Assembly (NCBI GenBank): GCA_003158175.1
Contig: PMHJ01000031.1
Span: 1-64,000, forward strand
DNA: 64,000 nt
DNA from: Candidatus Cybelea septentrionalis
Lineage (GTDB): Bacteria > Vulcanimicrobiota > Vulcanimicrobiia > Vulcanimicrobiales > Vulcanimicrobiaceae
Reading direction: 5' to 3'
In this document: positions 1-64,000 of the stretch, one piece after another
Numbering within the stretch: the stretch's first letter is position 1
Layout: each line of letters starts with the position of its first letter
Notes under the pieces: model-generated
Databases searched by the model: none
Seen by the model: the letters and a program-made list of their open reading frames with translations, nothing else
What the model was told of the DNA's origin: nothing
Program-made: the position numbers and the translations under genes

Positions 1-30
1 GGATGACATGACTGCGCTCAGGGTGACGAT
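1..30. repeat. Fragment of the dispersed GGATGAC...CTCAGGGTGAC repeat
   Basis: The window opens with GGATGACATGACTGCGCTCA followed by GGGTGAC. The two arms (GGATGAC and CTCAGGGTGAC) resemble the arms of the repeat copies at 18445, 24521, 27841 and 32961. It lies just beyond the stop of the TrkA gene at 34. The copy is cut by the window edge, so its extent is unknown. Confidence 0.4.
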
Positions 31-33
31 GCG

Positions 34-714
34 CTAGGCGCCGAGGATGGAGCGGATGCGTTCGCCTGCGCCGTTCTTGACGATCACGATCATCGCGTCG
101 CCGGCGTGCAGCGTCGTGTCGCCGGTCGGGATCTCCAAATCGCTCTCCGGACGGTCGACTGCGACGACGACGGAGTTGTGCGGAAAGTCGATTTCGGAGA
201 GCCGCTTGCCGTCGACCGGAGAGCGTTCGGGAATCGCGACTTTGACGAGCTGCATGTCGCCTTTGCCGAACAGGTGCATCGTCTCCAGCATCGAGCGGTA
301 CTTCGACGCGTTGACGTGCTCGTTGAGCACGTCGAGGATGAGCTCCGTCGACGAGATGACGATCACCGGATCGTCGGTGTCGAGTGAGTTGAAGATCAGC
401 TTATTGGCCGGATTATTGACGCGAGCGATGCAGCGTGCCTTCGATTTTTTCTTCGAGAGGAGCACGACCACGAGATTGTCTTCGTCGTCGCCGGTATCCG
501 CAACGACGACGTCTGCGCGGCTGACGCCCGCCGCGTCGAGGACCATCGGGTCGCAACCGTCGCCGACGACGGTCACTTGCCGATCGATCAGACGCTCGAG
601 CATCTTGGCCTTCCGCTCAACCTTCTCGATGACGACCACCTCATGGCCTTGGTTGAGCAGCGCACGGGTGAGATACGAGCCGACTTTGCCGCCGCCGACG
701 ATCAAGATAAACAT
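34..714 (-). CDS. TrkA/KtrA-type potassium channel/transporter regulatory subunit
   Basis: Cytoplasmic RCK subunit of 226 aa expected to gate a K+ transporter by binding NAD(H) or nucleotide. The N-terminal Rossmann fold starts with a GGGKVGSYL dinucleotide-binding loop at residues 7-15, with an acidic VVVIEK strand end. A TrkA-C domain fills about residues 140-224. It starts at an ATG 3 bases after the stop of the second TrkA-like gene (718-1392), so the two are probably co-transcribed and may form a hetero-octameric ring. No transport subunit is visible; it may lie left of the window. Family assignment is firm; K+ specificity is inferred from family. Confidence 0.9.
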   Translation of the reverse strand: MFILIVGGGKVGSYLTRALLNQGHEVVVIEKVERKAKMLERLIDRQVTVVGDGCDPMVLDAAGVSRADVVVADTGDDEDNLVVVLLSKKKSKARCIARVNNPANKLIFNSLDTDDPVIVISSTELILDVLNEHVNASKYRSMLETMHLFGKGDMQLVKVAIPERSPVDGKRLSEIDFPHNSVVVAVDRPESDLEIPTGDTTLHAGDAMIVIVKNGAGERIRSILGA

Positions 715-717
715 TGG

Positions 718-1392
718 TTAGGCCGTCACTTTCGGTTGCAGAGGCGTGCTGCGAAAGCGTTGCGCGAAGTCGCCGATTGCATCGGGCGCGACGACGGCAT
801 TGACTTCGTCGCCTTCTTGAAGCACGAAGCTGCCCGAGGCCACGGCGACGCTCTGCGCTCCCCGCCGCACGGCCGAGATTCGAATCCGGCCCTCCTCTTC
901 GATTTCCGCGACGCGTTTGCCGGCATCCGCGGGGCCGACGAGTGCGGCCACGGACGTCAGTTTACCGAAATCGAACGCTTGATTCTCCCAGGGCGCGTCG
1001 ATGAGGGTGTCGCGGATCAGTTTGGCACCAACGGTGGTCGGGCAGACCGTTTGAACGCCGAGCTCGCGATACATCTGACCGCGCGGTGGATCGTAGATCC
1101 GAGCCACGATTCGTTTGATCTTAAACATCCGTTGCGCGATGAGCGCCGCCATGATGTTGCGGTTGTCGCCGTTGGTTACGGCGATAAACCCGTCGGCGGT
1201 CGCGGCGCCGGCTCGCTTGAGCACGTCGTAGTCGATGCCGGTGCCGACCACGACGTGGCCTTTGAATTTTTGCCCGAGACGTTTGAAGGCGGCGGCGTTT
1301 TCGTCAACGACGATGACTTCGTGTCCGTCGGAATCGAGAAGTTTTGCGAGTGCAGAACCCACGCGTCCGCACCCGACGATGAGGTATCTCAT
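718..1392 (-). CDS. TrkA family potassium uptake regulatory protein (first of pair)
   Basis: 224-aa RCK protein. The N-terminal TrkA-N domain has the GCGRVGSALAKLL nucleotide-binding loop at residues 7-19 and VIVVDE at the end of beta-2. The C-terminal TrkA-C domain spans about residues 135-220. It is the upstream gene of a two-gene unit with 34-714, and the two are diverged paralogues of one another. The ATG at 1392 leaves about 108 bases to the divergently placed tRNA-Pro gene, enough for a promoter on each side. Single-domain RCK pairs replace the duplicated TrkA of E. coli in many phyla. Confidence 0.9.
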   Translation of the reverse strand: MRYLIVGCGRVGSALAKLLDSDGHEVIVVDENAAAFKRLGQKFKGHVVVGTGIDYDVLKRAGAATADGFIAVTNGDNRNIMAALIAQRMFKIKRIVARIYDPPRGQMYRELGVQTVCPTTVGAKLIRDTLIDAPWENQAFDFGKLTSVAALVGPADAGKRVAEIEEEGRIRISAVRRGAQSVAVASGSFVLQEGDEVNAVVAPDAIGDFAQRFRSTPLQPKVTA

Positions 1393-1500
1393 GAACGACG
1401 AAACTCTTTCAGAGGCCTCTCAGCTTTACCCTGGTCGCGGCAGGCCGAAGCGCAGAGTAAAGGAAGGGAGCACGGTTCTGCAAAATCTTTCGAGGCTCTT

Positions 1501-1574
<74 letters not shown>

Positions 1575-1598
1575 AATTTCTTCCCCCCCTTCGTCAGG

Positions 1599-2024
1599 AT
1601 GGACTACGTCGAGGGACGCTTGTTCTCGAACTTTGATCCTGCGGCGCGGCGCGTGCTTCGGGTGGCCGAGCAAGAGTGCCGAAACCACAGCCATTACTAC
1701 GTAGGCGCCGATCACTTGCTCGTGGCCTTGCTCGAGGAGCGCGACCCAGCGACGCTCAGCGCGCTCGACGCAGAGGGCATCGACGTCCCTGAGGTCCATT
1801 CAGCGGTCCGGCGAGCGTTGGGCACCGGCGAAGACCGGCTCTGGGAGGGCATCCTCATAACCCCGAGGGTTCGGCGCATCGTCGCCCTGGCGCAGGAGCG
1901 TGCCGGCGAGCGCGAGATTGGGCCCCTCGACCTGTTCGAAGCGTTGCGGCTGGAAGGCGGCAGCTCGGCCGCCGAAATCTTGCGACGCGCCTCGACCCGA
2001 AACAGAACCCCGGCGCTCGAGTAA
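1599..2024 (+). CDS. Stand-alone Clp N-terminal (Clp-R) domain protein
   Basis: 141-aa protein made of two Clp-N repeats: the first begins FDPAARRVLRVAEQEC and contains HYYVGADHLLVALLEE, the second begins ITPRVRRIVALAQE and contains IGPLDLFEALRLEG. ClpA/ClpC N domains bind substrates or adaptors; no AAA+ ATPase module follows, so this may act as a free substrate- or adaptor-binding module. I chose ATG 1599, because the earlier in-frame start at 1563 would lie inside the tRNA acceptor stem. It is followed at 10 bases by DedA. Domain call is good; cellular role is unknown. Confidence 0.8.
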   Translation: MDYVEGRLFSNFDPAARRVLRVAEQECRNHSHYYVGADHLLVALLEERDPATLSALDAEGIDVPEVHSAVRRALGTGEDRLWEGILITPRVRRIVALAQERAGEREIGPLDLFEALRLEGGSSAAEILRRASTRNRTPALE

Positions 2025-2033
2025 AGGAGCCGG

Positions 2034-2651
2034 GTGGAACACCTGCAGCAAGCGATTCTGTGGCTCATCGATACCTACGGTTACTTCGGTCTTTTCGTGG
2101 CGCTTGCGTTGGGGAACATGGCGGTTCCGATCGGGACGGAGATCGTTCTACCCGTGGCGGGAGCGCTGACCGCGACCGGACATTTGAGCAATCTCGGGCT
2201 GACAATTACCGTGGCACTGGCGGGCGAGTTAGCGGGCGGCTCCGCCGGTTACGCGATCGGCCGTTTCGGCGGTGTGCCGCTCATCGAACGGTATGGGAAG
2301 TACGTTCATTTTACGCACGACCGATTGTTGGTGGTGCATCGTTTCTTCGAACGCTGGGGAACTTTCGCAATCTTCGTTTGTCGTTTTGTTCCGATTTTGC
2401 GGGGCGTCGTCGCAGTTGCGGCCGGGATCGCGGAGATGAACCTCGCGCACTTCTACCTTTGGACTTTCCTTGGATCCCTGATCTTTTGTGGTCTCTTGAT
2501 CCTGCTCGGCAACGCGCTAGGTCCGCACGTAAGCGCGGTGCTTCCGCTGTTGCATCAATGGGCGTATCTCATCCTCGGCTTCTTCGTCGTGGCCGTCATT
2601 GCCAGCATCCTCGTAATTAGAGCGCGGTCGCGACCGATTCGAGCTAGGTGA
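2034..2651 (+). CDS. DedA family (VTT/SNARE-associated) membrane protein
   Basis: 205-aa polytopic inner-membrane protein. DedA proteins are linked to lipid-carrier or phospholipid recycling and to proton-dependent envelope homeostasis. Typical signs are an early amphipathic region with GNMAVPIGTEIVLPVAGAL (about residues 24-42) and the conserved FVCRFVPILRGVVAVAAG segment followed by a C-terminal hairpin and a last helix before the basic tail. GTG start at 2034 is supported by the AAAGGAG box at 2023-2029. Its stop overlaps the uvrC start by 4 bases, so translation is probably coupled. Confidence 0.9.
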   Translation: MEHLQQAILWLIDTYGYFGLFVALALGNMAVPIGTEIVLPVAGALTATGHLSNLGLTITVALAGELAGGSAGYAIGRFGGVPLIERYGKYVHFTHDRLLVVHRFFERWGTFAIFVCRFVPILRGVVAVAAGIAEMNLAHFYLWTFLGSLIFCGLLILLGNALGPHVSAVLPLLHQWAYLILGFFVVAVIASILVIRARSRPIRAR

Positions 2652-4606
2652 CGCTGCTCACCGATCTTTCGCAGGTCCCCGATGCTCCAGGCGTTTATAT
2701 GATGATCGGCGCCGGCAACGAGATCCTGTACATCGGGAAGGCGATCTCGTTGCGAAATCGCGTGCGTTCGTATTTTCAAGAGGGTGCCGTGCATCACATT
2801 CGGATCGCGGCCATGGCGGAGCGAGTCGTCGACGTTCGCACGATCGTCGTCACCAACGAAGTCGAAGCGCTGATCCTCGAAGCGAATCTGATCAAGCGCC
2901 ATCAACCCCCCTTCAACGTCCGTCTTCGCGACGACAAGCGCTACCCATACTTGAAGGTAACCAACGAGCCGTTTCCGCGGGTGGTCTTCACGCGAATGGT
3001 GCGAAACGACGGCGCGCGCTACTTCGGCCCCTATACCAACGCTCACGGCTTGCGCGAGCTGATCGACCTGGTACGGCTCGTCTTTCCGCTGCGAACCTGC
3101 CGAGAGCCGATCGACGGGCGGCGCAAGCGTCCATGCCTGCAATATCACATTCACCGATGCCTCGCACCCTGCGTCGGCTATCAGAGCGAAGAAGAGTACG
3201 ATGCAACGATCGATGAGGTCGTGCTCTTCCTAGAAGGCAAACAGGACTCGCTGCTCCGGCGCCTGCAGCACGAGATGACTGAGTCTGCCGAACGCTACAA
3301 CTTCGAGGCGGCGGCGCGGCTTCGGGATCGCATCGTCCAGGTTCGACGCGTCACCGAAGGGCAGAAGGTCGTGTGGAAATCGCGCCTCGACATGGATCTG
3401 ATCGGCGTCGCGCGCGCGCAGGGACAGGCCTGCATGCAAGTCTTCCTGGTGCGCGGCGGCAAGCTGATCGGTCAAGAGCACTTCATTCTCGACGGCGTCT
3501 ACGAACAATCCGACGAAGTGCTGATGGACGAGTTTCTCAAGCAGTTTTACACCGCACGCACCGCGAGTGCTGCGGAGGAGAGCGTCTTGTCGACGGTTCG
3601 CGTCGCCCGCGACAATCAAGCCCCCGTGCCGGAGAGGCGGCGTTCGCGCGCCACGCAGGCGGCAGCCGTGCCGAAGGAGCTGCTCGTCTCCGCGCTCCCC
3701 GAAGAACGCGAGACCATCGAAGCGTGGCTCTCGACGATCAAGGGGCAGCGCGTGCGAATCTTACGACCGCAGCGCGGTGCGCGCTGCGAATATATGCGCC
3801 TGGTTCAGAAGAATGCCGACCAGAATCTCAAGGCCTTCTTGGCGCATCAGGAAGTACAAGAGACCGCGCAGGCGACCGCGCTGACCGATCTCGCCGATGC
3901 GCTCGAGCTTCCGGAACCGCCGCATCGCATCGAGTGCTACGACATCTCGAACATCCAGGGGACCAATCCCGTCGCGTCGATGGTCGTCTTCGTCGAAGGC
4001 CGGCCGAAGAAGAGCGAGTACCGCAAGTTTAAGATCCAGTACGACCGCGGCCCAAACGATTTTGCGATGATGCAGGAGACGCTTCGCCGGCGGCTGCGCT
4101 ATCTTCGGCGCGAAACGGACCGCACCGAAACGCCCGTCGAGCGGGAGCTCGCCAAGAAAGAAAAGTTCAATAAGAAACCCGACCTCTTGTTGATCGACGG
4201 CGGAAAGGGTCAGCTCAGCGCGGTGGTCGAGGTGCTCGAGGAGCTCGACATGACCGGTCTTCCCCTTGCCGGGTTGGCGAAGGAGCACGAATGGCTCTAT
4301 CTTCCCAATCAGTCCGATCCGATCGTCTTGCCCGCCAACTCGGCGGCGCTGCATCTCGTCGCTCGAATTCGCGACGAGGCGCACCGCTTTGCCGTGACCT
4401 ATCACCGGCAACAGCGTGGCAAATCCATGACGAGGTCGGCACTCGACGCCCTCGACGGCGTCGGGCCGGTGCGGAAGAAGCGGCTCTTGACGGCCTTCGG
4501 CTCTCCGGCCGGAATTCGGCGTGCCGCACTGGACGAAATAGCGGCCGTGAAAGGGATGAGCCCTTCCTTAGCCGCAAGGGTTAAGCAAGCACTCGAAGGA
4601 GGGTAA
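2648..4606 (+). CDS. uvrC: Excinuclease ABC subunit C (UvrC)
   Basis: 652-aa nucleotide-excision-repair endonuclease that makes the 3' and 5' incisions around lesions in the UvrB-DNA complex. The GIY-YIG nuclease domain is at about residues 9-90 (GVYMMIGAG...ILYIGKA). A UvrB-binding UVR motif follows at about 200-235, an RNase-H-like nuclease domain at about 375-545 (IECYDISNIQG, DLLLIDGGKGQL) and tandem helix-hairpin-helix motifs at the C terminus (ALDALDGVGPVRKKRLL). Length is normal for the family. The GTG at 2648 overlaps the DedA stop as GTGA. All catalytic segments are present. Confidence 0.97.
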   Translation: MTLLTDLSQVPDAPGVYMMIGAGNEILYIGKAISLRNRVRSYFQEGAVHHIRIAAMAERVVDVRTIVVTNEVEALILEANLIKRHQPPFNVRLRDDKRYPYLKVTNEPFPRVVFTRMVRNDGARYFGPYTNAHGLRELIDLVRLVFPLRTCREPIDGRRKRPCLQYHIHRCLAPCVGYQSEEEYDATIDEVVLFLEGKQDSLLRRLQHEMTESAERYNFEAAARLRDRIVQVRRVTEGQKVVWKSRLDMDLIGVARAQGQACMQVFLVRGGKLIGQEHFILDGVYEQSDEVLMDEFLKQFYTARTASAAEESVLSTVRVARDNQAPVPERRRSRATQAAAVPKELLVSALPEERETIEAWLSTIKGQRVRILRPQRGARCEYMRLVQKNADQNLKAFLAHQEVQETAQATALTDLADALELPEPPHRIECYDISNIQGTNPVASMVVFVEGRPKKSEYRKFKIQYDRGPNDFAMMQETLRRRLRYLRRETDRTETPVERELAKKEKFNKKPDLLLIDGGKGQLSAVVEVLEELDMTGLPLAGLAKEHEWLYLPNQSDPIVLPANSAALHLVARIRDEAHRFAVTYHRQQRGKSMTRSALDALDGVGPVRKKRLLTAFGSPAGIRRAALDEIAAVKGMSPSLAARVKQALEGG

Positions 4607-4611
4607 AAAGC

Positions 4612-4971
4612 TTGAACTTACTTCTACGCTTCCTCGTCAACGCGCTCGTCCTGTATCTCATCTGTAAGTATGTCCCTGGCTTTCATATTGTCTCAATCTG
4701 GGGAGCCGTAATCGCTGCAATCGTCTTCGGACTGGTCAACGCGATCATCGGGCCCATCCTGCGGCTGATTTCGCTGCCGCTGACGTTGATCACGTTCGGG
4801 CTGTTCTCGTTTGTCATCAACTACCTGCTCTTTGTGATCACGGCCGCGATGCTGCACCTGAACAGCGGCGAGATCAATCCGTGGCTCGCGAACCTCTATG
4901 GCGCCATCATCATGATGATCGTCTCCACGCTGATGCATCAGGGGAGCAAGGCCACCGAGAACGCCCGCTAG
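4612..4971 (+). CDS. Phage holin family 4-like small membrane protein (YvlD type)
   Basis: 119-aa protein with four predicted membrane helices, matching the PF04020-type holin-like/YvlD family. Conserved features are the LLLRFLVNALVLYL start, GLVNAIIGPILRLISLPLTLITFGLFSFVIN in the middle and NPWLANLYGAIIM before the last helix. These proteins are common in bacteria without prophages; a lysis role is not implied. The TTG start at 4612 sits 8 bases after the GAAGGAGGG ribosome site that overlaps the uvrC stop, so it probably belongs to the Clp-N/DedA/UvrC operon. Confidence 0.85.
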   Translation: MNLLLRFLVNALVLYLICKYVPGFHIVSIWGAVIAAIVFGLVNAIIGPILRLISLPLTLITFGLFSFVINYLLFVITAAMLHLNSGEINPWLANLYGAIIMMIVSTLMHQGSKATENAR

Positions 4972-5010
4972 CGCTCAGGAGCCTGAGAGGAACCCCGGCT
5001 TGCCCCGGCG

Positions 5011-5019
5011 TGTTATAGT
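5011..5019 (+). promoter_or_regulatory. Extended -10 promoter of the tmRNA gene
   Basis: TGTTATAGT is an extended -10 element (TGn plus TATAGT). Transcription would start near 5026, about 40 bases before the mature tmRNA 5' end, leaving a short precursor leader for RNase P. The TTGCCC at 5000-5005 is too close (8 bases) to be its -35 box. Confidence 0.5.
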
Positions 5020-5066
5020 ATGTGTTCCTTCGACTGGGCTGCGGACAGGCTAGTCGGGGCAAGCAT

Positions 5067-5420
5067 GGGGCTGAAATAGGTTCGACAAGGACGCTTCAGT
5101 CGGCGTTAGCAGGCGGAGTTGCGAGCTCTCCTAAAACGATCGCAACGGCAATAACTGCCAATCACGAATACGCACTGGCTGCCTAATCTAGGCTAGTCAC
5201 CGGACGCAGAGAGTCGGCCCGAGCCACTCTGCCTTCCGGTCACAAACTCGGGCTGGCACGATCGCGTGATTCGACGCTCGTGCGAGATAAAGAATCTGCA
5301 GCGACCGGTAAGCCACGCTTCGAGGCGTACGGTCGAACAAGAAAAATTCGAGGCTGAGCCTGGAGAACGCGCCGGTTAAGTTTCTTGGACTCGGGGGGCA
5401 GTACCCCGACAGCTCCACCA
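5067..5420 (+). ncRNA. ssrA: Transfer-messenger RNA (tmRNA), one-piece
   Basis: 354-nt tmRNA that rescues stalled ribosomes and tags the nascent peptide for proteolysis. The 5' end GGGGCTGAAATAGGTTCGAC and the 3' end CAGCTCCACCA form a seven-pair acceptor stem (one G-U), and CCA is encoded. The tag frame opens at GCA 5142 after a GATC context and reads ATAITANHEYALAA with stop TAA at 5184-5186. The ALAA terminus is the classical ClpXP recognition signal. The two ends are continuous, so it is not the permuted two-piece type. No smpB is seen in the window. Confidence 0.96.
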
Positions 5421-5430
5421 TTCTTTCTGC

Positions 5431-6048
5431 TCAGCTCGCGGTGGGGAACCTCCGCTGGAACGAAATCACGTAAGTTATCACTTTCGTGGGCTCGTGTCCG
5501 CGTAAGTCGGGCAGAGCGAATGTAGTTTTGCCATCGCCTCCAAACTTGGTCCCCAGCAGCGTGTAGAGCGCCACCTCTCGGTCGATCTTCAGAAGCTGGC
5601 CGTCGTATGTGGCCCAACCGGCCGGCCCGAGGAGCGGGGGGATTCCATACTCATTTGGCTCGTTGAGGGCTTTACGGCTCGGGTAGATGCCGGCCGTTGC
5701 AATCAGATAAGACAACCCTTTGATCGGTTCTTGCCCGCGCGTGTCGGGAAGCCCGAAGGTCTTGTTTCCGTCGCCTCCAAACCGATCGCCCAGCAGTGTG
5801 AAGAGTGCGGCGTTCGACGCTATGGGAAGAATCTGGCCGGCACACTTTGCGAACCTTGAATCACCTGATGCATTGAGGGGACGACGAGAGAATTGGGAGC
5901 CATAGCGGCCCCGGCGCAGCCGGCGAGCACTGCGCCGGCGCCGGTTTGCACGAATGCTTGACGCTTCACGAGGGGGTGCGCCCATCGTAGCGATGCAGTA
6001 CTTCACACCTTTAATAGGCTCGTGCCCCCGGGACTCAGCATTTTTCAA
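5431..6048 (-). pseudogene. Decayed phage tail-collar-like (MdpB type) protein
   Basis: The open frame contains two tail-collar repeats: GQILPIASNAALFTLLGDRF...FGLPDTRG and GQLLKIDREVALYTLLGTKF...FALPDLRG. A third fragment (RGHEPIKGVKYCIATMG) is at the N terminus. Between the fragment and the first full repeat the reading is Arg-rich nonsense. In another frame, starting at GTG 5969 and ending at a stop at 5820, the same DNA encodes a lipoprotein- or Tat-like leader, VKRQAFVQTGAGAVLAGCAG. The original gene probably began there and lost frame near 5870. It is convergent to ssrA, with 10 bases between. Either decay or an assembly indel is possible. Confidence 0.6.
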
Positions 6049-6105
6049 GGTTCGGTCGCGCGCACGGTAGTAAAATAGCAGCGGCGGATTTCGCCGGATG
6101 GACGA

Positions 6106-6882
6106 ATGCTCGAATACATAGCAACGCTCTCGCTGCTACTGGCGCAAGTGCCGACGCCGCCGAACCCGTCGTCTGCCCCTCCGAAGACGATCATCCGCAT
6201 CAGGTCGACTCCATTCTGCACCGTCTTTCGCGAGAACGTCTTTTTCGCGGTGCAAGGCCTGCGTATCAACGACCTCGTTATCGATCAAGGCCGCGCGGTG
6301 CTGGCAAAGTGGGCGTACGATAGCGTCGTCGACGCCGGCAGGTTCGGCGGCGCCAGCCGCAAGATGGATCAATACCAGTTAGGCCAAGTCGTGAATCAAG
6401 CCGCGCGCAACCTCGAACGCGTGCATGCCCTACTCAACGATTCCGATCGGTTTCCAGCCACACCTCAAAACGATGCCGACCGCGACCTGCTGGCAGTGAA
6501 AGCAACCCTTCAGACCGTCGCAGACTCCCAGGAGCGCTCGCTGAACATTCTCTCGGGAACCTACGAAACGACGGCGTTGTACGCGCTGCTCTCACTGGGT
6601 AACGGCGCCGCGGAGGCGTTAAAGACGAGCAGCACGCCGGAGAAATCGCCGGAGCTCGGAGATCCGGTCTTCAGTACGCCGAGCTACATACCGCCGCCGT
6701 CCGCGTCGAACTCCCACGGTTCGCTGCCGACCGCGGCGAGCGCGCACGGCTCGCTCTTCGCGAGCACGCCCATCGGGAAGGTTCAGACGGCGGTCGTGAT
6801 AACGCAGCGGATGACCGGCAGCGCCGAAGACCGCGTCGGTGCGGCCGTCACGCCCGGCGTCGAGCGGTGTAGTCTTCACTGA
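6106..6882 (+). CDS. Secreted protein of unknown function
   Basis: 258-aa protein with a hydrophobic N terminus (IATLSLLLAQ) that looks like a short signal peptide or anchor, followed by a Pro-rich linker. The central part (about residues 35-160) is a helical region with FRENVFFAVQGLRINDLVIDQGRAVL and NQAARNLERVHALLNDSDRF. The C-terminal third is low-complexity Ser/Pro/Thr/Ala. I recognise no family. The gene ends 7 bases into the convergent antiporter gene. Nothing indicates an enzymatic role. Confidence 0.6.
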   Translation: MLEYIATLSLLLAQVPTPPNPSSAPPKTIIRIRSTPFCTVFRENVFFAVQGLRINDLVIDQGRAVLAKWAYDSVVDAGRFGGASRKMDQYQLGQVVNQAARNLERVHALLNDSDRFPATPQNDADRDLLAVKATLQTVADSQERSLNILSGTYETTALYALLSLGNGAAEALKTSSTPEKSPELGDPVFSTPSYIPPPSASNSHGSLPTAASAHGSLFASTPIGKVQTAVVITQRMTGSAEDRVGAAVTPGVERCSLH

Positions 6883-8480
6883 CTTTCCTCCTCGATTTTC
6901 CCGTGCCCGGTGCTGTCGAGCAAACCGATCTCAACCGCTTGCAGGTCGAGCACGCGCAGGACGCGGCGCAGGACGGTATTGTCGATTTTTCCTTCGGTGC
7001 GCAGTTCGATCAACCGTTTCCGCTGCGTGTCGAGCAGGCGCCGTTCGACGCGACGGAACGCTGCCGTCGTCTCCGCGGCGCCCTCGGCGCTCTCCCCGAA
7101 CTCGGCATATCTCGAGCGCAGGCGCTTGCGTTGCAGCTCTAAGATCGCACCGGGAACGCTGCCCTCGCGTTCGAGCTCGTCGAGACAATCGAGCCCGGCG
7201 CGAGCGGTCGCCGCAAGCGCGATGCGTTCCTCCCCCTGCGCGGCGAGATCGTCTTTGACGCCCAGCCAGCTGATGATATACGGTAGCGTTCCGCCTTGTC
7301 CGACCAGCGTCGCCAATAGGACGACGAACGTGATGAAGATCAAGAGGTCGCGAAACGGAAAGGGTCCCGCGGCGGTTTCGAGTGGAATCGCCAGCGCGGC
7401 CGCCAACGAGACGCCGCCGCGCATGCCTGTCCAGGCAAGGATCGAAACGTGAGACCAATCGGCCTTTCCGCCAACGTGTTCGGGCTCATTGGTTGCCGGC
7501 AGCAGCCCTTGCGCGAAAGTCCACACGAGTCGCGCGAGGATGCACGTTGCCGCGATGGCGCTCCCCCACCAGACGAGCTGGCCGGCTGAATAAGCGTTCA
7601 GCCGAGATACGATATGGTGAAATTGGATTCCAACCTCGACGAAGATGAATGCGTTGAGCAGAAAGACGATCGTCACCCAAAAGCCCGTCAACACCTCGCG
7701 AGCCATTGGCAGCAGCACGGTCGGTGTGAAGCGGCTGATGAAGAGTCCCGCGACTACCGTTGCCAACACGCCCGAGGCGCCGATATAGTATGCCGGAAGA
7801 TAGGCGACGAACGGGACGACGACGGAGATGACGCCTTGCAGCGTTTCGTCCTGAATGACCCGCCATGCCAGAACCGCGAGTCCGCCTGCCGCGAGCCCGA
7901 TCGCGACGGCTTCGACGACCGAAAGTGCCAGCGCTCCGAATGCGTGTGAGAGTGAAAACGACGCGCCCACCACTGCGGCGATGCCCGCTCCGTAGAGAAT
8001 GAGCGACGTCGCGTCGTTGACGAGGCTCTCGCCTTCGATCGTTCCAATGATGTGGCGTGGCACATTGAGTCGATCGGCGACGGCGACGAACGCGACTTCA
8101 TCGGTCGACGAAACGATGGCGCCGAGTACGAAGGCGACGCCCCAGCCCATGCCGGGAACGATCGCGTGCGCGACCAGTGCAACCACGACCGTCGTCAGGA
8201 TCACCAACCCGAACGCCATCTGGAAGATCCAAAAGGCGTTCGCGCGGAACTCGCTCGTTGGTGCCGAGACGCTTTCCCAATAGAGCAGCGGCGGTAGAAA
8301 GACGACGAGCACCAGAGCCGGGGGCAATTCGATGATGGGAACGTGCGGAATGAAACCGATCGCGATGCCGCCGAGAACCAAGACGATCGGGTACGCGATG
8401 TTGATGCGGTTGGCGATCGTCACCAGCACGACGATGGCGGCGAAGACGACGGCGAGCGCGCTTGCGGCATGGAGATCCAT
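6876..8480 (-). CDS. Na+/H+ antiporter, CPA1 family
   Basis: 534-aa inner-membrane monovalent cation/proton antiporter with about 12 membrane helices. Family signals are GAIVSSTDEVAFVAVADRLNV, the core EGESLVNDATSLILYG with the ion-binding Asp, and WTGMRGGVSLAAALAIP. A cytoplasmic tail of about 120 residues after the last helix is highly charged and probably regulatory. The usual SPPDAV segment reads SSTDEV, a modest variation in the first unwound helix. The ATG follows the stop of the Fpg gene with no gap, so it is likely the last gene of the OsmC-to-antiporter operon. Confidence 0.9.
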   Translation of the reverse strand: MDLHAASALAVVFAAIVVLVTIANRINIAYPIVLVLGGIAIGFIPHVPIIELPPALVLVVFLPPLLYWESVSAPTSEFRANAFWIFQMAFGLVILTTVVVALVAHAIVPGMGWGVAFVLGAIVSSTDEVAFVAVADRLNVPRHIIGTIEGESLVNDATSLILYGAGIAAVVGASFSLSHAFGALALSVVEAVAIGLAAGGLAVLAWRVIQDETLQGVISVVVPFVAYLPAYYIGASGVLATVVAGLFISRFTPTVLLPMAREVLTGFWVTIVFLLNAFIFVEVGIQFHHIVSRLNAYSAGQLVWWGSAIAATCILARLVWTFAQGLLPATNEPEHVGGKADWSHVSILAWTGMRGGVSLAAALAIPLETAAGPFPFRDLLIFITFVVLLATLVGQGGTLPYIISWLGVKDDLAAQGEERIALAATARAGLDCLDELEREGSVPGAILELQRKRLRSRYAEFGESAEGAAETTAAFRRVERRLLDTQRKRLIELRTEGKIDNTVLRRVLRVLDLQAVEIGLLDSTGHGKIEEESQ

Positions 8481-9386
8481 CTACGTACTCCGGCGACGAA
8501 GCGATTCGAGCTCGTCGAGCGTGCGCGGCCAATCGGATTTCAAAAGTCGTGAAAGGCTTCGGTCCGCCAAAAGCTTGCCGCCCGTCTGGCAACGCGCACA
8601 GTAGTTCGTCTCATTGTCGGCATAACGTATTCGCTGCACCTTTTCACCGCAATCGGGGCACGGTTTCCCGTAGCGGCCGTGCACGGCCATCTCCTCGCGA
8701 AATGCGGTGACGTGCTTTGGAAAGCCGCGCTCGGCCTCGCCTTGCAGACGATCGATCCAAAGCCGCAGCGTGGTCTGCGCTGCGGCGAAGAGCCGTCGCC
8801 ACTGCTCGAGCGAGAGCTTGTGCGTGAACGCAACTGGAGAGAGACGTGCCGCGTGAAGAATCTCATCGGAGTAAGCGTTGCCGATTCCGCTGAGCATGCG
8901 CGGATCCGTCAGCGCTCGTTTGAGCGTGCGGTTTTCGCTCACTAGTGCGTCACGAAATGCTTCGAAATCGCAGTGAAGGACGTCGATGCCGCCGGGGTCG
9001 AGGTCGTAGAGCGCTTCCTCGCCCTCGAGCATGCGTAGCGACGCACGTCGCTTCGAGCCGGCCTCCGTCAGCACGAGCGAGCCGTTCGGAAAGTCGAGAA
9101 CGGCTAACGTCGCCCGGTTCGCGGTGCCGGCGCCTGCTTGTTTCCATTGCAGCCGCCCGGCTATCATGAGGTGAAGCACGAGCCAGTAATCCCCCTCGAA
9201 TCCAATCGCGATGCGCTTTCCGATGCGCCGCAACTCGCGAACCGTGCGACCCTGGAGAATGCCAGCCGGTGGCTCCTGCGTTCGCAGGACGAACGGATTG
9301 ACGATCGAGATTCGTTCGAGGGACTGACCCATGACGCGCTCTTCTAGGGCGGTCATGTAGGCGGCGATGTCGGGCAGCTCTGGCAC
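8481..9386 (-). CDS. Formamidopyrimidine-DNA glycosylase / Nei family protein
   Basis: 301-aa base-excision-repair glycosylase/AP lyase. The mature N terminus PELPD carries the catalytic Pro and Glu (residues 2-3). A lysine on the beta hairpin (GKRIAIGFEG) and the H2TH region (DPRMLSGIGNAYSDEILHAARLSP) follow. The C-terminal zinc finger has four Cys in CPDC...CARC. A tail of about 30 residues follows the finger, slightly longer than usual. In this run of stress genes it would remove oxidised purines or pyrimidines; the exact lesion spectrum (MutM or Nei) cannot be read from sequence. Confidence 0.9.
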   Translation of the reverse strand: MPELPDIAAYMTALEERVMGQSLERISIVNPFVLRTQEPPAGILQGRTVRELRRIGKRIAIGFEGDYWLVLHLMIAGRLQWKQAGAGTANRATLAVLDFPNGSLVLTEAGSKRRASLRMLEGEEALYDLDPGGIDVLHCDFEAFRDALVSENRTLKRALTDPRMLSGIGNAYSDEILHAARLSPVAFTHKLSLEQWRRLFAAAQTTLRLWIDRLQGEAERGFPKHVTAFREEMAVHGRYGKPCPDCGEKVQRIRYADNETNYCARCQTGGKLLADRSLSRLLKSDWPRTLDELESLRRRST

Positions 9387-9399
9387 CCAAAATGCTTCG

Positions 9400-9780
9400 C
9401 TAAGCCACCATATTTATCAGCGTGTCGACCGCTCGATCCATTGCCGCGATGCGCTCGTCCATTCCGGCGACGCCGTAACGAGCCGCGATCTCGGACATCA
9501 TCACGTAGCCAACGCTGACGTTGTCACCCTCTTCCCACACGAGCAGCTTCAATGGAAGGTCGAGGGCGACGAGCGGAAAGGCGTCCATCAAGGGCGTGCC
9601 GCCCTTGGGGTTCCCGAAGATAATGAGCGCGGTCGGTCGCAACGACAGGCCGGCGCTCTTGGCGGCCGCTGCCTGATCGATCGTCGCAAAGATCGTGTTT
9701 CCGCCATCGGTGATTGCTTTGGATAGACGCTCGAGCGTCGCCGAGTAGGGATAACGGCTTGGTTTCGTTATGAACTTCAT
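9400..9780 (-). CDS. DUF302 domain protein
   Basis: 126-aa soluble protein matching the DUF302 family throughout: SRYPYSATLERLSKAITDGGNTIFATIDQAAAA and ALIIFGNPKGGTPLMDAFPLVALDLPLKLLVWE are the typical blocks. The family is compact, of unknown biochemistry and often near redox or stress genes. The start overlaps the stop of the DUF1801 gene by 4 bases (ATGA), and the Fpg gene follows 13 bases later, so it belongs to a stress operon. No signal peptide is present. Confidence 0.85.
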   Translation of the reverse strand: MKFITKPSRYPYSATLERLSKAITDGGNTIFATIDQAAAAKSAGLSLRPTALIIFGNPKGGTPLMDAFPLVALDLPLKLLVWEEGDNVSVGYVMMSEIAARYGVAGMDERIAAMDRAVDTLINMVA

Positions 9781-10259
9781 ACCTGAATCACGCGTCGCGG
9801 CCTACGGTTCTTCGAAACCGCTCGAACGATCGTTTGTCCGCGCCCCGTATCGTCAAAGGGCGCGACCGCATCTTCGATGGCAACGTTCATCAGCGCCCGG
9901 ACACCACGCTTCTTGAGGGTGGCGGCGCCCTCGAGACGGATGTGCCGCACTTGGTTGCCGCTACCTTGGAGCAGGTGCTCGGGATCGGTCAAGCGCGCGC
10001 CATACAAAAAGCAGAGGCTCACTTTTTTCGGGTAGATGACGACCGAAAAAACCGCCTCCGACGGCCGCGGCGTCGGCCCGAAGCCGACAACGAGTGCGTA
10101 CGCGTTGTCGTAGACAAGTTCGAACGCTCCCGGGAGCCGCTCGCGCATGGTTGACAAGGCGGCTCGCGCGAGGCTCGCGATCTCGGGAGAAAACTGCGAG
10201 ACGAAGTGTGCGAGTTGTTGTTTTTCCGACGCCTCGGCCGGCGGTTTATTCTTCGGCAA
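9777..10259 (-). CDS. DUF1801 (YdhG-like) domain protein
   Basis: 160-aa soluble protein with the DUF1801 fold signature: a helical N-terminal part (IASLARAALSTMRERLPGAFELVYDNAYALVVGFG), then VFSVVIYPKKVSLCFLYGARLTDPEHLLQGSGNQVRHIRL. The C terminus is basic (SKNRRPRRVIQV). Biochemical function of the family is not established. It overlaps OsmC by 14 bases upstream and DUF302 by 4 bases downstream, so the three are almost certainly one transcript. Confidence 0.8.
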   Translation of the reverse strand: MPKNKPPAEASEKQQLAHFVSQFSPEIASLARAALSTMRERLPGAFELVYDNAYALVVGFGPTPRPSEAVFSVVIYPKKVSLCFLYGARLTDPEHLLQGSGNQVRHIRLEGAATLKKRGVRALMNVAIEDAVAPFDDTGRGQTIVRAVSKNRRPRRVIQV

Positions 10260-10707
10260 TTTCTGCCTCCACGTCGACGGGAAAGTTTACCGATCGCGCG
10301 ATGAAGCAGAGGCGATGCGCTTCCTCGTGCAGCGCGAGCGCACGCGCCGAATCGCCGCCGCGAGCGATCGTGATCTTCGGTCGAAGCTCTGCCTTGACGA
10401 AGTGCCCCGACCCATCGCCTTCCTCCATCGTGCCCGTCGCACCGTCGCGGTAATCGAGGACCTTGATTCCGTTGACCGAGCAGAGATGCAAGTACCAAAG
10501 CATGTGGCACGACGACAGGCTCGCAACGAGCAGTTCCTCGGGATTATAGCGCGTCGAGTCTCCGTGAAACACCGGATCGCTCGAGCCTTGGATATCGGGC
10601 TTCGCTTCGGCGGTAATCGCGAAGTTGCGCGAGTAGGTGCGATAGGATTTCGTGCCCTCGCCGTCGGCAGCCCACTGAACGCTGGTCTGGTACCGGTGAG
10701 TCCTCAC
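10246..10707 (-). CDS. OsmC/Ohr family peroxiredoxin-like protein
   Basis: 153-aa OsmC-family thiol peroxidase expected to reduce organic hydroperoxides. The resolving/peroxidatic cysteines are in the conserved NPEELLVASLSSCHMLWYLHLC block (residues about 73-94) and in ALALHEEAHRLCFIARSVNFPV near the C terminus. It is the first gene of the minus-strand stress operon and is divergent from exonuclease III with about 53 bases between, so the two may share regulatory DNA. The ATG at 10707 gives a standard family length. Confidence 0.9.
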   Translation of the reverse strand: MRTHRYQTSVQWAADGEGTKSYRTYSRNFAITAEAKPDIQGSSDPVFHGDSTRYNPEELLVASLSSCHMLWYLHLCSVNGIKVLDYRDGATGTMEEGDGSGHFVKAELRPKITIARGGDSARALALHEEAHRLCFIARSVNFPVDVEAEIAEE

Positions 10708-10760
10708 GCTCGTATGATAGCACGACAGGCCTCCGTCACACCGTCAAAAAAGGCACGCTG

Positions 10761-11534
10761 ATGCGAGTGATTTCTCTCAATGCCAACGGGATACGGTCGG
10801 CTGCACGCCGGGGATTCTTTGCTTGGGCCGAGTCGGAAGAGGCCGATGTAATTTGTTTGCAAGAGACGCGCGCGCAGGAGCATCAGCTTCCGCCCGAGGC
10901 GACAATGCTGTCCGGATTTACTCCGTATTTCGTCGACGCCAGCCGCCGCGGCTACAGCGGTGTGGGGCTCTACTCGCGGCAGGAGCCGGTCTCCGTGCTG
11001 CGATCGCTGGGCTGGGACGATATGGATTCCGAGGGACGCTTCGTGCAGGCCGACTTCGGCGCGGTCACCGTTGCGTCGCTGTACGTGCCGTCGGGCATCA
11101 GCGGTCCCGCGAGGCAGGCCTTCAAGATGAGTTTCCTCGAGCGTTTGCTCGCAGTGCTGGCGCGGTTGCGGCATTCCGGCGTCGCTCACATCGTCTGCGG
11201 CGACTTCAACATCGCGCACAAACCGATCGACACCTACAACTTTGCCCGGAACAGTCACGTCACGGGCTCGCTTCCCGAAGAGCGCGCTTGGATGGACGCG
11301 TTGATCGAACGCCTTGGCTGGATCGACGCCTTCCGCGTCGTCAACCAGGAGACAAAGCAGTACACGTGGTGGTCGAATTGGCCCGCTGCCTGGGAACGAA
11401 ATCTAGGATGGAGGATCGACTATCAGATGATTACGCCTGACCTGGTGCCGCGCGTGCGGCGCGCTTCCATTTACAAAGAGGCACGCTTCAGCGACCATGC
11501 GCCGCTTACCATCGATTACGACATTTCAATATAA
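10761..11534 (+). CDS. xth: Exodeoxyribonuclease III (AP endonuclease)
   Basis: 257-aa Mg2+-dependent AP endonuclease/3'-5' exonuclease of the EEP superfamily. All catalytic motifs are visible: LNANGIRSA at the start, the metal-binding Glu in ICLQETRAQ, VCGDFNIAHKPID in the middle, WRIDYQMI and the terminal SDHAPLTIDY with the catalytic Asp-His. It works downstream of the Fpg glycosylase encoded on the other strand, which fits a shared oxidative-damage function. Its start is 53 bases from the divergent OsmC start. Confidence 0.95.
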   Translation: MRVISLNANGIRSAARRGFFAWAESEEADVICLQETRAQEHQLPPEATMLSGFTPYFVDASRRGYSGVGLYSRQEPVSVLRSLGWDDMDSEGRFVQADFGAVTVASLYVPSGISGPARQAFKMSFLERLLAVLARLRHSGVAHIVCGDFNIAHKPIDTYNFARNSHVTGSLPEERAWMDALIERLGWIDAFRVVNQETKQYTWWSNWPAAWERNLGWRIDYQMITPDLVPRVRRASIYKEARFSDHAPLTIDYDISI

Positions 11535-11606
11535 AAAGCTCACGAGGAAAGCGGGAGGCCGTCGGGCAAGAAAAGCGCGTTCACACTTGCTGGAAAGGTA
11601 CCTCTC

Positions 11607-12635
11607 GTGACGATCAAGCTATTACGTACTCTAGCCGCCGGAACAGCGGCTGCTCTTCTTGCTGGCTGCGCTACCGCCGGCTCTTCTCCGCAACAGCCCG
11701 TCGCGGAATCTCTCAATGTCAACACCTACCCGTTGGGCGCCTATGGCACGAAGCTGGGCATCGATCTTCTGCATACAACCAAGCTCGCGCACGGCAGTCC
11801 CTCATACGATGCGAAGGGCGCCTCGCAGCTGGCATACGTGTGTAACCTCGGCGCGGGTGAGGTCGACGTTTTTCATCAGCATGGTAAGAACCAAACGCCG
11901 ATCGCGACGATTACGAATGGGATCCTGGGTCCCGGAGGCCTCACGACCGATCGAAAGGGCAATCTCTACGTTGCCGACGAGGGCCCAATCAGCGGCAAGT
12001 GGACCGTGCAGGTCTACGCGCCCGGCGCGACGTCGCCGACCAAGAGCTACACAACCGATCTTTCCTCGCCGACCGACACGGTCGTCGCCAAAGACGGAAC
12101 CATCTACATCGCGAACTTCAACGGTCTTAGCGATGGTTGGGTAGCTGTCTACCCCAAAGGAAATGTTTCCAAGGAATACCGCCTCTCCGATTTTGGCGGA
12201 GGTGCTCCCCTTTCGGTAGCGCTCGACTCTAAGGGAAATCTCTACGTGATGTACGACGTGAACGACGGCAGCGCGGTCAACGAATACGCACCCGGTGCGA
12301 AAACCGGCACCAACCTCAACCTCGCCTTTGGCAGCGGAGGCGGGATCCAGGTCGATCCGGCCGGCAACATTCTGGTGGCGCAGCAGCTCGACCCATCCGA
12401 AGTCCTCATCTTTCCACCAGGGCAAACGCAGCCGTCTCAGAGCATCCCCATGCCCGGCGGCGGAGAGCCCTTTAATTTCGCCCTAAACCATAAGAGCAAG
12501 GCGCTCTTCGTGGGTGAATACTTCACCGCTAACCAGGTCGACCGCTTCGCCTACCCATCAACAAAGTTCCAATACAGCATCGCCAACGGCTTCGAAAATC
12601 CGTCGGGAGTCGCAACCGCTCCAACCGAGTTTTAG
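11607..12635 (+). CDS. NHL-like beta-propeller lipoprotein
   Basis: 342-aa exported lipoprotein. GTG start at 11607 is followed by a signal peptide ending in the lipobox LLAGC (Cys about residue 21). The mature part has propeller blades with repeated GLTTDRKGNLYVAD, VVAKDGTIYIANFNG, VALDSKGNLYVMYD and IQVDPAGNILVAQQ strands, plus YPKGN/YAPGA turns. It belongs to the same lineage-expanded family as the lipoproteins at 36065 and 50988. No catalytic residues are recognisable; a ligand- or surface-binding role is plausible. AAAGG upstream (about 11 bases) may be the ribosome site. Confidence 0.75.
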   Translation: MTIKLLRTLAAGTAAALLAGCATAGSSPQQPVAESLNVNTYPLGAYGTKLGIDLLHTTKLAHGSPSYDAKGASQLAYVCNLGAGEVDVFHQHGKNQTPIATITNGILGPGGLTTDRKGNLYVADEGPISGKWTVQVYAPGATSPTKSYTTDLSSPTDTVVAKDGTIYIANFNGLSDGWVAVYPKGNVSKEYRLSDFGGGAPLSVALDSKGNLYVMYDVNDGSAVNEYAPGAKTGTNLNLAFGSGGGIQVDPAGNILVAQQLDPSEVLIFPPGQTQPSQSIPMPGGGEPFNFALNHKSKALFVGEYFTANQVDRFAYPSTKFQYSIANGFENPSGVATAPTEF

Positions 12636-12660
12636 CTGGTACGTAGCCTCGACCGGGGAC

Positions 12661-13170
12661 TTAAAGCCCGCCGAGCTTCGAGAGAACTTTCGGTGGAATC
12701 AGAAAGATGAGCTTGCCGCGCGCTGCGGACGCGTCCGAGAGTACGACACCCGCGAGCGCGGCCTTTTTCAGCTCGAGGTTCGCGTCGCCGATGAGCCGGC
12801 CGATCGCAGTGCTCATCGTCGGCTCGTGACCGACGAGCATGATCGCCTCAGCGCTATCGTGCTCGTCGAGAATCTCGGAGAGTCGTCTGGTGTCAAAACC
12901 GTCCGCAAGCCGTTTGTCTTCGACAACTGCGTCAGGTAGTTTTAGGCGATCGGCCACGATTTCGGCCGTCTGACGTGCGCGTAGCAGCGGACTCGTCACG
13001 ATGACGTCGAGCCGCAGCGAGAGATCGGCGATTGCACGCGCCTCGCACGTCATTCGCGCGATCCCCTCGTGCGTCAGCGGGCGGTCGAAATCGCGCCCCG
13101 TCCACTCGTCAGGTTCGACGGCAATTCCGTGCCGCAAGAAATAGCAGTTCAAGGAAGCCTGGATTCGCAC
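12661..13170 (-). CDS. sixA: Phosphohistidine phosphatase SixA-like
   Basis: 169-aa histidine-phosphatase-superfamily enzyme. The catalytic RHG motif (YFLRHGIAVEPDEW) is near the N terminus, followed by RPLTHEGIARM, the SPLLRARQTAEIV block and the second His in LVGHEPTMSTAIGRLI, as in SixA of the phosphorelay/PTS pathway. GTG 13170 overlaps the SOD gene by 22 bases. A TTG at 13152 gives a 4-base overlap and starts five residues before YFLRHG, so it is an equally good start. Co-transcribed with SOD. Confidence 0.85.
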   Translation of the reverse strand: MRIQASLNCYFLRHGIAVEPDEWTGRDFDRPLTHEGIARMTCEARAIADLSLRLDVIVTSPLLRARQTAEIVADRLKLPDAVVEDKRLADGFDTRRLSEILDEHDSAEAIMLVGHEPTMSTAIGRLIGDANLELKKAALAGVVLSDASAARGKLIFLIPPKVLSKLGGL

Positions 13171-13736
13171 GCCTTCCAGTCGACGTTGGCGAAAAACGCC
13201 TCGACGTACTTACCTTTGTCGGCCGGCTTGTAGTCTTTGATGTAGGCGTGCTCCCATACATCCATCACAACGACCGGAACAAAGCCGGCTAAATTCCCGT
13301 TCTCGTGATCGCTGATCCAGTGATTGGTGATCTGCCCGTTGGTGGTATCGCAGTATGCGATCGCCCAGCCGATGCCGCGCATGCCGCCGACCGCCATGAA
13401 GTCTTTCTTCCATTCTTCGAAGCCGCCGAAAGCCTCACCGAGGGCGTTATAGAGCCGCCCGGCGCCGATCTCGCTCGGGACCTTGGCCATATTGTCGAAG
13501 TAGTATTCGTGGAGGCGCATGCCGTTGTACTCGAAGCCAAGACGCCGCACCAGCTCGGCATATGCCGGATCTGCGCCTGAGGCTTTACCGCCCTGCCGGA
13601 TCGCACCCAGACGCTCGTTCAACAGGTTCGTATTCTTGACGTAGCCCTCGTAGAGCCCGAAATGCATCTCGAGAGTCCCATCGGAGATGCCGTTCAATCC
13701 GGAAAGGTCCCATTTCTTCGGCGTATATATCTTCAT
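13149..13736 (-). CDS. sod: Superoxide dismutase, Fe/Mn family (divergent)
   Basis: 195-aa cytoplasmic SOD-family protein with the four metal ligands in place: His in LEMHFGLYEGYV, His in MRLHEYYFDNM, and Asp/His in VVMDVWEHAY. The usual HxxKHHxxYV of helix 1 reads HFGLYEGYV, so the second-shell His/Lys residues are replaced. That variant occurs in several uncultured phyla and its metal preference is not known to me. It ends just inside the sixA start and is the first gene of the pair. ATG 13736 fits family length. Confidence 0.85.
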   Translation of the reverse strand: MKIYTPKKWDLSGLNGISDGTLEMHFGLYEGYVKNTNLLNERLGAIRQGGKASGADPAYAELVRRLGFEYNGMRLHEYYFDNMAKVPSEIGAGRLYNALGEAFGGFEEWKKDFMAVGGMRGIGWAIAYCDTTNGQITNHWISDHENGNLAGFVPVVVMDVWEHAYIKDYKPADKGKYVEAFFANVDWKACESRLP

Positions 13737-13793
13737 ATCGAGCGGGTACCCATTTAGCCCCGGTTCAATCCTTGGACCTCCGGAGGGAAAGTG

Positions 13794-14315
13794 TTACCGC
13801 AGGGCGACGGCGCCGACGAGCGCTCCTCCGAGAATCAAAAGCGCGGGGTTGAGACGCGTGCGCATCGTGGCCGCGAACACCAGGAGCGCAACGGCGACAG
13901 TTACCCAGCCGGTAACCGCGGTTCTGCCGAACGTAATGAGGCCGGCGACCGCAAGACCGATCGCCACCGGTCCAAGCCCTTTTTGGATGGACGCGCGCCA
14001 CGGCCACTGTTCGAGCCGCTTCCAGAGGCCGCCGACGCAAAGCGTTAGGATGCCGGTCGGCACGAAGAATGCGAACGCGGCGACCAGCGCGCCCGGGATC
14101 CCCGCGACGCGTTCGCCGATGGTCGCAACCATCATCATGTTCGGGCCCGGGGACATTTGGCCGACGCTATAGATATGAATCAGCTGCGGATAGGTGAGCC
14201 AGCGGTGGGTGTCGATCACCAAAACTTTCATTTCGGGAAAGGCCGCCATGCCGCCGCCGATCGTCAGCAGCGATAGGTACGCAAATACGCGCGCTATTGC
14301 AGGGATCTGATCCAT
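13794..14315 (-). CDS. Chromate transporter half-subunit (ChrA-type), second of pair
   Basis: 173-aa membrane protein with one ChrA domain. It has FAYLSLLTIGGGMAAFPEM at the start, the hallmark YSVGQMSPGPNMMMVATIG and then GIPGALVAAFAFFVPTGIL. Short-chain ChrA proteins act as pairs of oppositely oriented halves. The gene overlaps its partner at 14294-14914 by 22 bases. A second, diverged pair occurs at 58675-59768. Chromate/sulfate-related export is family knowledge; the natural substrate in this organism is unknown. Confidence 0.85.
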   Translation of the reverse strand: MDQIPAIARVFAYLSLLTIGGGMAAFPEMKVLVIDTHRWLTYPQLIHIYSVGQMSPGPNMMMVATIGERVAGIPGALVAAFAFFVPTGILTLCVGGLWKRLEQWPWRASIQKGLGPVAIGLAVAGLITFGRTAVTGWVTVAVALLVFAATMRTRLNPALLILGGALVGAVALR

Positions 14316-14914
14316 GCGTGCTCCTCCTTCCTGTGATCGCCGGGCTTACGCGGCCGGAAGGCAAAGATCGAGAGCGCGCCGACCGAGAGCAGCACGACCG
14401 GCACCGAAAGCTTGAAGTAGTTGATGCCGAGGATCGCCGCTAGGATGAAGAATGCTTCGTAGAAGCCTTTCACCGTCTTCTTTCCAATTTGATACCAGGT
14501 CGCCGCGATCAGCCCCGTCGCCGCCGCTGCGACGCCGCGGAGCATCGCGGTGACCAACGGCCGGCTCCCTTCCGCGCCGTACGCGAATCCGGCGGCGGTC
14601 ATCAGAATCAGGGCAGGCAAACACATCCCGATCATCGCCACGGTTGCGCCAGTCGTTCCGCGCAAGCGCTGGCCCGCAAGGATCGCCATGTTCGTTGCGT
14701 TCAAGCCGGGCAGCGTGTTGCTTAGCGACATCAGCTCGAGAAACTCGGTATCGGTCAACCACTTCTTTTTAGTGACGAGCGCGCTGCGAAGATAGGCCAC
14801 GACTCCGCCGCCGAAGCTCGTTGCTCCGATCTGCAGAAACACGCCAAAGATCGCGGGGATCGAGACCGGCGGCGAAACAGTGCTTGGTGGCGAGGTTGCT
14901 GCAGTTTTACTCAT
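14294..14914 (-). CDS. Chromate transporter half-subunit (ChrA-type), first of pair
   Basis: 206-aa single-domain ChrA protein. Family marks are FLQIGATSFGGGVVAYLRSALV, the LMSLSNTLPGLNATNMAILAGQRLRG segment (position of the PGP motif; here LPGLN) and a following helical bundle. It is translated together with the second half at 13794. Its start overlaps the stop of the 302-aa gene upstream by 8 bases, indicating a three-gene unit. The replacement of the SPGPN-type motif by LPGLN distinguishes it from the other half. Confidence 0.85.
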   Translation of the reverse strand: MSKTAATSPPSTVSPPVSIPAIFGVFLQIGATSFGGGVVAYLRSALVTKKKWLTDTEFLELMSLSNTLPGLNATNMAILAGQRLRGTTGATVAMIGMCLPALILMTAAGFAYGAEGSRPLVTAMLRGVAAAATGLIAATWYQIGKKTVKGFYEAFFILAAILGINYFKLSVPVVLLSVGALSIFAFRPRKPGDHRKEEHAWIRSLQ

Positions 14915-15815
14915 GGCTTTGCGGCGGGTTGCCTTTCAATTGGTAGACGAGGCCGGTCTTCGTGGTTCCGAGTAAGAGCCAACCCGTGGCAACCTGCTGC
15001 AGCTTGATGAACATCTCTTCTACGCGTTGCTTGATGAGCTGGTACACGTCCTCGCGCCGGTCGAACCTCGCCTGATAGGCGAACTCGCCACACATCACGT
15101 GGTGGTCGCCGAGCGAACGCCATAGTGAAATGTTCGACTTTGTGATCATGCCTTTACCGAAGTCGATCGGTCCGAGGTCCATCAGCACCTCTTCGACGAG
15201 CGTCGAGTTCACCAACTCGACTTTTTCTTCCAGGTCGCCCACGAGACCCGCGATCGCGGGAAGCGCCTTCGCGATGACTCGCAGATTCGTGCGGTCCGCC
15301 CCGTGCACGGAACTCGTCGGAAAAATACAGTTGTGTGAATACAACAGGCGGAATCCGCCCGGACCATCTTTGAGGGGCAACGCTTCGGCCTTAAACTTCG
15401 TCCGATACGGACCGGCGATATGCGGCCGCACGTCGATCGAGGACGTCTTTTGCATATCGGCGTTGCGGAATTTGAAGACGATCTCGGGATCGCTCGTGGG
15501 GAAGCCGTCTTGATAGTCGTTACGGCGCCGCAAGATGAACGAGTTGTTGTAAAGCCGGAAGTCGGCCGTGTCGAGGAACATCACCTCTCTGATGCGGGGC
15601 CTCGCCTTGGCGAGGTCGGCGGGCTTGTACGTGACGCCCTTGACCTTGCCGGCTGCCTCCGCGACGAGATCGCTAAACATTTTGAAGCCACGGACCGTTG
15701 CAAAGAAATCCGGCTTGAGAATCACTTTTGCGTCGAAAAACTGGATGCGATCCTGCGGACTGCCCTCGACCGACGCCGGCGGGGCTTGAGTTTCCATCCG
15801 CCGGTGGTTCTGCAC
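14907..15815 (-). CDS. Unknown protein with CYTH/VTC-like features
   Basis: 302-aa soluble protein. It has alternating charged strands of the type seen in triphosphate-tunnel (CYTH/VTC) proteins: REVMFLDTADFRLYNNSFILRRR, EIVFKFR and later LEEKVELVNSTLVEEVLMDLG. The EXEXK opening motif of true CYTH enzymes is not evident, so I do not assign activity. GTG 15815 is the longest start; ATG 15797 (METQAPP) is an alternative. Its stop overlaps the first chrA half by 8 bases, so it is likely the first gene of the transporter unit. Confidence 0.6.
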   Translation of the reverse strand: MQNHRRMETQAPPASVEGSPQDRIQFFDAKVILKPDFFATVRGFKMFSDLVAEAAGKVKGVTYKPADLAKARPRIREVMFLDTADFRLYNNSFILRRRNDYQDGFPTSDPEIVFKFRNADMQKTSSIDVRPHIAGPYRTKFKAEALPLKDGPGGFRLLYSHNCIFPTSSVHGADRTNLRVIAKALPAIAGLVGDLEEKVELVNSTLVEEVLMDLGPIDFGKGMITKSNISLWRSLGDHHVMCGEFAYQARFDRREDVYQLIKQRVEEMFIKLQQVATGWLLLGTTKTGLVYQLKGNPPQSHE

Positions 15816-15846
15816 CCAATCGCCTCAAGCATCCAAGAGGCTTGCA

Positions 15847-15868
15847 CGGCGCTGAAATGAAAGCGCCG
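15847..15868 (+). promoter_or_regulatory. Hairpin directly upstream of the cystathionine beta-lyase start
   Basis: CGGCGCT (15847-15853) and AGCGCCG (15862-15868) form a 7-bp perfect stem with an 8-base loop. The stem ends four bases before the ATG at 15873 and takes the place of a Shine-Dalgarno box. It could limit ribosome access, but no ligand-binding structure is evident. Confidence 0.3.
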
Positions 15869-15872
15869 CCCC

Positions 15873-17036
15873 ATGACCACCTGGCAAACGCGGCTTCTGC
15901 ACTCCCAAACGCGTATTCCGCAGGGATATCGTTCGCTCGCGACGCCGGTCTACCGAGGGTCGACGACGCTCTTCGCCAACGCCGCCGGCGTCACCGACGA
16001 CTGGGATCAGGAGCGCGCGGGCTATACCTACGGCCTTTACGGAACGCCGACGTCCCTCGAACTCGCCGCGCGGATCTGCGAGCTCGAATCGGGGCGGCAC
16101 ACGATACTCACTCCAGGCGGACAATCCGCGATCTCGCTCGTCGACTTTGCGTTGTTGAAAGCCGGAGATCATATTCTGGTTCCTCAGAGCGTGTATCGTC
16201 CAAACCGGCAGCTCACCACGTTGCTGCTCGCGCGATTCGGCGTCACCGCAACCTTTTACGATCCGACGATCGGCGCCGAGATTGGCGACCTCTTCAATGA
16301 AAAGACGCGTCTGGTTTGGACCGAAAGCCCCGGCTCGGTCACGATGGAAGTGCAGGATCTGCCGGCCATCGTTGTGGCGGCGCATAAGCGCGACGCATTG
16401 GTCGCACTCGACAATACGTGGTCGGCGGGAGTGCTGCTCGACGCGTTCGCGCACGGCGTCGACGTCACGATGCAGGCGATCACGAAATATATCGGCGGCC
16501 ATAGCGACGTGCTGCTCGGGTCGGTGACGGTACGCGACGAGGCACTTTACCGCCGCCTCGGGGACGCCCGGCAAGTGATCGGTGCCGCCGTCTCGCCCGA
16601 CGACTGCAGTCTCGCGCTGCGCGGACTGCAAACGCTTGCCGTACGTCTCGACACGATCGAACGCTCTGCGCTGGTGGTTGCCAATTGGCTCGCCGAGCGC
16701 CCCGAAGTCGAGCGAGTCCTGCATCCGGCCCTCCCATCCTGTCCCGGCCACGAGTTCTTTGCGCGCGATTTCCTCGGCTCGTCGGGCGTCTTTTCGATCG
16801 TCTTGCGACCCGGACCGACGCGCGAAGCGGTCGGGGCCTTCGTCGATGCGTTGCAGCTCTTCGAAATCGGCTATAGCTGGGGTGGGACGACCAGCCTCGC
16901 GGTCGCGTACACGATCGGGCGCGATTCCGGTCGTCCGGCGTACGGCCACCGCCTCGTGCGCTTCAGCGTGGGCCTCGAATCCACGAGCGATCTCATCGGC
17001 GATCTCGAGAGAGCGTTCTCGCAGCTCGAAGTGTGA
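15873..17036 (+). CDS. metC: Cystathionine beta-lyase, PLP-dependent
   Basis: 387-aa Cys/Met-metabolism PLP enzyme that cleaves cystathionine to homocysteine, pyruvate and ammonia. Landmarks are STTLFANAAGV, the Tyr in YTYGLYGTPTS, the PLP-stacking Tyr in VPQSVYRPNRQL, the Asp in ALDNTWSAG and the Schiff-base Lys in AITKYIGGHSDVLLG. The C-terminal SWGGTTSLAV and RFSVGLES strands are typical of the MetC branch. ATG 15873 was chosen because the homology begins immediately; there is no clear ribosome site. The gene stands alone between oppositely directed genes. Confidence 0.93.
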   Translation: MTTWQTRLLHSQTRIPQGYRSLATPVYRGSTTLFANAAGVTDDWDQERAGYTYGLYGTPTSLELAARICELESGRHTILTPGGQSAISLVDFALLKAGDHILVPQSVYRPNRQLTTLLLARFGVTATFYDPTIGAEIGDLFNEKTRLVWTESPGSVTMEVQDLPAIVVAAHKRDALVALDNTWSAGVLLDAFAHGVDVTMQAITKYIGGHSDVLLGSVTVRDEALYRRLGDARQVIGAAVSPDDCSLALRGLQTLAVRLDTIERSALVVANWLAERPEVERVLHPALPSCPGHEFFARDFLGSSGVFSIVLRPGPTREAVGAFVDALQLFEIGYSWGGTTSLAVAYTIGRDSGRPAYGHRLVRFSVGLESTSDLIGDLERAFSQLEV

Positions 17037-17056
17037 TTTTGTAGGCGAAGTGTCGC

Positions 17057-18418
17057 TCAGGCGTTTGCCGGCGTTTTGGGCTCGAAGCGGCCGAAGCCTT
17101 TCGCGGCGACGCCGCTCGCGGCGAAGGCGATGAGCGCCGACGCGACCATGGCGCTGCGAAATCCGCCGACGTACGAAGACGAGGTCGTAACGACGACGCC
17201 GAGAACCGCGACGCCGATCAGTCCCGCAGTTCGCGCTACCGCATTGTTGACGCCCGAGGCAACGCCGGAGTGTTCGGTTGGAACCGAGTTCATCACCGTC
17301 GTCGTCAGCGGGGCGACGAAGAGCGCGCCACCGCATCCGAGGATCATCGCCGCCGGAAAAAAGGTCGTCCAATAGGACCCGTCGTTTCCGGGCAATGCGT
17401 AGGCCAAGAATCCAAAACCGGCTATGATCGCTCCGAGAATCAGCGGCCTGCGCGCCCCGATCCGTGCGACGAGGCCACCCGACCAGCGCGATGCGACGAC
17501 CATGATGAAGATGAACGGCAGGAGCGCGGCGCCGGCCTCGGTCGGTGAGTAATGATGGACGTTGATCAGCACGAACGGCACGAAGTAGAGGCTGCCGCCG
17601 ATCGCGGTGTAGAGAAAGAACGTGTAGATATTGGCGGCGCTGAAATCCCGCGAAGCGAAGAGATCGCAACGTACCATCGGGTCGCGCGTGCGCCGCTCGA
17701 AAAGAACGAAGCCGCAGAGTACCGCGACTCCAACGATCGTGGTGCCGAGCGCTTCGGCCGTGATGCGCCCGGAGTTCATCGCGATGAGCCCGTTGACCAG
17801 CAAACCGAGTCCGAACGTCGCCAGCGCCGCGCCGACGACGTCGATGCGTCGATCGGCCGACTCGTCGCGGCTCTCCGGAACGCCCAGCTGGAGTACGGCG
17901 AGTACTACGATCGCAACCGGGATGTTAATAATGAAGACGTAGCGCCATGAAAACTCCTGCGTGAGCCAGCCGCCGATAATCGGCCCCGAGGCCGACGTCA
18001 ACGCCGAAAAGCCCGACCACAGACCGATCGCACGTCCTCGCTGTTCGCCCGAGTAGGCGGCGCTGATCAACGACAGGCTGCCGGGCGTCAGCAATGCTCC
18101 GCCGATACCCTGGATGCAGCGCGCCGCGATGAGTATCTCGATGCTGCCGGCGAACGCGCACGCGATGGAAGCCGCCGCGAAGAGCACGACGCCGTACGTG
18201 AAGATCTTGCGGCGTCCATAGAGGTCCCCCAGCGCTCCGCCCAACAGGATCAGCGCCGAGAGGAAGAGCGCGTAACCTTCGATGACCCACTGCGTTTGGC
18301 CGGTCGTGGCGTGAAGCTCGCGTTGAAGCACGGGCAGCGACACGTTGACCGCCGTGCTGTCGATGAAGGGCATCGTCGACCCCAGAATGGCCGCGATAAG
18401 AACCCAGGGCAGCTTCAT
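17057..18418 (-). CDS. MFS drug exporter, DHA2 (EmrB/QacA) type
   Basis: 453-aa inner-membrane proton-coupled exporter. Motif A (GGALGDLYGRRKIF), motif C-like GSLSLISAAY...GFSALTSASGPIIGGWL and the DSTAVNVSLPVLQREL helix-1 signature identify the DHA2 branch. About 14 helices fit, with a short basic C-terminal tail. Substrate unknown. It is divergent from the PRODH gene, and the roughly 60 bases between carry a repeat copy (18445-18468). No partner periplasmic adaptor (EmrA) is nearby. Confidence 0.9.
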   Translation of the reverse strand: MKLPWVLIAAILGSTMPFIDSTAVNVSLPVLQRELHATTGQTQWVIEGYALFLSALILLGGALGDLYGRRKIFTYGVVLFAAASIACAFAGSIEILIAARCIQGIGGALLTPGSLSLISAAYSGEQRGRAIGLWSGFSALTSASGPIIGGWLTQEFSWRYVFIINIPVAIVVLAVLQLGVPESRDESADRRIDVVGAALATFGLGLLVNGLIAMNSGRITAEALGTTIVGVAVLCGFVLFERRTRDPMVRCDLFASRDFSAANIYTFFLYTAIGGSLYFVPFVLINVHHYSPTEAGAALLPFIFIMVVASRWSGGLVARIGARRPLILGAIIAGFGFLAYALPGNDGSYWTTFFPAAMILGCGGALFVAPLTTTVMNSVPTEHSGVASGVNNAVARTAGLIGVAVLGVVVTTSSSYVGGFRSAMVASALIAFAASGVAAKGFGRFEPKTPANA

Positions 18419-18444
18419 CAGGCGCCATTCTCCATTCCAACGGT

Positions 18445-18468
18445 GTCACCCTGAGCCGAGTCGAAGGG
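18445..18468. repeat. Dispersed repeat copy overlapping the PRODH ribosome-binding region
   Basis: GTCACCCTGAGCCGAGTCGAAGGG is a variant of the core CTGAGCCTGTCGAAGG. Its terminal GAAGGG lies 10 bases before ATG 18479 and is the only Shine-Dalgarno-like sequence there. The repeat may therefore supply the ribosome site. Confidence 0.55.
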
Positions 18469-18478
18469 CCAACATCGA

Positions 18479-19414
18479 ATGAGCGAACTGCTGGACCGTC
18501 CCCTGCGAACGGCAATCTTGGCGGCCGCGGACAATCCGATCGTGCGCCGCGGCGTGACCCGCTACGGCATGCGCTTTGGCGCGCGCCGTTTCGTCGCGGG
18601 CGAGAGCATCGCGGATTTCTTGCCGGTTGCTCGCGACGCAAACCGGCGGGGCTTCTCGGTCGCAGCGACGCTGCTCGGTGAAAGCATCCGCCATGCGGAG
18701 CAAGCACGCGACGTTGCCGACGAGTACTGCCGGCTCTTGCAAGCCTTTGCGCAGGAAAGGCTTGATGCCAACGTCGCGTTTAAGCTAACGCACGTCGGCC
18801 TCGATATCAGGCCCGAGCTCGCGCTCGAAAATGCATCGCGCATCGCGGCGCAGGCCCAAGCGACGAATAACACCGTGCGGCTCGACATGGAACAATCGAG
18901 TTATGTCGACGCAACCTTGCGGATTTATCGCACTCTCCAAGCGCGCTACGGCTGCGCCGGCTTCGTCCTGCAATCGTATCTCTATCGCAGCGAGTCGGAC
19001 CTGGACGCGGTGCTGCCGTCCGCGCCGAACGTTCGCATCGTCAAAGGCGCCTATCTCGAGCCAGCGTCGCTGGCCTTCCCTCACAAGCGTGACGTTGACG
19101 AAAACTATGTCAAGCTCGCGGAGCTCGCGCTTTCGCACGACGGTTACACGGCCATCGCGACGCACGATGCGGCGATCGTGGCTCGCATCGAAGAGTTCGC
19201 CGCGGCCCGCGGATTGCCAAAACGCGGCCGCTTCGAGTTTCAAACCCTCTATGGTATCGCCGAGCCGCTCGCGCGTGGCCTCGTCGAGCGAGGATACCGC
19301 GTGCGGCTTTCGGTGCCGTACGGGTCGTTTTGGTTTCCGTATTTGATGCGCCGCTTGGCCGAGCGCCCCGCAAACGTCGCCTTCTTTCTCAAGAACGCCT
19401 TCGCGCCGCGATGA
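18479..19414 (+). CDS. Proline (or hydroxyproline) dehydrogenase
   Basis: 311-aa stand-alone FAD-dependent PRODH with a TIM-barrel fold, oxidising L-proline to pyrroline-5-carboxylate. The monofunctional type is marked by NVAFKLTHVGLDI, RLDMEQSSYVDATL, GFVLQSYLYRSESDL, RIVKGAYLEP, FEFQTLYGIAEPL and the C-terminal RLSVPYGSFWFPYLMRRLAERPAN. It has no PutA P5C dehydrogenase domain. Its stop overlaps the DHDPS-family gene by 4 bases, which suggests a shared pathway and raises hydroxyproline as an alternative substrate. Confidence 0.92.
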   Translation: MSELLDRPLRTAILAAADNPIVRRGVTRYGMRFGARRFVAGESIADFLPVARDANRRGFSVAATLLGESIRHAEQARDVADEYCRLLQAFAQERLDANVAFKLTHVGLDIRPELALENASRIAAQAQATNNTVRLDMEQSSYVDATLRIYRTLQARYGCAGFVLQSYLYRSESDLDAVLPSAPNVRIVKGAYLEPASLAFPHKRDVDENYVKLAELALSHDGYTAIATHDAAIVARIEEFAAARGLPKRGRFEFQTLYGIAEPLARGLVERGYRVRLSVPYGSFWFPYLMRRLAERPANVAFFLKNAFAPR

Positions 19415-20310
19415 GCATCATCGCTGGGATCTGGGCAGCGGCGCTCACGCCCGTCACCGGAGATCTTGAACCCGACGCGGCTAAAGCCATCAGCTATTGT
19501 CGCGAGCTGCTCGAAAACGGCTGCGACGGGATCAACGTTCTTGGAACGACGGGCGAGGCGATGTCGTTTAGCGTCGAGCAGCGCGTGCAATACATGCGAA
19601 CGCTAGCGTCGAGCGGCCTGCCGATGGCACGAATGATGGCCGGGACCGGCGCGGCAGCGCTCGACGACGCCGTCGACCTGACGCGCACTGCGCTCGCTTG
19701 CGGCTTCGCCGCGACGTTGATCATGCCGCCCTTCTTTTATCGCGAAGCATCCGACGACGGAGTCGTCGCGTTCTTCGAAGCTCTGATCGCTCGCGCGAAG
19801 CCGCCGCGCAGAAGCGTGCTGCTCTATAACTTTCCTCGGATGAGCGGGGTCGTTCTGCATGCCGATCTCGTCGATCGGCTCGTCGCGGCATCGGGCGACC
19901 GCATCTTTGGAATGAAAGATAGTTCCAACGACGCGCGCCTGCAGGCCGAAGTTATTGCGCGCTTCCCCGGATTGTCGATCTTTCCCGGCTCGGAGCTCGA
20001 TCTGGCAGAAGCGAAGAAGCGCGGGGCCACCGGATGTATCTCGGGAAGCGTTGCCCTGTGGCCGCAGTTGGCGAAGAACGTCTTCGAAAGCGGGGACGAG
20101 GCGCAAGCCTCGGAGCTAGGCCGTCGTCGGGCGTTGCTTGACGGCGTACCGCTCGTCGGCGCGATGCGCTATCTCGTCGCGTCGCTGCGCGGCGAGCCCG
20201 AATGGGAGCGCGCGATGCCACCGCAAGAGGCGCTCTCGGTGGAGCAGCGGGAAAGGCTCGATCGCGCGTTAGCGTCGGTCCGGGATGCGGAGACGATCGT
20301 TTCTCAGTGA
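19411..20310 (+). CDS. Dihydrodipicolinate synthase / N-acetylneuraminate lyase family aldolase
   Basis: 299-aa Schiff-base TIM-barrel lyase. Key residues are visible: the GTTGE loop (Thr46-Thr47), the catalytic Tyr139 in LLYNFP and Lys169 in GMKDSS. The start ATG 19411 overlaps the PRODH stop (ATGA). Translational coupling to PRODH argues against lysine biosynthesis. It better fits 4-hydroxy-2-oxoglutarate aldolase or pyrroline-4-hydroxy-2-carboxylate deaminase, both members of this family in hydroxyproline breakdown. That assignment is inference. The 3' end overlaps the convergent propeller gene by 42 bases. Confidence 0.85.
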   Translation: MSIIAGIWAAALTPVTGDLEPDAAKAISYCRELLENGCDGINVLGTTGEAMSFSVEQRVQYMRTLASSGLPMARMMAGTGAAALDDAVDLTRTALACGFAATLIMPPFFYREASDDGVVAFFEALIARAKPPRRSVLLYNFPRMSGVVLHADLVDRLVAASGDRIFGMKDSSNDARLQAEVIARFPGLSIFPGSELDLAEAKKRGATGCISGSVALWPQLAKNVFESGDEAQASELGRRRALLDGVPLVGAMRYLVASLRGEPEWERAMPPQEALSVEQRERLDRALASVRDAETIVSQ

Positions 20311-21765
20311 GTACGCGGTGAGGTTACCGCTCTCATCGGAGCAGTACACCGAGCCGTTGACCACGATCGGGCTCTGCCAGTGAATTCCCCCGATCGTGCC
20401 GCCGGCGTTATGGTTGGCACTGCTCCAAAGCTCGCTCCCGCTAAGTGCGTTGAGCGCGACGATCGCGCCGTCGAACGCAACGAAGACGATGCCGTTGGCA
20501 ACAACGGGCGACGAACCCTCACCGTAACTGCTCCCCGGGCTCGCCTGCCAGATGCCGGCGAGCTCGCTAACGCCGGACTTGTTCGTCTTGAGCCGATAGG
20601 CCGTCACTTCGTTGCTGAATCCTAAGAAGACCCAGGCGTTGTTCGATGCATCGGTCCAAACCGCGGGAGCGGAGAAGAGGCCGCCGGGCAGATCGACGAG
20701 CTGCAGTTCGCCTCCGACGCCGGGCAGCGCGGCGCGATTGAGCAGCTTGAGTATCGCGTCCTTTCCGCCTTCGACGATCATGTACGGCGTCTGGCTCGTC
20801 GCTTGATCCGGCAAAATCCCCGGCGACGAGCTTCCCAAGTCGGTGTCGCCTTCCTGGAGTTGTTTATAATCGGTGGGCGTGTAACTTCCGAGCAGGTTTG
20901 AAAGGTCGGCACTGAGCGACAAGAGCGTGTCGCCGTAGTTATCGCCGCCGTGCGCTGCATCGAACTGACCGTTTCCGGTCGCGGCGTAAATGCGCCCGTC
21001 CATCGAGGAATCCGGGTCCACGACCGCGCCCCCGCGCCCCCAAATCCCCGATCGCTGTTGCGCGCACGAATGCGCTCTGACGAGTTTGCGGTACTTGCTG
21101 CAAAGGGAGTTGAAGATGGTCGTCTTCCCGGTGCTCAGGTCGACGGCGACGACGTGGCCGTCGTATGGGGGTGCGTCGCCGTTGTAACCCGACGTGACCG
21201 CGTAGAGGTATCCGTTGGCGACGTTGAGCGGGGATGCGTCCTTCTCGGTTAAGGGCAAGAGCGTGATGCGCACGGGAAATCCCGCCGCACGTTGCTCGTG
21301 GCCCGTTGCCGCGGAGAGCCTATGTACCATGCCGTCGATGCCGGGGACGTAGATACTGGTTCCCGACGGGTCTGCGGCCGGTGTGGAATCGGTGACGGTC
21401 GAACCGTGCGTCCTAAAGCGCCAGCGGATCTTGCCGGTGGTCGCTTCGATGCCGAGCGTTACGCCGTCGATCCTCGTCTGGAAGAGCATCGGCATCTCTG
21501 CGCGCCCGATCCGAACGTGTTCGAGCAGAATGGGCGTTGAATCCGCGACGGCGCCGAGCGAAACTTGCCACCGTTTGTGCAAGCGATGGACGTTGCCGAC
21601 GGTCAGCGTGCGTTCGTTCGAGTTGAACCCACTGCGCGCCGTATCGAAGCCGAAGAGCGGCCAATCCGTCGCGAAGGCGGGATGAAGCGCCGCAACGAGA
21701 AGCCCGGCTACGAAAGCCGCCGTTGAAAAAACTCTGATGGTGGGCGAGGAATACGAATGTCGCAC
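20269..21765 (-). CDS. Secreted PQQ-type beta-propeller protein (copy B)
   Basis: 498-aa exported protein with signal peptide (AAFVAGLLVAALHPAFA). The mature part is an eight-blade quinoprotein-like propeller beginning DWPLFGFDTARSGFN, with blades NVHRLHKRWQVSLG, YVPGIDGMVHRLSAATG, YAATGNGQFDA and VYCSDESGNLTAYSLR. The pattern resembles PQQ-dehydrogenase barrels, but there is no cytochrome domain and the PQQ-contact residues are not obvious. It is a tandem duplicate of the gene at 21771-23213 with only 5 bases between stop and start. Function unknown; envelope localisation is likely. Confidence 0.8.
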   Translation of the reverse strand: MRHSYSSPTIRVFSTAAFVAGLLVAALHPAFATDWPLFGFDTARSGFNSNERTLTVGNVHRLHKRWQVSLGAVADSTPILLEHVRIGRAEMPMLFQTRIDGVTLGIEATTGKIRWRFRTHGSTVTDSTPAADPSGTSIYVPGIDGMVHRLSAATGHEQRAAGFPVRITLLPLTEKDASPLNVANGYLYAVTSGYNGDAPPYDGHVVAVDLSTGKTTIFNSLCSKYRKLVRAHSCAQQRSGIWGRGGAVVDPDSSMDGRIYAATGNGQFDAAHGGDNYGDTLLSLSADLSNLLGSYTPTDYKQLQEGDTDLGSSSPGILPDQATSQTPYMIVEGGKDAILKLLNRAALPGVGGELQLVDLPGGLFSAPAVWTDASNNAWVFLGFSNEVTAYRLKTNKSGVSELAGIWQASPGSSYGEGSSPVVANGIVFVAFDGAIVALNALSGSELWSSANHNAGGTIGGIHWQSPIVVNGSVYCSDESGNLTAYSLRNDRLRIPDRR

Positions 21766-21770
21766 CGGCG

Positions 21771-23213
21771 TTACCTCAGAGAATATGCAGTGAGATTACC
21801 GCTTTCATCAGAGCAGTAGACCGACCCGTTGACCACGATCGGACTTTGCCAGTGAATCGATCCAATATTGCCGTGGGCGCTCTTTAGGGCGCTGCTCCAG
21901 AGTTCATTTCCATTGGCCGCGTTGAGCGCGACGAGCGCATCGTTGAACGCGACGAACACGATGCCGTTGGCGACGACCGGCGACGAGCCCTCACCCGAGC
22001 TGTTGCCGGGACTCACCTGCCAGCCACTCGCGAGCTGGCTGACTCCCGACGGGTTCGTTTGCAACTGGTACGACACAACCTCGCTGCTGAACCCAAGAAA
22101 TATCCAGGCGTTGTTCGAGCCGTTGGTCCAGACGGCCGGAGCGGAGAAGAGGCCGCCGGGCAGGTCGACCTCTTGCAATTCGCCGCCGAGGCCGGGAAGC
22201 GCCGCGCGGTTGAGTAATCGCAAGATGGCGTCTTTGCCTCCCTGCACGATCATGTACGGAGTCTGGCTCGATGCTTGGTCGGGCAGAATTCCCGGCGACG
22301 AGCTTCCGAGATCGGTGTCGCCGTTTTCGAGCTGCTGATAATCGGTCGGCGTGTAACTGCCGAGCAGGCCTGAGAGATCTTCGCCGAGCGACAAGAGCGA
22401 GTCGCCGTAGTTATCGCCGCCCGAGCCGGCATCGAACTGGCCGTTTCCGGTAGAGGCGTAGATTCGGCCATTCATCGACGAATCCGGATCGACGACGGCG
22501 CCGCCACGTCCCCAAATTCCCGAGCGCTGCTGCGAGCAGGTGTTCGCTTTGATCAGCTTCCGATAGGTGCTGCAAAGCGAGTTGAAAACGGTGGTCTTAC
22601 CGGTGCTCAGGTCGACGGCGACGACATGGCCGTCATAAGGCGGCGCGTCACCGTAATAACCCGACGTGACCGCATAGAGATAGCCGTTGGCGACGTTGAG
22701 CGGGGATGCGTCCTTCTCGGTTAAGGGCAGGCGCGTGATCCGCGCCGGAAATCCCGGCGCGTGCTCCTCGCGGCCCTTTGCCGCGGAAACCTTGTGCACC
22801 TTACCGTCGATGCCGGGAACGTAGATGCTCCTGCCCGACGGGTCCGCGGCCGGCGTCGAATTGGTAACGGTCGAACCGTGCGTCGTAAAATGCCAAACGA
22901 TCTTGCCGTTTCTTGCGTCGATGCCGAGCGTCACGCCGTTCTTTGTGGTTTGAAAGAGCATCGGGATCTCTTCGCGGCCGACTCGGACCTTATCGAGAAG
23001 AATCGGTGTCGAATCTGCGTCGGCGCCGAGCGAAACTTGCCACCGCTCGCGCAAGCGGTGGACGTTTCCGACGGTCAATGTGTGTTCGGCGGTATTGAAT
23101 CCGCTGCGAGCCGGGTCGAACCCGAATACCGGCCAACTCGTCGCACCGGCGGGCAGAAGCGTCCCGGAGAGGAGGCCGGCGACGGCGGCCAACGTCAAGA
23201 GTGATCTGGCCAT
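21771..23213 (-). CDS. Secreted PQQ-type beta-propeller protein (copy A)
   Basis: 480-aa exported propeller with signal peptide (LLTLAAVAGLLSGTLLPAGA) and mature start SWPVFGFDPARSGFNTAEHTLT. It is very similar to copy B along its whole length. Shared strings include EKDASPLNVANGYLYAVTSG, SGIWGRGGAVVDPDSSM and GSSSPGILPDQA, so the pair is a recent tandem duplication. Copy A is upstream and so is probably transcribed first. Cysteines in SLCSTYRKLIKANTCSQQRSG may form a disulphide and are conserved in copy B. No catalytic assignment is possible. Confidence 0.8.
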   Translation of the reverse strand: MARSLLTLAAVAGLLSGTLLPAGATSWPVFGFDPARSGFNTAEHTLTVGNVHRLRERWQVSLGADADSTPILLDKVRVGREEIPMLFQTTKNGVTLGIDARNGKIVWHFTTHGSTVTNSTPAADPSGRSIYVPGIDGKVHKVSAAKGREEHAPGFPARITRLPLTEKDASPLNVANGYLYAVTSGYYGDAPPYDGHVVAVDLSTGKTTVFNSLCSTYRKLIKANTCSQQRSGIWGRGGAVVDPDSSMNGRIYASTGNGQFDAGSGGDNYGDSLLSLGEDLSGLLGSYTPTDYQQLENGDTDLGSSSPGILPDQASSQTPYMIVQGGKDAILRLLNRAALPGLGGELQEVDLPGGLFSAPAVWTNGSNNAWIFLGFSSEVVSYQLQTNPSGVSQLASGWQVSPGNSSGEGSSPVVANGIVFVAFNDALVALNAANGNELWSSALKSAHGNIGSIHWQSPIVVNGSVYCSDESGNLTAYSLR

Positions 23214-23251
23214 GGCGAGGACTTCGGCGCGTAGGCCGTCAAGGTCTGCTC

Positions 23252-24076
23252 ATGACGGAGCCGAGCAACGAATCGAATTTGACGCCGCCCGTCCAGAGCG
23301 TCGTCGAGGACGTGCCGGGCTGGCAGCAAGTCCAACCGCGCATTCCCGACACGCTGCAGCGCCGGACCCTTGAGAAGCGACGCAGCATTCGCGAAATCGT
23401 TTTCGGAGTGCAGGACGGCATCCTCACGACGCTCGGGATCATTACCGGCGTCGGAGTCGCCGAGGGCGATCGCGGGGCCGTTTTCATCAGCGGATTTCTC
23501 GCGCTGCTGGCGGGCGCGCTTTCGATGGGCGTTGGGGAATATCTCGGGCGCAAGTCCGAGCGCGAGGTCGTGCAAGCCACGATCGACATGGAAAAGCGCG
23601 AGATGGAGAGCGATCCGCAGGGCGAGTTCACGGAGCAGGTAGCGTACTATAAGCTCAAAGGCTTCAGCGCGGAAGAAGCGGAGATGATCGTCAGGCGCTT
23701 GACCCAACACCCGGAGATCTATCTCTACGAGATGGTGCGCGACGAGTTCGGCATCGATCCGCGTGAAGCCGAGAATTCGGATCTGTTGCGGGCGCCGCTT
23801 GCGATGAGCGGCTCCTACGCGATCGGATCCCTCGTTCCGATCCTCGCGTTCATGCTGCCGTTGCCGGTTGTTGGATCGACGCTCGTATCGCTGCTCTTTG
23901 CACTGGGCGCGCTCTTTGCCGTCGGATACTTTGCCGCCACGCTCAGCGAGCGCAATCCGCTCGGCAAGGGCGCCGAAGTCGCGCTGTATGGCTGCGCCGT
24001 CTTCGCGCTCTCGTATCTCGTCGGCCATTTTATTCCACCGCTCTTCGGCCACGCACCGGTTCCCATTGGCGGCTAG
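23252..24076 (+). CDS. VIT1/CCC1 family Fe2+/Mn2+ transporter
   Basis: 274-aa membrane protein of the CCC1/VIT family, which moves Fe2+/Mn2+ by proton antiport. RRSIREIVFGVQDGILTTLGIITGV is the family signature of helix 1. The long cytoplasmic Glu-rich metal-binding domain follows helix 2 (EYLGRKSEREVVQATIDMEKREMES to DPREAEN), then three C-terminal helices. I chose ATG 23252 (AAGG box upstream). It overlaps the permease gene by 11 bases, starting a three-gene coupled operon divergent from the propeller pair. Confidence 0.88.
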   Translation: MTEPSNESNLTPPVQSVVEDVPGWQQVQPRIPDTLQRRTLEKRRSIREIVFGVQDGILTTLGIITGVGVAEGDRGAVFISGFLALLAGALSMGVGEYLGRKSEREVVQATIDMEKREMESDPQGEFTEQVAYYKLKGFSAEEAEMIVRRLTQHPEIYLYEMVRDEFGIDPREAENSDLLRAPLAMSGSYAIGSLVPILAFMLPLPVVGSTLVSLLFALGALFAVGYFAATLSERNPLGKGAEVALYGCAVFALSYLVGHFIPPLFGHAPVPIGG

Positions 24077-25190
24077 TCTGGCCCAGGCGTTAGCAGCGGG
24101 CATCCTCCAAGCGGCAACGTTCTTTTGGGATAGCCTCTTTGGCTTGATCTTTGGATTTCTCGTCTCCGCCATCGTCCAAGTGATGTTGACGCCGGCCACG
24201 CTGGAGCGCTACCTGGGGCCAGGTCTGCGAGGGTTGCTTTACGGCGCGGGGTTCGGCGTGATTTCGTCATCCTGTTCGTACGGGGCGGCCGCCGCGTCGC
24301 GCGGATTCTATCGCAGCGGGGCCGATATCCGATCCGTCTTTGCGTTCCTCATCTCGTCGACAAACATGAATCTCGCGATTCTGATTCTGTTTTGGTCGCT
24401 GTTGGGCTGGAGGTTCGCCTTCGCCGAGTTCTTCGGAGGCGTCATCATCATCGCCGTCGTGACCCTCGGCCTTTCAATATTCTTCGGCAACGAGCAGCTC
24501 GCACGGCTGCAGCGCGAGTACATCCTTCCCCTGAGCCTGTCGAAGGGTCAGGATGGCAACCGGCAAGGTCAGGATGACAATGCTGAAGGCTGCGAGCATC
24601 ACCAGATGGGGGGGCCGATGGAACGCAGCTGGAGCGCGGTCGCAAAAACCGCGATGGCGGACGTGCGAATGCTGCGCACCGAGCTGATCGTGGGCTATCT
24701 GATTGCGGGCTTTGCTGCGGCGCTCATTCCGTCCGGCGCGCTCGCCGCGGCGTTGCGCGCGGTCGGCTCCGTGCCCTTTATCGGTTACGTGCTGCTGCTG
24801 ATCGTTGGGCTGTTGATCGCGGTCGCGACCTTCGTCTGCTCGATGGGCAACGTCCCGGTCGCGCGATATCTCGCCAATGCCGGCATCCCTTTGGGCGCCA
24901 ACACCACGTTTATCTACGGCGACCTTCTGATTCTGCCGCTGATCGCAATTTATCGCAAATCGTTTCCCGACCGCATCACGTGGGCGTTCGTCGGCCTTTT
25001 TGTCGCCGGCGCGATGCTCGCGGGCGCAATAATGGAACGGGTCATCGGCAGCGGAGCCGCAGCCATGACGGCTGCTTCAATGACGCTCAACGACCGCTTT
25101 ACGCTCATTTCGAATATCGTGGCGCTGGCGGCAGTCGCCGTGCTGGCGGTTGCGACGCTTGGGAGCAAAGCACGAGGAAAGGCTTCGTGA
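24066..25190 (+). CDS. ArsP/DUF318-type permease with an in-frame repeat insertion
   Basis: About 374-aa polytopic permease of the ArsP_1 (PF03773-like) family. The two half-repeat signatures are GAGFGVISSSCSYGAAAASRGFYRSGADIRSVFAFLISSTN and ATFVCSMGNVPVARYLANAGIPLGANTTFIYGDLLILPLI. These permeases export metal(loid) or organoarsenical species; the substrate here is unknown. TTG 24066 is inferred, because homology begins there. Between the two halves about 23 residues (from LSLSKGQDGN to GQDDNAEG) are encoded by a dispersed genomic repeat. Stop overlaps the next gene by 4 bases. Confidence 0.82.
   Translation: MAASLAQALAAGILQAATFFWDSLFGLIFGFLVSAIVQVMLTPATLERYLGPGLRGLLYGAGFGVISSSCSYGAAAASRGFYRSGADIRSVFAFLISSTNMNLAILILFWSLLGWRFAFAEFFGGVIIIAVVTLGLSIFFGNEQLARLQREYILPLSLSKGQDGNRQGQDDNAEGCEHHQMGGPMERSWSAVAKTAMADVRMLRTELIVGYLIAGFAAALIPSGALAAALRAVGSVPFIGYVLLLIVGLLIAVATFVCSMGNVPVARYLANAGIPLGANTTFIYGDLLILPLIAIYRKSFPDRITWAFVGLFVAGAMLAGAIMERVIGSGAAAMTAASMTLNDRFTLISNIVALAAVAVLAVATLGSKARGKAS
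24521..24589. repeat. Dispersed palindromic repeat inside the permease coding sequence
   Basis: Core CTGAGCCTGTCGAAGG (24531-24546) is identical, in the opposite orientation, to the core at 27845-27860. TCAGGATGACAATG (24569-24582) is identical to the reverse complement of 33001-33014. The element is in frame and sits in the loop between the two permease halves. Confidence 0.75.
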
Positions 25191-26269
25191 ATCGAGTTTG
25201 GCGTTCCGCGGCGTCGGCGCTGCTTGCTGTCGTCACGGGCTGCGGCGGCCAGATGAGTTCCGTGCCGGCCCTCTCGACCGCAGCGACGAGCGGCGCCGCG
25301 CGCTCGCTGCAGCGGTGGCGCAACGATATCGGCCCCCGGTATCAGTGGAACCACAACTATGGCTATTGCGGTGAGGTATCGGAAATCAGCGCCGGCTTGT
25401 ATTACGGTCAATATCTCTCGCAATACGATGCGCGCGCCGCGGCGGACGCCACACCGCAGAACCGTTATCGCAGTCAGTTGCTGCTCGGAGTCAACGCGCT
25501 GCGCGCCGCCGAGAAGATGCACCTCCGCGCGATCGGCCGGAACGGACGATTCAATAGAAGTCCCGATGACTTTCTGGAGTGGGTCAAGGAGAACGTACTG
25601 CTCGGGCGCCCGGTCGCCATCGGAATTTACATGAACCAGTTTCGATTCTACGGCAGCCGCAATCCGAATGCAGGTTCGCCGCAATACGATCATATTGTCC
25701 CGGTCATCGGCATCGGCTCCTACCACTCGCGCGACGAGCCCGGCTATTTTCCCGACGACGTGATCGCGTTCAGCGACAACGGCGAGTGGAGCTCGAGCCG
25801 GCGCGACGCACAATATTATTTTAGCTATGCGTTCTCGGCGTTCCAAAAGACGCGGCGCGAAGCCAACGCTCACGATGGTCCGATCTACTCGCTTACCGAC
25901 GACCACCGTGACTTCGGCATCGCGATCCTCGGCGTGCAAGACGAGGACAAAGAGACACTCCCGGTACGGGTGACCACGAATATCAACTACGAGCATCCGC
26001 AGATCGTGCAGGGGTCGGCCAGGCGTCCTCCGCCGGAGCCTCTGGAGCTAACGATTACGGTTTCGGGACTGACGCAGGGAACGAAATACGACCTCTATCG
26101 TTACAACACGCTCGAGTCGATTCCGAACGGCGCCTTCAACAAGCACGGGTCGAGGGCATACGAAAAGTGGGTGATCGCCGGGCGCGCCGACGGCAAGTTC
26201 GTGATGACCGAAAAGATCATGTCCGACGACGTCGCCGCCTATCGAGCAGTCCCCGCCGGCGCGCCGTAG
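25187..26269 (+). CDS. Lipoprotein with papain/C39-like peptidase features
   Basis: 360-aa exported protein. GTG 25187 gives a signal peptide ending in the lipobox VVTGC. NYGYCGEVSEISAGLYYGQYLSQYDA resembles a cysteine-peptidase helix (Cys followed by a helix), and YDHIVPVIGIGSY supplies a candidate catalytic His, with later NGEW strands. This pattern is of the C39-like superfamily; activity is not proven. A C-terminal beta domain (LELTITVSGLTQGTKYDLYRYN) follows. It overlaps the permease stop by 4 bases, so it is the third gene of the operon with VIT and the permease. Confidence 0.6.
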   Translation: MNRVWRSAASALLAVVTGCGGQMSSVPALSTAATSGAARSLQRWRNDIGPRYQWNHNYGYCGEVSEISAGLYYGQYLSQYDARAAADATPQNRYRSQLLLGVNALRAAEKMHLRAIGRNGRFNRSPDDFLEWVKENVLLGRPVAIGIYMNQFRFYGSRNPNAGSPQYDHIVPVIGIGSYHSRDEPGYFPDDVIAFSDNGEWSSSRRDAQYYFSYAFSAFQKTRREANAHDGPIYSLTDDHRDFGIAILGVQDEDKETLPVRVTTNINYEHPQIVQGSARRPPPEPLELTITVSGLTQGTKYDLYRYNTLESIPNGAFNKHGSRAYEKWVIAGRADGKFVMTEKIMSDDVAAYRAVPAGAP

Positions 26270-26272
26270 TCG

Positions 26273-27772
26273 TTATTCGGGGTCGCCGTGCGAAACCGCC
26301 TCGCGGTGCGTGATAAAATACCGCGCGTCGTGCTGCGACGGAATAACGGTAAAGGAGCGAGGCTTCTGATTGTAGTTGAAGCAGTCGACAATGCTGGTCG
26401 CCCGCTTGTCCGTCGTTCCCAGCGAGCCCAGACCGAAATTGTTCTCGACGTATTTTAGAATGCTGCCGAACTCGTACGGGGTAGCCGCGATATAACCACC
26501 CTGGCTCGATTGACCCAACTTTGCGTATGGCGAGACGACGATCATCGGTACGCGCAATCCGAGGCCGCCCTGGTCGTCGCGGCATTGCGATTTGGAGAGG
26601 CAAGGGGGCGCAGCGTTATCGTAGAGGCCGCCCCAGTCGTCCCATAGGATGACGATCGCCGTCGAGTTCCAGTACGAACTCTGTCCGACGGCGTTCACGA
26701 CGCTGGCGACCCAAGCGGGGCCGTCGTCGACGGGGCCGTCACCGATATGATCGGAGTTTTTATCCTCCGGAATCACCCAAGAAACGGCGGGTAGCGACCC
26801 GCTGGAGATGTCGCCGAAGATGTTGGTCTCCGGCATGGAGACGTTCGTGCCCCACTCGGGACCGTTGCGCACAGGCCAGATCACATCGAACGCATTGAGA
26901 AGGTCGCCTGCGCAGCTAGGGCACTTCGAGTCCACGGTGCAGCCATCCGACTTGCTGAAGCACGGCGTGTAGTATTTCCACGAAACCTTTGCCGCGTCGA
27001 GCAGGTCGCGCAGCGTCTGATAACTGGAACTGCCGTCCGGAAAATCTTTCGTACACGGGGCCGGACCGGCATCCAGCTCCCACTTGAGTGAGGTCGTCAC
27101 GAGATCCGTTTGGCTGTTAGGATTTCCGTCGCAGCCCCAAGGCTCTTGGGTGGGCGTATCGATCATGCTCGCGCCGCTGCCATACGAGCCGTCCAGCGCC
27201 GAACCGCCGCGGATCAAATCTTGATGCGCCGTGAAGCTGCCGCTGCCTTGGGTCTGGAACATTGCGTCGGCGAGCACGTACTGCTCTGCCATATCCCAAT
27301 ACGGAGCGATGTCAGCCGGATTGACGTATTGGTATGGATACAGGCTCGACGGCCCTCCGCTCCAGCTACGGGGGCAATAGTTTTCGGGTTCGTGGTTGAA
27401 CCCGTCCATCTTTCCACCGTCATAGGCTTTAATGAACGAGTAGTAGCAATGGCCGATGTCATGGTTTGGCGACGGCAGCAACGACTGCTCTTTGAGTTGA
27501 ACCCACTCGTCGACCCATTTGCCGCCTTTTTTAATCCTCGCTTTGCCGCGCATGGTGCCGTTGGCTCCCGGAAAACCCGCGAAGAGGTTGTTGAAGGTGC
27601 GGTTCTCCTGAACGATCATGACGACGTGCTCGATTGGCGAGCTTCCCGAGTGCTGCTGAAGGAATGGGCTATTCGGAAGCGCCTGCGGACTGCCGGCGCC
27701 GCCGCATGCTGCCAGAACCGTCGTCGCCACGACGGCAAGGAATGAAAATCGACCAAAGTCTACGACTCTCAT
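26273..27772 (-). CDS. Phospholipase C / acid phosphatase (AcpA-like) lipoprotein
   Basis: 499-aa exported phosphoesterase of the PF04185 type in the alkaline-phosphatase superfamily. A lipobox VLAACGG follows the signal peptide. The metal/nucleophile motif is in IEHVVMIVQENRTFNNLFAGFPG, and later ligands are in AIVILWDDWGGLYDN and LRVPMIVVSPYAK, with SKADGCTV-type Cys pairs likely forming disulphides. It would cleave phosphate esters or phospholipids outside the cytoplasm. It is convergent to the C39-like gene with 3 bases between, and a repeat copy is upstream. Confidence 0.88.
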   Translation of the reverse strand: MRVVDFGRFSFLAVVATTVLAACGGAGSPQALPNSPFLQQHSGSSPIEHVVMIVQENRTFNNLFAGFPGANGTMRGKARIKKGGKWVDEWVQLKEQSLLPSPNHDIGHCYYSFIKAYDGGKMDGFNHEPENYCPRSWSGGPSSLYPYQYVNPADIAPYWDMAEQYVLADAMFQTQGSGSFTAHQDLIRGGSALDGSYGSGASMIDTPTQEPWGCDGNPNSQTDLVTTSLKWELDAGPAPCTKDFPDGSSSYQTLRDLLDAAKVSWKYYTPCFSKSDGCTVDSKCPSCAGDLLNAFDVIWPVRNGPEWGTNVSMPETNIFGDISSGSLPAVSWVIPEDKNSDHIGDGPVDDGPAWVASVVNAVGQSSYWNSTAIVILWDDWGGLYDNAAPPCLSKSQCRDDQGGLGLRVPMIVVSPYAKLGQSSQGGYIAATPYEFGSILKYVENNFGLGSLGTTDKRATSIVDCFNYNQKPRSFTVIPSQHDARYFITHREAVSHGDPE

Positions 27773-27840
27773 AGGCTCCTTCCTAAAGGACGAAGGCTTA
27801 TAGTTTCGACGCCGAGGCGCTTCCGACTTGTTATCTTTTG

Positions 27841-27912
27841 TTATCCTTCGACAGGCTCAGGATCACGCTCGACAAAGCTTGTCCTGAGCGTAGTCCAAGG
27901 GCTCAGGATGAG
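27841..27912. repeat. Intergenic copy of the dispersed palindromic repeat
   Basis: The 193-base gap between the phosphoesterase and the small membrane-protein gene holds two inverted half-copies: CCTTCGACAGGCTCAGGATC (27846-27865) and CTTGTCCTGAGCGTAGTCCA (27879-27898), then GCTCAGGATGAG. The arms can fold into a long hairpin. Nothing else is apparent in the gap. Confidence 0.75.
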
Positions 27913-27965
27913 ATGGCCCAAGCGGGCCGCCGGTTGCGGATTTCGTTTTTTGGGTAATCTGCAGC

Positions 27966-28154
27966 ATGCCTCTGATTGAAATCGTCATCGTGCTGATCGT
28001 CGTCGGGGTTCTCTTGTGGCTGGTCAACACGTACATTCCGATGGCCGGCCCGATCAAATCGCTCTTAAATGCCGTCGTCGTCATCGTTATGGTCGTCTGG
28101 ATCCTCAAGGTTTTCGGCCTCTGGCACTACATCACTCACATTCGCGCCGGATAA
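27966..28154 (+). CDS. Thivi_2564-family small membrane protein
   Basis: 62-aa protein with two membrane helices: IEIVIVLIVVGVLLWLVNTYI and SLLNAVVVIVMVVWILKVFGLW, separated by the short PMAGPIK loop. The family is widespread and of unknown function. The ATG at 27966 follows the repeat region; the stop is 2 bases before the proposed GGT start, so they may be co-transcribed. Conservation of the YIPM.G.IK loop supports a real gene despite the short length. Confidence 0.85.
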   Translation: MPLIEIVIVLIVVGVLLWLVNTYIPMAGPIKSLLNAVVVIVMVVWILKVFGLWHYITHIRAG

Positions 28155-28156
28155 GG

Positions 28157-29686
28157 CTGCTCGGCACCCTTCTCGCGGCGCTCCTGACCGGCGCGACGGC
28201 GCGTCACGCGATGGTCGCAACCGCGCACCACGACGCCACGCAGGCCGGCGTTAGCATCTTGCGCGCCGGCGGTAATGCGGTGGACGCCGCGATTGCCGTC
28301 GCCTACGCGCTCGCGGTGGTCGACCCGTGCTGCGGGAACATCGGCGGCGGTGGTTTCATGTTGATTCGCCTGCGCGACGGGCGCGAGCGCTTTCTCGACT
28401 TTCGCGAGACGGCGCCGCTGCGCGCTACCCCCGCGATGTTTCTCGACCGCTACGGCAACGTTCGGACGCAAGCGTCCCGCAAGGGTTGGCTGGCGGTCGG
28501 CGTACCCGGAACGGTGGCGGGAATGGAGACGGCGCGACGCGAGTTCGCAACGATGTCGAGGCCGCGTTTGATGGCGCCCGCCATCGCGCTCGCCGATCAG
28601 TTTAATCCGCAGCTCGCTCGCACACTTTCGCTCATCGCAAATGACGGCTCCGATGCGTTCTATCGCGGACCGATTGCGCTTGCGATCGTACGGGCAAGCA
28701 ACGCACACGGCGGCATTCTCGCGCTGCGTGATTTTTCGGAGTATCGGGTTGAAGAGCCGCAGCCGATTCACTGCACGTTCGGCGGCTACGACCTCATCTC
28801 GGCGCCCCCGCCCAGCTCGGGCGGCGTGACGCTCTGCGAGATCCTCAATATTCTGGCGCCGTATCCGCTGCAGGCCTGGGGCTGGCACGACCTGCGCTTC
28901 CTGCACTATGCGACCGAGGCCGAGCGGCGCGCCTTTGCGGATCGGAACGCCTATCTCGGTGATCCCGATTTCGTTTCGAATCCGGTGACGCAACTGCTCG
29001 CCCCGTCGTATGCCGCCAAACTGCGCTCGGAGTTTTTGCCGGACCGCGCGACGCCTTCAAGTGAGGTGCGTCCCGGACTCGGCGCGGTGGCGAAGGAAGG
29101 AGAAGACACGACGCATTACTCGATCGTCGATCGTTGGGGAAACGCGGTCGCCGTCACCTACACGCTCAACGACTCGTTCGGCGCCGGCGTCGTCGCGGGC
29201 GAGACCGGGTTTCTCTTGAACGACGAGATGGATGACTTTACGTCCAAACCAGGTGTAGCGAATATGTACGGGCTCGTGCAGGGCGAGCGCAACGCGATCG
29301 AGCCGGGCAAACGGCCGCTCTCGTCGATGACGCCGACGATCGTGACACAGCGCGGCATGCTGAGGATGGTCACCGGCAGCCCCGGCGGCCCTCGGATCGT
29401 TACGACGACGCTCGAGACGCTGCTCGACGTACTCGAATATGGCATGAGCGCGCAGACTGCGGTCGACGCGCCTCGCACGCACATGCAGTGGCTGCCCGAC
29501 GAGCTGGAGTATGAGCCGGGCGCTTTCAATGTCGAGACGGCGCGCGCGTTGCAGCAAATGGGATATGCGCTAAACGAAGTCCCGAAATGGGGCTCAGCGC
29601 AGGCGGTTGTTGTAAACCCCCAGACCGGCTTGCTCGAAGGCGGCAGCGACCGGCGCACTCCGGCGGGGTCCGCCGCCGGGTATTGA
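28157..29686 (+). CDS. ggt: Gamma-glutamyltransferase
   Basis: About 509-aa Ntn-hydrolase that transfers or hydrolyses the gamma-glutamyl group of glutathione in the periplasm. The N-terminal signal-like LLGTLLAALLTGATA precedes the family opening MVATAHHDATQAGVSILRAGGNAVDAAIA. The autocatalytic Thr is in EDTTHYSIVD (about residue 318). GFLLNDEMDDF, PLSSMTPTIV and TGSPGG are the substrate motifs. The start is uncertain: CTG 28157 is proposed because no ATG/GTG precedes the signal, and ATG 28211 would remove it. Confidence 0.88.
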   Translation: MLGTLLAALLTGATARHAMVATAHHDATQAGVSILRAGGNAVDAAIAVAYALAVVDPCCGNIGGGGFMLIRLRDGRERFLDFRETAPLRATPAMFLDRYGNVRTQASRKGWLAVGVPGTVAGMETARREFATMSRPRLMAPAIALADQFNPQLARTLSLIANDGSDAFYRGPIALAIVRASNAHGGILALRDFSEYRVEEPQPIHCTFGGYDLISAPPPSSGGVTLCEILNILAPYPLQAWGWHDLRFLHYATEAERRAFADRNAYLGDPDFVSNPVTQLLAPSYAAKLRSEFLPDRATPSSEVRPGLGAVAKEGEDTTHYSIVDRWGNAVAVTYTLNDSFGAGVVAGETGFLLNDEMDDFTSKPGVANMYGLVQGERNAIEPGKRPLSSMTPTIVTQRGMLRMVTGSPGGPRIVTTTLETLLDVLEYGMSAQTAVDAPRTHMQWLPDELEYEPGAFNVETARALQQMGYALNEVPKWGSAQAVVVNPQTGLLEGGSDRRTPAGSAAGY

Positions 29687-29741
29687 GGCCCGGTATTGAG
29701 AAGGACGGGTGAGAACCTTTTTCGTCGGATAGGAGAAACGG

Positions 29742-30710
29742 ATGAAACGTGGTCTCGTTCTTATAAGCACTCTCGTAGCGGTTGCGTTCTTTCTAGCGTC
29801 TTCGCCCTTCGCAGCGGCGGCCCCGAGCGGTTTAGCTTGGGATTCGGTTTCGAAGCTGTCGATGACCACCGACCCGTCTGCGCTACAGCCGGGCTCGTTC
29901 GAGGACGACTATTCCGCCGCGGCATCGGCACAGCCGCCGGCTCAGGGAGGTGGGGGACTCTTAGGCCACTTCAAGCAGCAAATCGCGATGGCCCAGAATG
30001 CGCAGCAGATGATGCAGAGCGGTATGGCGGAGAAGCACTACGTCGCCGGTTCGAAAGAGCGCACCGACATGGTCACGGTGCAGACTGCAATAATTACGGA
30101 CTGCGTGGCGCGCACGATTACCACGCTGAATCTTCGCAACAAGACCTATCGTGTGGTCTCGATGGACCAGCCGAGTGCCCCGGCTTCGGGCGGAGGCAGC
30201 ACCGGCGGATCGATGCCGAAGGACGACGGCTCGAAAATCGCTATCGTCGTTGCCAATAGCGTACTCGGTGCACGCGCGGTGGGAGGCGAGCAGACCAACG
30301 GCTACCGCTCCGACATGACGTTCACCGAAACGAAGCCGACCGGCGAATCGAATACGCAGAACGCGAACTTAATCGGGTACTACACGGCTTTCACACAGCC
30401 GTTCCCTCACTGCTCCGGGAGCGGCGCGTGGTCCGGCGATTCGATGTCGCCAGCTCAGGGCTTGGCGATGATGGCCGCCGCCTCAAAGATGATGCGGGAG
30501 CTGGCGACCGCCGGACTCGACAAACGGTTTACCCTCAAGCAGAGTGGGCCGGCGTTGCCGTTCGTCAACTTCTCGATGTACCAAGCCATCACGTTTACCG
30601 CGAAGAACGGCCAGGGCGCGGCCTTCGTCACCGAGCGCGGGCACGTTCACCCGGTCGACGCAAACGATCCGGCCTTCAGCATTCCCAGCGACTTCACGAA
30701 GGAGCAGTAA
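29742..30710 (+). CDS. Secreted protein of unknown function
   Basis: 322-aa protein with a clear signal peptide (MKRGLVLISTLVAVAFFLASSPFAAAA) and an AGGAG ribosome site at the right distance from ATG 29742. The mature part has a Gln/Met-rich helix (FKQQIAMAQNAQQMMQSGM), a repeating beta strand pattern (ERTDMVTVQTAIITDCVARTITTLNLRNKTYRVVS) and a Gly/Ser-rich linker around residue 150. I recognise no named family, though the strand pattern resembles DUF4412-type lipid-binding folds. It is convergent with the PYROXD2-like gene, stop next to stop. Confidence 0.65.
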   Translation: MKRGLVLISTLVAVAFFLASSPFAAAAPSGLAWDSVSKLSMTTDPSALQPGSFEDDYSAAASAQPPAQGGGGLLGHFKQQIAMAQNAQQMMQSGMAEKHYVAGSKERTDMVTVQTAIITDCVARTITTLNLRNKTYRVVSMDQPSAPASGGGSTGGSMPKDDGSKIAIVVANSVLGARAVGGEQTNGYRSDMTFTETKPTGESNTQNANLIGYYTAFTQPFPHCSGSGAWSGDSMSPAQGLAMMAAASKMMRELATAGLDKRFTLKQSGPALPFVNFSMYQAITFTAKNGQGAAFVTERGHVHPVDANDPAFSIPSDFTKEQ

Positions 30711-32300
30711 CTAGACTTTCCCTCGCAGCATGACGCGTGCGGCATTCCAGCCGGCCGCGCCCATCACGCCCCCGCCGGGATGCGCGGCCGCGCCGCAGAG
30801 ATAGAGCCCGCGAATCGGCGTCGTGTAGTCTGCAAAACCGGGAACGGGGCGAAACGCGAAGAGCTGATGCAGCGGCATCGCCCCTTGAAAGATGCTGCCG
30901 CCCGTGAGGCCGAACGTCGCTTCGAGATCCACGGGCGTGAGGATCTGACGGTCGATCACGGAGTCCTTGAACCCCGGCGCGTAACGTTCGACGACGTCAA
31001 AACAACGATCGGCATACTCGTTGCGCAGCGCGTCCGTCCACGGACCTTGCGCGAGGCGATACGGCGCGTACTGCGTAAACATCGACATTAGGTGCTTGCC
31101 CGGCGGCGCGACGGTCGAGTCGAGCGAGGACGGCATCGTGCACTCAACGACCGGCTCGCGCGAAAATCCGCCGTACTTCGCGTCGTCGTACGCGCGCTCG
31201 ATGAAGTCTTGGTCCGGGCAGAGATGCACGGTGCCGAAGTGTTGGGGACCAGGCTCGTGGCCTGGCAACGCGGTAAAGCTAGGCAGTCGCTCGAGTGCGA
31301 CGTTGATTTTACACGACGCGCTGCTGTACGAAATGCGAGCGACGGCATCGCGAAAGTCGTGCGGCAGCTCGGCCGGCTCGAGCAGCTGCTCGAAGGTTAC
31401 GTGGCAATCCACGCCGCTTGCAACGCGCTTGGCGTGAAACTCGTCGCCGTTCGTGAGTGCGACTCCGGTGACGCGACCGTCGCGGGTAAGAATACGCGCG
31501 ACTTCGGCCTCGGTCTTGATTTCCACGCCGAGCGCTCGCGCGGCGCTCGCGAGCGCCTGCGTCAGGCCGCCCATGCCGCCGCGCACATAACTCCAAACTC
31601 CTCGCTTGCCGTTCGTCTCGCCCATGACGTGATGAAAGAGGACGTAGGCGGTGCCCGGCATCGAGGGCGCCATAAACGCGCCGATGATCGCGTCGGTTGC
31701 GATCGTTCCTTTGAGCTCCTCCGATTCGAACCATCGGTCGAGTATCGGACGTGCCGCTCCTGTGAGAACTTCGATCGCTTCGCTCATTCCCGGTCCAAGT
31801 CGCTGCAGCGCGCGGCCCATCTTACCGGCCTCGAGCAGTTGACCGATATTCGGGCGAAGGACGTTGGGCGGAATCTGCGTGAGCGTCGGCTCGACGACCG
31901 ACGCGACGCGTTCGAGCATCGCCTCGTAGCGCGGATAGCTTTGAGCGTCGCGGGGACTGAACTTCGCGATTTCCTCGACGTCGCGCGCCGTGCCGGTTCC
32001 GAGCACCAGATAGCGACCGTCTAAGAAAGGTGAAAACGACGCCGGATTGCGCTCGATCGCTTCGAACCCGTACTCGTTCAAACGCAGATCCGCAATGATT
32101 TCGGGGCGGAAGAGGCTGTTCACGTAGGCTGCCGTCGAGACCTTGAAGCCGGGGAAGATTTCTTCGGTTACGCACGCGCCGCCGACGATATAGCGACGTT
32201 CGAGCACGAGAACGCGCCACTTCGCGCGAGCGAGATAGCACGCGGTCACGAGGCCGTTGTGGCCGCCGCCGATGACGATGGCGTCGTACGCCGGCTTCAA
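30711..32300 (-). CDS. PYROXD2/phytoene-desaturase-like FAD oxidoreductase
   Basis: 529-aa flavin-dependent amine-oxidase/CrtI-superfamily protein. The FAD-binding motif IVIGGGHNGLVTACYLARAKWRVLVLERR opens it, followed by GGACVTEEIFPGFKVSTAAYVNSLFRPEI, which is diagnostic of the PYROXD2 subgroup. The C-terminal FAD motif is GLYLCGAAAHPGGGVMGAAGWNAA. TTG 32300 is the start where homology begins; the frame stays open further upstream without similarity. It starts 14 bases after the Rieske gene stop and is probably co-transcribed with it. Substrate unknown; carotenoid desaturation is unlikely since no other crt gene is present. Confidence 0.85.
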   Translation of the reverse strand: MKPAYDAIVIGGGHNGLVTACYLARAKWRVLVLERRYIVGGACVTEEIFPGFKVSTAAYVNSLFRPEIIADLRLNEYGFEAIERNPASFSPFLDGRYLVLGTGTARDVEEIAKFSPRDAQSYPRYEAMLERVASVVEPTLTQIPPNVLRPNIGQLLEAGKMGRALQRLGPGMSEAIEVLTGAARPILDRWFESEELKGTIATDAIIGAFMAPSMPGTAYVLFHHVMGETNGKRGVWSYVRGGMGGLTQALASAARALGVEIKTEAEVARILTRDGRVTGVALTNGDEFHAKRVASGVDCHVTFEQLLEPAELPHDFRDAVARISYSSASCKINVALERLPSFTALPGHEPGPQHFGTVHLCPDQDFIERAYDDAKYGGFSREPVVECTMPSSLDSTVAPPGKHLMSMFTQYAPYRLAQGPWTDALRNEYADRCFDVVERYAPGFKDSVIDRQILTPVDLEATFGLTGGSIFQGAMPLHQLFAFRPVPGFADYTTPIRGLYLCGAAAHPGGGVMGAAGWNAARVMLRGKV

Positions 32301-32314
32301 ACGTTCACCGGCTC

Positions 32315-33490
32315 TTAAGCTCCCATGATCGAAAGGTAGTGGCGGTCGAAAGCGCTGAGCAAACCTTCGGCGTTCGAGTACGGCCCGGGCGAATACGCGC
32401 GCGAGTTCAAGCCCCGCTGTGTCAGCTCGTTGACGTGCCAATCTTGGCGATTCGTCAGGTCCCAAAACTCCACGACGTCGGTCGGATCGAAATCCGGCTT
32501 CGCCATCGCGTTCGGATCGAAAAGCCACGCGCAGACGACCTTCGTGAGATCGGCTGCCAGCGGCTTGCAGTAGTGCACCATCGCGTAGTCGGGATGGAGG
32601 CTCAGCAGCAGCGAGGGAAAGATCGTATAGTAGTAGACCCGATCGAGATCGTCGCCGCCGACGCTTCCCAACGGCTCGCGCGAACTCCGCCCGCTCGTCG
32701 TAAGACTTGTCCCGTGCTGGCGCAACTCGGAATACCCGCCCAGGAACGCTCCTTCCGAAAGGTCGTTATGTCCGCTATCCGAGGGCGAGAGCTTGTCGAG
32801 CTGCGGATGGACGAGCGGACAGTGGTAGCACTCCGAATAGTTGAGAAAGACGAGTTTCCAGTTGCACGCAAGCTCGTAGGTGATGCTTCGCGCCGTTTGC
32901 AGATTCTCGACGTTCCAACGCGAGAACCGCCCGATCAACGGCGCAAAAACTCGCTCGAACGTATCCTGACCCGGTCGCGTGTCATCCTGATTTGAGCTCC
33001 CATTGTCATCCTGAGCTTGTCGAAGGATGAGTGACGGTCTCAGGTTGATAAAAATGAAGCCTTCCCAAAGCGCGACCCTGGCTTCTTTGAGGGGATACCC
33101 GGCCGGGTCGAATCCCGGAACCTCCGCCATGTTGCGCGCAACCTTCAGCTTTCCGTCGAGCGCGTACGTCCAGGCGTGATACGGGCACTGGATCGATCCC
33201 GTAAAATGGCCTGACTCTTCGCTACAGAGACGCGTGCCCCGGTGGCGGCAGACGTTGTAGAACGCATGCACCGTGCCGCCGGCGTCGCGCGTGACGATCA
33301 GGCTTTCTCCGGCACGCTCTACCGTAAAGAAATCGCCCGCGCGCGGCAGCGATTCTTCGCGCCCGACGCAGAGCCACTCGGAGCGGAAGATTCGCTCCTG
33401 TTCCTGGGCAAACACGTCGGGCGAGATGTACCACGCGGCGGGCAGCGTCTTGGCGCCGGCGCCGACGCTCGGCCTTGCAAATATCTCCAT
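32315..33490 (-). CDS. Rieske non-heme iron oxygenase alpha subunit (GbcA/CntA-like)
   Basis: 391-aa oxygenase. The Rieske cluster ligands are C81/H83 (NVCRHRG) and C102/H105 (QCPYHAW). The mononuclear Fe site is in LNYSECYHCPLVHPQL (His223, His228), with the electron-bridge Glu220. The layout matches quaternary-amine oxygenases such as glycine-betaine or carnitine monooxygenase, rather than ring-hydroxylating enzymes. Residues about 153-176 are an in-frame copy of the dispersed repeat, inserted between the Rieske and catalytic domains. A reductase partner is not in the window. It is divergent from the sarcosine-oxidase-like gene. Confidence 0.87.
   Translation of the reverse strand: MEIFARPSVGAGAKTLPAAWYISPDVFAQEQERIFRSEWLCVGREESLPRAGDFFTVERAGESLIVTRDAGGTVHAFYNVCRHRGTRLCSEESGHFTGSIQCPYHAWTYALDGKLKVARNMAEVPGFDPAGYPLKEARVALWEGFIFINLRPSLILRQAQDDNGSSNQDDTRPGQDTFERVFAPLIGRFSRWNVENLQTARSITYELACNWKLVFLNYSECYHCPLVHPQLDKLSPSDSGHNDLSEGAFLGGYSELRQHGTSLTTSGRSSREPLGSVGGDDLDRVYYYTIFPSLLLSLHPDYAMVHYCKPLAADLTKVVCAWLFDPNAMAKPDFDPTDVVEFWDLTNRQDWHVNELTQRGLNSRAYSPGPYSNAEGLLSAFDRHYLSIMGA
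32961..33042. repeat. Dispersed palindromic repeat inside the Rieske oxygenase coding sequence
   Basis: CTGAGCTTGTCGAAGG (33011-33026) differs by one base from the core at 24531. On the coding (minus) strand it continues as TCAGGATGACAATG, then a second AATCAGGATGACACG and GGTCAGGATACG, so the unit is partially repeated. Length keeps the reading frame. Confidence 0.75.
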
Positions 33491-33554
33491 TGCGGTTTGC
33501 TCACTTTCTCAGAGCGGTGACGGAATCCGCTGTTGGCCATTGAAGGCGTATGGA

Positions 33555-34739
33555 ATGGAGCACTCACTCCCGCGCGAGTACGACGTCATCGTCTTAGGCC
33601 TCGGCGCGCTCGGCAGCGCTGCTGCGTACTGGTCGGCGAAGCGCGGTGTGCGGGTACTGGGGCTCGAGCAGTTCGAGCTCGGCCATGCGCGCGGCAGCTC
33701 GCACGACCGTTCGCGGATCATTCGCTTATCCTATTTCACACCGGCGTACGTGCAGATGGCGAAGGAAGCCTATCGCGCATGGGCTTCGGTGGAAGAGGAT
33801 GCCGACGAACGCCTCGTCGTGAAGACCGGCGGTCTCGATATCGGCCTGCGCGGAAGTTCCGCCAGAATGTCCGAGCACGTCAGCTCGATGCGCGCGTGCG
33901 GCGTCCCGTTCGAGGAGCTCGATGCGGCCGAGATTCGCAAGCGCTGGCCGTGCTGGCACGTCCGTGACGACGTTCACGGTGTTTTTCAAGCGGACGCGGG
34001 GATCGTCGCCGCCGAGCGCGCGACCGATGCGCTTCGGCGCGCAGCCATTGGTTTTGGCGCGACGCTGCACGATCGGACGCCCGTCACGTCAATACGCGCC
34101 GAGGCTGGAGAGATTGAGATTGAAGCCGTCGGTACGCATTACCGCGCCGGCAAACTGATCGTCGCCGCCGGCGCGTGGACCAATGATGTGCTCGCGCACT
34201 TCGGCCGGAGCTTGCCGATCGAGGTGACGAAGGAGCAAGTAATCTATTTTACTCCGCAAGATCCGGCGGCGTTCGCCCTTGGTGAGTTTCCGATTTGGAT
34301 CTGGTCGGGCGAACCCTCGTTCTATGGATTTCCGTTATCCGGCGAAACGAGAACGATCAAGATCACGCAAGACTCAGCCGGAAAGCCGGTCGATGCGCGG
34401 ACGCGCGACTTCGAAGAAGATGCAGAAATTATCGCGCGCGTCAGGGGTTTTCTCGAGCGATACTTGCCGGGCGCACTCGGTCCCGTGGATCTTGTGAAGA
34501 CGTGTCTTTACGCGCGCACTCCGGATCGGGATTTCGTGATCGATACGTTGCCGGGACACGCCAACGTCAGCGTCGCCGTTGGCGATGGGCATGCATTTAA
34601 GTTCGCGAGCCTCATCGGGCGCCTCCTCAGCGACGGCGCGGTGGAAGGGTGCGATCTGACGCCGTTTAAGATCGCGCGCCCGATGCTGTCACGCTTTCAC
34701 GACAGCGAACACGATCAGCGTCCGGCAACAGATGGGTGA
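33555..34739 (+). CDS. Sarcosine oxidase / N-methyltryptophan oxidase-like flavoenzyme
   Basis: 394-aa monomeric amine oxidase of the MSOX/MTOX family, which oxidatively demethylates N-methyl amino acids to an amine, formaldehyde and H2O2. The FAD loop is VIVLGLGALGSAAAYWSAKRGVRVLGLE, and the FAD/substrate block is RGSSHDRSRIIRLSY. The covalent-flavin Cys is conserved in VKTCLYARTPDRDFVID. ATG 33555 (GAAGG upstream) was chosen because homology starts there; an earlier start would overlap the Rieske gene. Divergent with the Rieske gene across about 64 bases. Confidence 0.88.
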   Translation: MEHSLPREYDVIVLGLGALGSAAAYWSAKRGVRVLGLEQFELGHARGSSHDRSRIIRLSYFTPAYVQMAKEAYRAWASVEEDADERLVVKTGGLDIGLRGSSARMSEHVSSMRACGVPFEELDAAEIRKRWPCWHVRDDVHGVFQADAGIVAAERATDALRRAAIGFGATLHDRTPVTSIRAEAGEIEIEAVGTHYRAGKLIVAAGAWTNDVLAHFGRSLPIEVTKEQVIYFTPQDPAAFALGEFPIWIWSGEPSFYGFPLSGETRTIKITQDSAGKPVDARTRDFEEDAEIIARVRGFLERYLPGALGPVDLVKTCLYARTPDRDFVIDTLPGHANVSVAVGDGHAFKFASLIGRLLSDGAVEGCDLTPFKIARPMLSRFHDSEHDQRPATDG

Positions 34740-35039
34740 CTTCGTAACCGTCACGCTGAGCTGGTCGTTGCCGCTACCGACGAGAAAGACGGCCTTCTCC
34801 TGCGGGGCCATAACGTGCGATCGCTCCGATCCCGTCGGCAAGCTCTTATTGTAAAAGGCGTACACGGTGTCGAATGAGTCGCTCGTCGAATAGGCACGTT
34901 CCGAGAGCGCTCCCGCCCCAGGATAGACTGGCGCAGCCGACGGTGCGCTAGCGGTCATCGCGGCGTTGCGGGCAGAGCCGTGCGAACAGCCGGCAGCGGT
35001 GATTGCCAGAGCGAGGGCGAGGATTCTCGAAGTCCGCAT
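34689..35039 (-). CDS. Small lipoprotein of unknown function
   Basis: 116-aa exported protein with signal peptide and lipobox TAAGC (Cys about residue 18), then a Ser/Ala/Pro-rich linker and a small domain AYSTSDSFDTVYAFYNKSLPTGSER...VFLVGSGNDQLSVTVTKS. The YAFYNKSLP block resembles small domains seen in envelope lipoproteins of unknown role. Its last 51 bases overlap the end of the convergent oxidase gene. It follows 35044-35997 on the minus strand at 4 bases, so they form a two-gene unit. Confidence 0.65.
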   Translation of the reverse strand: MRTSRILALALAITAAGCSHGSARNAAMTASAPSAAPVYPGAGALSERAYSTSDSFDTVYAFYNKSLPTGSERSHVMAPQEKAVFLVGSGNDQLSVTVTKSPICCRTLIVFAVVKA

Positions 35040-35043
35040 TTTC

Positions 35044-35997
35044 CTATTTGCTCGTCAGGTGCGAGAACTTCGCCGCGGTTCCGTTGGCGGCGCGCTGTGC
35101 CGCGATCTGATCTTTGTGACTCTGCAGATAGGTCACGAGCGAATCCATCCCATCGGCGAGCCGGCCGTTCGCGGCCGGCCAGCTGCGGCGGTCGATAAAA
35201 GCGACGTTTGGATAGGTTGCCTGTAAATCGCCAATCCGGCGGCCCTCTTGCTGTACTCTGCGGACGATTTGAATCAGGCGATCCGGATGGCCGAAGGCGT
35301 ACGCGTTGATCCAGGTACCGGCGGTCTGCATAAAGGCGCCGCCCGCGGCTTGCAGCTCGAAGCCGGGATCGCCGACGTTTCCAATCTTGGTTGGGTCGAG
35401 GAGTACGCTCACCTGGCGAGCTCGATACTGAGCCGTGTAGAACCAATACACCGCTTCATTCCGATAACCGACGTCGTACAGACGAATCGCTGCGACATAA
35501 AGTTGCGGAAAGCTCAGGCGTTGCCACTGCCGTTTCATCTGCCGGGTCGTCGCGAAAACATCGCGTGGATTGCGCGATGCGAGCCCCGAACTGAACGCGC
35601 CAACGTGTATCGAGGGCCCGTTTGAATCGTAATACGGCGTGACGTAGGCATCGATGCGAGCGGGATCCATCGCGGGTTGCGCGCCCCCCGAGCGGCAAGC
35701 GCGGGCGGCTGCGGCGAGCTTTTTGCCGGTCTCCGGATCGTCCGCACTCATCTTGATAAGCTGGTCGTCGGTGTTCTGGCGTTCGAGCGTGCTTTCGATA
35801 CAGCCGCAGAGCGCGTCCGTTGTTCCGACTTGAGCCGTGCACGACTTGATGAAGCTCGATTTAAACGACGAACGGAAGCCGCTATGAAAGCCGGTCGCCG
35901 CGCTTTGCTGCACGTTGTGGACCTCGCTGCAGCCAGCAAGGATTATGCCGATCATGCCGAGCGAAACGGCGAACCTGGTCCCGGTATTCAGTCGCAT
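35044..35997 (-). CDS. Lipoprotein of unknown function
   Basis: 317-aa exported lipoprotein: signal peptide ending in IILAGCSEV. The N-terminal mature part has a helical pattern with Cys in FIKSCTAQVGTTDALCGCIESTLE (three Cys close together). The body contains SFPQLYVAAIRLYDVGYRNEAVYWFYTAQYRARQVSVLLDP and a helical VRRVQQEGRRIGDLQATYP region, consistent with a helical repeat (TPR-like) fold. No family is recognised. A stem-loop separates it from the propeller gene upstream. Confidence 0.65.
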   Translation of the reverse strand: MRLNTGTRFAVSLGMIGIILAGCSEVHNVQQSAATGFHSGFRSSFKSSFIKSCTAQVGTTDALCGCIESTLERQNTDDQLIKMSADDPETGKKLAAAARACRSGGAQPAMDPARIDAYVTPYYDSNGPSIHVGAFSSGLASRNPRDVFATTRQMKRQWQRLSFPQLYVAAIRLYDVGYRNEAVYWFYTAQYRARQVSVLLDPTKIGNVGDPGFELQAAGGAFMQTAGTWINAYAFGHPDRLIQIVRRVQQEGRRIGDLQATYPNVAFIDRRSWPAANGRLADGMDSLVTYLQSHKDQIAAQRAANGTAAKFSHLTSK

Positions 35998-36015
35998 TTT
36001 TATCCTCTGCGCGAC

Positions 36016-36041
36016 GGCCGCTCCGCGATTGCGGAGCGGCC
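36016..36041 (-). terminator. Perfect 11-bp hairpin between two lipoprotein genes
   Basis: GGCCGCTCCGC (36016-36026), loop GATT, GCGGAGCGGCC (36031-36041). It lies after the stop of the propeller gene on the minus strand. No U tract follows on either strand, so it may be an attenuating or RNA-stabilising hairpin rather than a classical terminator. Confidence 0.5.
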
Positions 36042-36064
36042 ACCAAAGAGCGGGGAACTCTTCC

Positions 36065-37057
36065 CTAGTGGGCTAGGGAGTTGGGTCCATCGAGCGTGGT
36101 GTTTGATCCTTCAATCGCGCGGAGCGGCGTCGCGTTGCCGGTAGCGCTGCGGGCAAACTCGTTGATAATGTTGCTACTAAACTCTGCGGTGTAGATGTGG
36201 CCTTTGGAATCCGCCATGACGCCTGCCGGGTAGCTCGTGGACGTGATCCACTGAACCGGCGCGACGTTGCCGATGGCCCCTTTGGCGAAGACGAGGATAC
36301 CCGAGGACTCGTCGGCGACCAGGAGGCGGCCACGATTATCGAACGCGAGGGCGAATGGTTTGGAGAGGCCGGAAGAGCCTCCCCCGATTACGCCCAAGGG
36401 TGTGGCGTTGCCGCGGGCGCCCTTGGCAAAAACGACGATCGTGCCGGCGTTTCCGTTCGCCACAAAGAGCTCGCCCTTGGCGTTCATGGCCATCCCCAGC
36501 GGCTCGCTGAGCAGCGTGTTGCTGCCCCCGATGGTGTTGATAGGCGCGACGTTCCCGGAGGCGCCGGGGGCATATTCGGTGACGTCATCGACGCTGTAAC
36601 TGCTCGCCCAGAGATCGCCGGAGGGGTCGGCCATGATGCCCTCGGTGGGACCGAGGTTCGAGCTGGAGCCGCCGATGATTCTCGCCGGCTTAACGTTGCC
36701 GTTCGCATGAGGGGCGAAGACGGCGACCTGAGTTCCGCCGTCGTTTGCGACGTAGATCTTCCCGGAGCTATCCATGGTCAGCGCGTCGGGTTGGCTCAGC
36801 GTTGTCTTCGATCCCGCGATGGTAACGACGGGCGCGACGTTGCCGTTCGCCGTCGACTCGAACGCGACGACACTTCCGCCATCGCGGTTTGCGGCAAACA
36901 TTCGGAATCCGCCGTGCTGCGGAACTGCTTGGGGCTGCGATTGGGCCGCGGCGGCCGGGACGAACGGGCCCGTCGCCGTCTGGCCGGCACAGCCGCCGAG
37001 ACCGACGACGAGCGCGACCGCCGGAATGCGCGAGCGGAAGAGGGTGGACGTGAACAT
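36065..37057 (-). CDS. NHL-like beta-propeller lipoprotein
   Basis: 330-aa exported lipoprotein. The signal peptide ends in VGLGGCAGQ. The mature part contains six or more blades repeated about every 45 residues: ALTMDSSGKIYVAND, GIMADPSGDLWASSY, GMAMNAKGELFVANG, ALAFDNRGRLLVADE and GVMADSKGHIYTAEF, each followed by a F.(K/P)GA.GN(V/A).P turn. It is paralogous to 11607 and 50988. Divergent from the first giant BTAD regulator, it is a candidate target of that regulator; this is inference from position. Confidence 0.75.
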   Translation of the reverse strand: MFTSTLFRSRIPAVALVVGLGGCAGQTATGPFVPAAAAQSQPQAVPQHGGFRMFAANRDGGSVVAFESTANGNVAPVVTIAGSKTTLSQPDALTMDSSGKIYVANDGGTQVAVFAPHANGNVKPARIIGGSSSNLGPTEGIMADPSGDLWASSYSVDDVTEYAPGASGNVAPINTIGGSNTLLSEPLGMAMNAKGELFVANGNAGTIVVFAKGARGNATPLGVIGGGSSGLSKPFALAFDNRGRLLVADESSGILVFAKGAIGNVAPVQWITSTSYPAGVMADSKGHIYTAEFSSNIINEFARSATGNATPLRAIEGSNTTLDGPNSLAH

Positions 37058-37194
37058 GATTGCTCCTCAAAGAAAGAAAGTTTGGGTGACTAGGGCTGAT
37101 GGTAGCAGCGCCGGCGTACGGAAACGTCCGGGCGGCCGGGAGGCGGCCGCCGGATTCGAGAAGGCCAAATCGGGAGGGCAAAGCCGTCGCCAAC

Positions 37195-40100
37195 GTGAGC
37201 GAGCTTCGTGCACCGGCAGCCAAAACGCGCGGGCGTCTCGAGTTCCGGCTGTTCGGCCATTTGGAGGTCGCGCTCGACGGCGACCGCTTTACGCTGGCCA
37301 CGCCGCGGAAATCGCTGCAGGTCCTCACCTACCTCTTGCTGCACCGCGGGACCCCGGTATCGCGTGAGTATCTCGCCTTTCTCCTTTATCCCGACGACGA
37401 AGAGGGAGCGGCGCGAGCAAAACTGCGCGCGACGCTCAGCGAGCTTCCGAAAATCCTGCCCCAGCCGTCGGAGCAATACGTCTCGATCGAGACCGACAAG
37501 GTCGGATGGAATCCCGATGCCGATGTGTGGGTCGACATCGACGCTTTCGTGGCGGCGTCGGGCGATCGCAGTCGCCTCGGCGAAGCGATCGGGCTCTATC
37601 GGGGCGACTTGTTGCCCGAGGTCTACGACGAATGGCTCGACGTCATTCGCGAACGCCATCGCGCCACGTATCTGCGCTGCCTTACCGAACTTGCTTCAGA
37701 GGCGCGACGAAACGCGAACCTCGCGCTCGCGATCGAAACGGCGCGTAAAGTGCTGGCGATCGATCCCTGGCGCGAAGATATGGTACGGCGCATCATCGCG
37801 ATGCGCTACGAGAGCGGCGATGGTGCCGGCGCGCTCAGCGAGTACGCGGCGTTCGCCAAACGCCTACGTGTGGATATGGGTGCCGACCCGATGCCCGAAA
37901 CCGCCGCGGCTGCGGAACGCATCGCGCGCGGCGAAGATGTAGCCGAAGAAGGCGTTGAGGACCGGCCCGCGATCGAGGGCGGCTCGGCAATTCTACCGTT
38001 CGTCGGCCGGCGCGACGAGATGGAACGCCTGCTCGAAGCGTGGAGCCGCGTCGCGCGCGGACGCGGCGCCTGCGCGTTCGTCGGCGGCGAGCCCGGCATC
38101 GGCAAGTCGCGGATGGTCTCCGAGTTTGCGCATGCCGTAGAAGATCGGGGCGGTCGGGTGCTGGTCGGCGCGACGAGTTCGCCGGAGAGCGTTCCGTATG
38201 AAAGCGTCGTCGATTCGCTGCGTTCGGCCCTTCCGCTGGTCGCGTCGCTCAAGCCCAGCATCGCGCTCGCCTCGGTGGCAACGCTCTTACCCGAGATCCA
38301 CGCGCGCGTCGCACTCCCCGCCGTACCGCGGCTGGACGCCGAGAGCGAGCGCATCCGTCTCTTTGAATCGCTCTTCCGATGCATCGCCGATCTCGCGAAG
38401 CCTCGTCCCTTGCTGCTGATTCTCGAAGACCTGCATTGGGCGCAACCGGCGTCGATCGAGTTGCTGCAGTTCTTGCTGCGGCGGGTTGCGGGCGTGCGCG
38501 TCATGATCGTCGTTACCTATCGCGACGAGGAATCGCTGCGTCTGCACGCCTTTCATCGCTTGCGGCGCGAGGCGCGAGTGGTCGCCGGCGCGCAGAGCAT
38601 GTGGCTGAGTCCTCTCTCGGTCGCCGACGTTGAAGAAATGCGCGCGACGCTGCCGGACATGCGCGATCGCGCAGCCGAAACGTTGATCGCCGCGTCTCAG
38701 GGAAATCCGCTCTTCCTCACGCACCTCGTTGCCGAGGTGCGGGAAGGCGAGCGCGACCGCGAGCCGATTTCGCTGCAAGCGGTCGTCGCGCGCCGCATCG
38801 AACGGCTTTCGGAGAACGCGCGGACCGCTGCCGAGATCGCCGCGTGTATCGGCGATCGCTTTTCGCGCGACGCCGTCCGCGAGGTCAGCGCATGGGACGA
38901 GGCGGCCCTGACCGACTCGCTCGACGAACTGCTCGACCGGCGCATCATCCGCGAAGCTGCCGGACGCGGCTTCCTCGAATACGCCTTCACGCATCATCTC
39001 GTGCAGGATACGATCGCCGGAGCCGTGCCGGCCAAAGCGGCCGCCATCCGCCGCCGTCGCGTTGCGCGCGTGCTCGAGCGGATCTATCCCGAACGGGTGC
39101 CCGAGCTCTCGGCTTCGCTCGCCGCGCACTACGAGTTCGCGGGTGACGTTGCAAACGCCACGCGCTGCTATCTTGAGGCGGTGCGGCGCTCGATTTCGAT
39201 CGGAGCGCTCCACGAGGCCCGGATGCAATGCGCGCGCGGGCTCGCGATTGCGATCGAGCCGCGCACGCGCGCCGACCTGCTTCTGGAAAGCGTCACGATC
39301 GAGACGCGCTCCGGCGACCTCGAATCCCGCAACGCCGCGCTGCTTGCATTGGAACGCGTCGATTCCGAGCTGGACGACCCGGCGATCCATCGCGCCACGC
39401 TGTTGCATCGCATGGAGTTTGCCTCGACCACGGGCGACCGCGCCATGCACGAGCAAGCCGCGCGTGCGCTACGTGCATGCGTGCCCGACGATGACGGGCG
39501 CTGGAACGCCGAGCTTCACCTCGCCGAGTCACAAATGGCCTTCACGCTGGGCCGTTTGGCGGAATCGTTCGATTCGGGAAAAGCCGCGCTCGCCTACAGT
39601 CGAGCGGCGAACGACGACGCGCGCGCGACGCGTGCGCTCTGCTTCTTAGCTCAAGTAGAAGCGCATCGCGGCCACCTTTCCGCTGCCGAAGCATTACTCG
39701 ACGAAGCCGCGAAGGACGCCGCGCGCGCCGCCGATCCGATGCTGGAACAACTCGCGCTGAGCAGCGCATACACCGTTGCGTATCAGCGCCGCGACATCCG
39801 GCGATGCCATGCGTTGAGCTCGCGTTGCCTGGAGCTGGCGGTGAAGCTGGGCGACCGTTTAGCCGAGGCGCAGGCACACGGCCGTCTGGGCGCGACGCTC
39901 GCCGACACGGGCGCCAAATACGCGGAGGCACGAGAGCATTATGCGGCCGCGAGCCGCATTTACCGCGAGAGCGGATATCTTGCCGGGAGCGCGGGGCAAC
40001 TACTCAATCAAGCAATTCTCGAAATGAGGCTAGGCTTTTTCGAACGGGCCTGCGCCGCCACCGAGAAGGCGGTGGCGCTCTTCGAGCGCGCCAACGATGC

Positions 40101-40683
40101 GCGCGGACGAGTCGGGGGGCTCTCCAATCTCATCTTTATGAGGGCCTACACCGGACAGATCGCCGGTGCGCGTCAAGCGGCCGAGTCGGCGCTCAACCTT
40201 GCGCACGAACTCGGCTTCGGGTTGATCGAGGCCTCGGTTCTCGAGAATCTCGCGTTTGCGGAGGCCAAGGCCGGCGATTACGCGCGAGCGATCGAGCTCA
40301 CCGAGGCGTCGTTCGAGTTGCGTTCGCAATCCGAATCACAAGTCTGGTCGAGCACGACACTTGCCAACTTCGCGATCTGGCACGCGGCGCTCGGTAATCT
40401 GCCGGCTGCACGCGATGCGGTACGACGGCTGCTCGCCGCCGACGAGACGATTATGCGCGCCACCGATTGGCCCACGCACTGCTACTGGGCGGCGGCGCAG
40501 ATCTTCCACGCCGGCGGGGAGTCCGCCGAGGCGACCAGCGCGCTCGAGCAAGCGAAGCGCATGATGCTTGCGGCGGCCGAGGGCCTCGAGCCCGAAGATC
40601 GCGAGAGCTTCTTGGCGCTTCCGTGGCACGTCGATCTGGCAAAGGCGGTCAAAGCGGGCGTGTGGCCGGATCCGCCTAGATAG
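37195..40683 (+). CDS. Giant transcriptional regulator: BTAD-AAA-TPR (SARP/MalT-like), first copy
   Basis: About 1162 aa. The N-terminal OmpR-like/SARP DNA-binding module (LEFRLFGHLEVALDG...TPRKSLQVLTYLLLHRG) is followed by a bacterial transcriptional activator (BTAD) TPR domain (ALYRGDLLPEVYDEWLD type). The AAA_16 ATPase has Walker A GGEPGIGKSR and Walker B LLLILEDLHWAQPAS. The C-terminal half is tandem TPR-like helices (HRGHLSAAEALLDEA and similar). There is no LuxR HTH at the C terminus. GTG 37195 was chosen; ATG 37099 would add 32 Arg/Pro-rich residues without homology. A signal-integrating STAND-like activator, input unknown. Confidence 0.85.
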   Translation: MSELRAPAAKTRGRLEFRLFGHLEVALDGDRFTLATPRKSLQVLTYLLLHRGTPVSREYLAFLLYPDDEEGAARAKLRATLSELPKILPQPSEQYVSIETDKVGWNPDADVWVDIDAFVAASGDRSRLGEAIGLYRGDLLPEVYDEWLDVIRERHRATYLRCLTELASEARRNANLALAIETARKVLAIDPWREDMVRRIIAMRYESGDGAGALSEYAAFAKRLRVDMGADPMPETAAAAERIARGEDVAEEGVEDRPAIEGGSAILPFVGRRDEMERLLEAWSRVARGRGACAFVGGEPGIGKSRMVSEFAHAVEDRGGRVLVGATSSPESVPYESVVDSLRSALPLVASLKPSIALASVATLLPEIHARVALPAVPRLDAESERIRLFESLFRCIADLAKPRPLLLILEDLHWAQPASIELLQFLLRRVAGVRVMIVVTYRDEESLRLHAFHRLRREARVVAGAQSMWLSPLSVADVEEMRATLPDMRDRAAETLIAASQGNPLFLTHLVAEVREGERDREPISLQAVVARRIERLSENARTAAEIAACIGDRFSRDAVREVSAWDEAALTDSLDELLDRRIIREAAGRGFLEYAFTHHLVQDTIAGAVPAKAAAIRRRRVARVLERIYPERVPELSASLAAHYEFAGDVANATRCYLEAVRRSISIGALHEARMQCARGLAIAIEPRTRADLLLESVTIETRSGDLESRNAALLALERVDSELDDPAIHRATLLHRMEFASTTGDRAMHEQAARALRACVPDDDGRWNAELHLAESQMAFTLGRLAESFDSGKAALAYSRAANDDARATRALCFLAQVEAHRGHLSAAEALLDEAAKDAARAADPMLEQLALSSAYTVAYQRRDIRRCHALSSRCLELAVKLGDRLAEAQAHGRLGATLADTGAKYAEAREHYAAASRIYRESGYLAGSAGQLLNQAILEMRLGFFERACAATEKAVALFERANDARGRVGGLSNLIFMRAYTGQIAGARQAAESALNLAHELGFGLIEASVLENLAFAEAKAGDYARAIELTEASFELRSQSESQVWSSTTLANFAIWHAALGNLPAARDAVRRLLAADETIMRATDWPTHCYWAAAQIFHAGGESAEATSALEQAKRMMLAAAEGLEPEDRESFLALPWHVDLAKAVKAGVWPDPPR

Positions 40684-40693
40684 GTCTCCTCGC

Positions 40694-41029
40694 TTAGATG
40701 ACCGCGAAGACCCGGTCGAGCCCGGTGATCGAAAGCATCCGAAGAATCTCGTCGCGGCTCGATCGAAGCGCAATCTGGGCGCCCTTGAGGCGCGCACGCC
40801 GCAGCAGGGCGATCAAATCCCGCAACGCGTCGGTATCGAGGACGACGAGGGTGTCGAGATCCAGAACGACCTGCTCTGCCCCGCCTAGCAACTTTGCGTC
40901 GACGGCGGCTTCGAGCGCGGGGTAGTTCCCGGGAAGATAATCGATCGAAGCGTCTTCTGCACTTCGCTCCGGCGGGCGCGCGCAGCGCGGGAATCGCAGG
41001 TAGCGCGGGAAGAGGGTGAACGCGGACAT
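40694..41029 (-). CDS. STAS domain protein (anti-sigma antagonist-like)
   Basis: 111-aa soluble STAS-domain protein. After a basic N-terminal extension (about 30 residues) the domain shows DYLPGNYPALEAAVDAKLLGGAEQVVLDLDTLVVLDTDALRDLIALLRRARLKGAQIALRSS. In SpoIIAA-type antagonists the phosphorylated Ser sits in DSSG; here the segment reads DTDA, so the classical Ser is replaced by Thr or Asp. No anti-sigma kinase is adjacent. It ends 10 bases from the convergent giant regulator, which suggests no operon link. Confidence 0.75.
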   Translation of the reverse strand: MSAFTLFPRYLRFPRCARPPERSAEDASIDYLPGNYPALEAAVDAKLLGGAEQVVLDLDTLVVLDTDALRDLIALLRRARLKGAQIALRSSRDEILRMLSITGLDRVFAVI

Positions 41030-41129
41030 CTAGCGGCTCCTCGACGGTTCTGGGTGATTCGCGCTCATCGTACCGGAAGGCTCGTACGAGAACGTAGCGC
41101 CCAAGAGGCAGGCGTCGCTCTAAGAGTTG

Positions 41130-42620
41130 CTACGCTCCGAAGAAGCGCAAAACGATGAGGAATCCGGCGCCGAATATGAGCGCCCCCAGGAAAACGGTAA
41201 CCGGGACCGTCAGGACCCAGGCGATGACGATATTTCGCAACGTCCGCGCCTGCAATCCCGAGCCGTTGGCAGCCATCGTCCCCGCTACCCCCGAGGAGAG
41301 GATGTGCGTTGTGCTCACGGGCAGCCCGAGCATGTCGGCGCCCTGAATCGTCGCCATGGTAACCAGCTCGGCGGAGGCACCCTGGGCATACGTCAGGTGC
41401 GACTTTCCGATTTTCTCGCCGATCGTCACCACGATGCGCTTCCAGCCGATCATCGTTCCGATGCCTAAACACAAGGCGACCATAAACTTCACCCAGACGG
41501 GAATGAACTTTGTCATTCCGTCGAGCTCTTTTTTATAGTCGCCCAATTGTTTGGCATCTCCCGGAGCGGTGAATGTCTTATTGGGTTTCGTCAGTTTGCC
41601 GATCGACTCTCCAACCAAGTAACCTTTGGTCCGCAAGTCTTTGCGCTGAGCGTCGGTCAGTTTGTCGAAGGTCGGCGCTGCGCCCACGATCTGTGCGATC
41701 GCTCGATTCTCATACGCGAGCGCGACGAACGTGGTTTGCGACGGTTTTGCGCCGTATTTCAAGAAATCGGAGAGCGTCGTCTCCGCATCTGGCGCGGTAA
41801 TGGCTGCGCCCGAACCGGCCTTGGCATCGAGAATAGGCTGCACGGATTTATTATCGGAGACGAGCCGTGCTACGCCGGTCGTCGTGATCGTAGGGTTGAT
41901 CGCGTAGACGCCCGGCAAGATCCCGATGAGGATCAGCATGATGAGGCCCATGCCTTTTTGGCCGTCGTTGGATCCGTGCGCGAAGCTGACGCCGGTACAA
42001 GTGATCACGAGCAGCAGCCGGATCCACCAGGCCGGCGGCTTCGTCCCTTCGGGAGCTTCGTAGAGCTGCTTCTGGCGGACGATCGCCTTCATCAGGAGCA
42101 GCAGCAGCGCCGCGCAAATGAAGCCGATGATCGGCGAGAGGAAGAGTGCCAGAAAGGTATCGTGCAGCTTGCCCCAGTTCACGCCGTCGCCGAAAGGATG
42201 CTTCGATAGGACCGCGTTCATCAGGCCGACGCCGACGATCGAACCGATCAGGGTATGCGAGCTGGAGGCCGGAATTCCGACGTACCAGGTGGCGAAGTTC
42301 CAGATGAGCGCGGAAAAAAGCAGCGCGAATACCATTGCAAATCCCGCCGCCGACCCCGCATGGATCACGAGCTCGACCGGCAGCAACGCGACGATGCCGA
42401 AGGCGACGGCGCCGCTCGAGACGACGACGCCGGTAAAGTTCCAGATCCCCGACCAGACGACGGCGTACCACGGTTTGAGCGTGTTGGTATAGATTACCGT
42501 TGCAACGGCGTTAGCCGTGTCGTGAAATCCGTTGATCGCCTCGAACCCGAAGGCTAACAACAGCGCTCCAATGAGGAGCGCTGCCGTGGCAGGGGTGAGG
42601 TCCGCAAGAAAATGTTGCAA
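41130..42620 (-). CDS. pit: Inorganic phosphate transporter, PiT family
   Basis: 496-aa low-affinity H+-coupled phosphate (metal-phosphate) transporter. The PiT duplicated signatures are present: GFEAINGFHDTANAVATVIYTNTLKPWYAVVWSG in the first half and GASAELVTMATIQGADMLGLPVSTTHILSSGVAGTM in the second, plus SFAHGSNDGQKGMGLI in the middle. A loop of about 120 residues lies between the halves (DAETTLSDFLKYGAKPSQ...). The ATG at 42620 gives a normal family length. It stands alone; PhoU is not next to it. Confidence 0.93.
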   Translation of the reverse strand: MQHFLADLTPATAALLIGALLLAFGFEAINGFHDTANAVATVIYTNTLKPWYAVVWSGIWNFTGVVVSSGAVAFGIVALLPVELVIHAGSAAGFAMVFALLFSALIWNFATWYVGIPASSSHTLIGSIVGVGLMNAVLSKHPFGDGVNWGKLHDTFLALFLSPIIGFICAALLLLLMKAIVRQKQLYEAPEGTKPPAWWIRLLLVITCTGVSFAHGSNDGQKGMGLIMLILIGILPGVYAINPTITTTGVARLVSDNKSVQPILDAKAGSGAAITAPDAETTLSDFLKYGAKPSQTTFVALAYENRAIAQIVGAAPTFDKLTDAQRKDLRTKGYLVGESIGKLTKPNKTFTAPGDAKQLGDYKKELDGMTKFIPVWVKFMVALCLGIGTMIGWKRIVVTIGEKIGKSHLTYAQGASAELVTMATIQGADMLGLPVSTTHILSSGVAGTMAANGSGLQARTLRNIVIAWVLTVPVTVFLGALIFGAGFLIVLRFFGA

Positions 42621-42751
42621 AGCTTAGCGATTTATTTTACGGATGCTTGATTAAGGTGCGCTTAACTACTGCGGATGCGGCAGCATTTTAGGTCTGCGTC
42701 AAGGGCATGCGTATTTGCCTCGGGTAATGGCTGCCGGAGGAGGACAACGCG

Positions 42752-42952
42752 TTGAAGACCGTCACCGTCATCGTTGAGCTGCAAGGGCAGCCTCTCGAAT
42801 TCACGCTCGATTGCGACACGCGCAAATGGTTGCCGGTGGAAGCAGCGACGCGCGGGCTGCTCCACGAAGGTGAGTTTCCGCTGATCGCTTCGGAGGGCGG
42901 CAAGCGCTACGAGCTCTATAGCGATGGAACCTTTAACGACGTCGAGCTGTAG
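42752..42952 (+). CDS. Small protein of unknown function
   Basis: 66-aa soluble protein (KTVTVIVELQGQPLEFTLDC...LIASEGGKRYELYSDGTFNDVEL), a compact all-beta pattern. TTG 42752 is preceded by GGAGGAGG at 42735-42742, a strong ribosome site, which argues for a real gene despite the short length and non-ATG start. No known family. Its neighbours are the divergent phosphate transporter and the downstream glycine-zipper gene (72 bases away). Confidence 0.55.
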   Translation: MKTVTVIVELQGQPLEFTLDCDTRKWLPVEAATRGLLHEGEFPLIASEGGKRYELYSDGTFNDVEL

Positions 42953-43024
42953 GGAGGCCATTATTTTCTTGCGTGTTTCGCTCACGGACTGCTGGGGTAG
43001 ATAACGCGCTGAAAGTGAGGGCTC

Positions 43025-43585
43025 ATGTACTCAGAAGACGCGTTTGAATCCGAAATTTACTACGACCGAGAGCCGGCGACCGCTGCCGTCGACCGGCTTC
43101 ACGATCTCGGTTACGCACGTGACGACATCAGCGTGATGATGGACGATAAGACGCGCGAGCGCGCCTTCTCTGCGGTCGTCAATGCTAAAGGCAGCGAGGG
43201 TATTGCGGCCGGCGCAACCATCGGCGGCGTCCTGGGCGCAATCGTGGCGGGTCTGACGGCGACCGGAAGCGTCGTCGCGATTGCCGGGACCGGCGGTCTT
43301 GCGGCACCGCTCGTTGTTGGCCCACTGGCGGCTGCACTTGCGGGATTAGGCGCGGGTGCCGCGGGCGGCGGCATCGTTGGCGGCTTGATCGGCGTGGGCA
43401 TCGGCGAAAGTCATGCAAGACAATACGAGAAAGGACTGCGCGAGGGAGGCATCCTCGTGGCGGTTCGGCCCAAATCCAAGGAGCATCGCGCCGACGTGCG
43501 CCGCGCGCTCGATTACGAGCGGTCGACGAGTCGCGGTGAGATCGATCCTGACGTCGAGTACGCGGGAGAGATACGCAGCGAATAA
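43025..43585 (+). CDS. General-stress-like protein with glycine-zipper membrane segment
   Basis: 186-aa protein. The N-terminal part (YYDREPATAAVDRLHDLGYARDDISVMM) resembles the YflT/GSP17M stress-protein fold. A long glycine/alanine-rich hydrophobic segment (residues about 60-125, GAIVAGLTATGSVVAIAG...) with GxxxG repeats should insert in the membrane. The C terminus returns to a beta-rich cytoplasmic motif (LREGGILVAVRPKSKEH). The 3' 240 bases overlap the open frame of the APC permease on the other strand. GAGGGC precedes ATG 43025. Confidence 0.75.
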   Translation: MYSEDAFESEIYYDREPATAAVDRLHDLGYARDDISVMMDDKTRERAFSAVVNAKGSEGIAAGATIGGVLGAIVAGLTATGSVVAIAGTGGLAAPLVVGPLAAALAGLGAGAAGGGIVGGLIGVGIGESHARQYEKGLREGGILVAVRPKSKEHRADVRRALDYERSTSRGEIDPDVEYAGEIRSE

Positions 43586-44869
43586 CGGAGTTCTGTGAAC
43601 GGCGGCCGCAACTGCGGCCGCCGCAACTATCGCAACGAAGGTCGTGGCGAGCCCGATACACGCGGCGACGAAGATCGTTGCGGCACCGCCCGGAATCCGA
43701 AACTCAATCGGCGATCCGACCGCGCCGCGAAGCTTCAGCGCTGAAGCGAAGAGGAAGGGCAGCAGCGTGATGATGACGGTGGAGCTGACGAGGACGTCGT
43801 AGGCGCCGCTGACGCTCGTGCCGCCCTGGCCCAAGAAAATGAAGAGTGCCGCGATTGCGGCCTGCGTGACCAGCGCCGCCACCGGCGAACCCCAACGCGG
43901 ATGCATGCGACCAAAGGCGTCGGGCAGATACCGATCGATGCCGGCGACAAATGGAATTCGCGCGATGGCGCCCAGCCACGCTCCGACGCTTCCGATACAG
44001 CTCAATGCGACGAGCAGCGCGATAAACGGCGTTAACGCATTCCAGCCAAAGCGCGAGGCAAGGCGTGAGACGCCGTCCATCACGCCCGACGACGGACTGA
44101 TGTCGTGCGGTACGGCCGCCACGAGCAGGCTCAGCGTTCCGGCAATATAAATGCCGGCAATCAGCGGCGACGCGATGGCAAGCGCAATCGGAATCGTCCG
44201 GCGAGGACGTTGGATTTCACCGCCCATAAACGCGATCGCTTCGGGCCCGGTCCACGCAAAGGCGATCACCGACCAAAAGATGAGATCCTTGATATGCACG
44301 CCGGGCCGCAGCGCCGCGACGCTGAGATGCGTGGCCGAACCAAATCTCCACCAGGCGATTGCGCCGAGCGTCATCAGCAGCAGCGTCGCGCTCCAGCGAG
44401 CCACGCCGCCGATATTCGTGAGCCACTTGCCGATTTGCAGGCCGTAGACGTTCAGGATCGTGGCGAGCGCAAGTCCGCCTAAAGCTACGGCGATGAAGTA
44501 GAGCGGCGAGGCGGAGAGTACGCGGCCCCGCGAGCCGGCAATGAAGAGTGCGTTTCCGGCGGCGAAGTAGAGCAGCGCCGGCAAATACGGAAGATTGCTC
44601 GCCCAGTACGTCCAGCCCGTGATAAAGCCGGCGAAAGGCCCGAACGCGCGCTTACTCCAGACATAGAGGCCGCCTTCATCGGGATAATGCGACGACAGGA
44701 AGACGACGGCGATCGAGAGCGGCACGAACATCGCCAGACAGCCGATGAGCCAAACCGCGAGGGAGCTCGGTCCCGCGGCGGCCGCGGCTGCGATCCACTG
44801 TAAGTTCGAGCCCGCAACGACGAAGAAAAGAACCACATCGACCGGGCCCAGCGAGCGCCGAAGCTGCAT
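43346..44869 (-). CDS. APC superfamily amino acid permease with a long antisense-overlapping tail
   Basis: About 507-aa polytopic permease. The N-terminal signature VDVVLFFVVAGSNLQWIAAAAAAGPSSLAVWLIGC and the central FAWTGPEAIAFMGGEIQRPRRTIPIAL are APC marks (helix 6-like GPE motif). The permease homology ends near residue 430 (last helix FVAACIGLATTFVAIVAAAAVAA). The remaining about 80 residues (HRTPLFAAYLSRVLDVRIDL...) are antisense to the convergent zipper gene. The real C terminus may be shorter or the frame may be shifted. ATG 44869 (MQLRRSLGPVDVV) is the preferred start. Substrate not assignable. Confidence 0.75.
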   Translation of the reverse strand: MQLRRSLGPVDVVLFFVVAGSNLQWIAAAAAAGPSSLAVWLIGCLAMFVPLSIAVVFLSSHYPDEGGLYVWSKRAFGPFAGFITGWTYWASNLPYLPALLYFAAGNALFIAGSRGRVLSASPLYFIAVALGGLALATILNVYGLQIGKWLTNIGGVARWSATLLLMTLGAIAWWRFGSATHLSVAALRPGVHIKDLIFWSVIAFAWTGPEAIAFMGGEIQRPRRTIPIALAIASPLIAGIYIAGTLSLLVAAVPHDISPSSGVMDGVSRLASRFGWNALTPFIALLVALSCIGSVGAWLGAIARIPFVAGIDRYLPDAFGRMHPRWGSPVAALVTQAAIAALFIFLGQGGTSVSGAYDVLVSSTVIITLLPFLFASALKLRGAVGSPIEFRIPGGAATIFVAACIGLATTFVAIVAAAAVAAAVHRTPLFAAYLSRVLDVRIDLTATRRPLVIERAAHVGAMLLGFGPNRHEDASLAQSFLVLSCMTFADAHADQAANDAAARGTRA

Positions 44870-44901
44870 GCGCCCGCGACGTTCAACGCCGCAATGAAGG
44901 T

Positions 44902-44932
44902 CGCCCACCGGCGCGTGCGATGCCGGTGGGCG
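44902..44932 (-). terminator. Perfect 11-bp hairpin after the YXWGXW gene
   Basis: CGCCCACCGGC (44902-44912), a 9-base loop and GCCGGTGGGCG (44922-44932). It lies between the stop of the YXWGXW gene (44972) and the APC start, with no U tract. Like the hairpin at 36016, it is GC-rich and perfect. Confidence 0.5.
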
Positions 44933-44971
44933 ATGTTTGAATGAAGCATTAGTGAAGGTCGCTGGAGTTAG

Positions 44972-45298
44972 TTAGTACGGGCGTCCCCAATGACCGGCGC
45001 GCCAGTACCAGCCGCGGGGTCCGCTGACCCAGTGCCCGGCGTGCCAGGCTGCGCCGGCGTACGGCCGGTACGCATAGTGACCGCGAGCCCAGACATAGCG
45101 GTATCCGTTCCATTGCCAGAATCCGCCAACCCAGAAATAGCCGGGTCCCGGCGCAACCGGTACGCTTTCATAGATCGGCGCCGGAGGCGCAGTCTGAATG
45201 TAAACGCCACCATAGACTTGTGCGGCGGCCGGCAACGTGGCCCCGAGTAGCCCGGCGCCGAGCGCGCAGCTGAGTAGGACGTTACGAAGTTTCATCAT
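44972..45298 (-). CDS. YXWGXW-type secreted protein
   Basis: 108-aa exported protein. The signal peptide MMKLRNVLLSCALGAGLLGATLPAAA is followed by a mature part rich in aromatic and Gly residues with WVGGFWQWNGYRYVWARGHYAYRP and WHAGHWVSGPRGWYWRAGHWGRPY, the YXWGXW repeat pattern. The family is common in envelopes of soil bacteria, with unknown function. Its signal peptide and upstream DNA are homologous to those of the Tyr/Gly-rich gene at 45380. A hairpin follows it on the minus strand. Confidence 0.8.
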   Translation of the reverse strand: MMKLRNVLLSCALGAGLLGATLPAAAQVYGGVYIQTAPPAPIYESVPVAPGPGYFWVGGFWQWNGYRYVWARGHYAYRPYAGAAWHAGHWVSGPRGWYWRAGHWGRPY

Positions 45299-45372
45299 GT
45301 TTATTTTGTACCATCCTCGATGCGAAGGCTCTAACCTCGAACGATTAGAGCCGTATTCAAAAACGATGAGAA
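45299..45372 (-). promoter_or_regulatory. Leader shared with the leader at 45872-45945
   Basis: Read on the coding strand, this region and 45872-45945 align along most of their length: both have AAAAA/TTTTT-type AT tracts, a TCTAAT(C) block (a possible -10 box) and a GAGG/GAAG-like stretch before the start. The similarity outlasts the divergence of the mature protein sequences. Promoter function is inferred. Confidence 0.45.
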
Positions 45373-45379
45373 CGATAAA

Positions 45380-45871
45380 CTATCGGACGCGCCCGCGCCA
45401 ATACGCGCGGCGATACGGGCGCCAATAGGCACGACGTGCCCAGTATGCGCGACGGCCATATACGGCCGGATATGGCGCGTACCCGTAACCTCCGCCAGCG
45501 TACCCATAGCCTCCGCCAACGTAGCCGTAGCCGCCGTAACCAACGCCAACGGTAACGCCGTAGCCGTAGGGGTAGCCGTAACCGTATCCGTAGCCGTAAC
45601 GATTGGGATAGCCATAGCCGTAACGATAGCCGTAGCCGCGATAGGGGTAGCCGGCGCGATAGCCGTAGCCGTAGCGATTGCCGTAGCCGTAGCGATTACC
45701 GTAGCCCCGGTATCCGGTTCCGTAAGAGCGATTGCCCGGGAGCACCCGGCCCGTCGCTGCCGGTCGCGCGGTTCCAGCGACGACGCGAGCCGCCGATGCC
45801 GGCGCCGTCGCGCCGAGTAACGATCCTGCGCCTAGAGCGCAGGCCAGGAGGACGTTATGGAGTTTTATCAT
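45380..45871 (-). CDS. Secreted Tyr/Gly-rich repeat protein
   Basis: 163-aa exported protein. The signal peptide MIKLHNVLLACALGAGSLLGATAPASA is near identical in pattern to that of the YXWGXW gene. The mature part is made of degenerate YGNRYGYG, YRGYGYRYGYGY and GGYGYAGGGYGYAP repeats, ending in an Arg/Trp/Tyr-rich basic tail (ARRAYWRPYRRAYWRG). Such composition suggests an intrinsically disordered or surface-coating protein. The start overlaps the stop of the CHAD gene by 4 bases. Repeat expansion is visible at the DNA level as tandem (TAGCCG)-like units. Confidence 0.8.
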   Translation of the reverse strand: MIKLHNVLLACALGAGSLLGATAPASAARVVAGTARPAATGRVLPGNRSYGTGYRGYGNRYGYGNRYGYGYRAGYPYRGYGYRYGYGYPNRYGYGYGYGYPYGYGVTVGVGYGGYGYVGGGYGYAGGGYGYAPYPAVYGRRAYWARRAYWRPYRRAYWRGRVR

Positions 45872-46338
45872 GCTCTATTTTTAGCATCGTCCAGGCCGAA
45901 GCTCACGCTAGAATGATTAGAAGCTTCTTCGAAAAAGATGAAAGGGCAGCCGAGGAGCAGTTCTTGCGCTTGCGTCCATAGCCCGCCGGCGCGGTCGACG
46001 CACGCCTCACGGTCGGTGCGAAGGCGGTGCTCGGTCTGCGCCATCGCGGCTGGAAGAATGGAGAGAAGTACGTCGCGATCGTGGGCTTCGCCTAGCGCAT
46101 CCTGCAATAGCGCGAAGGACTTCGCCGGCGCTTCCAGCGACGTCTCGAGTTCCTCAAAGCGCTCCAGCGCATAACGAAGGCGCTTGCACGCGATGCGAAA
46201 AGCGTGAAGCCCTTGTGGCTCGCGCCGCTCTAAGCCGCCGGCGAGCCGCCGAACCTCGCGAAGGCGAGTGTGCAGCACCCGTCGCGCCAATTCGGTGCTG
46301 TCGGTAACGCCGCGCAGAAGGACCGGCTCGGGCTTCAC
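45868..46338 (-). CDS. Small CHAD domain protein (downstream copy)
   Basis: 156-aa helical CHAD-domain protein; CHAD domains bind polyphosphate through conserved His/Arg/Lys. The signature GLHAFRIACKRLRYALERFEELETSLEAPAKSF is at residues about 42-75, then ALLQDALGEAHDRDVLLSIL. It is about half the length of a full CHAD protein. The C-terminal tail (CPFIFFEEASNHSSVSFGLDDAKNRA) is encoded by the shared leader of the Tyr/Gly-rich gene, so its coding status is doubtful. It follows the other CHAD gene at 7 bases. Confidence 0.75.
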   Translation of the reverse strand: MKPEPVLLRGVTDSTELARRVLHTRLREVRRLAGGLERREPQGLHAFRIACKRLRYALERFEELETSLEAPAKSFALLQDALGEAHDRDVLLSILPAAMAQTEHRLRTDREACVDRAGGLWTQAQELLLGCPFIFFEEASNHSSVSFGLDDAKNRA

Positions 46339-46345
46339 GTTAGCG

Positions 46346-46810
46346 TTATCCAGTGAATCGCGTTCGCCGCAGGCGCTTGTGAGCGAGACGCGTCGCCTCT
46401 TTTTCGCGCGCGCTCAGCTCGGCCACAAGCGGTTGCGCGACGTGCCGTTCGCCGGCGTCCGCGCTGCTCTCGAGAAGGCGCAAGATGATCGTTGCATCGC
46501 GCGCCGCATCGGTCTGCTCGGCCGCGCGCTTGACGCCTCGCAAAAGCTTGGCGGAGGGCGCGAGCTCGGCGACGTCCTCGAGCAGCGATCTAAAGCGGCG
46601 ACCGGCGGTGCGAACCGCGTGCAGACGCTCCTCATTTGGCTTCGAGATAAAACGCCGGCGGGCAGCTTCCAGCGCGCGCCGTTCCTTCGCAACGGTCCTT
46701 TTCAGCCACTTCACTGCCGGCCGCTCACTGCGCGCCAGCGTTCGACAGAAGTATTTGTAGCAACCTTCGCGAAGGATACGATTCGACGTGAGATCGCCGC
46801 GCTTGCCCAT
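46346..46810 (-). CDS. Small CHAD domain protein (upstream copy)
   Basis: About 154-aa CHAD protein; the domain is KWLKRTVAKERRALEAARRRFISKPNEERLHAVRTAGRRFRSLLEDVAELAP, then LLRGVKRAAEQTDAARDATIIL. The two adjacent CHAD genes each carry a first-half (H..R...RR) motif, so they look like separate proteins rather than a split gene. ATG 46810 has an AAGGAG box 10 bases upstream but overlaps the divergent GerMN start at 46788. ATG 46846 and GTG 46714 are alternatives; the last begins exactly at the domain. Confidence 0.7.
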   Translation of the reverse strand: MGKRGDLTSNRILREGCYKYFCRTLARSERPAVKWLKRTVAKERRALEAARRRFISKPNEERLHAVRTAGRRFRSLLEDVAELAPSAKLLRGVKRAAEQTDAARDATIILRLLESSADAGERHVAQPLVAELSAREKEATRLAHKRLRRTRFTG

Positions 46811-47309
46811 CCTCGTCGTGCTCCTTGTAATCGTCGCCGCCGGCACGTGGTATTATCTTTCCCATCACGCGCCCGCAGCCGGCGCAACGATCCCAATCTA
46901 CTACACGAAACTCGACGGGAAGTCGCTAGCCGAGATGCGGGTTTCGATGCGCCCGCGTCAAGCCGACGAAAGTGCGACCGAACGCCTCCACAACGTCGTG
47001 TTGTATGCTGCGGTTCAGGCGATCGCCGGGCCTCCGAACGACGTGCAAGCGATTCGCTTTCCGCCGGGAACGCGAGTTCTGGAAGCGAGCGTTAACGGTT
47101 CGACGGCGACGCTCGACCTCTCGAAGAATCTCGAACAGCAAGCCGGAGGGAGCTTCGGAGAGAATGGTGAGTTCAAAGCGCTCGTGTACACGATAACGGG
47201 CGTCGAAGGCATCGACGCGGTGCAGATACTCGTTGAAGGAAACCGGCTGGAGACGCTGCCGGGAGGTAATTTTGAATTGGACCAACCGCTTCATCGCTCG
47301 GACTGGTAG
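46788..47309 (+). CDS. GerMN domain envelope protein
   Basis: 173-aa exported or membrane-anchored protein: N-terminal anchor LPILVVLLVIVAAGTWYYL, then a GerMN domain (ATIPIYYTKLDGKSLAEMRV...ATERLHNVVLYAAVQAIAGPP...FPPGTRVLEASVNGSTATLDLSKNLEQQ). GerM-like proteins associate with peptidoglycan enzymes, also outside sporulators. GTG 46788 is the start. Its 3' end overlaps the amidase gene (start 47272), so the two are coupled and probably act on the same cell-wall substrate. Confidence 0.82.
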   Translation: MRSPRLPILVVLLVIVAAGTWYYLSHHAPAAGATIPIYYTKLDGKSLAEMRVSMRPRQADESATERLHNVVLYAAVQAIAGPPNDVQAIRFPPGTRVLEASVNGSTATLDLSKNLEQQAGGSFGENGEFKALVYTITGVEGIDAVQILVEGNRLETLPGGNFELDQPLHRSDW

Positions 47310-49191
47310 ACTCGCATTGCTGATCTCGCCGATGCTGGCTGCATTGGCGATCGCGCTTCCGGCGTTCGCCGATTCGTCGCTTACGGCGACGTATCAAGGG
47401 CGCGTGATTCGCTTTACGCACGTCCAGTCGCGAGCCGGCGCGCCGGCGATCGGTGTGAACGATCCCGGATTTGCGACGTTGCTGAGCGATACGGGAGCCC
47501 TCCTGACGTGGAAGCCCGGCGAGCGTTTCGTTCTGATTACCACCTCCGTTCCTTCGGTGGTCAGTTTTGCGATCGGCGATCGCCGGTACGACGCCGGTCC
47601 GATCTCGCTGCAGGCCAGCTTCGCGCCCTTCCTCGTGGGCGATGAGGCCTATCTGCCGCTGCGTGAGGTGCTGCGCGCGCTCGATCTTGCCTTACGCGAA
47701 GAGAACGGAGTGGCCGTGCTGCAGCCGCAACTCGCCGCGCTCGACGTGCGTCAAGAGGACGCTCGAGTGACGCTTTTCGCCCACGGCGGCACGACGCTGC
47801 ACGCGCGGGTCGCGCAAGAGAGCTCGACGTCGATTACGTATGCATTCGACGGCGTCGGCACGACGCTGGCCGGAACGCGTCAAGTCAGCGCCGGCGGCAT
47901 CGCAAGCATTACAATTGCCAACGCGGGAACGCTTCGCGAGCCGAGCACGCTGGTTACCGTCCAGTTCGAATCGGGGACGATTGCCGAAGCGCCGCAGAAT
48001 ACCGACGGCCGCGACGTCCTGCTCGCATTCGACACGCCGGCGTCGGCGAATCCGCAGCAACCGGCTGGAGGAGAAGCGTCGCCGACTCCCGAGCCGCCGC
48101 CGGATACTACGTCGGCAAACGGTGCGGCGAGCGCTCCGGCAAGCGGACCCGCGACCGTGACGGGCGTGACCGTCGCCCCGGCGGCCGATGGCGTTTCGGT
48201 TGCGATCGCGATCACCGGCAGCGCGACGTATGAGTGGCACCGCCTGCGCGAGCCCGACAATCGCTTCTGGGTGGATATTGAGAACGCGCAGCTGCAGGGG
48301 CCGCCGATCGATCAAAGCGCTCCCGCGCCGGTTCTTTCGGTGCGGGTGAGGCAAGTGGACCCGACGACGGTGCGCGTCGCACTTTCGCTCAGTGGTCCGA
48401 AGTCAATTGCGTTCAGTTCCTCGCCCGACGGCCTCGGATTAGCAATCGGCTCGCAAGACGTCGCCGACGCGTTACGGTCCGGAAGCGGGGGCGTCGGCAA
48501 CGCGAGCACCGCCGTCGCCGCAGCGCCGCTCGAGCAATCCGAGCCCGGGACCGGCAGTTTTGACGATACGAGTTGGAAGTTCGGCCCGCGCAGCGGTTAC
48601 GTTGCGACTAATCCGCGTCTGATCGTGATCGATCCGGGCCACGGCGGAAGTGATCCCGGCACGGCGCATGGGGGCGCCTCCGAGGCGCAGTTGACGCTCG
48701 ACATGGCCAAACGGCTGCGCGCGATCCTAATTGATCGAGGCTGGGAAGTGAAGCTGACGCGCGAGAGCGACGTCGACGTGTACGCGGCCAACGATAGCGC
48801 GCACGACGAACTTCAAGCCAGAGACGACATCGCCAACAAGGCCGGCGCGAGGCTCTTCGTGAGCATTCATGCCAACGCGTTCATCAACTCCGGACCGTAC
48901 GGCACGACCACATACATCTCCAAGCCGGACGACGTGGCCTTCGCGCACTTCGTCGAAACGCACCTCGCCGCGGATGGCACGAAGGACGACGGCATCATCA
49001 AGAGCCATCTGTACGTAACGCTGCACGCACGAATGCCCGCCGTGCTGATCGAGACGGCATTCCTCACCAATCCGGGCGATTATGCGCTGCTCACGTCGGC
49101 CGCGTGGCGGCAAAAGGTTGCCGAAGAGATCGCCGACGGCATCGGCCAGTACGCCCGAACATATCCGGTCCCAAATCAACCGGCACAGTAG
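47272..49191 (+). CDS. N-acetylmuramoyl-L-alanine amidase with AMIN domain
   Basis: 639-aa secreted zinc amidase (Amidase_3) that cleaves the MurNAc-L-Ala bond. After a signal peptide (LALLISPMLAALAIALPAFA) there is a Cu-amine-oxidase-N-like domain (YLPLREVLRALDLAL), then AMIN-type beta domains around residues 150-380. The catalytic domain begins near 450, with Zn ligands His457 (DPGHGG), Glu471 (SEAQLTLD) and the His in SIHANAF, and the catalytic Glu in LIETAFLTNP. TTG 47272 was chosen for the GGGAGG ribosome site 6-7 bases upstream. Followed immediately by murI. Confidence 0.9.
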   Translation: MNWTNRFIARTGRLALLISPMLAALAIALPAFADSSLTATYQGRVIRFTHVQSRAGAPAIGVNDPGFATLLSDTGALLTWKPGERFVLITTSVPSVVSFAIGDRRYDAGPISLQASFAPFLVGDEAYLPLREVLRALDLALREENGVAVLQPQLAALDVRQEDARVTLFAHGGTTLHARVAQESSTSITYAFDGVGTTLAGTRQVSAGGIASITIANAGTLREPSTLVTVQFESGTIAEAPQNTDGRDVLLAFDTPASANPQQPAGGEASPTPEPPPDTTSANGAASAPASGPATVTGVTVAPAADGVSVAIAITGSATYEWHRLREPDNRFWVDIENAQLQGPPIDQSAPAPVLSVRVRQVDPTTVRVALSLSGPKSIAFSSSPDGLGLAIGSQDVADALRSGSGGVGNASTAVAAAPLEQSEPGTGSFDDTSWKFGPRSGYVATNPRLIVIDPGHGGSDPGTAHGGASEAQLTLDMAKRLRAILIDRGWEVKLTRESDVDVYAANDSAHDELQARDDIANKAGARLFVSIHANAFINSGPYGTTTYISKPDDVAFAHFVETHLAADGTKDDGIIKSHLYVTLHARMPAVLIETAFLTNPGDYALLTSAAWRQKVAEEIADGIGQYARTYPVPNQPAQ

Positions 49192-49920
49192 GTGATCGGT
49201 CTCTTCGACTCCGGGCTCGGCGGGCTGACGGTCTTGGCGCGGGTTCGCGAACGGATGCCATCGGCAGACATCGTGTTTTTCGCCGATCAAGCCAACGTGC
49301 CGTACGGCGACCGAACGCATGCGGAACTGCTGGAGCTGCTGCAGGCGAACTTGGCGCGGCTCGACGCGCGGGGCGTCGATGCGATCGTGATGGCCTGCAA
49401 CACGTCGTGCGCGGTGGCGGAGCGCTACGGCTGGCCCAAGACGCGCGCGCCGGTGGTTGACTTGATCGAATCGGCGGCAATCGCGGTCGATCGCGGCGGC
49501 TTCGCACGCGTCGGCATCGTTGCGACGGCGGCAACGGTCGGCGCCGGTTCCTACGGACGAACGATTCGCGCGCGCGTCGGGGGCATCGACGTCGTCGAAG
49601 TTCCGGCGCCGGCGCTCGTGCCGCTCGTCGAAGCGGGAGCGACCGAAGGCCAACGGCCTCGCGCCGCCGTTGCGGAAGTTTGCGGACACCTGCCGCTCGA
49701 TCTCGATGCGCTGGTCTTTGGCTGCACGCACTATCCCGTGCTCGAATCGCACTTCCGCGCCGCGCTCGGCGACGGCATTGCGTTGATCGATCCGGCGTTT
49801 ATGCAGGCCGAACGAACTGCCGAGCTTCTCGGCAGCCGCGCGCAGGGGAGCGGCTCGACGGAGTACACCACGAGCGGCGACGAGGTGGCGTTTCTGGCGA
49901 ACGTCGCGCGCTTCCTATAA
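49192..49920 (+). CDS. murI: Glutamate racemase
   Basis: 242-aa cytoplasmic racemase producing D-glutamate for peptidoglycan. IGLFDSGLGGLTVLARVRERMPSADIVFFADQANVPYGDRT is the N-terminal signature with the catalytic-pair region. The first Cys is in VMACNTSCAVA and the second in LVFGCTHYPVLES, as required for the two-base mechanism. GTG 49192 follows the amidase stop directly. It forms a cell-wall unit with GerMN and the amidase. Length is slightly short for the family but all motifs are present. Confidence 0.94.
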   Translation: MIGLFDSGLGGLTVLARVRERMPSADIVFFADQANVPYGDRTHAELLELLQANLARLDARGVDAIVMACNTSCAVAERYGWPKTRAPVVDLIESAAIAVDRGGFARVGIVATAATVGAGSYGRTIRARVGGIDVVEVPAPALVPLVEAGATEGQRPRAAVAEVCGHLPLDLDALVFGCTHYPVLESHFRAALGDGIALIDPAFMQAERTAELLGSRAQGSGSTEYTTSGDEVAFLANVARFL

Positions 49921-49924
49921 CGTT

Positions 49925-50470
49925 GTGACCGCGCCGCTCGCCAAACTGTGGCTCTGTATCGCTGCGATGGCGTCGATCCCATTGCTGGCAGGCGCAGCGA
50001 CCGCCATTGAGACGACGATCCCCGAAAGCGTCGCTCCGATAACGATCGATCGATGCGTCGTCACGCTGCAGAAGGCGCCGGCTGGAGATGCATTTTCAGA
50101 TGAGGTCGACTTCACGAACGTCAGCCAGCGCGCAGCGACCGAGGTGCGCTTCCGTTTTGAGTTCGTCGACGCGATTGGACGCACGACCGGCAGCCTAACC
50201 GACGATAAGGTCGGAGAGTTTGCGCCAGGGGTTCCGGTAAGTCATTCCACCGCGGCGCCCACGGGTTCGAGCCCGCCGCCGCAGTCGATCAATAACCTAT
50301 CCGCTTCGTCGAAGATCGTTTGCATGGTCCAACTGGTGCGCTTCGACGACGGCAGCGGTTGGAACGAAGGCGACGGACCGGTGGGAACCGGATCGATGAT
50401 CACGCCCCCGCCTCAACCCTCCGAGACACCGCGTTGGCAATTCCCGTTCGATCGACCCACGCCGCCGTAG
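49925..50470 (+). CDS. Secreted protein of unknown function
   Basis: 181-aa exported protein with a signal peptide (LWLCIAAMASIPLLAGAATA) after a GTG start, then beta-rich sequence (DRCVVTLQKAPAGDAFSDEVDFTNVSQRAATEVRFRFEFVDAIGR), reminiscent of small immunoglobulin-like envelope domains. The C terminus is Pro/Gly-rich and overlaps the DUF805 gene on the other strand by 58 bases. It is 5 bases from murI and may be part of the same transcript. No family is recognised. Confidence 0.6.
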   Translation: MTAPLAKLWLCIAAMASIPLLAGAATAIETTIPESVAPITIDRCVVTLQKAPAGDAFSDEVDFTNVSQRAATEVRFRFEFVDAIGRTTGSLTDDKVGEFAPGVPVSHSTAAPTGSSPPPQSINNLSASSKIVCMVQLVRFDDGSGWNEGDGPVGTGSMITPPPQPSETPRWQFPFDRPTPP

Positions 50471-50862
50471 CAGACTCGATCAGAACCAGGTGCCGTGACT
50501 TCCTTTGGATTCGGGCCATAGCCGTTATCGCCGGGTTGGCTATCTTGGCAGAAGAGCACCAGCAGCACCAGGCCCCCAATCGGTATAAAGTTGAGCAGCA
50601 CCCACCAGCCGTTCATTCCGATGTCGTGGAGACGGCGAACGCTCACCGCTAAGCTCGGAAGAAAGATGAGCAGCGAGAAAAAATCGAGCAGATACGCGGC
50701 GAGTGTGGGCGGACCGCCGGTCACCTTGGCGACGTACATGCCGGCGGCGAACAGTGCGACGCCGATCAGGCAAGTAAAGAGAATGAAAAACCAGTATTCG
50801 CTTCGCCGCGCTCGTCCGGTGAAGACCGCGTACTTTCCAAGGGCCTCAAGGAAATAGCTCAT
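50413..50862 (-). CDS. DUF805 membrane protein
   Basis: 149-aa inner-membrane protein of DUF805. Start ATG 50862 (MSYFLEALGKYAVFTGRARRSEYWFFILF) agrees with the family N terminus; an earlier start would add non-homologous residues. Four helices follow, with the conserved VRRLHDIGMNGWW loop and DNGYGPNPKE near the C terminus. The remaining C-terminal about 20 residues (VTAPGSDRVC...) overlap the antisense gene and are not conserved. Function unknown; the family is found next to stress and envelope genes. Confidence 0.85.
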   Translation of the reverse strand: MSYFLEALGKYAVFTGRARRSEYWFFILFTCLIGVALFAAGMYVAKVTGGPPTLAAYLLDFFSLLIFLPSLAVSVRRLHDIGMNGWWVLLNFIPIGGLVLLVLFCQDSQPGDNGYGPNPKEVTAPGSDRVCYGGVGRSNGNCQRGVSEG

Positions 50863-50987
50863 GAGACGCTCCCAATAAACGGCGTGTGGATGGCTAGTGC
50901 TTGCCTGCTTCTTGCTCGCCGGATCTTTCCACCTGCCGCGGCACTCCATCGGCATGACATCGCTGCGGGCGTGCGAATCGTGGCCGG

Positions 50988-51911
50988 ATGATTTATCGCA
51001 TTGCTATCCTCTCGACTATGGCTTCGCTGCTCGCTGCATGCGGCGGCAACGTTCCGCCGGTCGCGACGCCGGCGTCGTCAGCGCTACGGCCCGACAAGGG
51101 CACGAACTCGCTGCTTTACGTAGGGGATCTCGGCACGGCGCAGGTCGACGCGCTCAGTTACCCGCAAGGGAAACCGCAGTTTACGCTCACCGGATTCGGT
51201 TCGGTCAACGGCCTGTGCACCGATAGCAGCGGCGACGTCTGGGTCTCGGACGGACACGACGGCAAGCTCATCGAGTACGCGTACGGCTCGAAGAAGGCGA
51301 AGCGGACGCTGACCGATCCGGGCTTCTACACGCAGGGCTGTGCGGTCGACCCGCACTCGGGCGACCTCGCCGCGGCGATCCAGCCGATGAACAGTAATCC
51401 CGGCGGCGTCGCGATCTTCCGTCACGCGAAGGGCAAGCCGCGCAACCTCACCGGCCAGGACTTCTACTTCCCGAGCTTCTGCGCGTACGACAACGAGAGC
51501 GACCTCTTCTTCGACGGCAACGGCGTGAGCGGCATGTTCTTCTTCGCGGAACTGCCGAAGGGGAGTCAGACGATGCGACGCGTCTCGCTGCCGCAGCAGA
51601 TCGACGTCGCGGGCGGCGTGCAATGGGACGGCAAGAACGTCGTCGTCGACGATCAGGGCGCCGGCTATAAAGGCTCGACGCTCTACGAGTTCTCGATCAG
51701 CGGCTCGACGGCCACCGAGACCGGTACGACGCCGCTGGACGGTTCGGCCGACGTCATCAACTTCGCACTCGACGGCAAACGCGCGATCGGCCCGAACATC
51801 GGCCAATCGCCCAACGTCATGTACTGGCCGTATCCCGCCGGCGGCCCGTCGAGCAAAACGCTCACCGGGTTTACGGAACCGGTTACGGTCGCGGTGGACA
51901 CGAAGCAGTAG
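50988..51911 (+). CDS. Beta-propeller lipoprotein
   Basis: 307-aa exported lipoprotein. The signal peptide ends in the lipobox SLLAACGG. The mature part has propeller-type strands LLYVGDLGTAQVDAL, GLCTDSSGDVWVSDG, GCAVDPHSGDLAAAI and LFFDGNGVSGMFFFAEL, with YPQGKP-type turns. It belongs to the same family as 11607 and 36065, and like the one at 36065 it is close to a giant BTAD regulator (52795). Catalytic residues are not seen; ligand binding is possible. Confidence 0.72.
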   Translation: MIYRIAILSTMASLLAACGGNVPPVATPASSALRPDKGTNSLLYVGDLGTAQVDALSYPQGKPQFTLTGFGSVNGLCTDSSGDVWVSDGHDGKLIEYAYGSKKAKRTLTDPGFYTQGCAVDPHSGDLAAAIQPMNSNPGGVAIFRHAKGKPRNLTGQDFYFPSFCAYDNESDLFFDGNGVSGMFFFAELPKGSQTMRRVSLPQQIDVAGGVQWDGKNVVVDDQGAGYKGSTLYEFSISGSTATETGTTPLDGSADVINFALDGKRAIGPNIGQSPNVMYWPYPAGGPSSKTLTGFTEPVTVAVDTKQ

Positions 51912-52091
51912 CTCTGCGTACCGGTCTTCGCCTACGCGCTTATAGCGCCAGAGCCAAAGACCCACCCTAGCCGTGCTGTACTCGATGAGGTCGTAAGTTC
52001 GTCGCCGGACGTTTGCGGACGCGACCGCTGATAGGCTGCCGTCATACAGCAGCCCGCCGCGAAACGCGGCGCATCAGATTGGAGTAAAAAC

Positions 52092-52532
52092 ATGCTCGGC
52101 AAACCGTTCATCATGCTTACCGCATCGCTCGTCATCGCGACATCTGGGCTCGCCTCGGCAAGACCCATCATGACTCCGGCGAGGGTCATGCAACCGGACC
52201 AAACGTTCGTCCAGGCCAATCACAAGAAGTCGGCCGTTAAGGCCGGCGTCGTCGGCTCCGACGGATCGATCATTGCGGGGAGCCATTTCTCGGTCAGTCA
52301 CGACGGGACGGGCGAATACACGCTCGACGTTCCCGCAGGATACTTCAAAAACTGCCCCGCCGTTATGGTGACGCCGGCGGGCGTCGACGGACAGGCCCCA
52401 ATCCCCAACGACTACGATTACTACACCTGCGGTAACAACGGCGAGGTCAAGATTCAGATCCGAATCTACTCCCGCAGCGACGGCTCGCTCCAGGACAACT
52501 CGTTTCAGTTCGTCATGAACGAGATTCAATAA
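52092..52532 (+). CDS. Secreted protein of unknown function
   Basis: 146-aa exported protein: signal peptide (MLTASLVIATSGLASA) and mature beta-rich sequence AVKAGVVGSDGSIIAGSHFSVSHDGTGEYTLDVPAGYFKNCPAVMVTPAG, which resembles small collagen-tail-like or adhesin beta domains. Two Cys (FKNCPAV, YYTCGNN) could form a disulphide. A GGAGT box precedes ATG 52092 by 7 bases, and a terminator-like hairpin follows the stop. The 180 bases upstream hold no visible gene. No family recognised. Confidence 0.65.
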   Translation: MLGKPFIMLTASLVIATSGLASARPIMTPARVMQPDQTFVQANHKKSAVKAGVVGSDGSIIAGSHFSVSHDGTGEYTLDVPAGYFKNCPAVMVTPAGVDGQAPIPNDYDYYTCGNNGEVKIQIRIYSRSDGSLQDNSFQFVMNEIQ

Positions 52533-52543
52533 ATCATCGACCG

Positions 52544-52576
52544 GCGAGGGCCCGGCTTTCCGAAGCGGACCCTCGC
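52544..52576 (+). terminator. Intrinsic-type terminator after the 146-aa gene
   Basis: GCGAGGGCCC (52544-52553) pairs with GGACCCTCGC (52567-52576) with one mismatch, and TTTC follows. It lies 12 bases after the stop at 52532 and before the ribosome site of the 71-aa gene. Confidence 0.6.
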
Positions 52577-52607
52577 TTTCACTCGCATTCAAGAGAGGTG
52601 GAGAATC

Positions 52608-52823
52608 GTGCGCTCTGAGGATAAACGCGAGCGAGAAGATCGCCGGTTCGTGCTGCGCTTCTGGCGCGAGCCGTCCGCGGGATGGCGCGGAAGCGTCTAC
52701 GAAGTATCGAGCGCGTTTGGCATCGCCTCGGGTAAGCTTCGCGATCTGTGGGATTTCGTTACGCTGCGCCTCGGCCAAGGATCCGAACCGCGCGATGCCA
52801 GGGAAACGCACGACGAAGAATAA
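52608..52823 (+). CDS. Small basic/aromatic protein coupled to the giant regulator
   Basis: 71-aa protein (RRFVLRFWREPSAGWRGSVYEVSSAFGIASGKLRDLWDFVTLRL). GTG 52608 has an AGAGGTGG ribosome site 8 bases upstream. The FVLRFWREP...WRGSVYEV pattern is a recurring small-protein motif I have seen in GC-rich lineages without an assigned role. Its stop lies 29 bases inside the start of the giant regulator, so the two are translationally linked, and a regulatory or sensory partnership is plausible. No transmembrane segment. Confidence 0.6.
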   Translation: MRSEDKREREDRRFVLRFWREPSAGWRGSVYEVSSAFGIASGKLRDLWDFVTLRLGQGSEPRDARETHDEE

Positions 52824-55800
52824 AGGCGCACCGACGAGCAAGGCTGCACAGTCAACCGAACGTCGATCCCTCGAGGTGCGGCTGTTCGGTCAACCGGCAC
52901 TCGAAGTCGACGGTCGGGCGTTTCGGCTGGCGACGCCGCGCAAGTCGCTCCAAGTTCTTGCATATCTCCTGATGCACCGCGCGGCTCCCGTCTCGCGCGA
53001 CTACCTCGCGTTTCTGATCTGGCCGGACGAAGAGGAGGGCGTCGCGCGAACGCGCCTGCGCTCGACGGTCAACGATCTGTTGCGCGTGATGCCGCAGCCC
53101 GGCAGCGACTTCATCGGGAGCAGCGCCGCCGAGCTGTGGTGGAATCCCGACGTCGCGCTGTCGCTCGACGTCGACGCATTTGCCAACGCGTCTCAGGATG
53201 CGGCCCGGCTCGAAGAGGCCGTCGCGCTCTACCGCGGGGATTTACTGCCCGAACTGTACGACGAATGGCTCGACGGTTTGCGCGAACGGTTTCGGAACAT
53301 CTATTTGACGGTGCTGACGCAGCTCGTTTCGAGCCTGCGCAAGCGCGGCGACGCGACGCGCGCGATCGAGATGGCGCGCAAGATTCTCGAGGTCGATCCG
53401 TGGCGCGAGGACGTCGTCCGGCGCGTCGTCGCGTTACGCTATGAGACCGGCGATGCGGCCGGCGCGATCAGCGAATATCGCCAGTTCGCCGCGCGGCTGC
53501 GCGACGAGATGGGCGTCGACCCGATGCCCGAGACCCTCGCTCTTGCAGAGCGCGTCGCCAAGGGAGATGTCGCGGGCGACGACGACGATGTGCCTGAAGC
53601 CACGATGGAAGCGCGTGCCGCCGAGCGCAAGCGATCGCTGCCGTTCTTTGGGCGCGAGCGCGAGCTCGAACTTCTGTCCGAGGCGTGGAACCGCGCGAAG
53701 ATGCGAGGCGGCGGCATCGTCTTCATCGGCGGCGAGCCGGGGATCGGTAAATCGCGGCTCGTGCGCGAGTTCATGGAGTCGATCGAAGAATCCGGCGGCC
53801 GCGCACTCTACGGCGCCACCGGATTTCCAGAGGCGTTTCCCTATCAGTGTTTGGTCGAGGCGTTGCGCGGTCAGCTGCCGCTCGTCACGGCGCTCGACTT
53901 CGGAGCGACGTGGTTTGCGGCGCTTGCGCCCGTGCTGCCGGAGCTGGCGCAGCGGGCCGGCCCGCTGCCTCAACTTCCAACGATTGGCGCCGACGATCAA
54001 CGGTTGCGACTCTTCGAAGGGCTTGGACGCGCCTTCGTCGGATTGGCGCGACCCCGCCCTCTGCTCGTCGCCCTGGAGGACTTGCATTGGGCGAGCCAGA
54101 CCACGTTCGACGCGCTCGCATTCTTGGCGCGCCGCGCATCGGGGGCGCGCGCGCTCTTCCTCGTGACGTTTCGCGACGACGAGACGCTCGCGCGCCATCC
54201 ATTGCGTCAACTGCAGCGCGATGCGAAACTCGAGGGCAGCGCCGCGTCACTGTCGGTGTTACCGCTCGACGCCGGCGTGGTGGAACGCATCGTCGACGAG
54301 ACAGGAGTGCACTTCGAAGGGACCCTTGCGGAGTTTGCCGCCGTGCTGCACAGCCGGTCGAGCGGCAATCCGCTCTTCCTCGCACAATTGCTCGAAGCGC
54401 CATCGCCGCAAGGATCGGTTCCCGCGACCGTCGCCTCGCTCGTCGGCGCGCGCGTCGCCGCTCTCTCTGCACAGACGCAGACGGTTGCCGAGGTGGCGGC
54501 GCTCGCAGGTCAGCGTTTCTCGGCCGAGGTCGTGCGGGACGTCACCGGTTACGGCGACGCGATTGTCGACCGCGCGCTGGACGAGCTGCTCGACCGCCGC
54601 ATCGTTCAAGAGACCGCGGGCCGGGGCATTCTGCCCTACGCCTTCGCGCATCAGCTCGTGCAACAGGCCATCGCCGCGCTCGCGGAGCCGGCGCGCGTCC
54701 GCGAGCGTAGCCGGCGACTGGCGCGCGCGCTCAAGCAGCTCTACCCTGAGCGCAAGCGCGAGTTTGCATCGCAGATCGCGGCGCACCTCGAAGCCGCGGA
54801 GCAGCGCGAAGAGGCGGCGGCAGAGTATCTCATCGCCGGACGGCATGCGCTCGAGCTTGGCGCGCCCGACGACGCGCGCCGGCACATCGACCGCGCGCTG
54901 ACGCTGGCAGTGGAGCGGCCGACGGTCGCGCAGCTGTGGCGCGAACGCCAACGCATCGACGAGCGCGCGAGCAATGTCGCTGAGGAGAGAGCCGACCTTG
55001 ATGCGCTCACAGCGATTGCCGAGCAGTTAGACGACGAAGATCTGCGCTGCAACGTGCTGTTGCGGCGAGCGCGCATCGCGTTCAACGACTACTCCGGGCG
55101 ATCCGAAGCATTCGTGCCGCTGGCCGAGTTGCGCGAGCGGGCGCGGCGGGGCGGCAGTTTGCGCTGGCAAGCCGAGGCCGACCTTGTCGAGAGCATGTTC
55201 CACCCGCTCGGCGTCGCTGCCGGCGAGACCGTCGCGCTCGCGAGGAGGGCGCTTCGAGCGTATCAAGAGCTGGGCGACGAGCGCGGCATGGCCTCGGCGC
55301 TCTCTGAAATGTCACGCTCGCTCTGTGTCAGCGGAGCGACCGAAGAGGGACGCGACGCCGCCGAGGAGGCGCTGACGATTGCGGAGCGCTTCGGCGACTA
55401 CGCGATGGCCGAACGGGCGCTCGCGGTGCTCGTTGCGAACGCGCAAGACGCGCTCGACCGCGACGCGGTTAGAATGTGGACCGCGCGCTGGCTCGAGCTT
55501 ACCGTGAAGGCGGGAGACCGGCGCTGCGAAGCCGACGCGCTCGGCCAGAGCACGTGGCCGCTGCTGTGGAGTCCAAATTTCCTGGACGGAATACCGATCC
55601 TGGAGCGCGCCGCGCAGATTTGCCGGGAGTGCGGATTGACACCCGCGCTGATGGTTAATGAGATGAACATCGGCGAGTTTAATCTCAAGCTCGGCCGGTT
55701 TGATGCGGGCAGGGCAGCCTACGAGCGAGCCATCGAAGCCTATGCTTCCGTCGCGCCGTTCTTTACTGCGGGGGCGCGAAGCAGCCTCGTCTTGCCGCTC

Positions 55801-56337
55801 ACGTATGGCGGACACGTGGAGCGCGCGCTCGCGGAAGGACTCGAAGCATTGGCTGTCACCGAAAAAAGCGAGAGCGTTTTTGCGCGCGAGCAGGTGCTCC
55901 AGCACTTATCCGAAGCGGAATATGTCGTCGGCAACTTGGCTCGCGCGATCGAGTATCTAGAGCAAGCGGTCGCGATCCGCAAGACCGCATCGGCGGGGCT
56001 CGCCGCGGCGCACCACGGCGCGCTCTTAGCCGCCTTCTGCGCGCAAGCCGGCGATTGCGCGGCCGCCCTCGCGCACGCAACGCTGGTTCCAAAGGACGAA
56101 CCGCAGCGCTCCGTCGGACTGCTCTGGCCGCAGCGCTCGGCGTGGTGCGCGGCGTTTGCGTATCACACGTGTCATGACGATGCCGCCGCCCGTAAATGGC
56201 TGGACCGGGCTGTCGCTCTGTATGATGCGCACGTCCCGCATCTCAACGAGGAACAGCGAGTCGTGTTCGCAGCAATCCCATGGCATCGAGCGATGCTCGC
56301 CGCTAACGCGAATGAATGGCCCGCGATGGTCTGGTAG
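52795..56337 (+). CDS. Giant transcriptional regulator: BTAD-AAA-TPR, second copy
   Basis: 1180-aa paralogue of the regulator at 37195. DNA-binding/BTAD part: LEVRLFGQPALEVDG...TPRKSLQVLAYLLMHR, LYRGDLLPELYDEWLDGLRERF. The AAA_16 ATPase has Walker A GGEPGIGKSR and Walker B LLVALEDLHWAS. The C-terminal half is helical repeats (e.g. ALRAYQELGDERGMASALSEM). ATG 52795 (MPGKRTTKNK) gives a short basic N-terminal tail before the module. Between it and the sedolisin gene there are 40 bases, so the protease may be in the same operon. The ligand is unknown. Confidence 0.86.
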   Translation: MPGKRTTKNKGAPTSKAAQSTERRSLEVRLFGQPALEVDGRAFRLATPRKSLQVLAYLLMHRAAPVSRDYLAFLIWPDEEEGVARTRLRSTVNDLLRVMPQPGSDFIGSSAAELWWNPDVALSLDVDAFANASQDAARLEEAVALYRGDLLPELYDEWLDGLRERFRNIYLTVLTQLVSSLRKRGDATRAIEMARKILEVDPWREDVVRRVVALRYETGDAAGAISEYRQFAARLRDEMGVDPMPETLALAERVAKGDVAGDDDDVPEATMEARAAERKRSLPFFGRERELELLSEAWNRAKMRGGGIVFIGGEPGIGKSRLVREFMESIEESGGRALYGATGFPEAFPYQCLVEALRGQLPLVTALDFGATWFAALAPVLPELAQRAGPLPQLPTIGADDQRLRLFEGLGRAFVGLARPRPLLVALEDLHWASQTTFDALAFLARRASGARALFLVTFRDDETLARHPLRQLQRDAKLEGSAASLSVLPLDAGVVERIVDETGVHFEGTLAEFAAVLHSRSSGNPLFLAQLLEAPSPQGSVPATVASLVGARVAALSAQTQTVAEVAALAGQRFSAEVVRDVTGYGDAIVDRALDELLDRRIVQETAGRGILPYAFAHQLVQQAIAALAEPARVRERSRRLARALKQLYPERKREFASQIAAHLEAAEQREEAAAEYLIAGRHALELGAPDDARRHIDRALTLAVERPTVAQLWRERQRIDERASNVAEERADLDALTAIAEQLDDEDLRCNVLLRRARIAFNDYSGRSEAFVPLAELRERARRGGSLRWQAEADLVESMFHPLGVAAGETVALARRALRAYQELGDERGMASALSEMSRSLCVSGATEEGRDAAEEALTIAERFGDYAMAERALAVLVANAQDALDRDAVRMWTARWLELTVKAGDRRCEADALGQSTWPLLWSPNFLDGIPILERAAQICRECGLTPALMVNEMNIGEFNLKLGRFDAGRAAYERAIEAYASVAPFFTAGARSSLVLPLTYGGHVERALAEGLEALAVTEKSESVFAREQVLQHLSEAEYVVGNLARAIEYLEQAVAIRKTASAGLAAAHHGALLAAFCAQAGDCAAALAHATLVPKDEPQRSVGLLWPQRSAWCAAFAYHTCHDDAAARKWLDRAVALYDAHVPHLNEEQRVVFAAIPWHRAMLAANANEWPAMVW

Positions 56338-56377
56338 CGGAGAAGAAGTTCGATATTGAAGCTTGAAAGGGGGTGCC

Positions 56378-57958
56378 ATGCCAGAGTTTCCACTTGCGGG
56401 CAGTGAACGGCGGCCGGTTGCAGGGGCGAAGCCAACCGGCCCCGCCGATCCAAACGAAATTGTTGACGTGACGGTTCTCGTTCGTCGCCAGGCCGCGGCC
56501 GATTTCGAGCGCATGGCCAGTGACGCGGCGGCCACGCCCGATACACACCTCAGCCGTGGTGAGTTTGCGAAACGATTCGGCGCCGATCCGCAGGATATCG
56601 CGAAGATCAAGGCCTTTGCACGTCAGTACGGGCTTCGCGTCGTCGAGGAGAGCGCGGCGCGAGCAATGGTTCGTCTGTCGGGAACGGTCGCGCAGCTGCA
56701 AAGCGCGTTTGGCGTAGAACTCAGAACGTTTGCCTCCGAACAAGGAACGTACCGCGGAAGAACCGGCGCCGTTCACCTGCCCGATGAACTGAAGGGGATG
56801 GTGGAAGCGGTGCTGGGGCTGGATAATCGGCCGCAGGCCGCAGCCCACTTCAGATTACGACAACCGGGACGCGTGGTCGTGGCACGCGATCAAGCCGCGT
56901 CTGCGGCTTTCGATCCGACGCAGATCGCATCGTTGTACGACTTTCCGAGCGGACAAGCAACGGGCCAATGCATTGCCCTGATCGAGCTCGGCGGCGGTTT
57001 CAAGCAGGAAGATATTCAAGCGTACTTTTCGGGACTGAAACTCGCGGTTCCGACCGTCGTGGCCGTCCTCGTAGATGACGGATCGAACGCGCCGACGGGC
57101 GATCCAAACGGCCCCGACGTCGAAGTGATGCTGGATATTGAGGTGGCCGGTGCGGTCGCAAGCGGCGCGCGCATCGCGGTCTATTTCGCGCCCAACACCG
57201 ACGCGGGATTCTTGGATGCCATCACTGCGGCCACGCACGATGCGACGAACAAGCCTTCGGTGATCTCGATCAGTTGGGGTTCCTCAGAATCGAATTGGAC
57301 GCAACAAGCCTTGACCGCGTTCGATTCGGCCTTCAAGGCCGCAACAATTCTAGGCATTACGGTTACGGTTGCGACCGGCGATAACGGCTCCGCGGACGCC
57401 GTCTCAGACGGAACAAACCACGTCGACTTCCCCGCATCCAGCTCGTTCGCGCTTGCCTGCGGCGGGACGACGCTTCGTGCGTCGGGCGATGCGATTGCCA
57501 GCGAGACGGTCTGGAACGATACCGCGCAAGACGAGGGAGCCACGGGCGGAGGCGTGAGCACGGTCTTCCCGCTGCCTTCGTGGCAGCAGAACCTGAGCAC
57601 GACGCTTGCGCAAGGGCAGAAAACTGCGCTTACAAAGCGAGGCGTGCCCGATGTTTCGGGCGATGCCGATCCCGAAACGGGTTATAACGTGCGAGTCGAC
57701 GGAAGCGATACGATCGTCGGCGGCACGAGCGCCGTCGCCCCGCTGTGGGCCGGCCTCATCGCTCTCGTCAACGGCGCGGGCGGGAGCAGCGTCGGATTTC
57801 TCAACGCGACGCTGTACGGCAATTCCGCTGTGTGCCGAGATATCACCACCGGAAATAACGGCGCCTATTTCGCGTCACCAGGATGGGACGCATGCACCGG
57901 ATTGGGCAGTCCGATCGGCAAGCAGATCGCGGCGCTTTTGAGCCGGAAATCGGGTTAG
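56378..57958 (+). CDS. Sedolisin (S53) family serine-carboxyl protease without signal peptide
   Basis: 526-aa acid protease of the S53 family. The prodomain (about residues 1-165; RQYGLRVVEESAARAMVRLSG and RGRTGAVHLPDELKGMVEAVLGL) precedes the catalytic domain. The triad is Glu249 and Asp253 (DVEVMLDIE), Ser451 (GGTSAVAP), with oxyanion Asp335 (VATGDNGSAD). The C-terminal Ca2+ site is in DVSGDADPE and CTGLGSPIG. No signal peptide is present before the prodomain (MPEFPLAGSERR). ATG 56378 follows AAAGGGGG. Either cytoplasmic, or exported by an unrecognised route. Confidence 0.88.
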   Translation: MPEFPLAGSERRPVAGAKPTGPADPNEIVDVTVLVRRQAAADFERMASDAAATPDTHLSRGEFAKRFGADPQDIAKIKAFARQYGLRVVEESAARAMVRLSGTVAQLQSAFGVELRTFASEQGTYRGRTGAVHLPDELKGMVEAVLGLDNRPQAAAHFRLRQPGRVVVARDQAASAAFDPTQIASLYDFPSGQATGQCIALIELGGGFKQEDIQAYFSGLKLAVPTVVAVLVDDGSNAPTGDPNGPDVEVMLDIEVAGAVASGARIAVYFAPNTDAGFLDAITAATHDATNKPSVISISWGSSESNWTQQALTAFDSAFKAATILGITVTVATGDNGSADAVSDGTNHVDFPASSSFALACGGTTLRASGDAIASETVWNDTAQDEGATGGGVSTVFPLPSWQQNLSTTLAQGQKTALTKRGVPDVSGDADPETGYNVRVDGSDTIVGGTSAVAPLWAGLIALVNGAGGSSVGFLNATLYGNSAVCRDITTGNNGAYFASPGWDACTGLGSPIGKQIAALLSRKSG

Positions 57959-57971
57959 AAATAACTCCGCC

Positions 57972-58658
57972 GTGCCACGAGACTGCACTAGAGTCGCGCT
58001 ATTCGTTCTCTTGCTTGCAGCGCTCTGCGGGCGCGGTGCCGCACAGGGCGACGCCGGCTTTCATTATTTGGATCCCGGGCAGATCGACCTGACGGTTTTG
58101 CTGCCGCCACCGCCCGACCTTGGTTCGGCGCAGCAACGTGACGACGAGGAAAAGGTCGCCGCTCAGATAGCCGCCCGTAACTCTTCGCAGCTGGCTTCGG
58201 CGAAAGCAGCGTCGCAACGAAGCGTCTTTTTCTTTGCCGACTCGATCGGAGCGCAGTTCGATCCGTCGCGATTCCCATTGACCGACGCCTTCTTCGCGCG
58301 CGTCGGATCGGACGTCAAAGAACTCGTCGATCTTGCGAAGGCGCACTGGAGCCGGCCGCGGCCCGACGGGGCTGTAAAGAATCGCGGCTCGTATCCGAGT
58401 GGGCACGCTGCGTTCGCAGCGTCTACGGCAATCCTTTTAGCGCAACTCGTGCCCTGTAAGCGGGAGCAGATCTTCACACAGGCGCGTACGTTCGCCGAGA
58501 ATCGGATCGTTTTGGGCCTGCACTATCCCAGCGATATCGCCGCCGGTTGGACCGCCGGAACCCTAGCGGTGTTTGTAATGATGCGCAATCCCGCGTTCGA
58601 GCGAGATTTTGCGGCGACGAAAGCCGAGCTGCAAAAAGAATGCGCGCCGGCGCTTTAG
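57972..58658 (+). CDS. PAP2-family acid phosphatase (class A-like)
   Basis: 228-aa exported phosphatase. The signal peptide (LFVLLLAALCGRGAAQG) follows GTG 57972. The three PAP2 motifs are KAHWSRPRPDG (motif 1), SYPSGHAAFAASTAIL (motif 2, with the catalytic His) and HYPSDIAAGWTAG (motif 3, with the nucleophile His). It hydrolyses phosphate monoesters in the periplasm. It follows the sedolisin by 13 bases, so it may be the last gene of the regulator-71aa-sedolisin unit. It is convergent with the second chrA pair. Confidence 0.9.
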   Translation: MPRDCTRVALFVLLLAALCGRGAAQGDAGFHYLDPGQIDLTVLLPPPPDLGSAQQRDDEEKVAAQIAARNSSQLASAKAASQRSVFFFADSIGAQFDPSRFPLTDAFFARVGSDVKELVDLAKAHWSRPRPDGAVKNRGSYPSGHAAFAASTAILLAQLVPCKREQIFTQARTFAENRIVLGLHYPSDIAAGWTAGTLAVFVMMRNPAFERDFAATKAELQKECAPAL

Positions 58659-58674
58659 AGAATACGCAGCTCGA

Positions 58675-59205
58675 TCAGCGAAGGAGCGCGATCCCTACCG
58701 CACCGCAGAGTAGGATCAGCAACGGTGCGTTGATTTTGGTGCGAAGCATCAAGATCACGACCACGGCGCTGGTCACGTAGGCCGCAACCGACGACGGCGC
58801 GCCGCGCGCAATCGTCGGGACGCTCGACCAGACGAGGCCGACTATTGCCGGCGCAAGCCCGCGCGAGACGATCGCGCGCCAGGGTGAGGCTGCAAAACGC
58901 TCTTCCAGCGAATCGAAGCCGATCATGATCAGGCTCGACGGTACGAACATCGCCGCCGTCGCGACCGCTGCCCCCAACAACGGACGTTGCGGCAGCGCCG
59001 CGTAGCCGATGAGCGCCGCGAAGATCGTCGTCGGGCCCGGCACGAGCTTGCCGATCGTATAGAACTGCGTAAACTGCTCGGAGTTGACCCACCGGTACGT
59101 CGTGACGGCGTCGGTATGCATCTGGGGGATGATGCCTTTCCCGCCACCGAAACCAAGAATCGAGAGCTGCGAAAAGACAGAGAGCAGATGGATCAGCGTT
59201 TCCAT
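58675..59205 (-). CDS. Chromate transporter half-subunit, second pair, downstream half
   Basis: 176-aa single ChrA domain with FSQLSILGFGGGKGIIPQM, the hallmark TIGKLVPGPTTIFAALIGYAAL and a C-terminal LLILLCGAVGIALLR. It pairs with the upstream half at 59211. Compared with the pair at 13794/14294, the PGP motif is conserved in both halves here, so this pair may be the more canonical transporter. Spacing to the partner is 5 bases. Confidence 0.85.
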   Translation of the reverse strand: METLIHLLSVFSQLSILGFGGGKGIIPQMHTDAVTTYRWVNSEQFTQFYTIGKLVPGPTTIFAALIGYAALPQRPLLGAAVATAAMFVPSSLIMIGFDSLEERFAASPWRAIVSRGLAPAIVGLVWSSVPTIARGAPSSVAAYVTSAVVVILMLRTKINAPLLILLCGAVGIALLR

Positions 59206-59210
59206 TGACG

Positions 59211-59768
59211 CTAGTCTTCCGATCGCTTACGCGCGCGCAGCCATTCGCTAAGGATCCCGGCGCCGCCGAAGATTGCCAAGACCGGCAGCAACGGCACGTG
59301 CAGCAGCGAGACCGCTAAAGCGGTCGCGGCAACGAGCGCGACGCTGAGCCAGCTCTTGCGCTCGTCCCACGTGAGCTCCAGCGCGTTGCCGAGCGTCAGA
59401 CCCAACGCCCCTGCCGCACAGCCGCGAAGGCCGCCGTGGACGAACGGATTCGAAGCGAATTTAAAGTAGAGCGCGCCGGCGACAAGCACGATTGCAAACG
59501 GCGGAATGCTGACGCCGGCAAACGCCGCCAGCGCGCCGGGAACGCCGCGCGCCTTTTGCCCGCAATAGATCGCCAAGTTGAGCAGGTTTGGGCCGGGAAG
59601 GACCTGCGCGATCTCCAAGCCCTCGAGAAATCGGTCGGAATCAATCCATCCGCGCGCGAGTACCTGCCGGCGAATCGAGGCCTTCTGCCCACCGCCGAAC
59701 GACGTTGCGGCAATCGTCGCAAAGGTGAGCGCGATGCTCCCGAGAGAGGGACGCGCCTCAGCCGGCAT
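59211..59768 (-). CDS. Chromate transporter half-subunit, second pair, upstream half
   Basis: 185-aa single ChrA domain: FATIAATSFGGGQKASIRRQVL, GLEIAQVLPGPNLLNLAIYCGQKARGVPGALAAFAGVSIPPFAI. It overlaps the HIT gene stop by 11 bases, so the HIT gene, this half and the next form one transcript. Chromate-sulfate antiport is the family activity; in soil bacteria the natural function is usually unclear. Confidence 0.85.
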   Translation of the reverse strand: MPAEARPSLGSIALTFATIAATSFGGGQKASIRRQVLARGWIDSDRFLEGLEIAQVLPGPNLLNLAIYCGQKARGVPGALAAFAGVSIPPFAIVLVAGALYFKFASNPFVHGGLRGCAAGALGLTLGNALELTWDERKSWLSVALVAATALAVSLLHVPLLPVLAIFGGAGILSEWLRARKRSED

Positions 59769-60201
59769 CCGGCATCGGCCCGTCCACGACCGCGCTACGG
59801 TGCTTGCCCGAAAGAATGTGGATATGCACGTGCTCGGTGTGCTGATAGGGCGGCAGCACGCCCATCCGAATCATGAATCCTTTTTCGTACAGGCCGAGCG
59901 CGAGCGCGACCTTTTGAATGCCGCCGAGCAGGCGATGCCAAACCTCAGCGTCGCCGATTGAGAAATCCAAGATCGTCGGGATCCATTTTTTCGGAATGAT
60001 AACGACGTGAATTTCCCACCACTCCTCTTTGCTCGGATCTATGCGATGGCGAAATGCGAAAACGTCGTCGTCTTCATAGACGACCTCGTCGGCCGTGGCT
60101 CGCGTGCCATCGAGACGTCCCCGAAAAGTGTGCTGCGGGTCCGGCTTCTCCCAGACGCGTTGTTCGGGCCCGGAAATCCGTTGCGAAATCCAAAACGTCA
60201 T
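59758..60201 (-). CDS. HIT family hydrolase
   Basis: 147-aa HIT-family nucleotide hydrolase/transferase with the canonical triad HVHIHIL (His124, His126, His128) in HTEHVHIHILSGKH. The fold start is VVYEDDDVFAFRHRIDPSKEEWWEIHVVIIPKKWIPTILDF. Family members cleave dinucleoside polyphosphates or AMP-lysine. It is the first gene of a unit with the second chrA pair, and faces the triad-less homologue at 60264 head to head across about 62 bases. Confidence 0.85.
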   Translation of the reverse strand: MTFWISQRISGPEQRVWEKPDPQHTFRGRLDGTRATADEVVYEDDDVFAFRHRIDPSKEEWWEIHVVIIPKKWIPTILDFSIGDAEVWHRLLGGIQKVALALGLYEKGFMIRMGVLPPYQHTEHVHIHILSGKHRSAVVDGPMPDAG

Positions 60202-60263
60202 TGCGGCGCTGGCTTCCGGCGTAGCGTGCAGGCGTCCTTTGCGAGACGCGGAAGCTGCGCGCG

Positions 60264-60701
60264 ATGAGCGCCGATCGGGCTAAGAACAGAGTCGCAGCCG
60301 GCGAGGTGCTCGGCGCGCCGCCCCAGTGGACCAAGGAGCGTCGCGCTTGGGCGGGGATCGTCGGCAATAACGAGGTCGTCTACGAAGATCATCACGTCGT
60401 CGTCTTTCACGATCCCGTCGACGAAGAGCACGAGTCGGCGCGCGGCGCCGGCGAGCTCCGCCTCACGCTCCTTTCTAAGAGGGACGGTCTGGATTCGCTG
60501 ATGGACTTGAGCGTCGCCGACGAAGAGTTGAGCGCCGCGATCCTCCACGGGATACAGCAAGCCGCGTTGCGCCTCGGGCTTCAACGAGAGGGGTTCGAGG
60601 TGCGCGCCCACGTCTATCCGCCCATGCAGAGCCGGCCCGAGTTGGCGTTCAAGATACGCGCCGGCAAACCGCCGAAACGCACCGACGCCTCAGCCGGCTA
60701 A
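60264..60701 (+). CDS. HIT-like protein without the catalytic histidine triad
   Basis: 145-aa homologue of the neighbouring HIT protein. The fold aligns: EVVYEDHHVVVFHDPVDEEHE, LRLTLLSKRDGLDSLMDLSVADEELSAAILHGIQQAALRLGLQREGFEVRAHVYPPMQ. At the triad position it reads RPELAFKIRAGK instead of HxHxH, so it cannot be a classical HIT hydrolase. The N terminus (about 25 residues) is unrelated. It might bind nucleotides without hydrolysis or modulate the partner. The sequence is intact without frameshift, so it is not a simple pseudogene. Confidence 0.75.
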   Translation: MSADRAKNRVAAGEVLGAPPQWTKERRAWAGIVGNNEVVYEDHHVVVFHDPVDEEHESARGAGELRLTLLSKRDGLDSLMDLSVADEELSAAILHGIQQAALRLGLQREGFEVRAHVYPPMQSRPELAFKIRAGKPPKRTDASAG

Positions 60702-60708
60702 GGCTTCC

Positions 60709-63210
60709 TCAGGCTCGGATCAGCTTCTGGTCGAGCATCTCGATCCGATCGCGCGTAACATCCAGGTGTTTTGCTGCCCACCGCGCGATCGAGGGCTGCT
60801 GGGCAAAAACGATGATCTGCCGCGCGTGGCTCACGCGATGGAGTAAGTCCATGATTGCCGCAGTCCGAACCGGATCGCAATGGGCCGTTATATCGTCACA
60901 GAGAAGCGGGCAACTCTCTGAGGAGGCCGCGGTTAAGTGGTCGACCATAGCCATTCGAAGCAGCAGGTAAACCTGCTCGGCCGTTCCGTGCGACAGAAGC
61001 ACGGCGTCGCGCCAGTCGCCGGCGTCGCTTCGTACTCGAACGTTCAAGGTTTGCGGATCGACCGTTACCCTCGTGTAAAGGCCGTTCGTAATAACGGGCA
61101 GCCACTTTTCCAGGCTTGCCACCAAGACCGGCGCTATGTTCCGATGGACGGTCTCTTGTGCGCGTTCCAGAAACTCGCGTGCGGTGTCGAGCGTGCTGCC
61201 GAGGCGCTCGATTCTCTCTAGCTCGGTAGCTGCTTGAGACGCGGCCTCCTTGGCCTCCGCAACGCTTGGCAACGTCCGGACCATCGCCTCAACATCGCCG
61301 GCTTCCTTATCGGCCGCGCTTCTCGCTGCTTTTACATGCTCTCGAAGTGCTCGCAGATTCTGTTCGGTCGGCGCACCCTTTGCTCTTTTTAACGTCTCTC
61401 GCTCCTGGACCGGGAGAGCCGACCTGAGCACATCGAGTTCCCTGGCTTTTGCGAGCGTTTCGCTCTCAAGAGCCTCCAGCGTATCACCCTGCAAAAGATT
61501 TCGCAGCTCTTCCCAACCGACGATTTCGGTTTGCAGATGTTTTAGCCGCTGTGCGCGATGTCGCTGCCAGTCGCGCAAGCCGCTCAGCAGCGCTCCGCCT
61601 TTAGCTTCAACGGCGCAGCGGCGTGCGAGCTCTTCGAGACCTGCGTTGAGTTCAGAGCGCCGGCTATTATATTCGCGTCGCTGCGTTTCTGAAGCTTCGG
61701 CAGCCTCCAGACGCCGTACCAAGTCTGGTTTGCGCGAGAGCGCAGCAGCGTTCTTGTCGTGCACGACGCAGTCGTCCATGTATTGCCGGCACACCGTTGC
61801 TAGATCTCCGGTAACCGTATATCCGCGTGACGATAGGGCCTCGGCCAGCGACGTACGTAGTCGCCATGTCTGGTCCTCATGATGTTTGGCGCGGGACGTC
61901 CATTCGAACATCTCTGAGCGGTCCACGGCGTCCGGCGCCGCCTCGCGAGGACTGGAGCGGGCCCGAACGGCCACCCAGACAGCGAAGATAACGAGAAGCA
62001 TGGCTGCCACGCCGGCAGCGACGGGTTGATGCATGAGGAAGAATGCGACGCCGATAACGATCGCTAGGCCTAGCGCAGCAAAGGCCTCAACCGGGATCGG
62101 CGCGGCGCTCGGCATCGGCAAATCGTCATCCGATAGGCCCGAAGGCTTGTGGAGCGCATGTTCGGCGGCGGCTGCCTCGACCTCGACAAGATTTTCATGC
62201 GCAGCGAGAATTAGCGGACTAGGGCTGGTGTCGCCACTTGTTTCGACCGGCAGCGCGGCGAGCTCGGCTTTTATCGCCGCAGGATCCTCTCCGAACGATG
62301 GGGGGCGAAGCTCTTCAGAAGCGCTCAAGGCCGCGGCTACGTCCGTTGCTAGTTCTTCGTCATCATCAAGCGTTGCGGGTGGTTCGGGCCCCAGGTCGGC
62401 GCAAAGGCGCTTCCCACGCGCAAGTTTGGCATCGAGCTCCTCCGCAACGGCCTGCGTGTGGAGGGCGTCGGCCAGCGCGTATTCCCGTTCGAGCTTCAGC
62501 GCGTCGTTCTCGAGCCGGTCGCGTTCGTTAACACGTGCGAGGTAATGCGCGTGGGCTTCCTGAGCGACTACAAGCTGGGCGTTACACCGCTCGAACGTCT
62601 CTTTTGCGGCGCGTAAGGGTTTGGTACTGTTCCTGCGATCGGGGCCGACGTTTTCGCTTGTGTAATTGCCGATGGCGCTAATTGCGGCAGATGCTGTGGC
62701 ATCTCGGCCAGTACTGGCTGCTGCGCTCTGAAGATAATTCTGGAGGTCGTCTGCCGCCCCTACGATATCCAGAATTTCCGTCTGGCCGATGCATGCCGTC
62801 CTCGCAAAAGCCCGCCGGTCGAGCCCTACAAACCTAGAGCCGTCGGGTGCGCCTTCGGACATGATTTCACTCGAAAGATCTCGTCCAAGATCGATGTCGG
62901 TCGCAGAACAATTGATGCGACCGTCGAGATCGTGTCGCAGCTCTACCCTTTGCTTGTTGTCCAGCTCAATCTCGGTAACTACCTCCCATTTGTCCTGATC
63001 CCAGGGCCGGTGGCGCTCCTTGAAAGCGGTATCCTCTGAGCGCGCACCCATGCCACGGCGCATGCCGCAGAGGCCGGCATAGAGCGCCGCGTGCCATGAA
63101 GACTTGCCCGCGCCATTTGTGCCGGCAACGATCGTCATCCCCGGCGCTAGCTGGATCGTGCGGTCCTTGAAGGGTCCAAAAGCGACCGCCGTTAGGGACT
63201 TGAAGCGCAC
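60709..63210 (-). CDS. YhaN/Rad50-like ABC ATPase with membrane hairpin in the coiled coil
   Basis: 833-aa SMC/Rad50-superfamily ATPase. Walker A is GTNGAGKS (residues 30-37), the ABC signature region LLSHGTAEQVYLLLRMA is around 740 and Walker B is CPLLCDDITAHCDP near 775. Long coiled coils occupy about 200-370 and 430-700. Two adjacent hydrophobic helices (about 374-418) sit at the coiled-coil tip, where Rad50 has its zinc hook. This is the YhaN arrangement, which suggests membrane-tethered action. GTG 63210 begins one base after the metallophosphoesterase stop, so the two genes form a nuclease-ATPase operon. Confidence 0.82.
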   Translation of the reverse strand: MRFKSLTAVAFGPFKDRTIQLAPGMTIVAGTNGAGKSSWHAALYAGLCGMRRGMGARSEDTAFKERHRPWDQDKWEVVTEIELDNKQRVELRHDLDGRINCSATDIDLGRDLSSEIMSEGAPDGSRFVGLDRRAFARTACIGQTEILDIVGAADDLQNYLQSAAASTGRDATASAAISAIGNYTSENVGPDRRNSTKPLRAAKETFERCNAQLVVAQEAHAHYLARVNERDRLENDALKLEREYALADALHTQAVAEELDAKLARGKRLCADLGPEPPATLDDDEELATDVAAALSASEELRPPSFGEDPAAIKAELAALPVETSGDTSPSPLILAAHENLVEVEAAAAEHALHKPSGLSDDDLPMPSAAPIPVEAFAALGLAIVIGVAFFLMHQPVAAGVAAMLLVIFAVWVAVRARSSPREAAPDAVDRSEMFEWTSRAKHHEDQTWRLRTSLAEALSSRGYTVTGDLATVCRQYMDDCVVHDKNAAALSRKPDLVRRLEAAEASETQRREYNSRRSELNAGLEELARRCAVEAKGGALLSGLRDWQRHRAQRLKHLQTEIVGWEELRNLLQGDTLEALESETLAKARELDVLRSALPVQERETLKRAKGAPTEQNLRALREHVKAARSAADKEAGDVEAMVRTLPSVAEAKEAASQAATELERIERLGSTLDTAREFLERAQETVHRNIAPVLVASLEKWLPVITNGLYTRVTVDPQTLNVRVRSDAGDWRDAVLLSHGTAEQVYLLLRMAMVDHLTAASSESCPLLCDDITAHCDPVRTAAIMDLLHRVSHARQIIVFAQQPSIARWAAKHLDVTRDRIEMLDQKLIRA

Positions 63211-63211
63211 C

Positions 63212-64000
63212 TTAGACGGGCTCCAAGTCGGTCCGGCCGTCGAGCGCCCTCAACCCCAGGACGAGCACGCGCTGCGTTTCATCATCTGCTAGGTCGCCGT
63301 TCCGTACGTCCCGCACGAACTGACCGCGCACGGTCTGCTCTTCCGCGAGCGCGTCGAAATCGTAATCGGCGATCAAGTCTTTCGTGCGAACGACCAGACC
63401 ATCAAGCTCCGCGGGATTTGCCCGAATATCGTCGAGCTTAAGGTCGACGGCTGCGGCGAGGCGCCCCGATACCGTTACCCGCGCGACGCCGCGGAGCTGC
63501 GCGACCGCATCGCGCGCTCGCGCAAGGATTTCGCTCATTGACCCGGCGCCCGAAACGTCTAAGGGGACGCTGTGGAACGCGACCGAGGACACGTCGACTC
63601 TCGTGCGGTGTATTTCACCGTCGGTTAACTCAACGATTACCGCGTTGCCGGAACTTTTGCCGAAGGCGAGCGGTTGTGGGCTGCCGGCGTATGTCAGCCA
63701 TTGGCTATCTCTTGGCTGGTGGTAGTGACCCACAAATGCGTGACGGAGACCTGCCGCGGAAATCTCATCCTCACGAAAAGCTGCGTGCGGCACTTTCCCT
63801 TCGTCTTGCTCTGTGAGAAAGCCGCGCTCCGAACCGTGAAACAGCGCAACATTCAACGCCGGGCCATCGGCGTGAAAGCCCCGTAAGAAGCCGTCGGTAT
63901 TTGCGGGGGCGCGATGGGCCGCGCCCCACAGCGTCACCTGCCCGTCGAGTGGGACGGCGCTAAGGCGAGCTTCATCGAAGACGCGGACGTTTGGGCTCCA
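63212..64000 (-). CDS. Metallophosphoesterase (YhaO/SbcD-like), 5' part outside the window
   Basis: The open frame continues to base 64000 (beginning WSPNVRVFDEARLSAVPLDG at the edge), so the N-terminal part is missing. The visible part has the metallophosphatase block LNVALFHGSE, GLRHAFVGHYHQP and YAGSPQPLAFG, with the His metal ligands of Mre11/SbcD-type nucleases, then the capping domain. It partners the YhaN-like ATPase immediately downstream. An internal start at GTG 63937 is in frame but unlikely, because the upstream frame is still open and homologous. Confidence 0.82.
   Translation of the reverse strand, partial: WSPNVRVFDEARLSAVPLDGQVTLWGAAHRAPANTDGFLRGFHADGPALNVALFHGSERGFLTEQDEGKVPHAAFREDEISAAGLRHAFVGHYHQPRDSQWLTYAGSPQPLAFGKSSGNAVIVELTDGEIHRTRVDVSSVAFHSVPLDVSGAGSMSEILARARDAVAQLRGVARVTVSGRLAAAVDLKLDDIRANPAELDGLVVRTKDLIADYDFDALAEEQTVRGQFVRDVRNGDLADDETQRVLVLGLRALDGRTDLEPV

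Follow-up and report, generated by a model that had tools for sequence, protein, structure and literature searches.

Do three overlapping genes encoding a metal transporter, a permease and a lipoprotein constitute a single system? This question is raised by a locus of the soil bacterium Candidatus Cybelea septentrionalis that lies in the 64,000-nucleotide stretch analysed here (the window), itself part of a 118-kb contig in a 3.19-Mb draft genome. A sequence-only reading of this DNA had proposed that a CCC1/VIT transporter, an ArsP-type permease and a C39-like lipoprotein are strictly co-translated and form a candidate uncharacterised system. The comparative analysis described below points to a different arrangement, which we consider likely: a conserved two-gene VIT-ArsP metal-efflux operon, followed by a slot of variable content that here holds an independent accessory gene.

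Organization of the locus

Gene 1 (23252..24076, forward strand) encodes a VIT/CCC1-family transporter of 274 residues from an ATG start, the position of which is uncertain, as an in-frame GTG at 23201 would add 17 residues. Gene 2 (24066..25190, forward strand) encodes an ArsP_1 permease of 374 residues from a TTG start, and gene 3 (25187..26269, forward strand) a predicted lipoprotein of 360 residues from a GTG start. The three reading frames were confirmed, as were the overlaps of 11 bases between genes 1 and 2 and of 4 bases, of the GTGA type, between genes 2 and 3. Short overlaps, above all those of the GTGA type, are common in bacterial operons, and are therefore weak evidence for a shared system. 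The overlaps here suggest co-translation, but fall short of proof that it is strict, as had been claimed, and gene 3 has its own AGGAAAGG stretch directly 5' of its GTG. An Rfam scan of positions 19000-30000 gave no match at gathering score, and in promoter and terminator scans the number of matches did not exceed that in shuffled sequences. The GC content of gene 3 (0.613, versus 0.625 for the window) shows no sign of foreign origin or recent import.

A tandem pair of PQQ-type beta-propeller genes lies on the reverse strand at 20269-23213, divergent from the VIT gene, and the two share 75% identity across a stretch of 300 bases; the one adjoining the pair spans 21771..23213. At least one PQQ-type gene was observed near VIT in all nine genomes of the genus with flanks read, two ORFs lying between them in G050, and none was found in the fetched stretches of G108 and G073. 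Elsewhere in the window, a degenerate 32-base repeat occurs seven times (45553-45707) within a Tyr/Gly-rich ORF of 163 residues on the reverse strand. Two ORFs of about 1,200 residues, 15.6 kb apart (37099-40683 and 52717-56337), contain DNA stretches that are 71-72% identical, and are possibly paralogues.

Distribution of the VIT-ArsP pair

Each of the three proteins was used as a query against a set of 149 genomes from the phylum, among them that of the window (G000), with matches accepted at E values up to 1e-10 for VIT and ArsP and up to 0.001 for the lipoprotein. VIT was found in 119 of these genomes, ArsP in 67 and the lipoprotein in 6. In 21 genomes the VIT and ArsP genes were direct neighbours on the same strand, namely in all 18 of the window's genus (G000 and G037-G053) and in three from two other genera (G072, G073 and G108). 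Among the 67 ArsP-bearing genomes, 46 have no VIT gene beside ArsP; three of these 46 (G033, G057 and G077) gave good matches to both proteins, on different contigs. No paper joining VIT1 and an ArsP permease in one operon was found in a literature search, and in a search for YraQ/DUF318 neither word occurred in the 20 matches listed of 232.

Flanks were read for 11 of the 21 pair loci, the window included, and the other 10 were covered to 60 bases past ArsP; a protein search did not find the lipoprotein in the 10 draft genomes to which the latter belong. The contig of G038 ends within ArsP, which leaves 10 loci with a readable downstream side. The gene following ArsP encodes the lipoprotein in two of these (G000 and G053) and something else in eight. 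In G037, G052 and G041 it is a convergent phosphoesterase-like gene; its product is an oxidoreductase in G108, subtilase-like in G051 and Tad-like in G050; in G073 and G039 the products have no Pfam match and do not resemble each other. Gene calling in these flanks relied on a simple script with a minimum of 70 residues, which shorter genes would escape.

Properties of the two transporters

The family assignments made for genes 1 and 2 hold. The VIT protein scores 182.5 bits against Pfam VIT1 (cut-off 28.1), the domain spanning residues 46-259, and the permease scores 173.4 bits against ArsP_1 (cut-off 32.3), both far above the cut-offs. The VIT protein was found to match the EgVIT1 structure 6iu3 with an E value of 7.4e-21, and 8 of the 10 key residues of EgVIT1 are retained, as judged by eye on the alignment and with an EgVIT1 numbering that depends on an inferred offset of 21. 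The scores of the permease against the NCBIfam equivalogs for SO_0444 Cu/Zn efflux (61.6 bits; cut-off 300) and for SaoE efflux (52.6 bits; cut-off 325) fall far below the cut-offs, and no match to a solved structure was obtained up to an E value of 0.1. In the ArsP alignment, Cys70 is present in 23 of 23 rows; Cys258 is found in 20 of 21, and many of the rows have a Cys/His-rich loop.

The ArsP gene also carries, at 24529..24547, a dispersed repeat core (CCTTCGACARGCTCAGG) that belongs to an in-frame insertion located in a loop. Further cores of this repeat lie in the window at 27845-27861 and 33010-33026, and the core was observed at 93 exact places in the draft genome, versus none for the backwards pattern. 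No paper containing the repeat strings was found in a literature search.

The pair is most simply read as a dual metal-export operon. The VIT-family protein would probably capture Fe2+, and perhaps Mn2+, at a cytoplasmic glutamate/methionine site and move it out of the cytoplasm. The ArsP_1 permease would probably export a softer metal or metalloid, such as Cu, Zn or organic As(III), by way of the two conserved cysteines and the Cys/His loop found in many of its relatives.

Presence, absence and history of gene 3

The VIT-ArsP-lipoprotein order was found in 2 of the 149 genomes, those of the window and G053, both of the same genus, and the other 19 pair-bearing genomes carry VIT-ArsP without gene 3. 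Within these 149 the order recurs in one genome besides that of the window, so that it comes close to occurring nowhere else. In G052 the site is empty, with the phosphoesterase gene starting within a few bases of the end of ArsP. In G037 it is gapped, the DNA equivalent to window positions 25154-26270 being absent, a gap that takes in the lipoprotein gene and, at the end of ArsP, about 12 codons. A tree of the 5' flank groups G037 with G000, with G053 next to branch (support 0.98), whereas a tree of the 3' flank groups G037 with G053 (0.90); G052 falls outside these three genomes in both. The repeat insertion in ArsP is common to G000 and G037 and absent from G053, G052 and G051, which favours the 5' flank tree. 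Most simply, gene 3 predates the divergence of G037 and was then lost in that genome. Between G000 and G053, the dN/dS ratio of gene 3 was calculated to be 0.17 over 272 codons (0.065 for VIT); such purifying selection indicates that gene 3 is probably a working gene.

Outside the genus, homologues were found in G108, G073, G057 and G140. No VIT or ArsP match was detected in the stretches of 13-15 kb around them, and the four stretches have no common neighbour besides the homologue itself; the adjacent gene encodes an aspartyl protease in G108 and an enoyl-CoA hydratase in G057, and in G073 its product gave no significant match. An unannotated homologue, 46.9% identical and with one internal stop codon, was also found in Ensifer adhaerens OV14, on its conjugative plasmid pOV14c (locus L084, 7974-9074), the only record matched among 72,556 plasmid records. 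A pattern-based scan of species genomes, which finds close relatives only, returned one locus, on the G053 contig. A phage origin was rejected, as tblastn gave no match in 50,697 phage records, and none of the eight stretches of viral contigs that fitted a search pattern proved to be a relative. It can be imagined that the gene 3 family consists of unnamed secreted papain-like hydrolases mobile among bacteria as distant as Eremiobacterota and the host of a rhizobial plasmid, and that one member was captured recently behind a metal-efflux operon, its output following metal stress, with a real functional link in the two genomes; we regard this scenario as very unlikely.

Is the gene 3 product a cysteine hydrolase?

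Neither Pfam nor NCBIfam gave a match above cut-off for the window lipoprotein. A signal peptide and a lipobox Cys, the features expected of a bacterial lipoprotein, were found, the lipobox (VTGC19) having been identified by eye. The Cys19 column is invariant in all six aligned homologues, two of which are incomplete (G053 and G140); the box of G140 is atypical, and the Ensifer copy lacks such a Cys. Gln53, Cys61, His169 and Asp197 are likewise invariant in the six and, by eye, present in the Ensifer copy, so that all homologues seen retain them, down to 41% identity. A candidate for the catalytic Cys-His pair of a papain-like protein is present at the sequence level (Cys61 and His169). The four codons begin at 25343, 25367, 25691 and 25775 (25343..25777, forward strand), and the residues could form an active site of the papain/C39 type.

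The designation of the protein as C39-like has modest support from these residues and from matches to Peptidase_C39_2 (PF13529) just short of the cut-off of 24 bits in four of seven homologues (G108, 23.9 bits; Ensifer copy, first part, 23.2; G057, 20.9; G073, 19.0). The window protein itself gave no Pfam match to this family; nor did those of G053 and G140. When the gene 3 family was compared with 14 C39_2 proteins from the phylum, hhalign returned a probability of 1.5, and a local HMM built from the 14 scored 0.8 bits at best. AlphaFold models based on the window sequence and locus L009 had mean pLDDT values of 37.1 (one sequence) and 32.5 (two sequences) and were unusable.

Several candidate structural matches were rejected. 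A single-sequence search of solved structures returned an LRRTM chain, the E value of which (1.9e-5) came from 16 residues with no stretch passing alone, and other repeat proteins, which were also discarded; in a profile search, fibronectin chains matched the C-terminal part with E values of 0.0026 and 0.0036, the best single stretch reaching 3.8. Separately, another gene of G000 (G000:C23:81758-82159), distinct from the lipoprotein gene, has a Peptidase_C39_2 match above cut-off, and such a gene was also found in 37 of the 41 relatives searched.

We hold with moderate confidence that the gene 3 product is a secreted papain/C39-like cysteine hydrolase, which is its most likely reading. That it is instead a secreted binding protein, C39-like or unrelated, without enzymatic activity is a less likely alternative that deserves to be kept in mind: it accords with the unusable fold models, the absence of a match above cut-off and the hhalign result, but would leave the invariance of Gln, Cys, His and Asp, maintained to 41% identity, to be explained. 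If the hydrolase reading is correct, the product would probably be lipid-anchored and act outside the cytoplasm.

One system, or a pair with an accessory gene?

Gene 3 is probably read from the same transcript as VIT-ArsP. We know of no mechanistic link between its product and the pumps. A true three-part system, in which the exporters cooperate with a secreted peptidase-like protein, for example if metal stress required the processing of a surface metal-binding protein, could account for the GTGA overlap with ArsP being kept between the window and G053 and for the purifying selection on gene 3. Such a system is difficult to reconcile with an order confined to two genomes of one genus, with the 19 genomes that carry the pair without gene 3, with the empty and gapped sites, and with homologues that have no VIT-ArsP nearby in G108, G073, G057 and G140. 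The single three-gene system originally proposed was accordingly rejected on the distribution of the genes among genomes, and we judge it highly improbable.

The pair itself could be a mere gene order common to close relatives rather than a functional operon, as the divergent PQQ-type gene and an oxidoreductase gene (30711-32528) also stay near it in several genomes. This is unlikely: VIT and ArsP are directly adjacent in G072, G073 and G108, which belong to two other genera, and the gene after ArsP differs in G073 and G108.

Overall, a conserved pair with an accessory gene behind it is supported by the adjacency of VIT and ArsP in 21 of 149 genomes with the lipoprotein linked in 2, by the other genes that follow ArsP at 8 of 10 loci, by the empty or gapped sites of G052 and G037, and by homologues elsewhere, and on the Ensifer plasmid, that have neither VIT/ArsP nor common neighbours. 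The 8 of 10 EgVIT1 residues, the conserved Cys70 and Cys258 of ArsP and the dN/dS ratio of 0.17 agree with this reading. Counted against it are the replacement of Glu72 by Ala in VIT, ArsP scores far under the Cu/Zn and SaoE cut-offs, the 46 of 67 genomes with ArsP lacking an adjacent VIT, a gene 3 composition that is not foreign, and the lack of a C39 match, profile or structure support for the window gene 3.

On the pair-plus-accessory reading, the VIT-ArsP pair for dual metal export is a unit that can be tested on its own, in a phylum for which metagenomes are the main source of knowledge, and the gene next to it may well have a different function. The locus also illustrates that an overlap between genes is not in itself the mark of a functional system. 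In addition, neither Pfam nor NCBIfam has a name for the lipoprotein family, and the homologues found here could serve to define it.

Comparison with known systems

How do the three proteins compare with characterized relatives? The gene 3 family resembles Peptidase_C39_2 in that, by ungapped count, the Gln and Cys of the four matching homologues lie close to positions 8 and 16 of the profile, and in two of them the His lies close to position 123; it differs in that its best homologue (23.9 bits) stays below the cut-off and the window protein has no match. Like plant EgVIT1, the VIT protein has equivalents of Asp43, Met80, Glu102, Glu105, Glu113, Glu116, Met149 and Glu153; unlike EgVIT1, it carries Ala in place of Glu72 and Val in place of Met150. 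An excerpt of PMC10794610 describes the ten residues as important in EgVIT1, with Glu72 being essential. Since this essential residue is Ala in the VIT protein, proton exchange is not to be assumed; MtVTL8 has Gly at the same position. Unlike bacterial MbfA, as presented in an excerpt of PMC7762939, the VIT protein contains no ferritin-like N-terminal domain. The window ArsP shares with ArsP_1 permeases a full-length domain match, a multi-spanning topology and conserved Cys residues. SO_0444 of Shewanella is needed for growth under Zn or Cu stress, according to an excerpt of PMC3219624. Unlike both ArsP_1 permeases and SO_0444, the window ArsP is paired with VIT.
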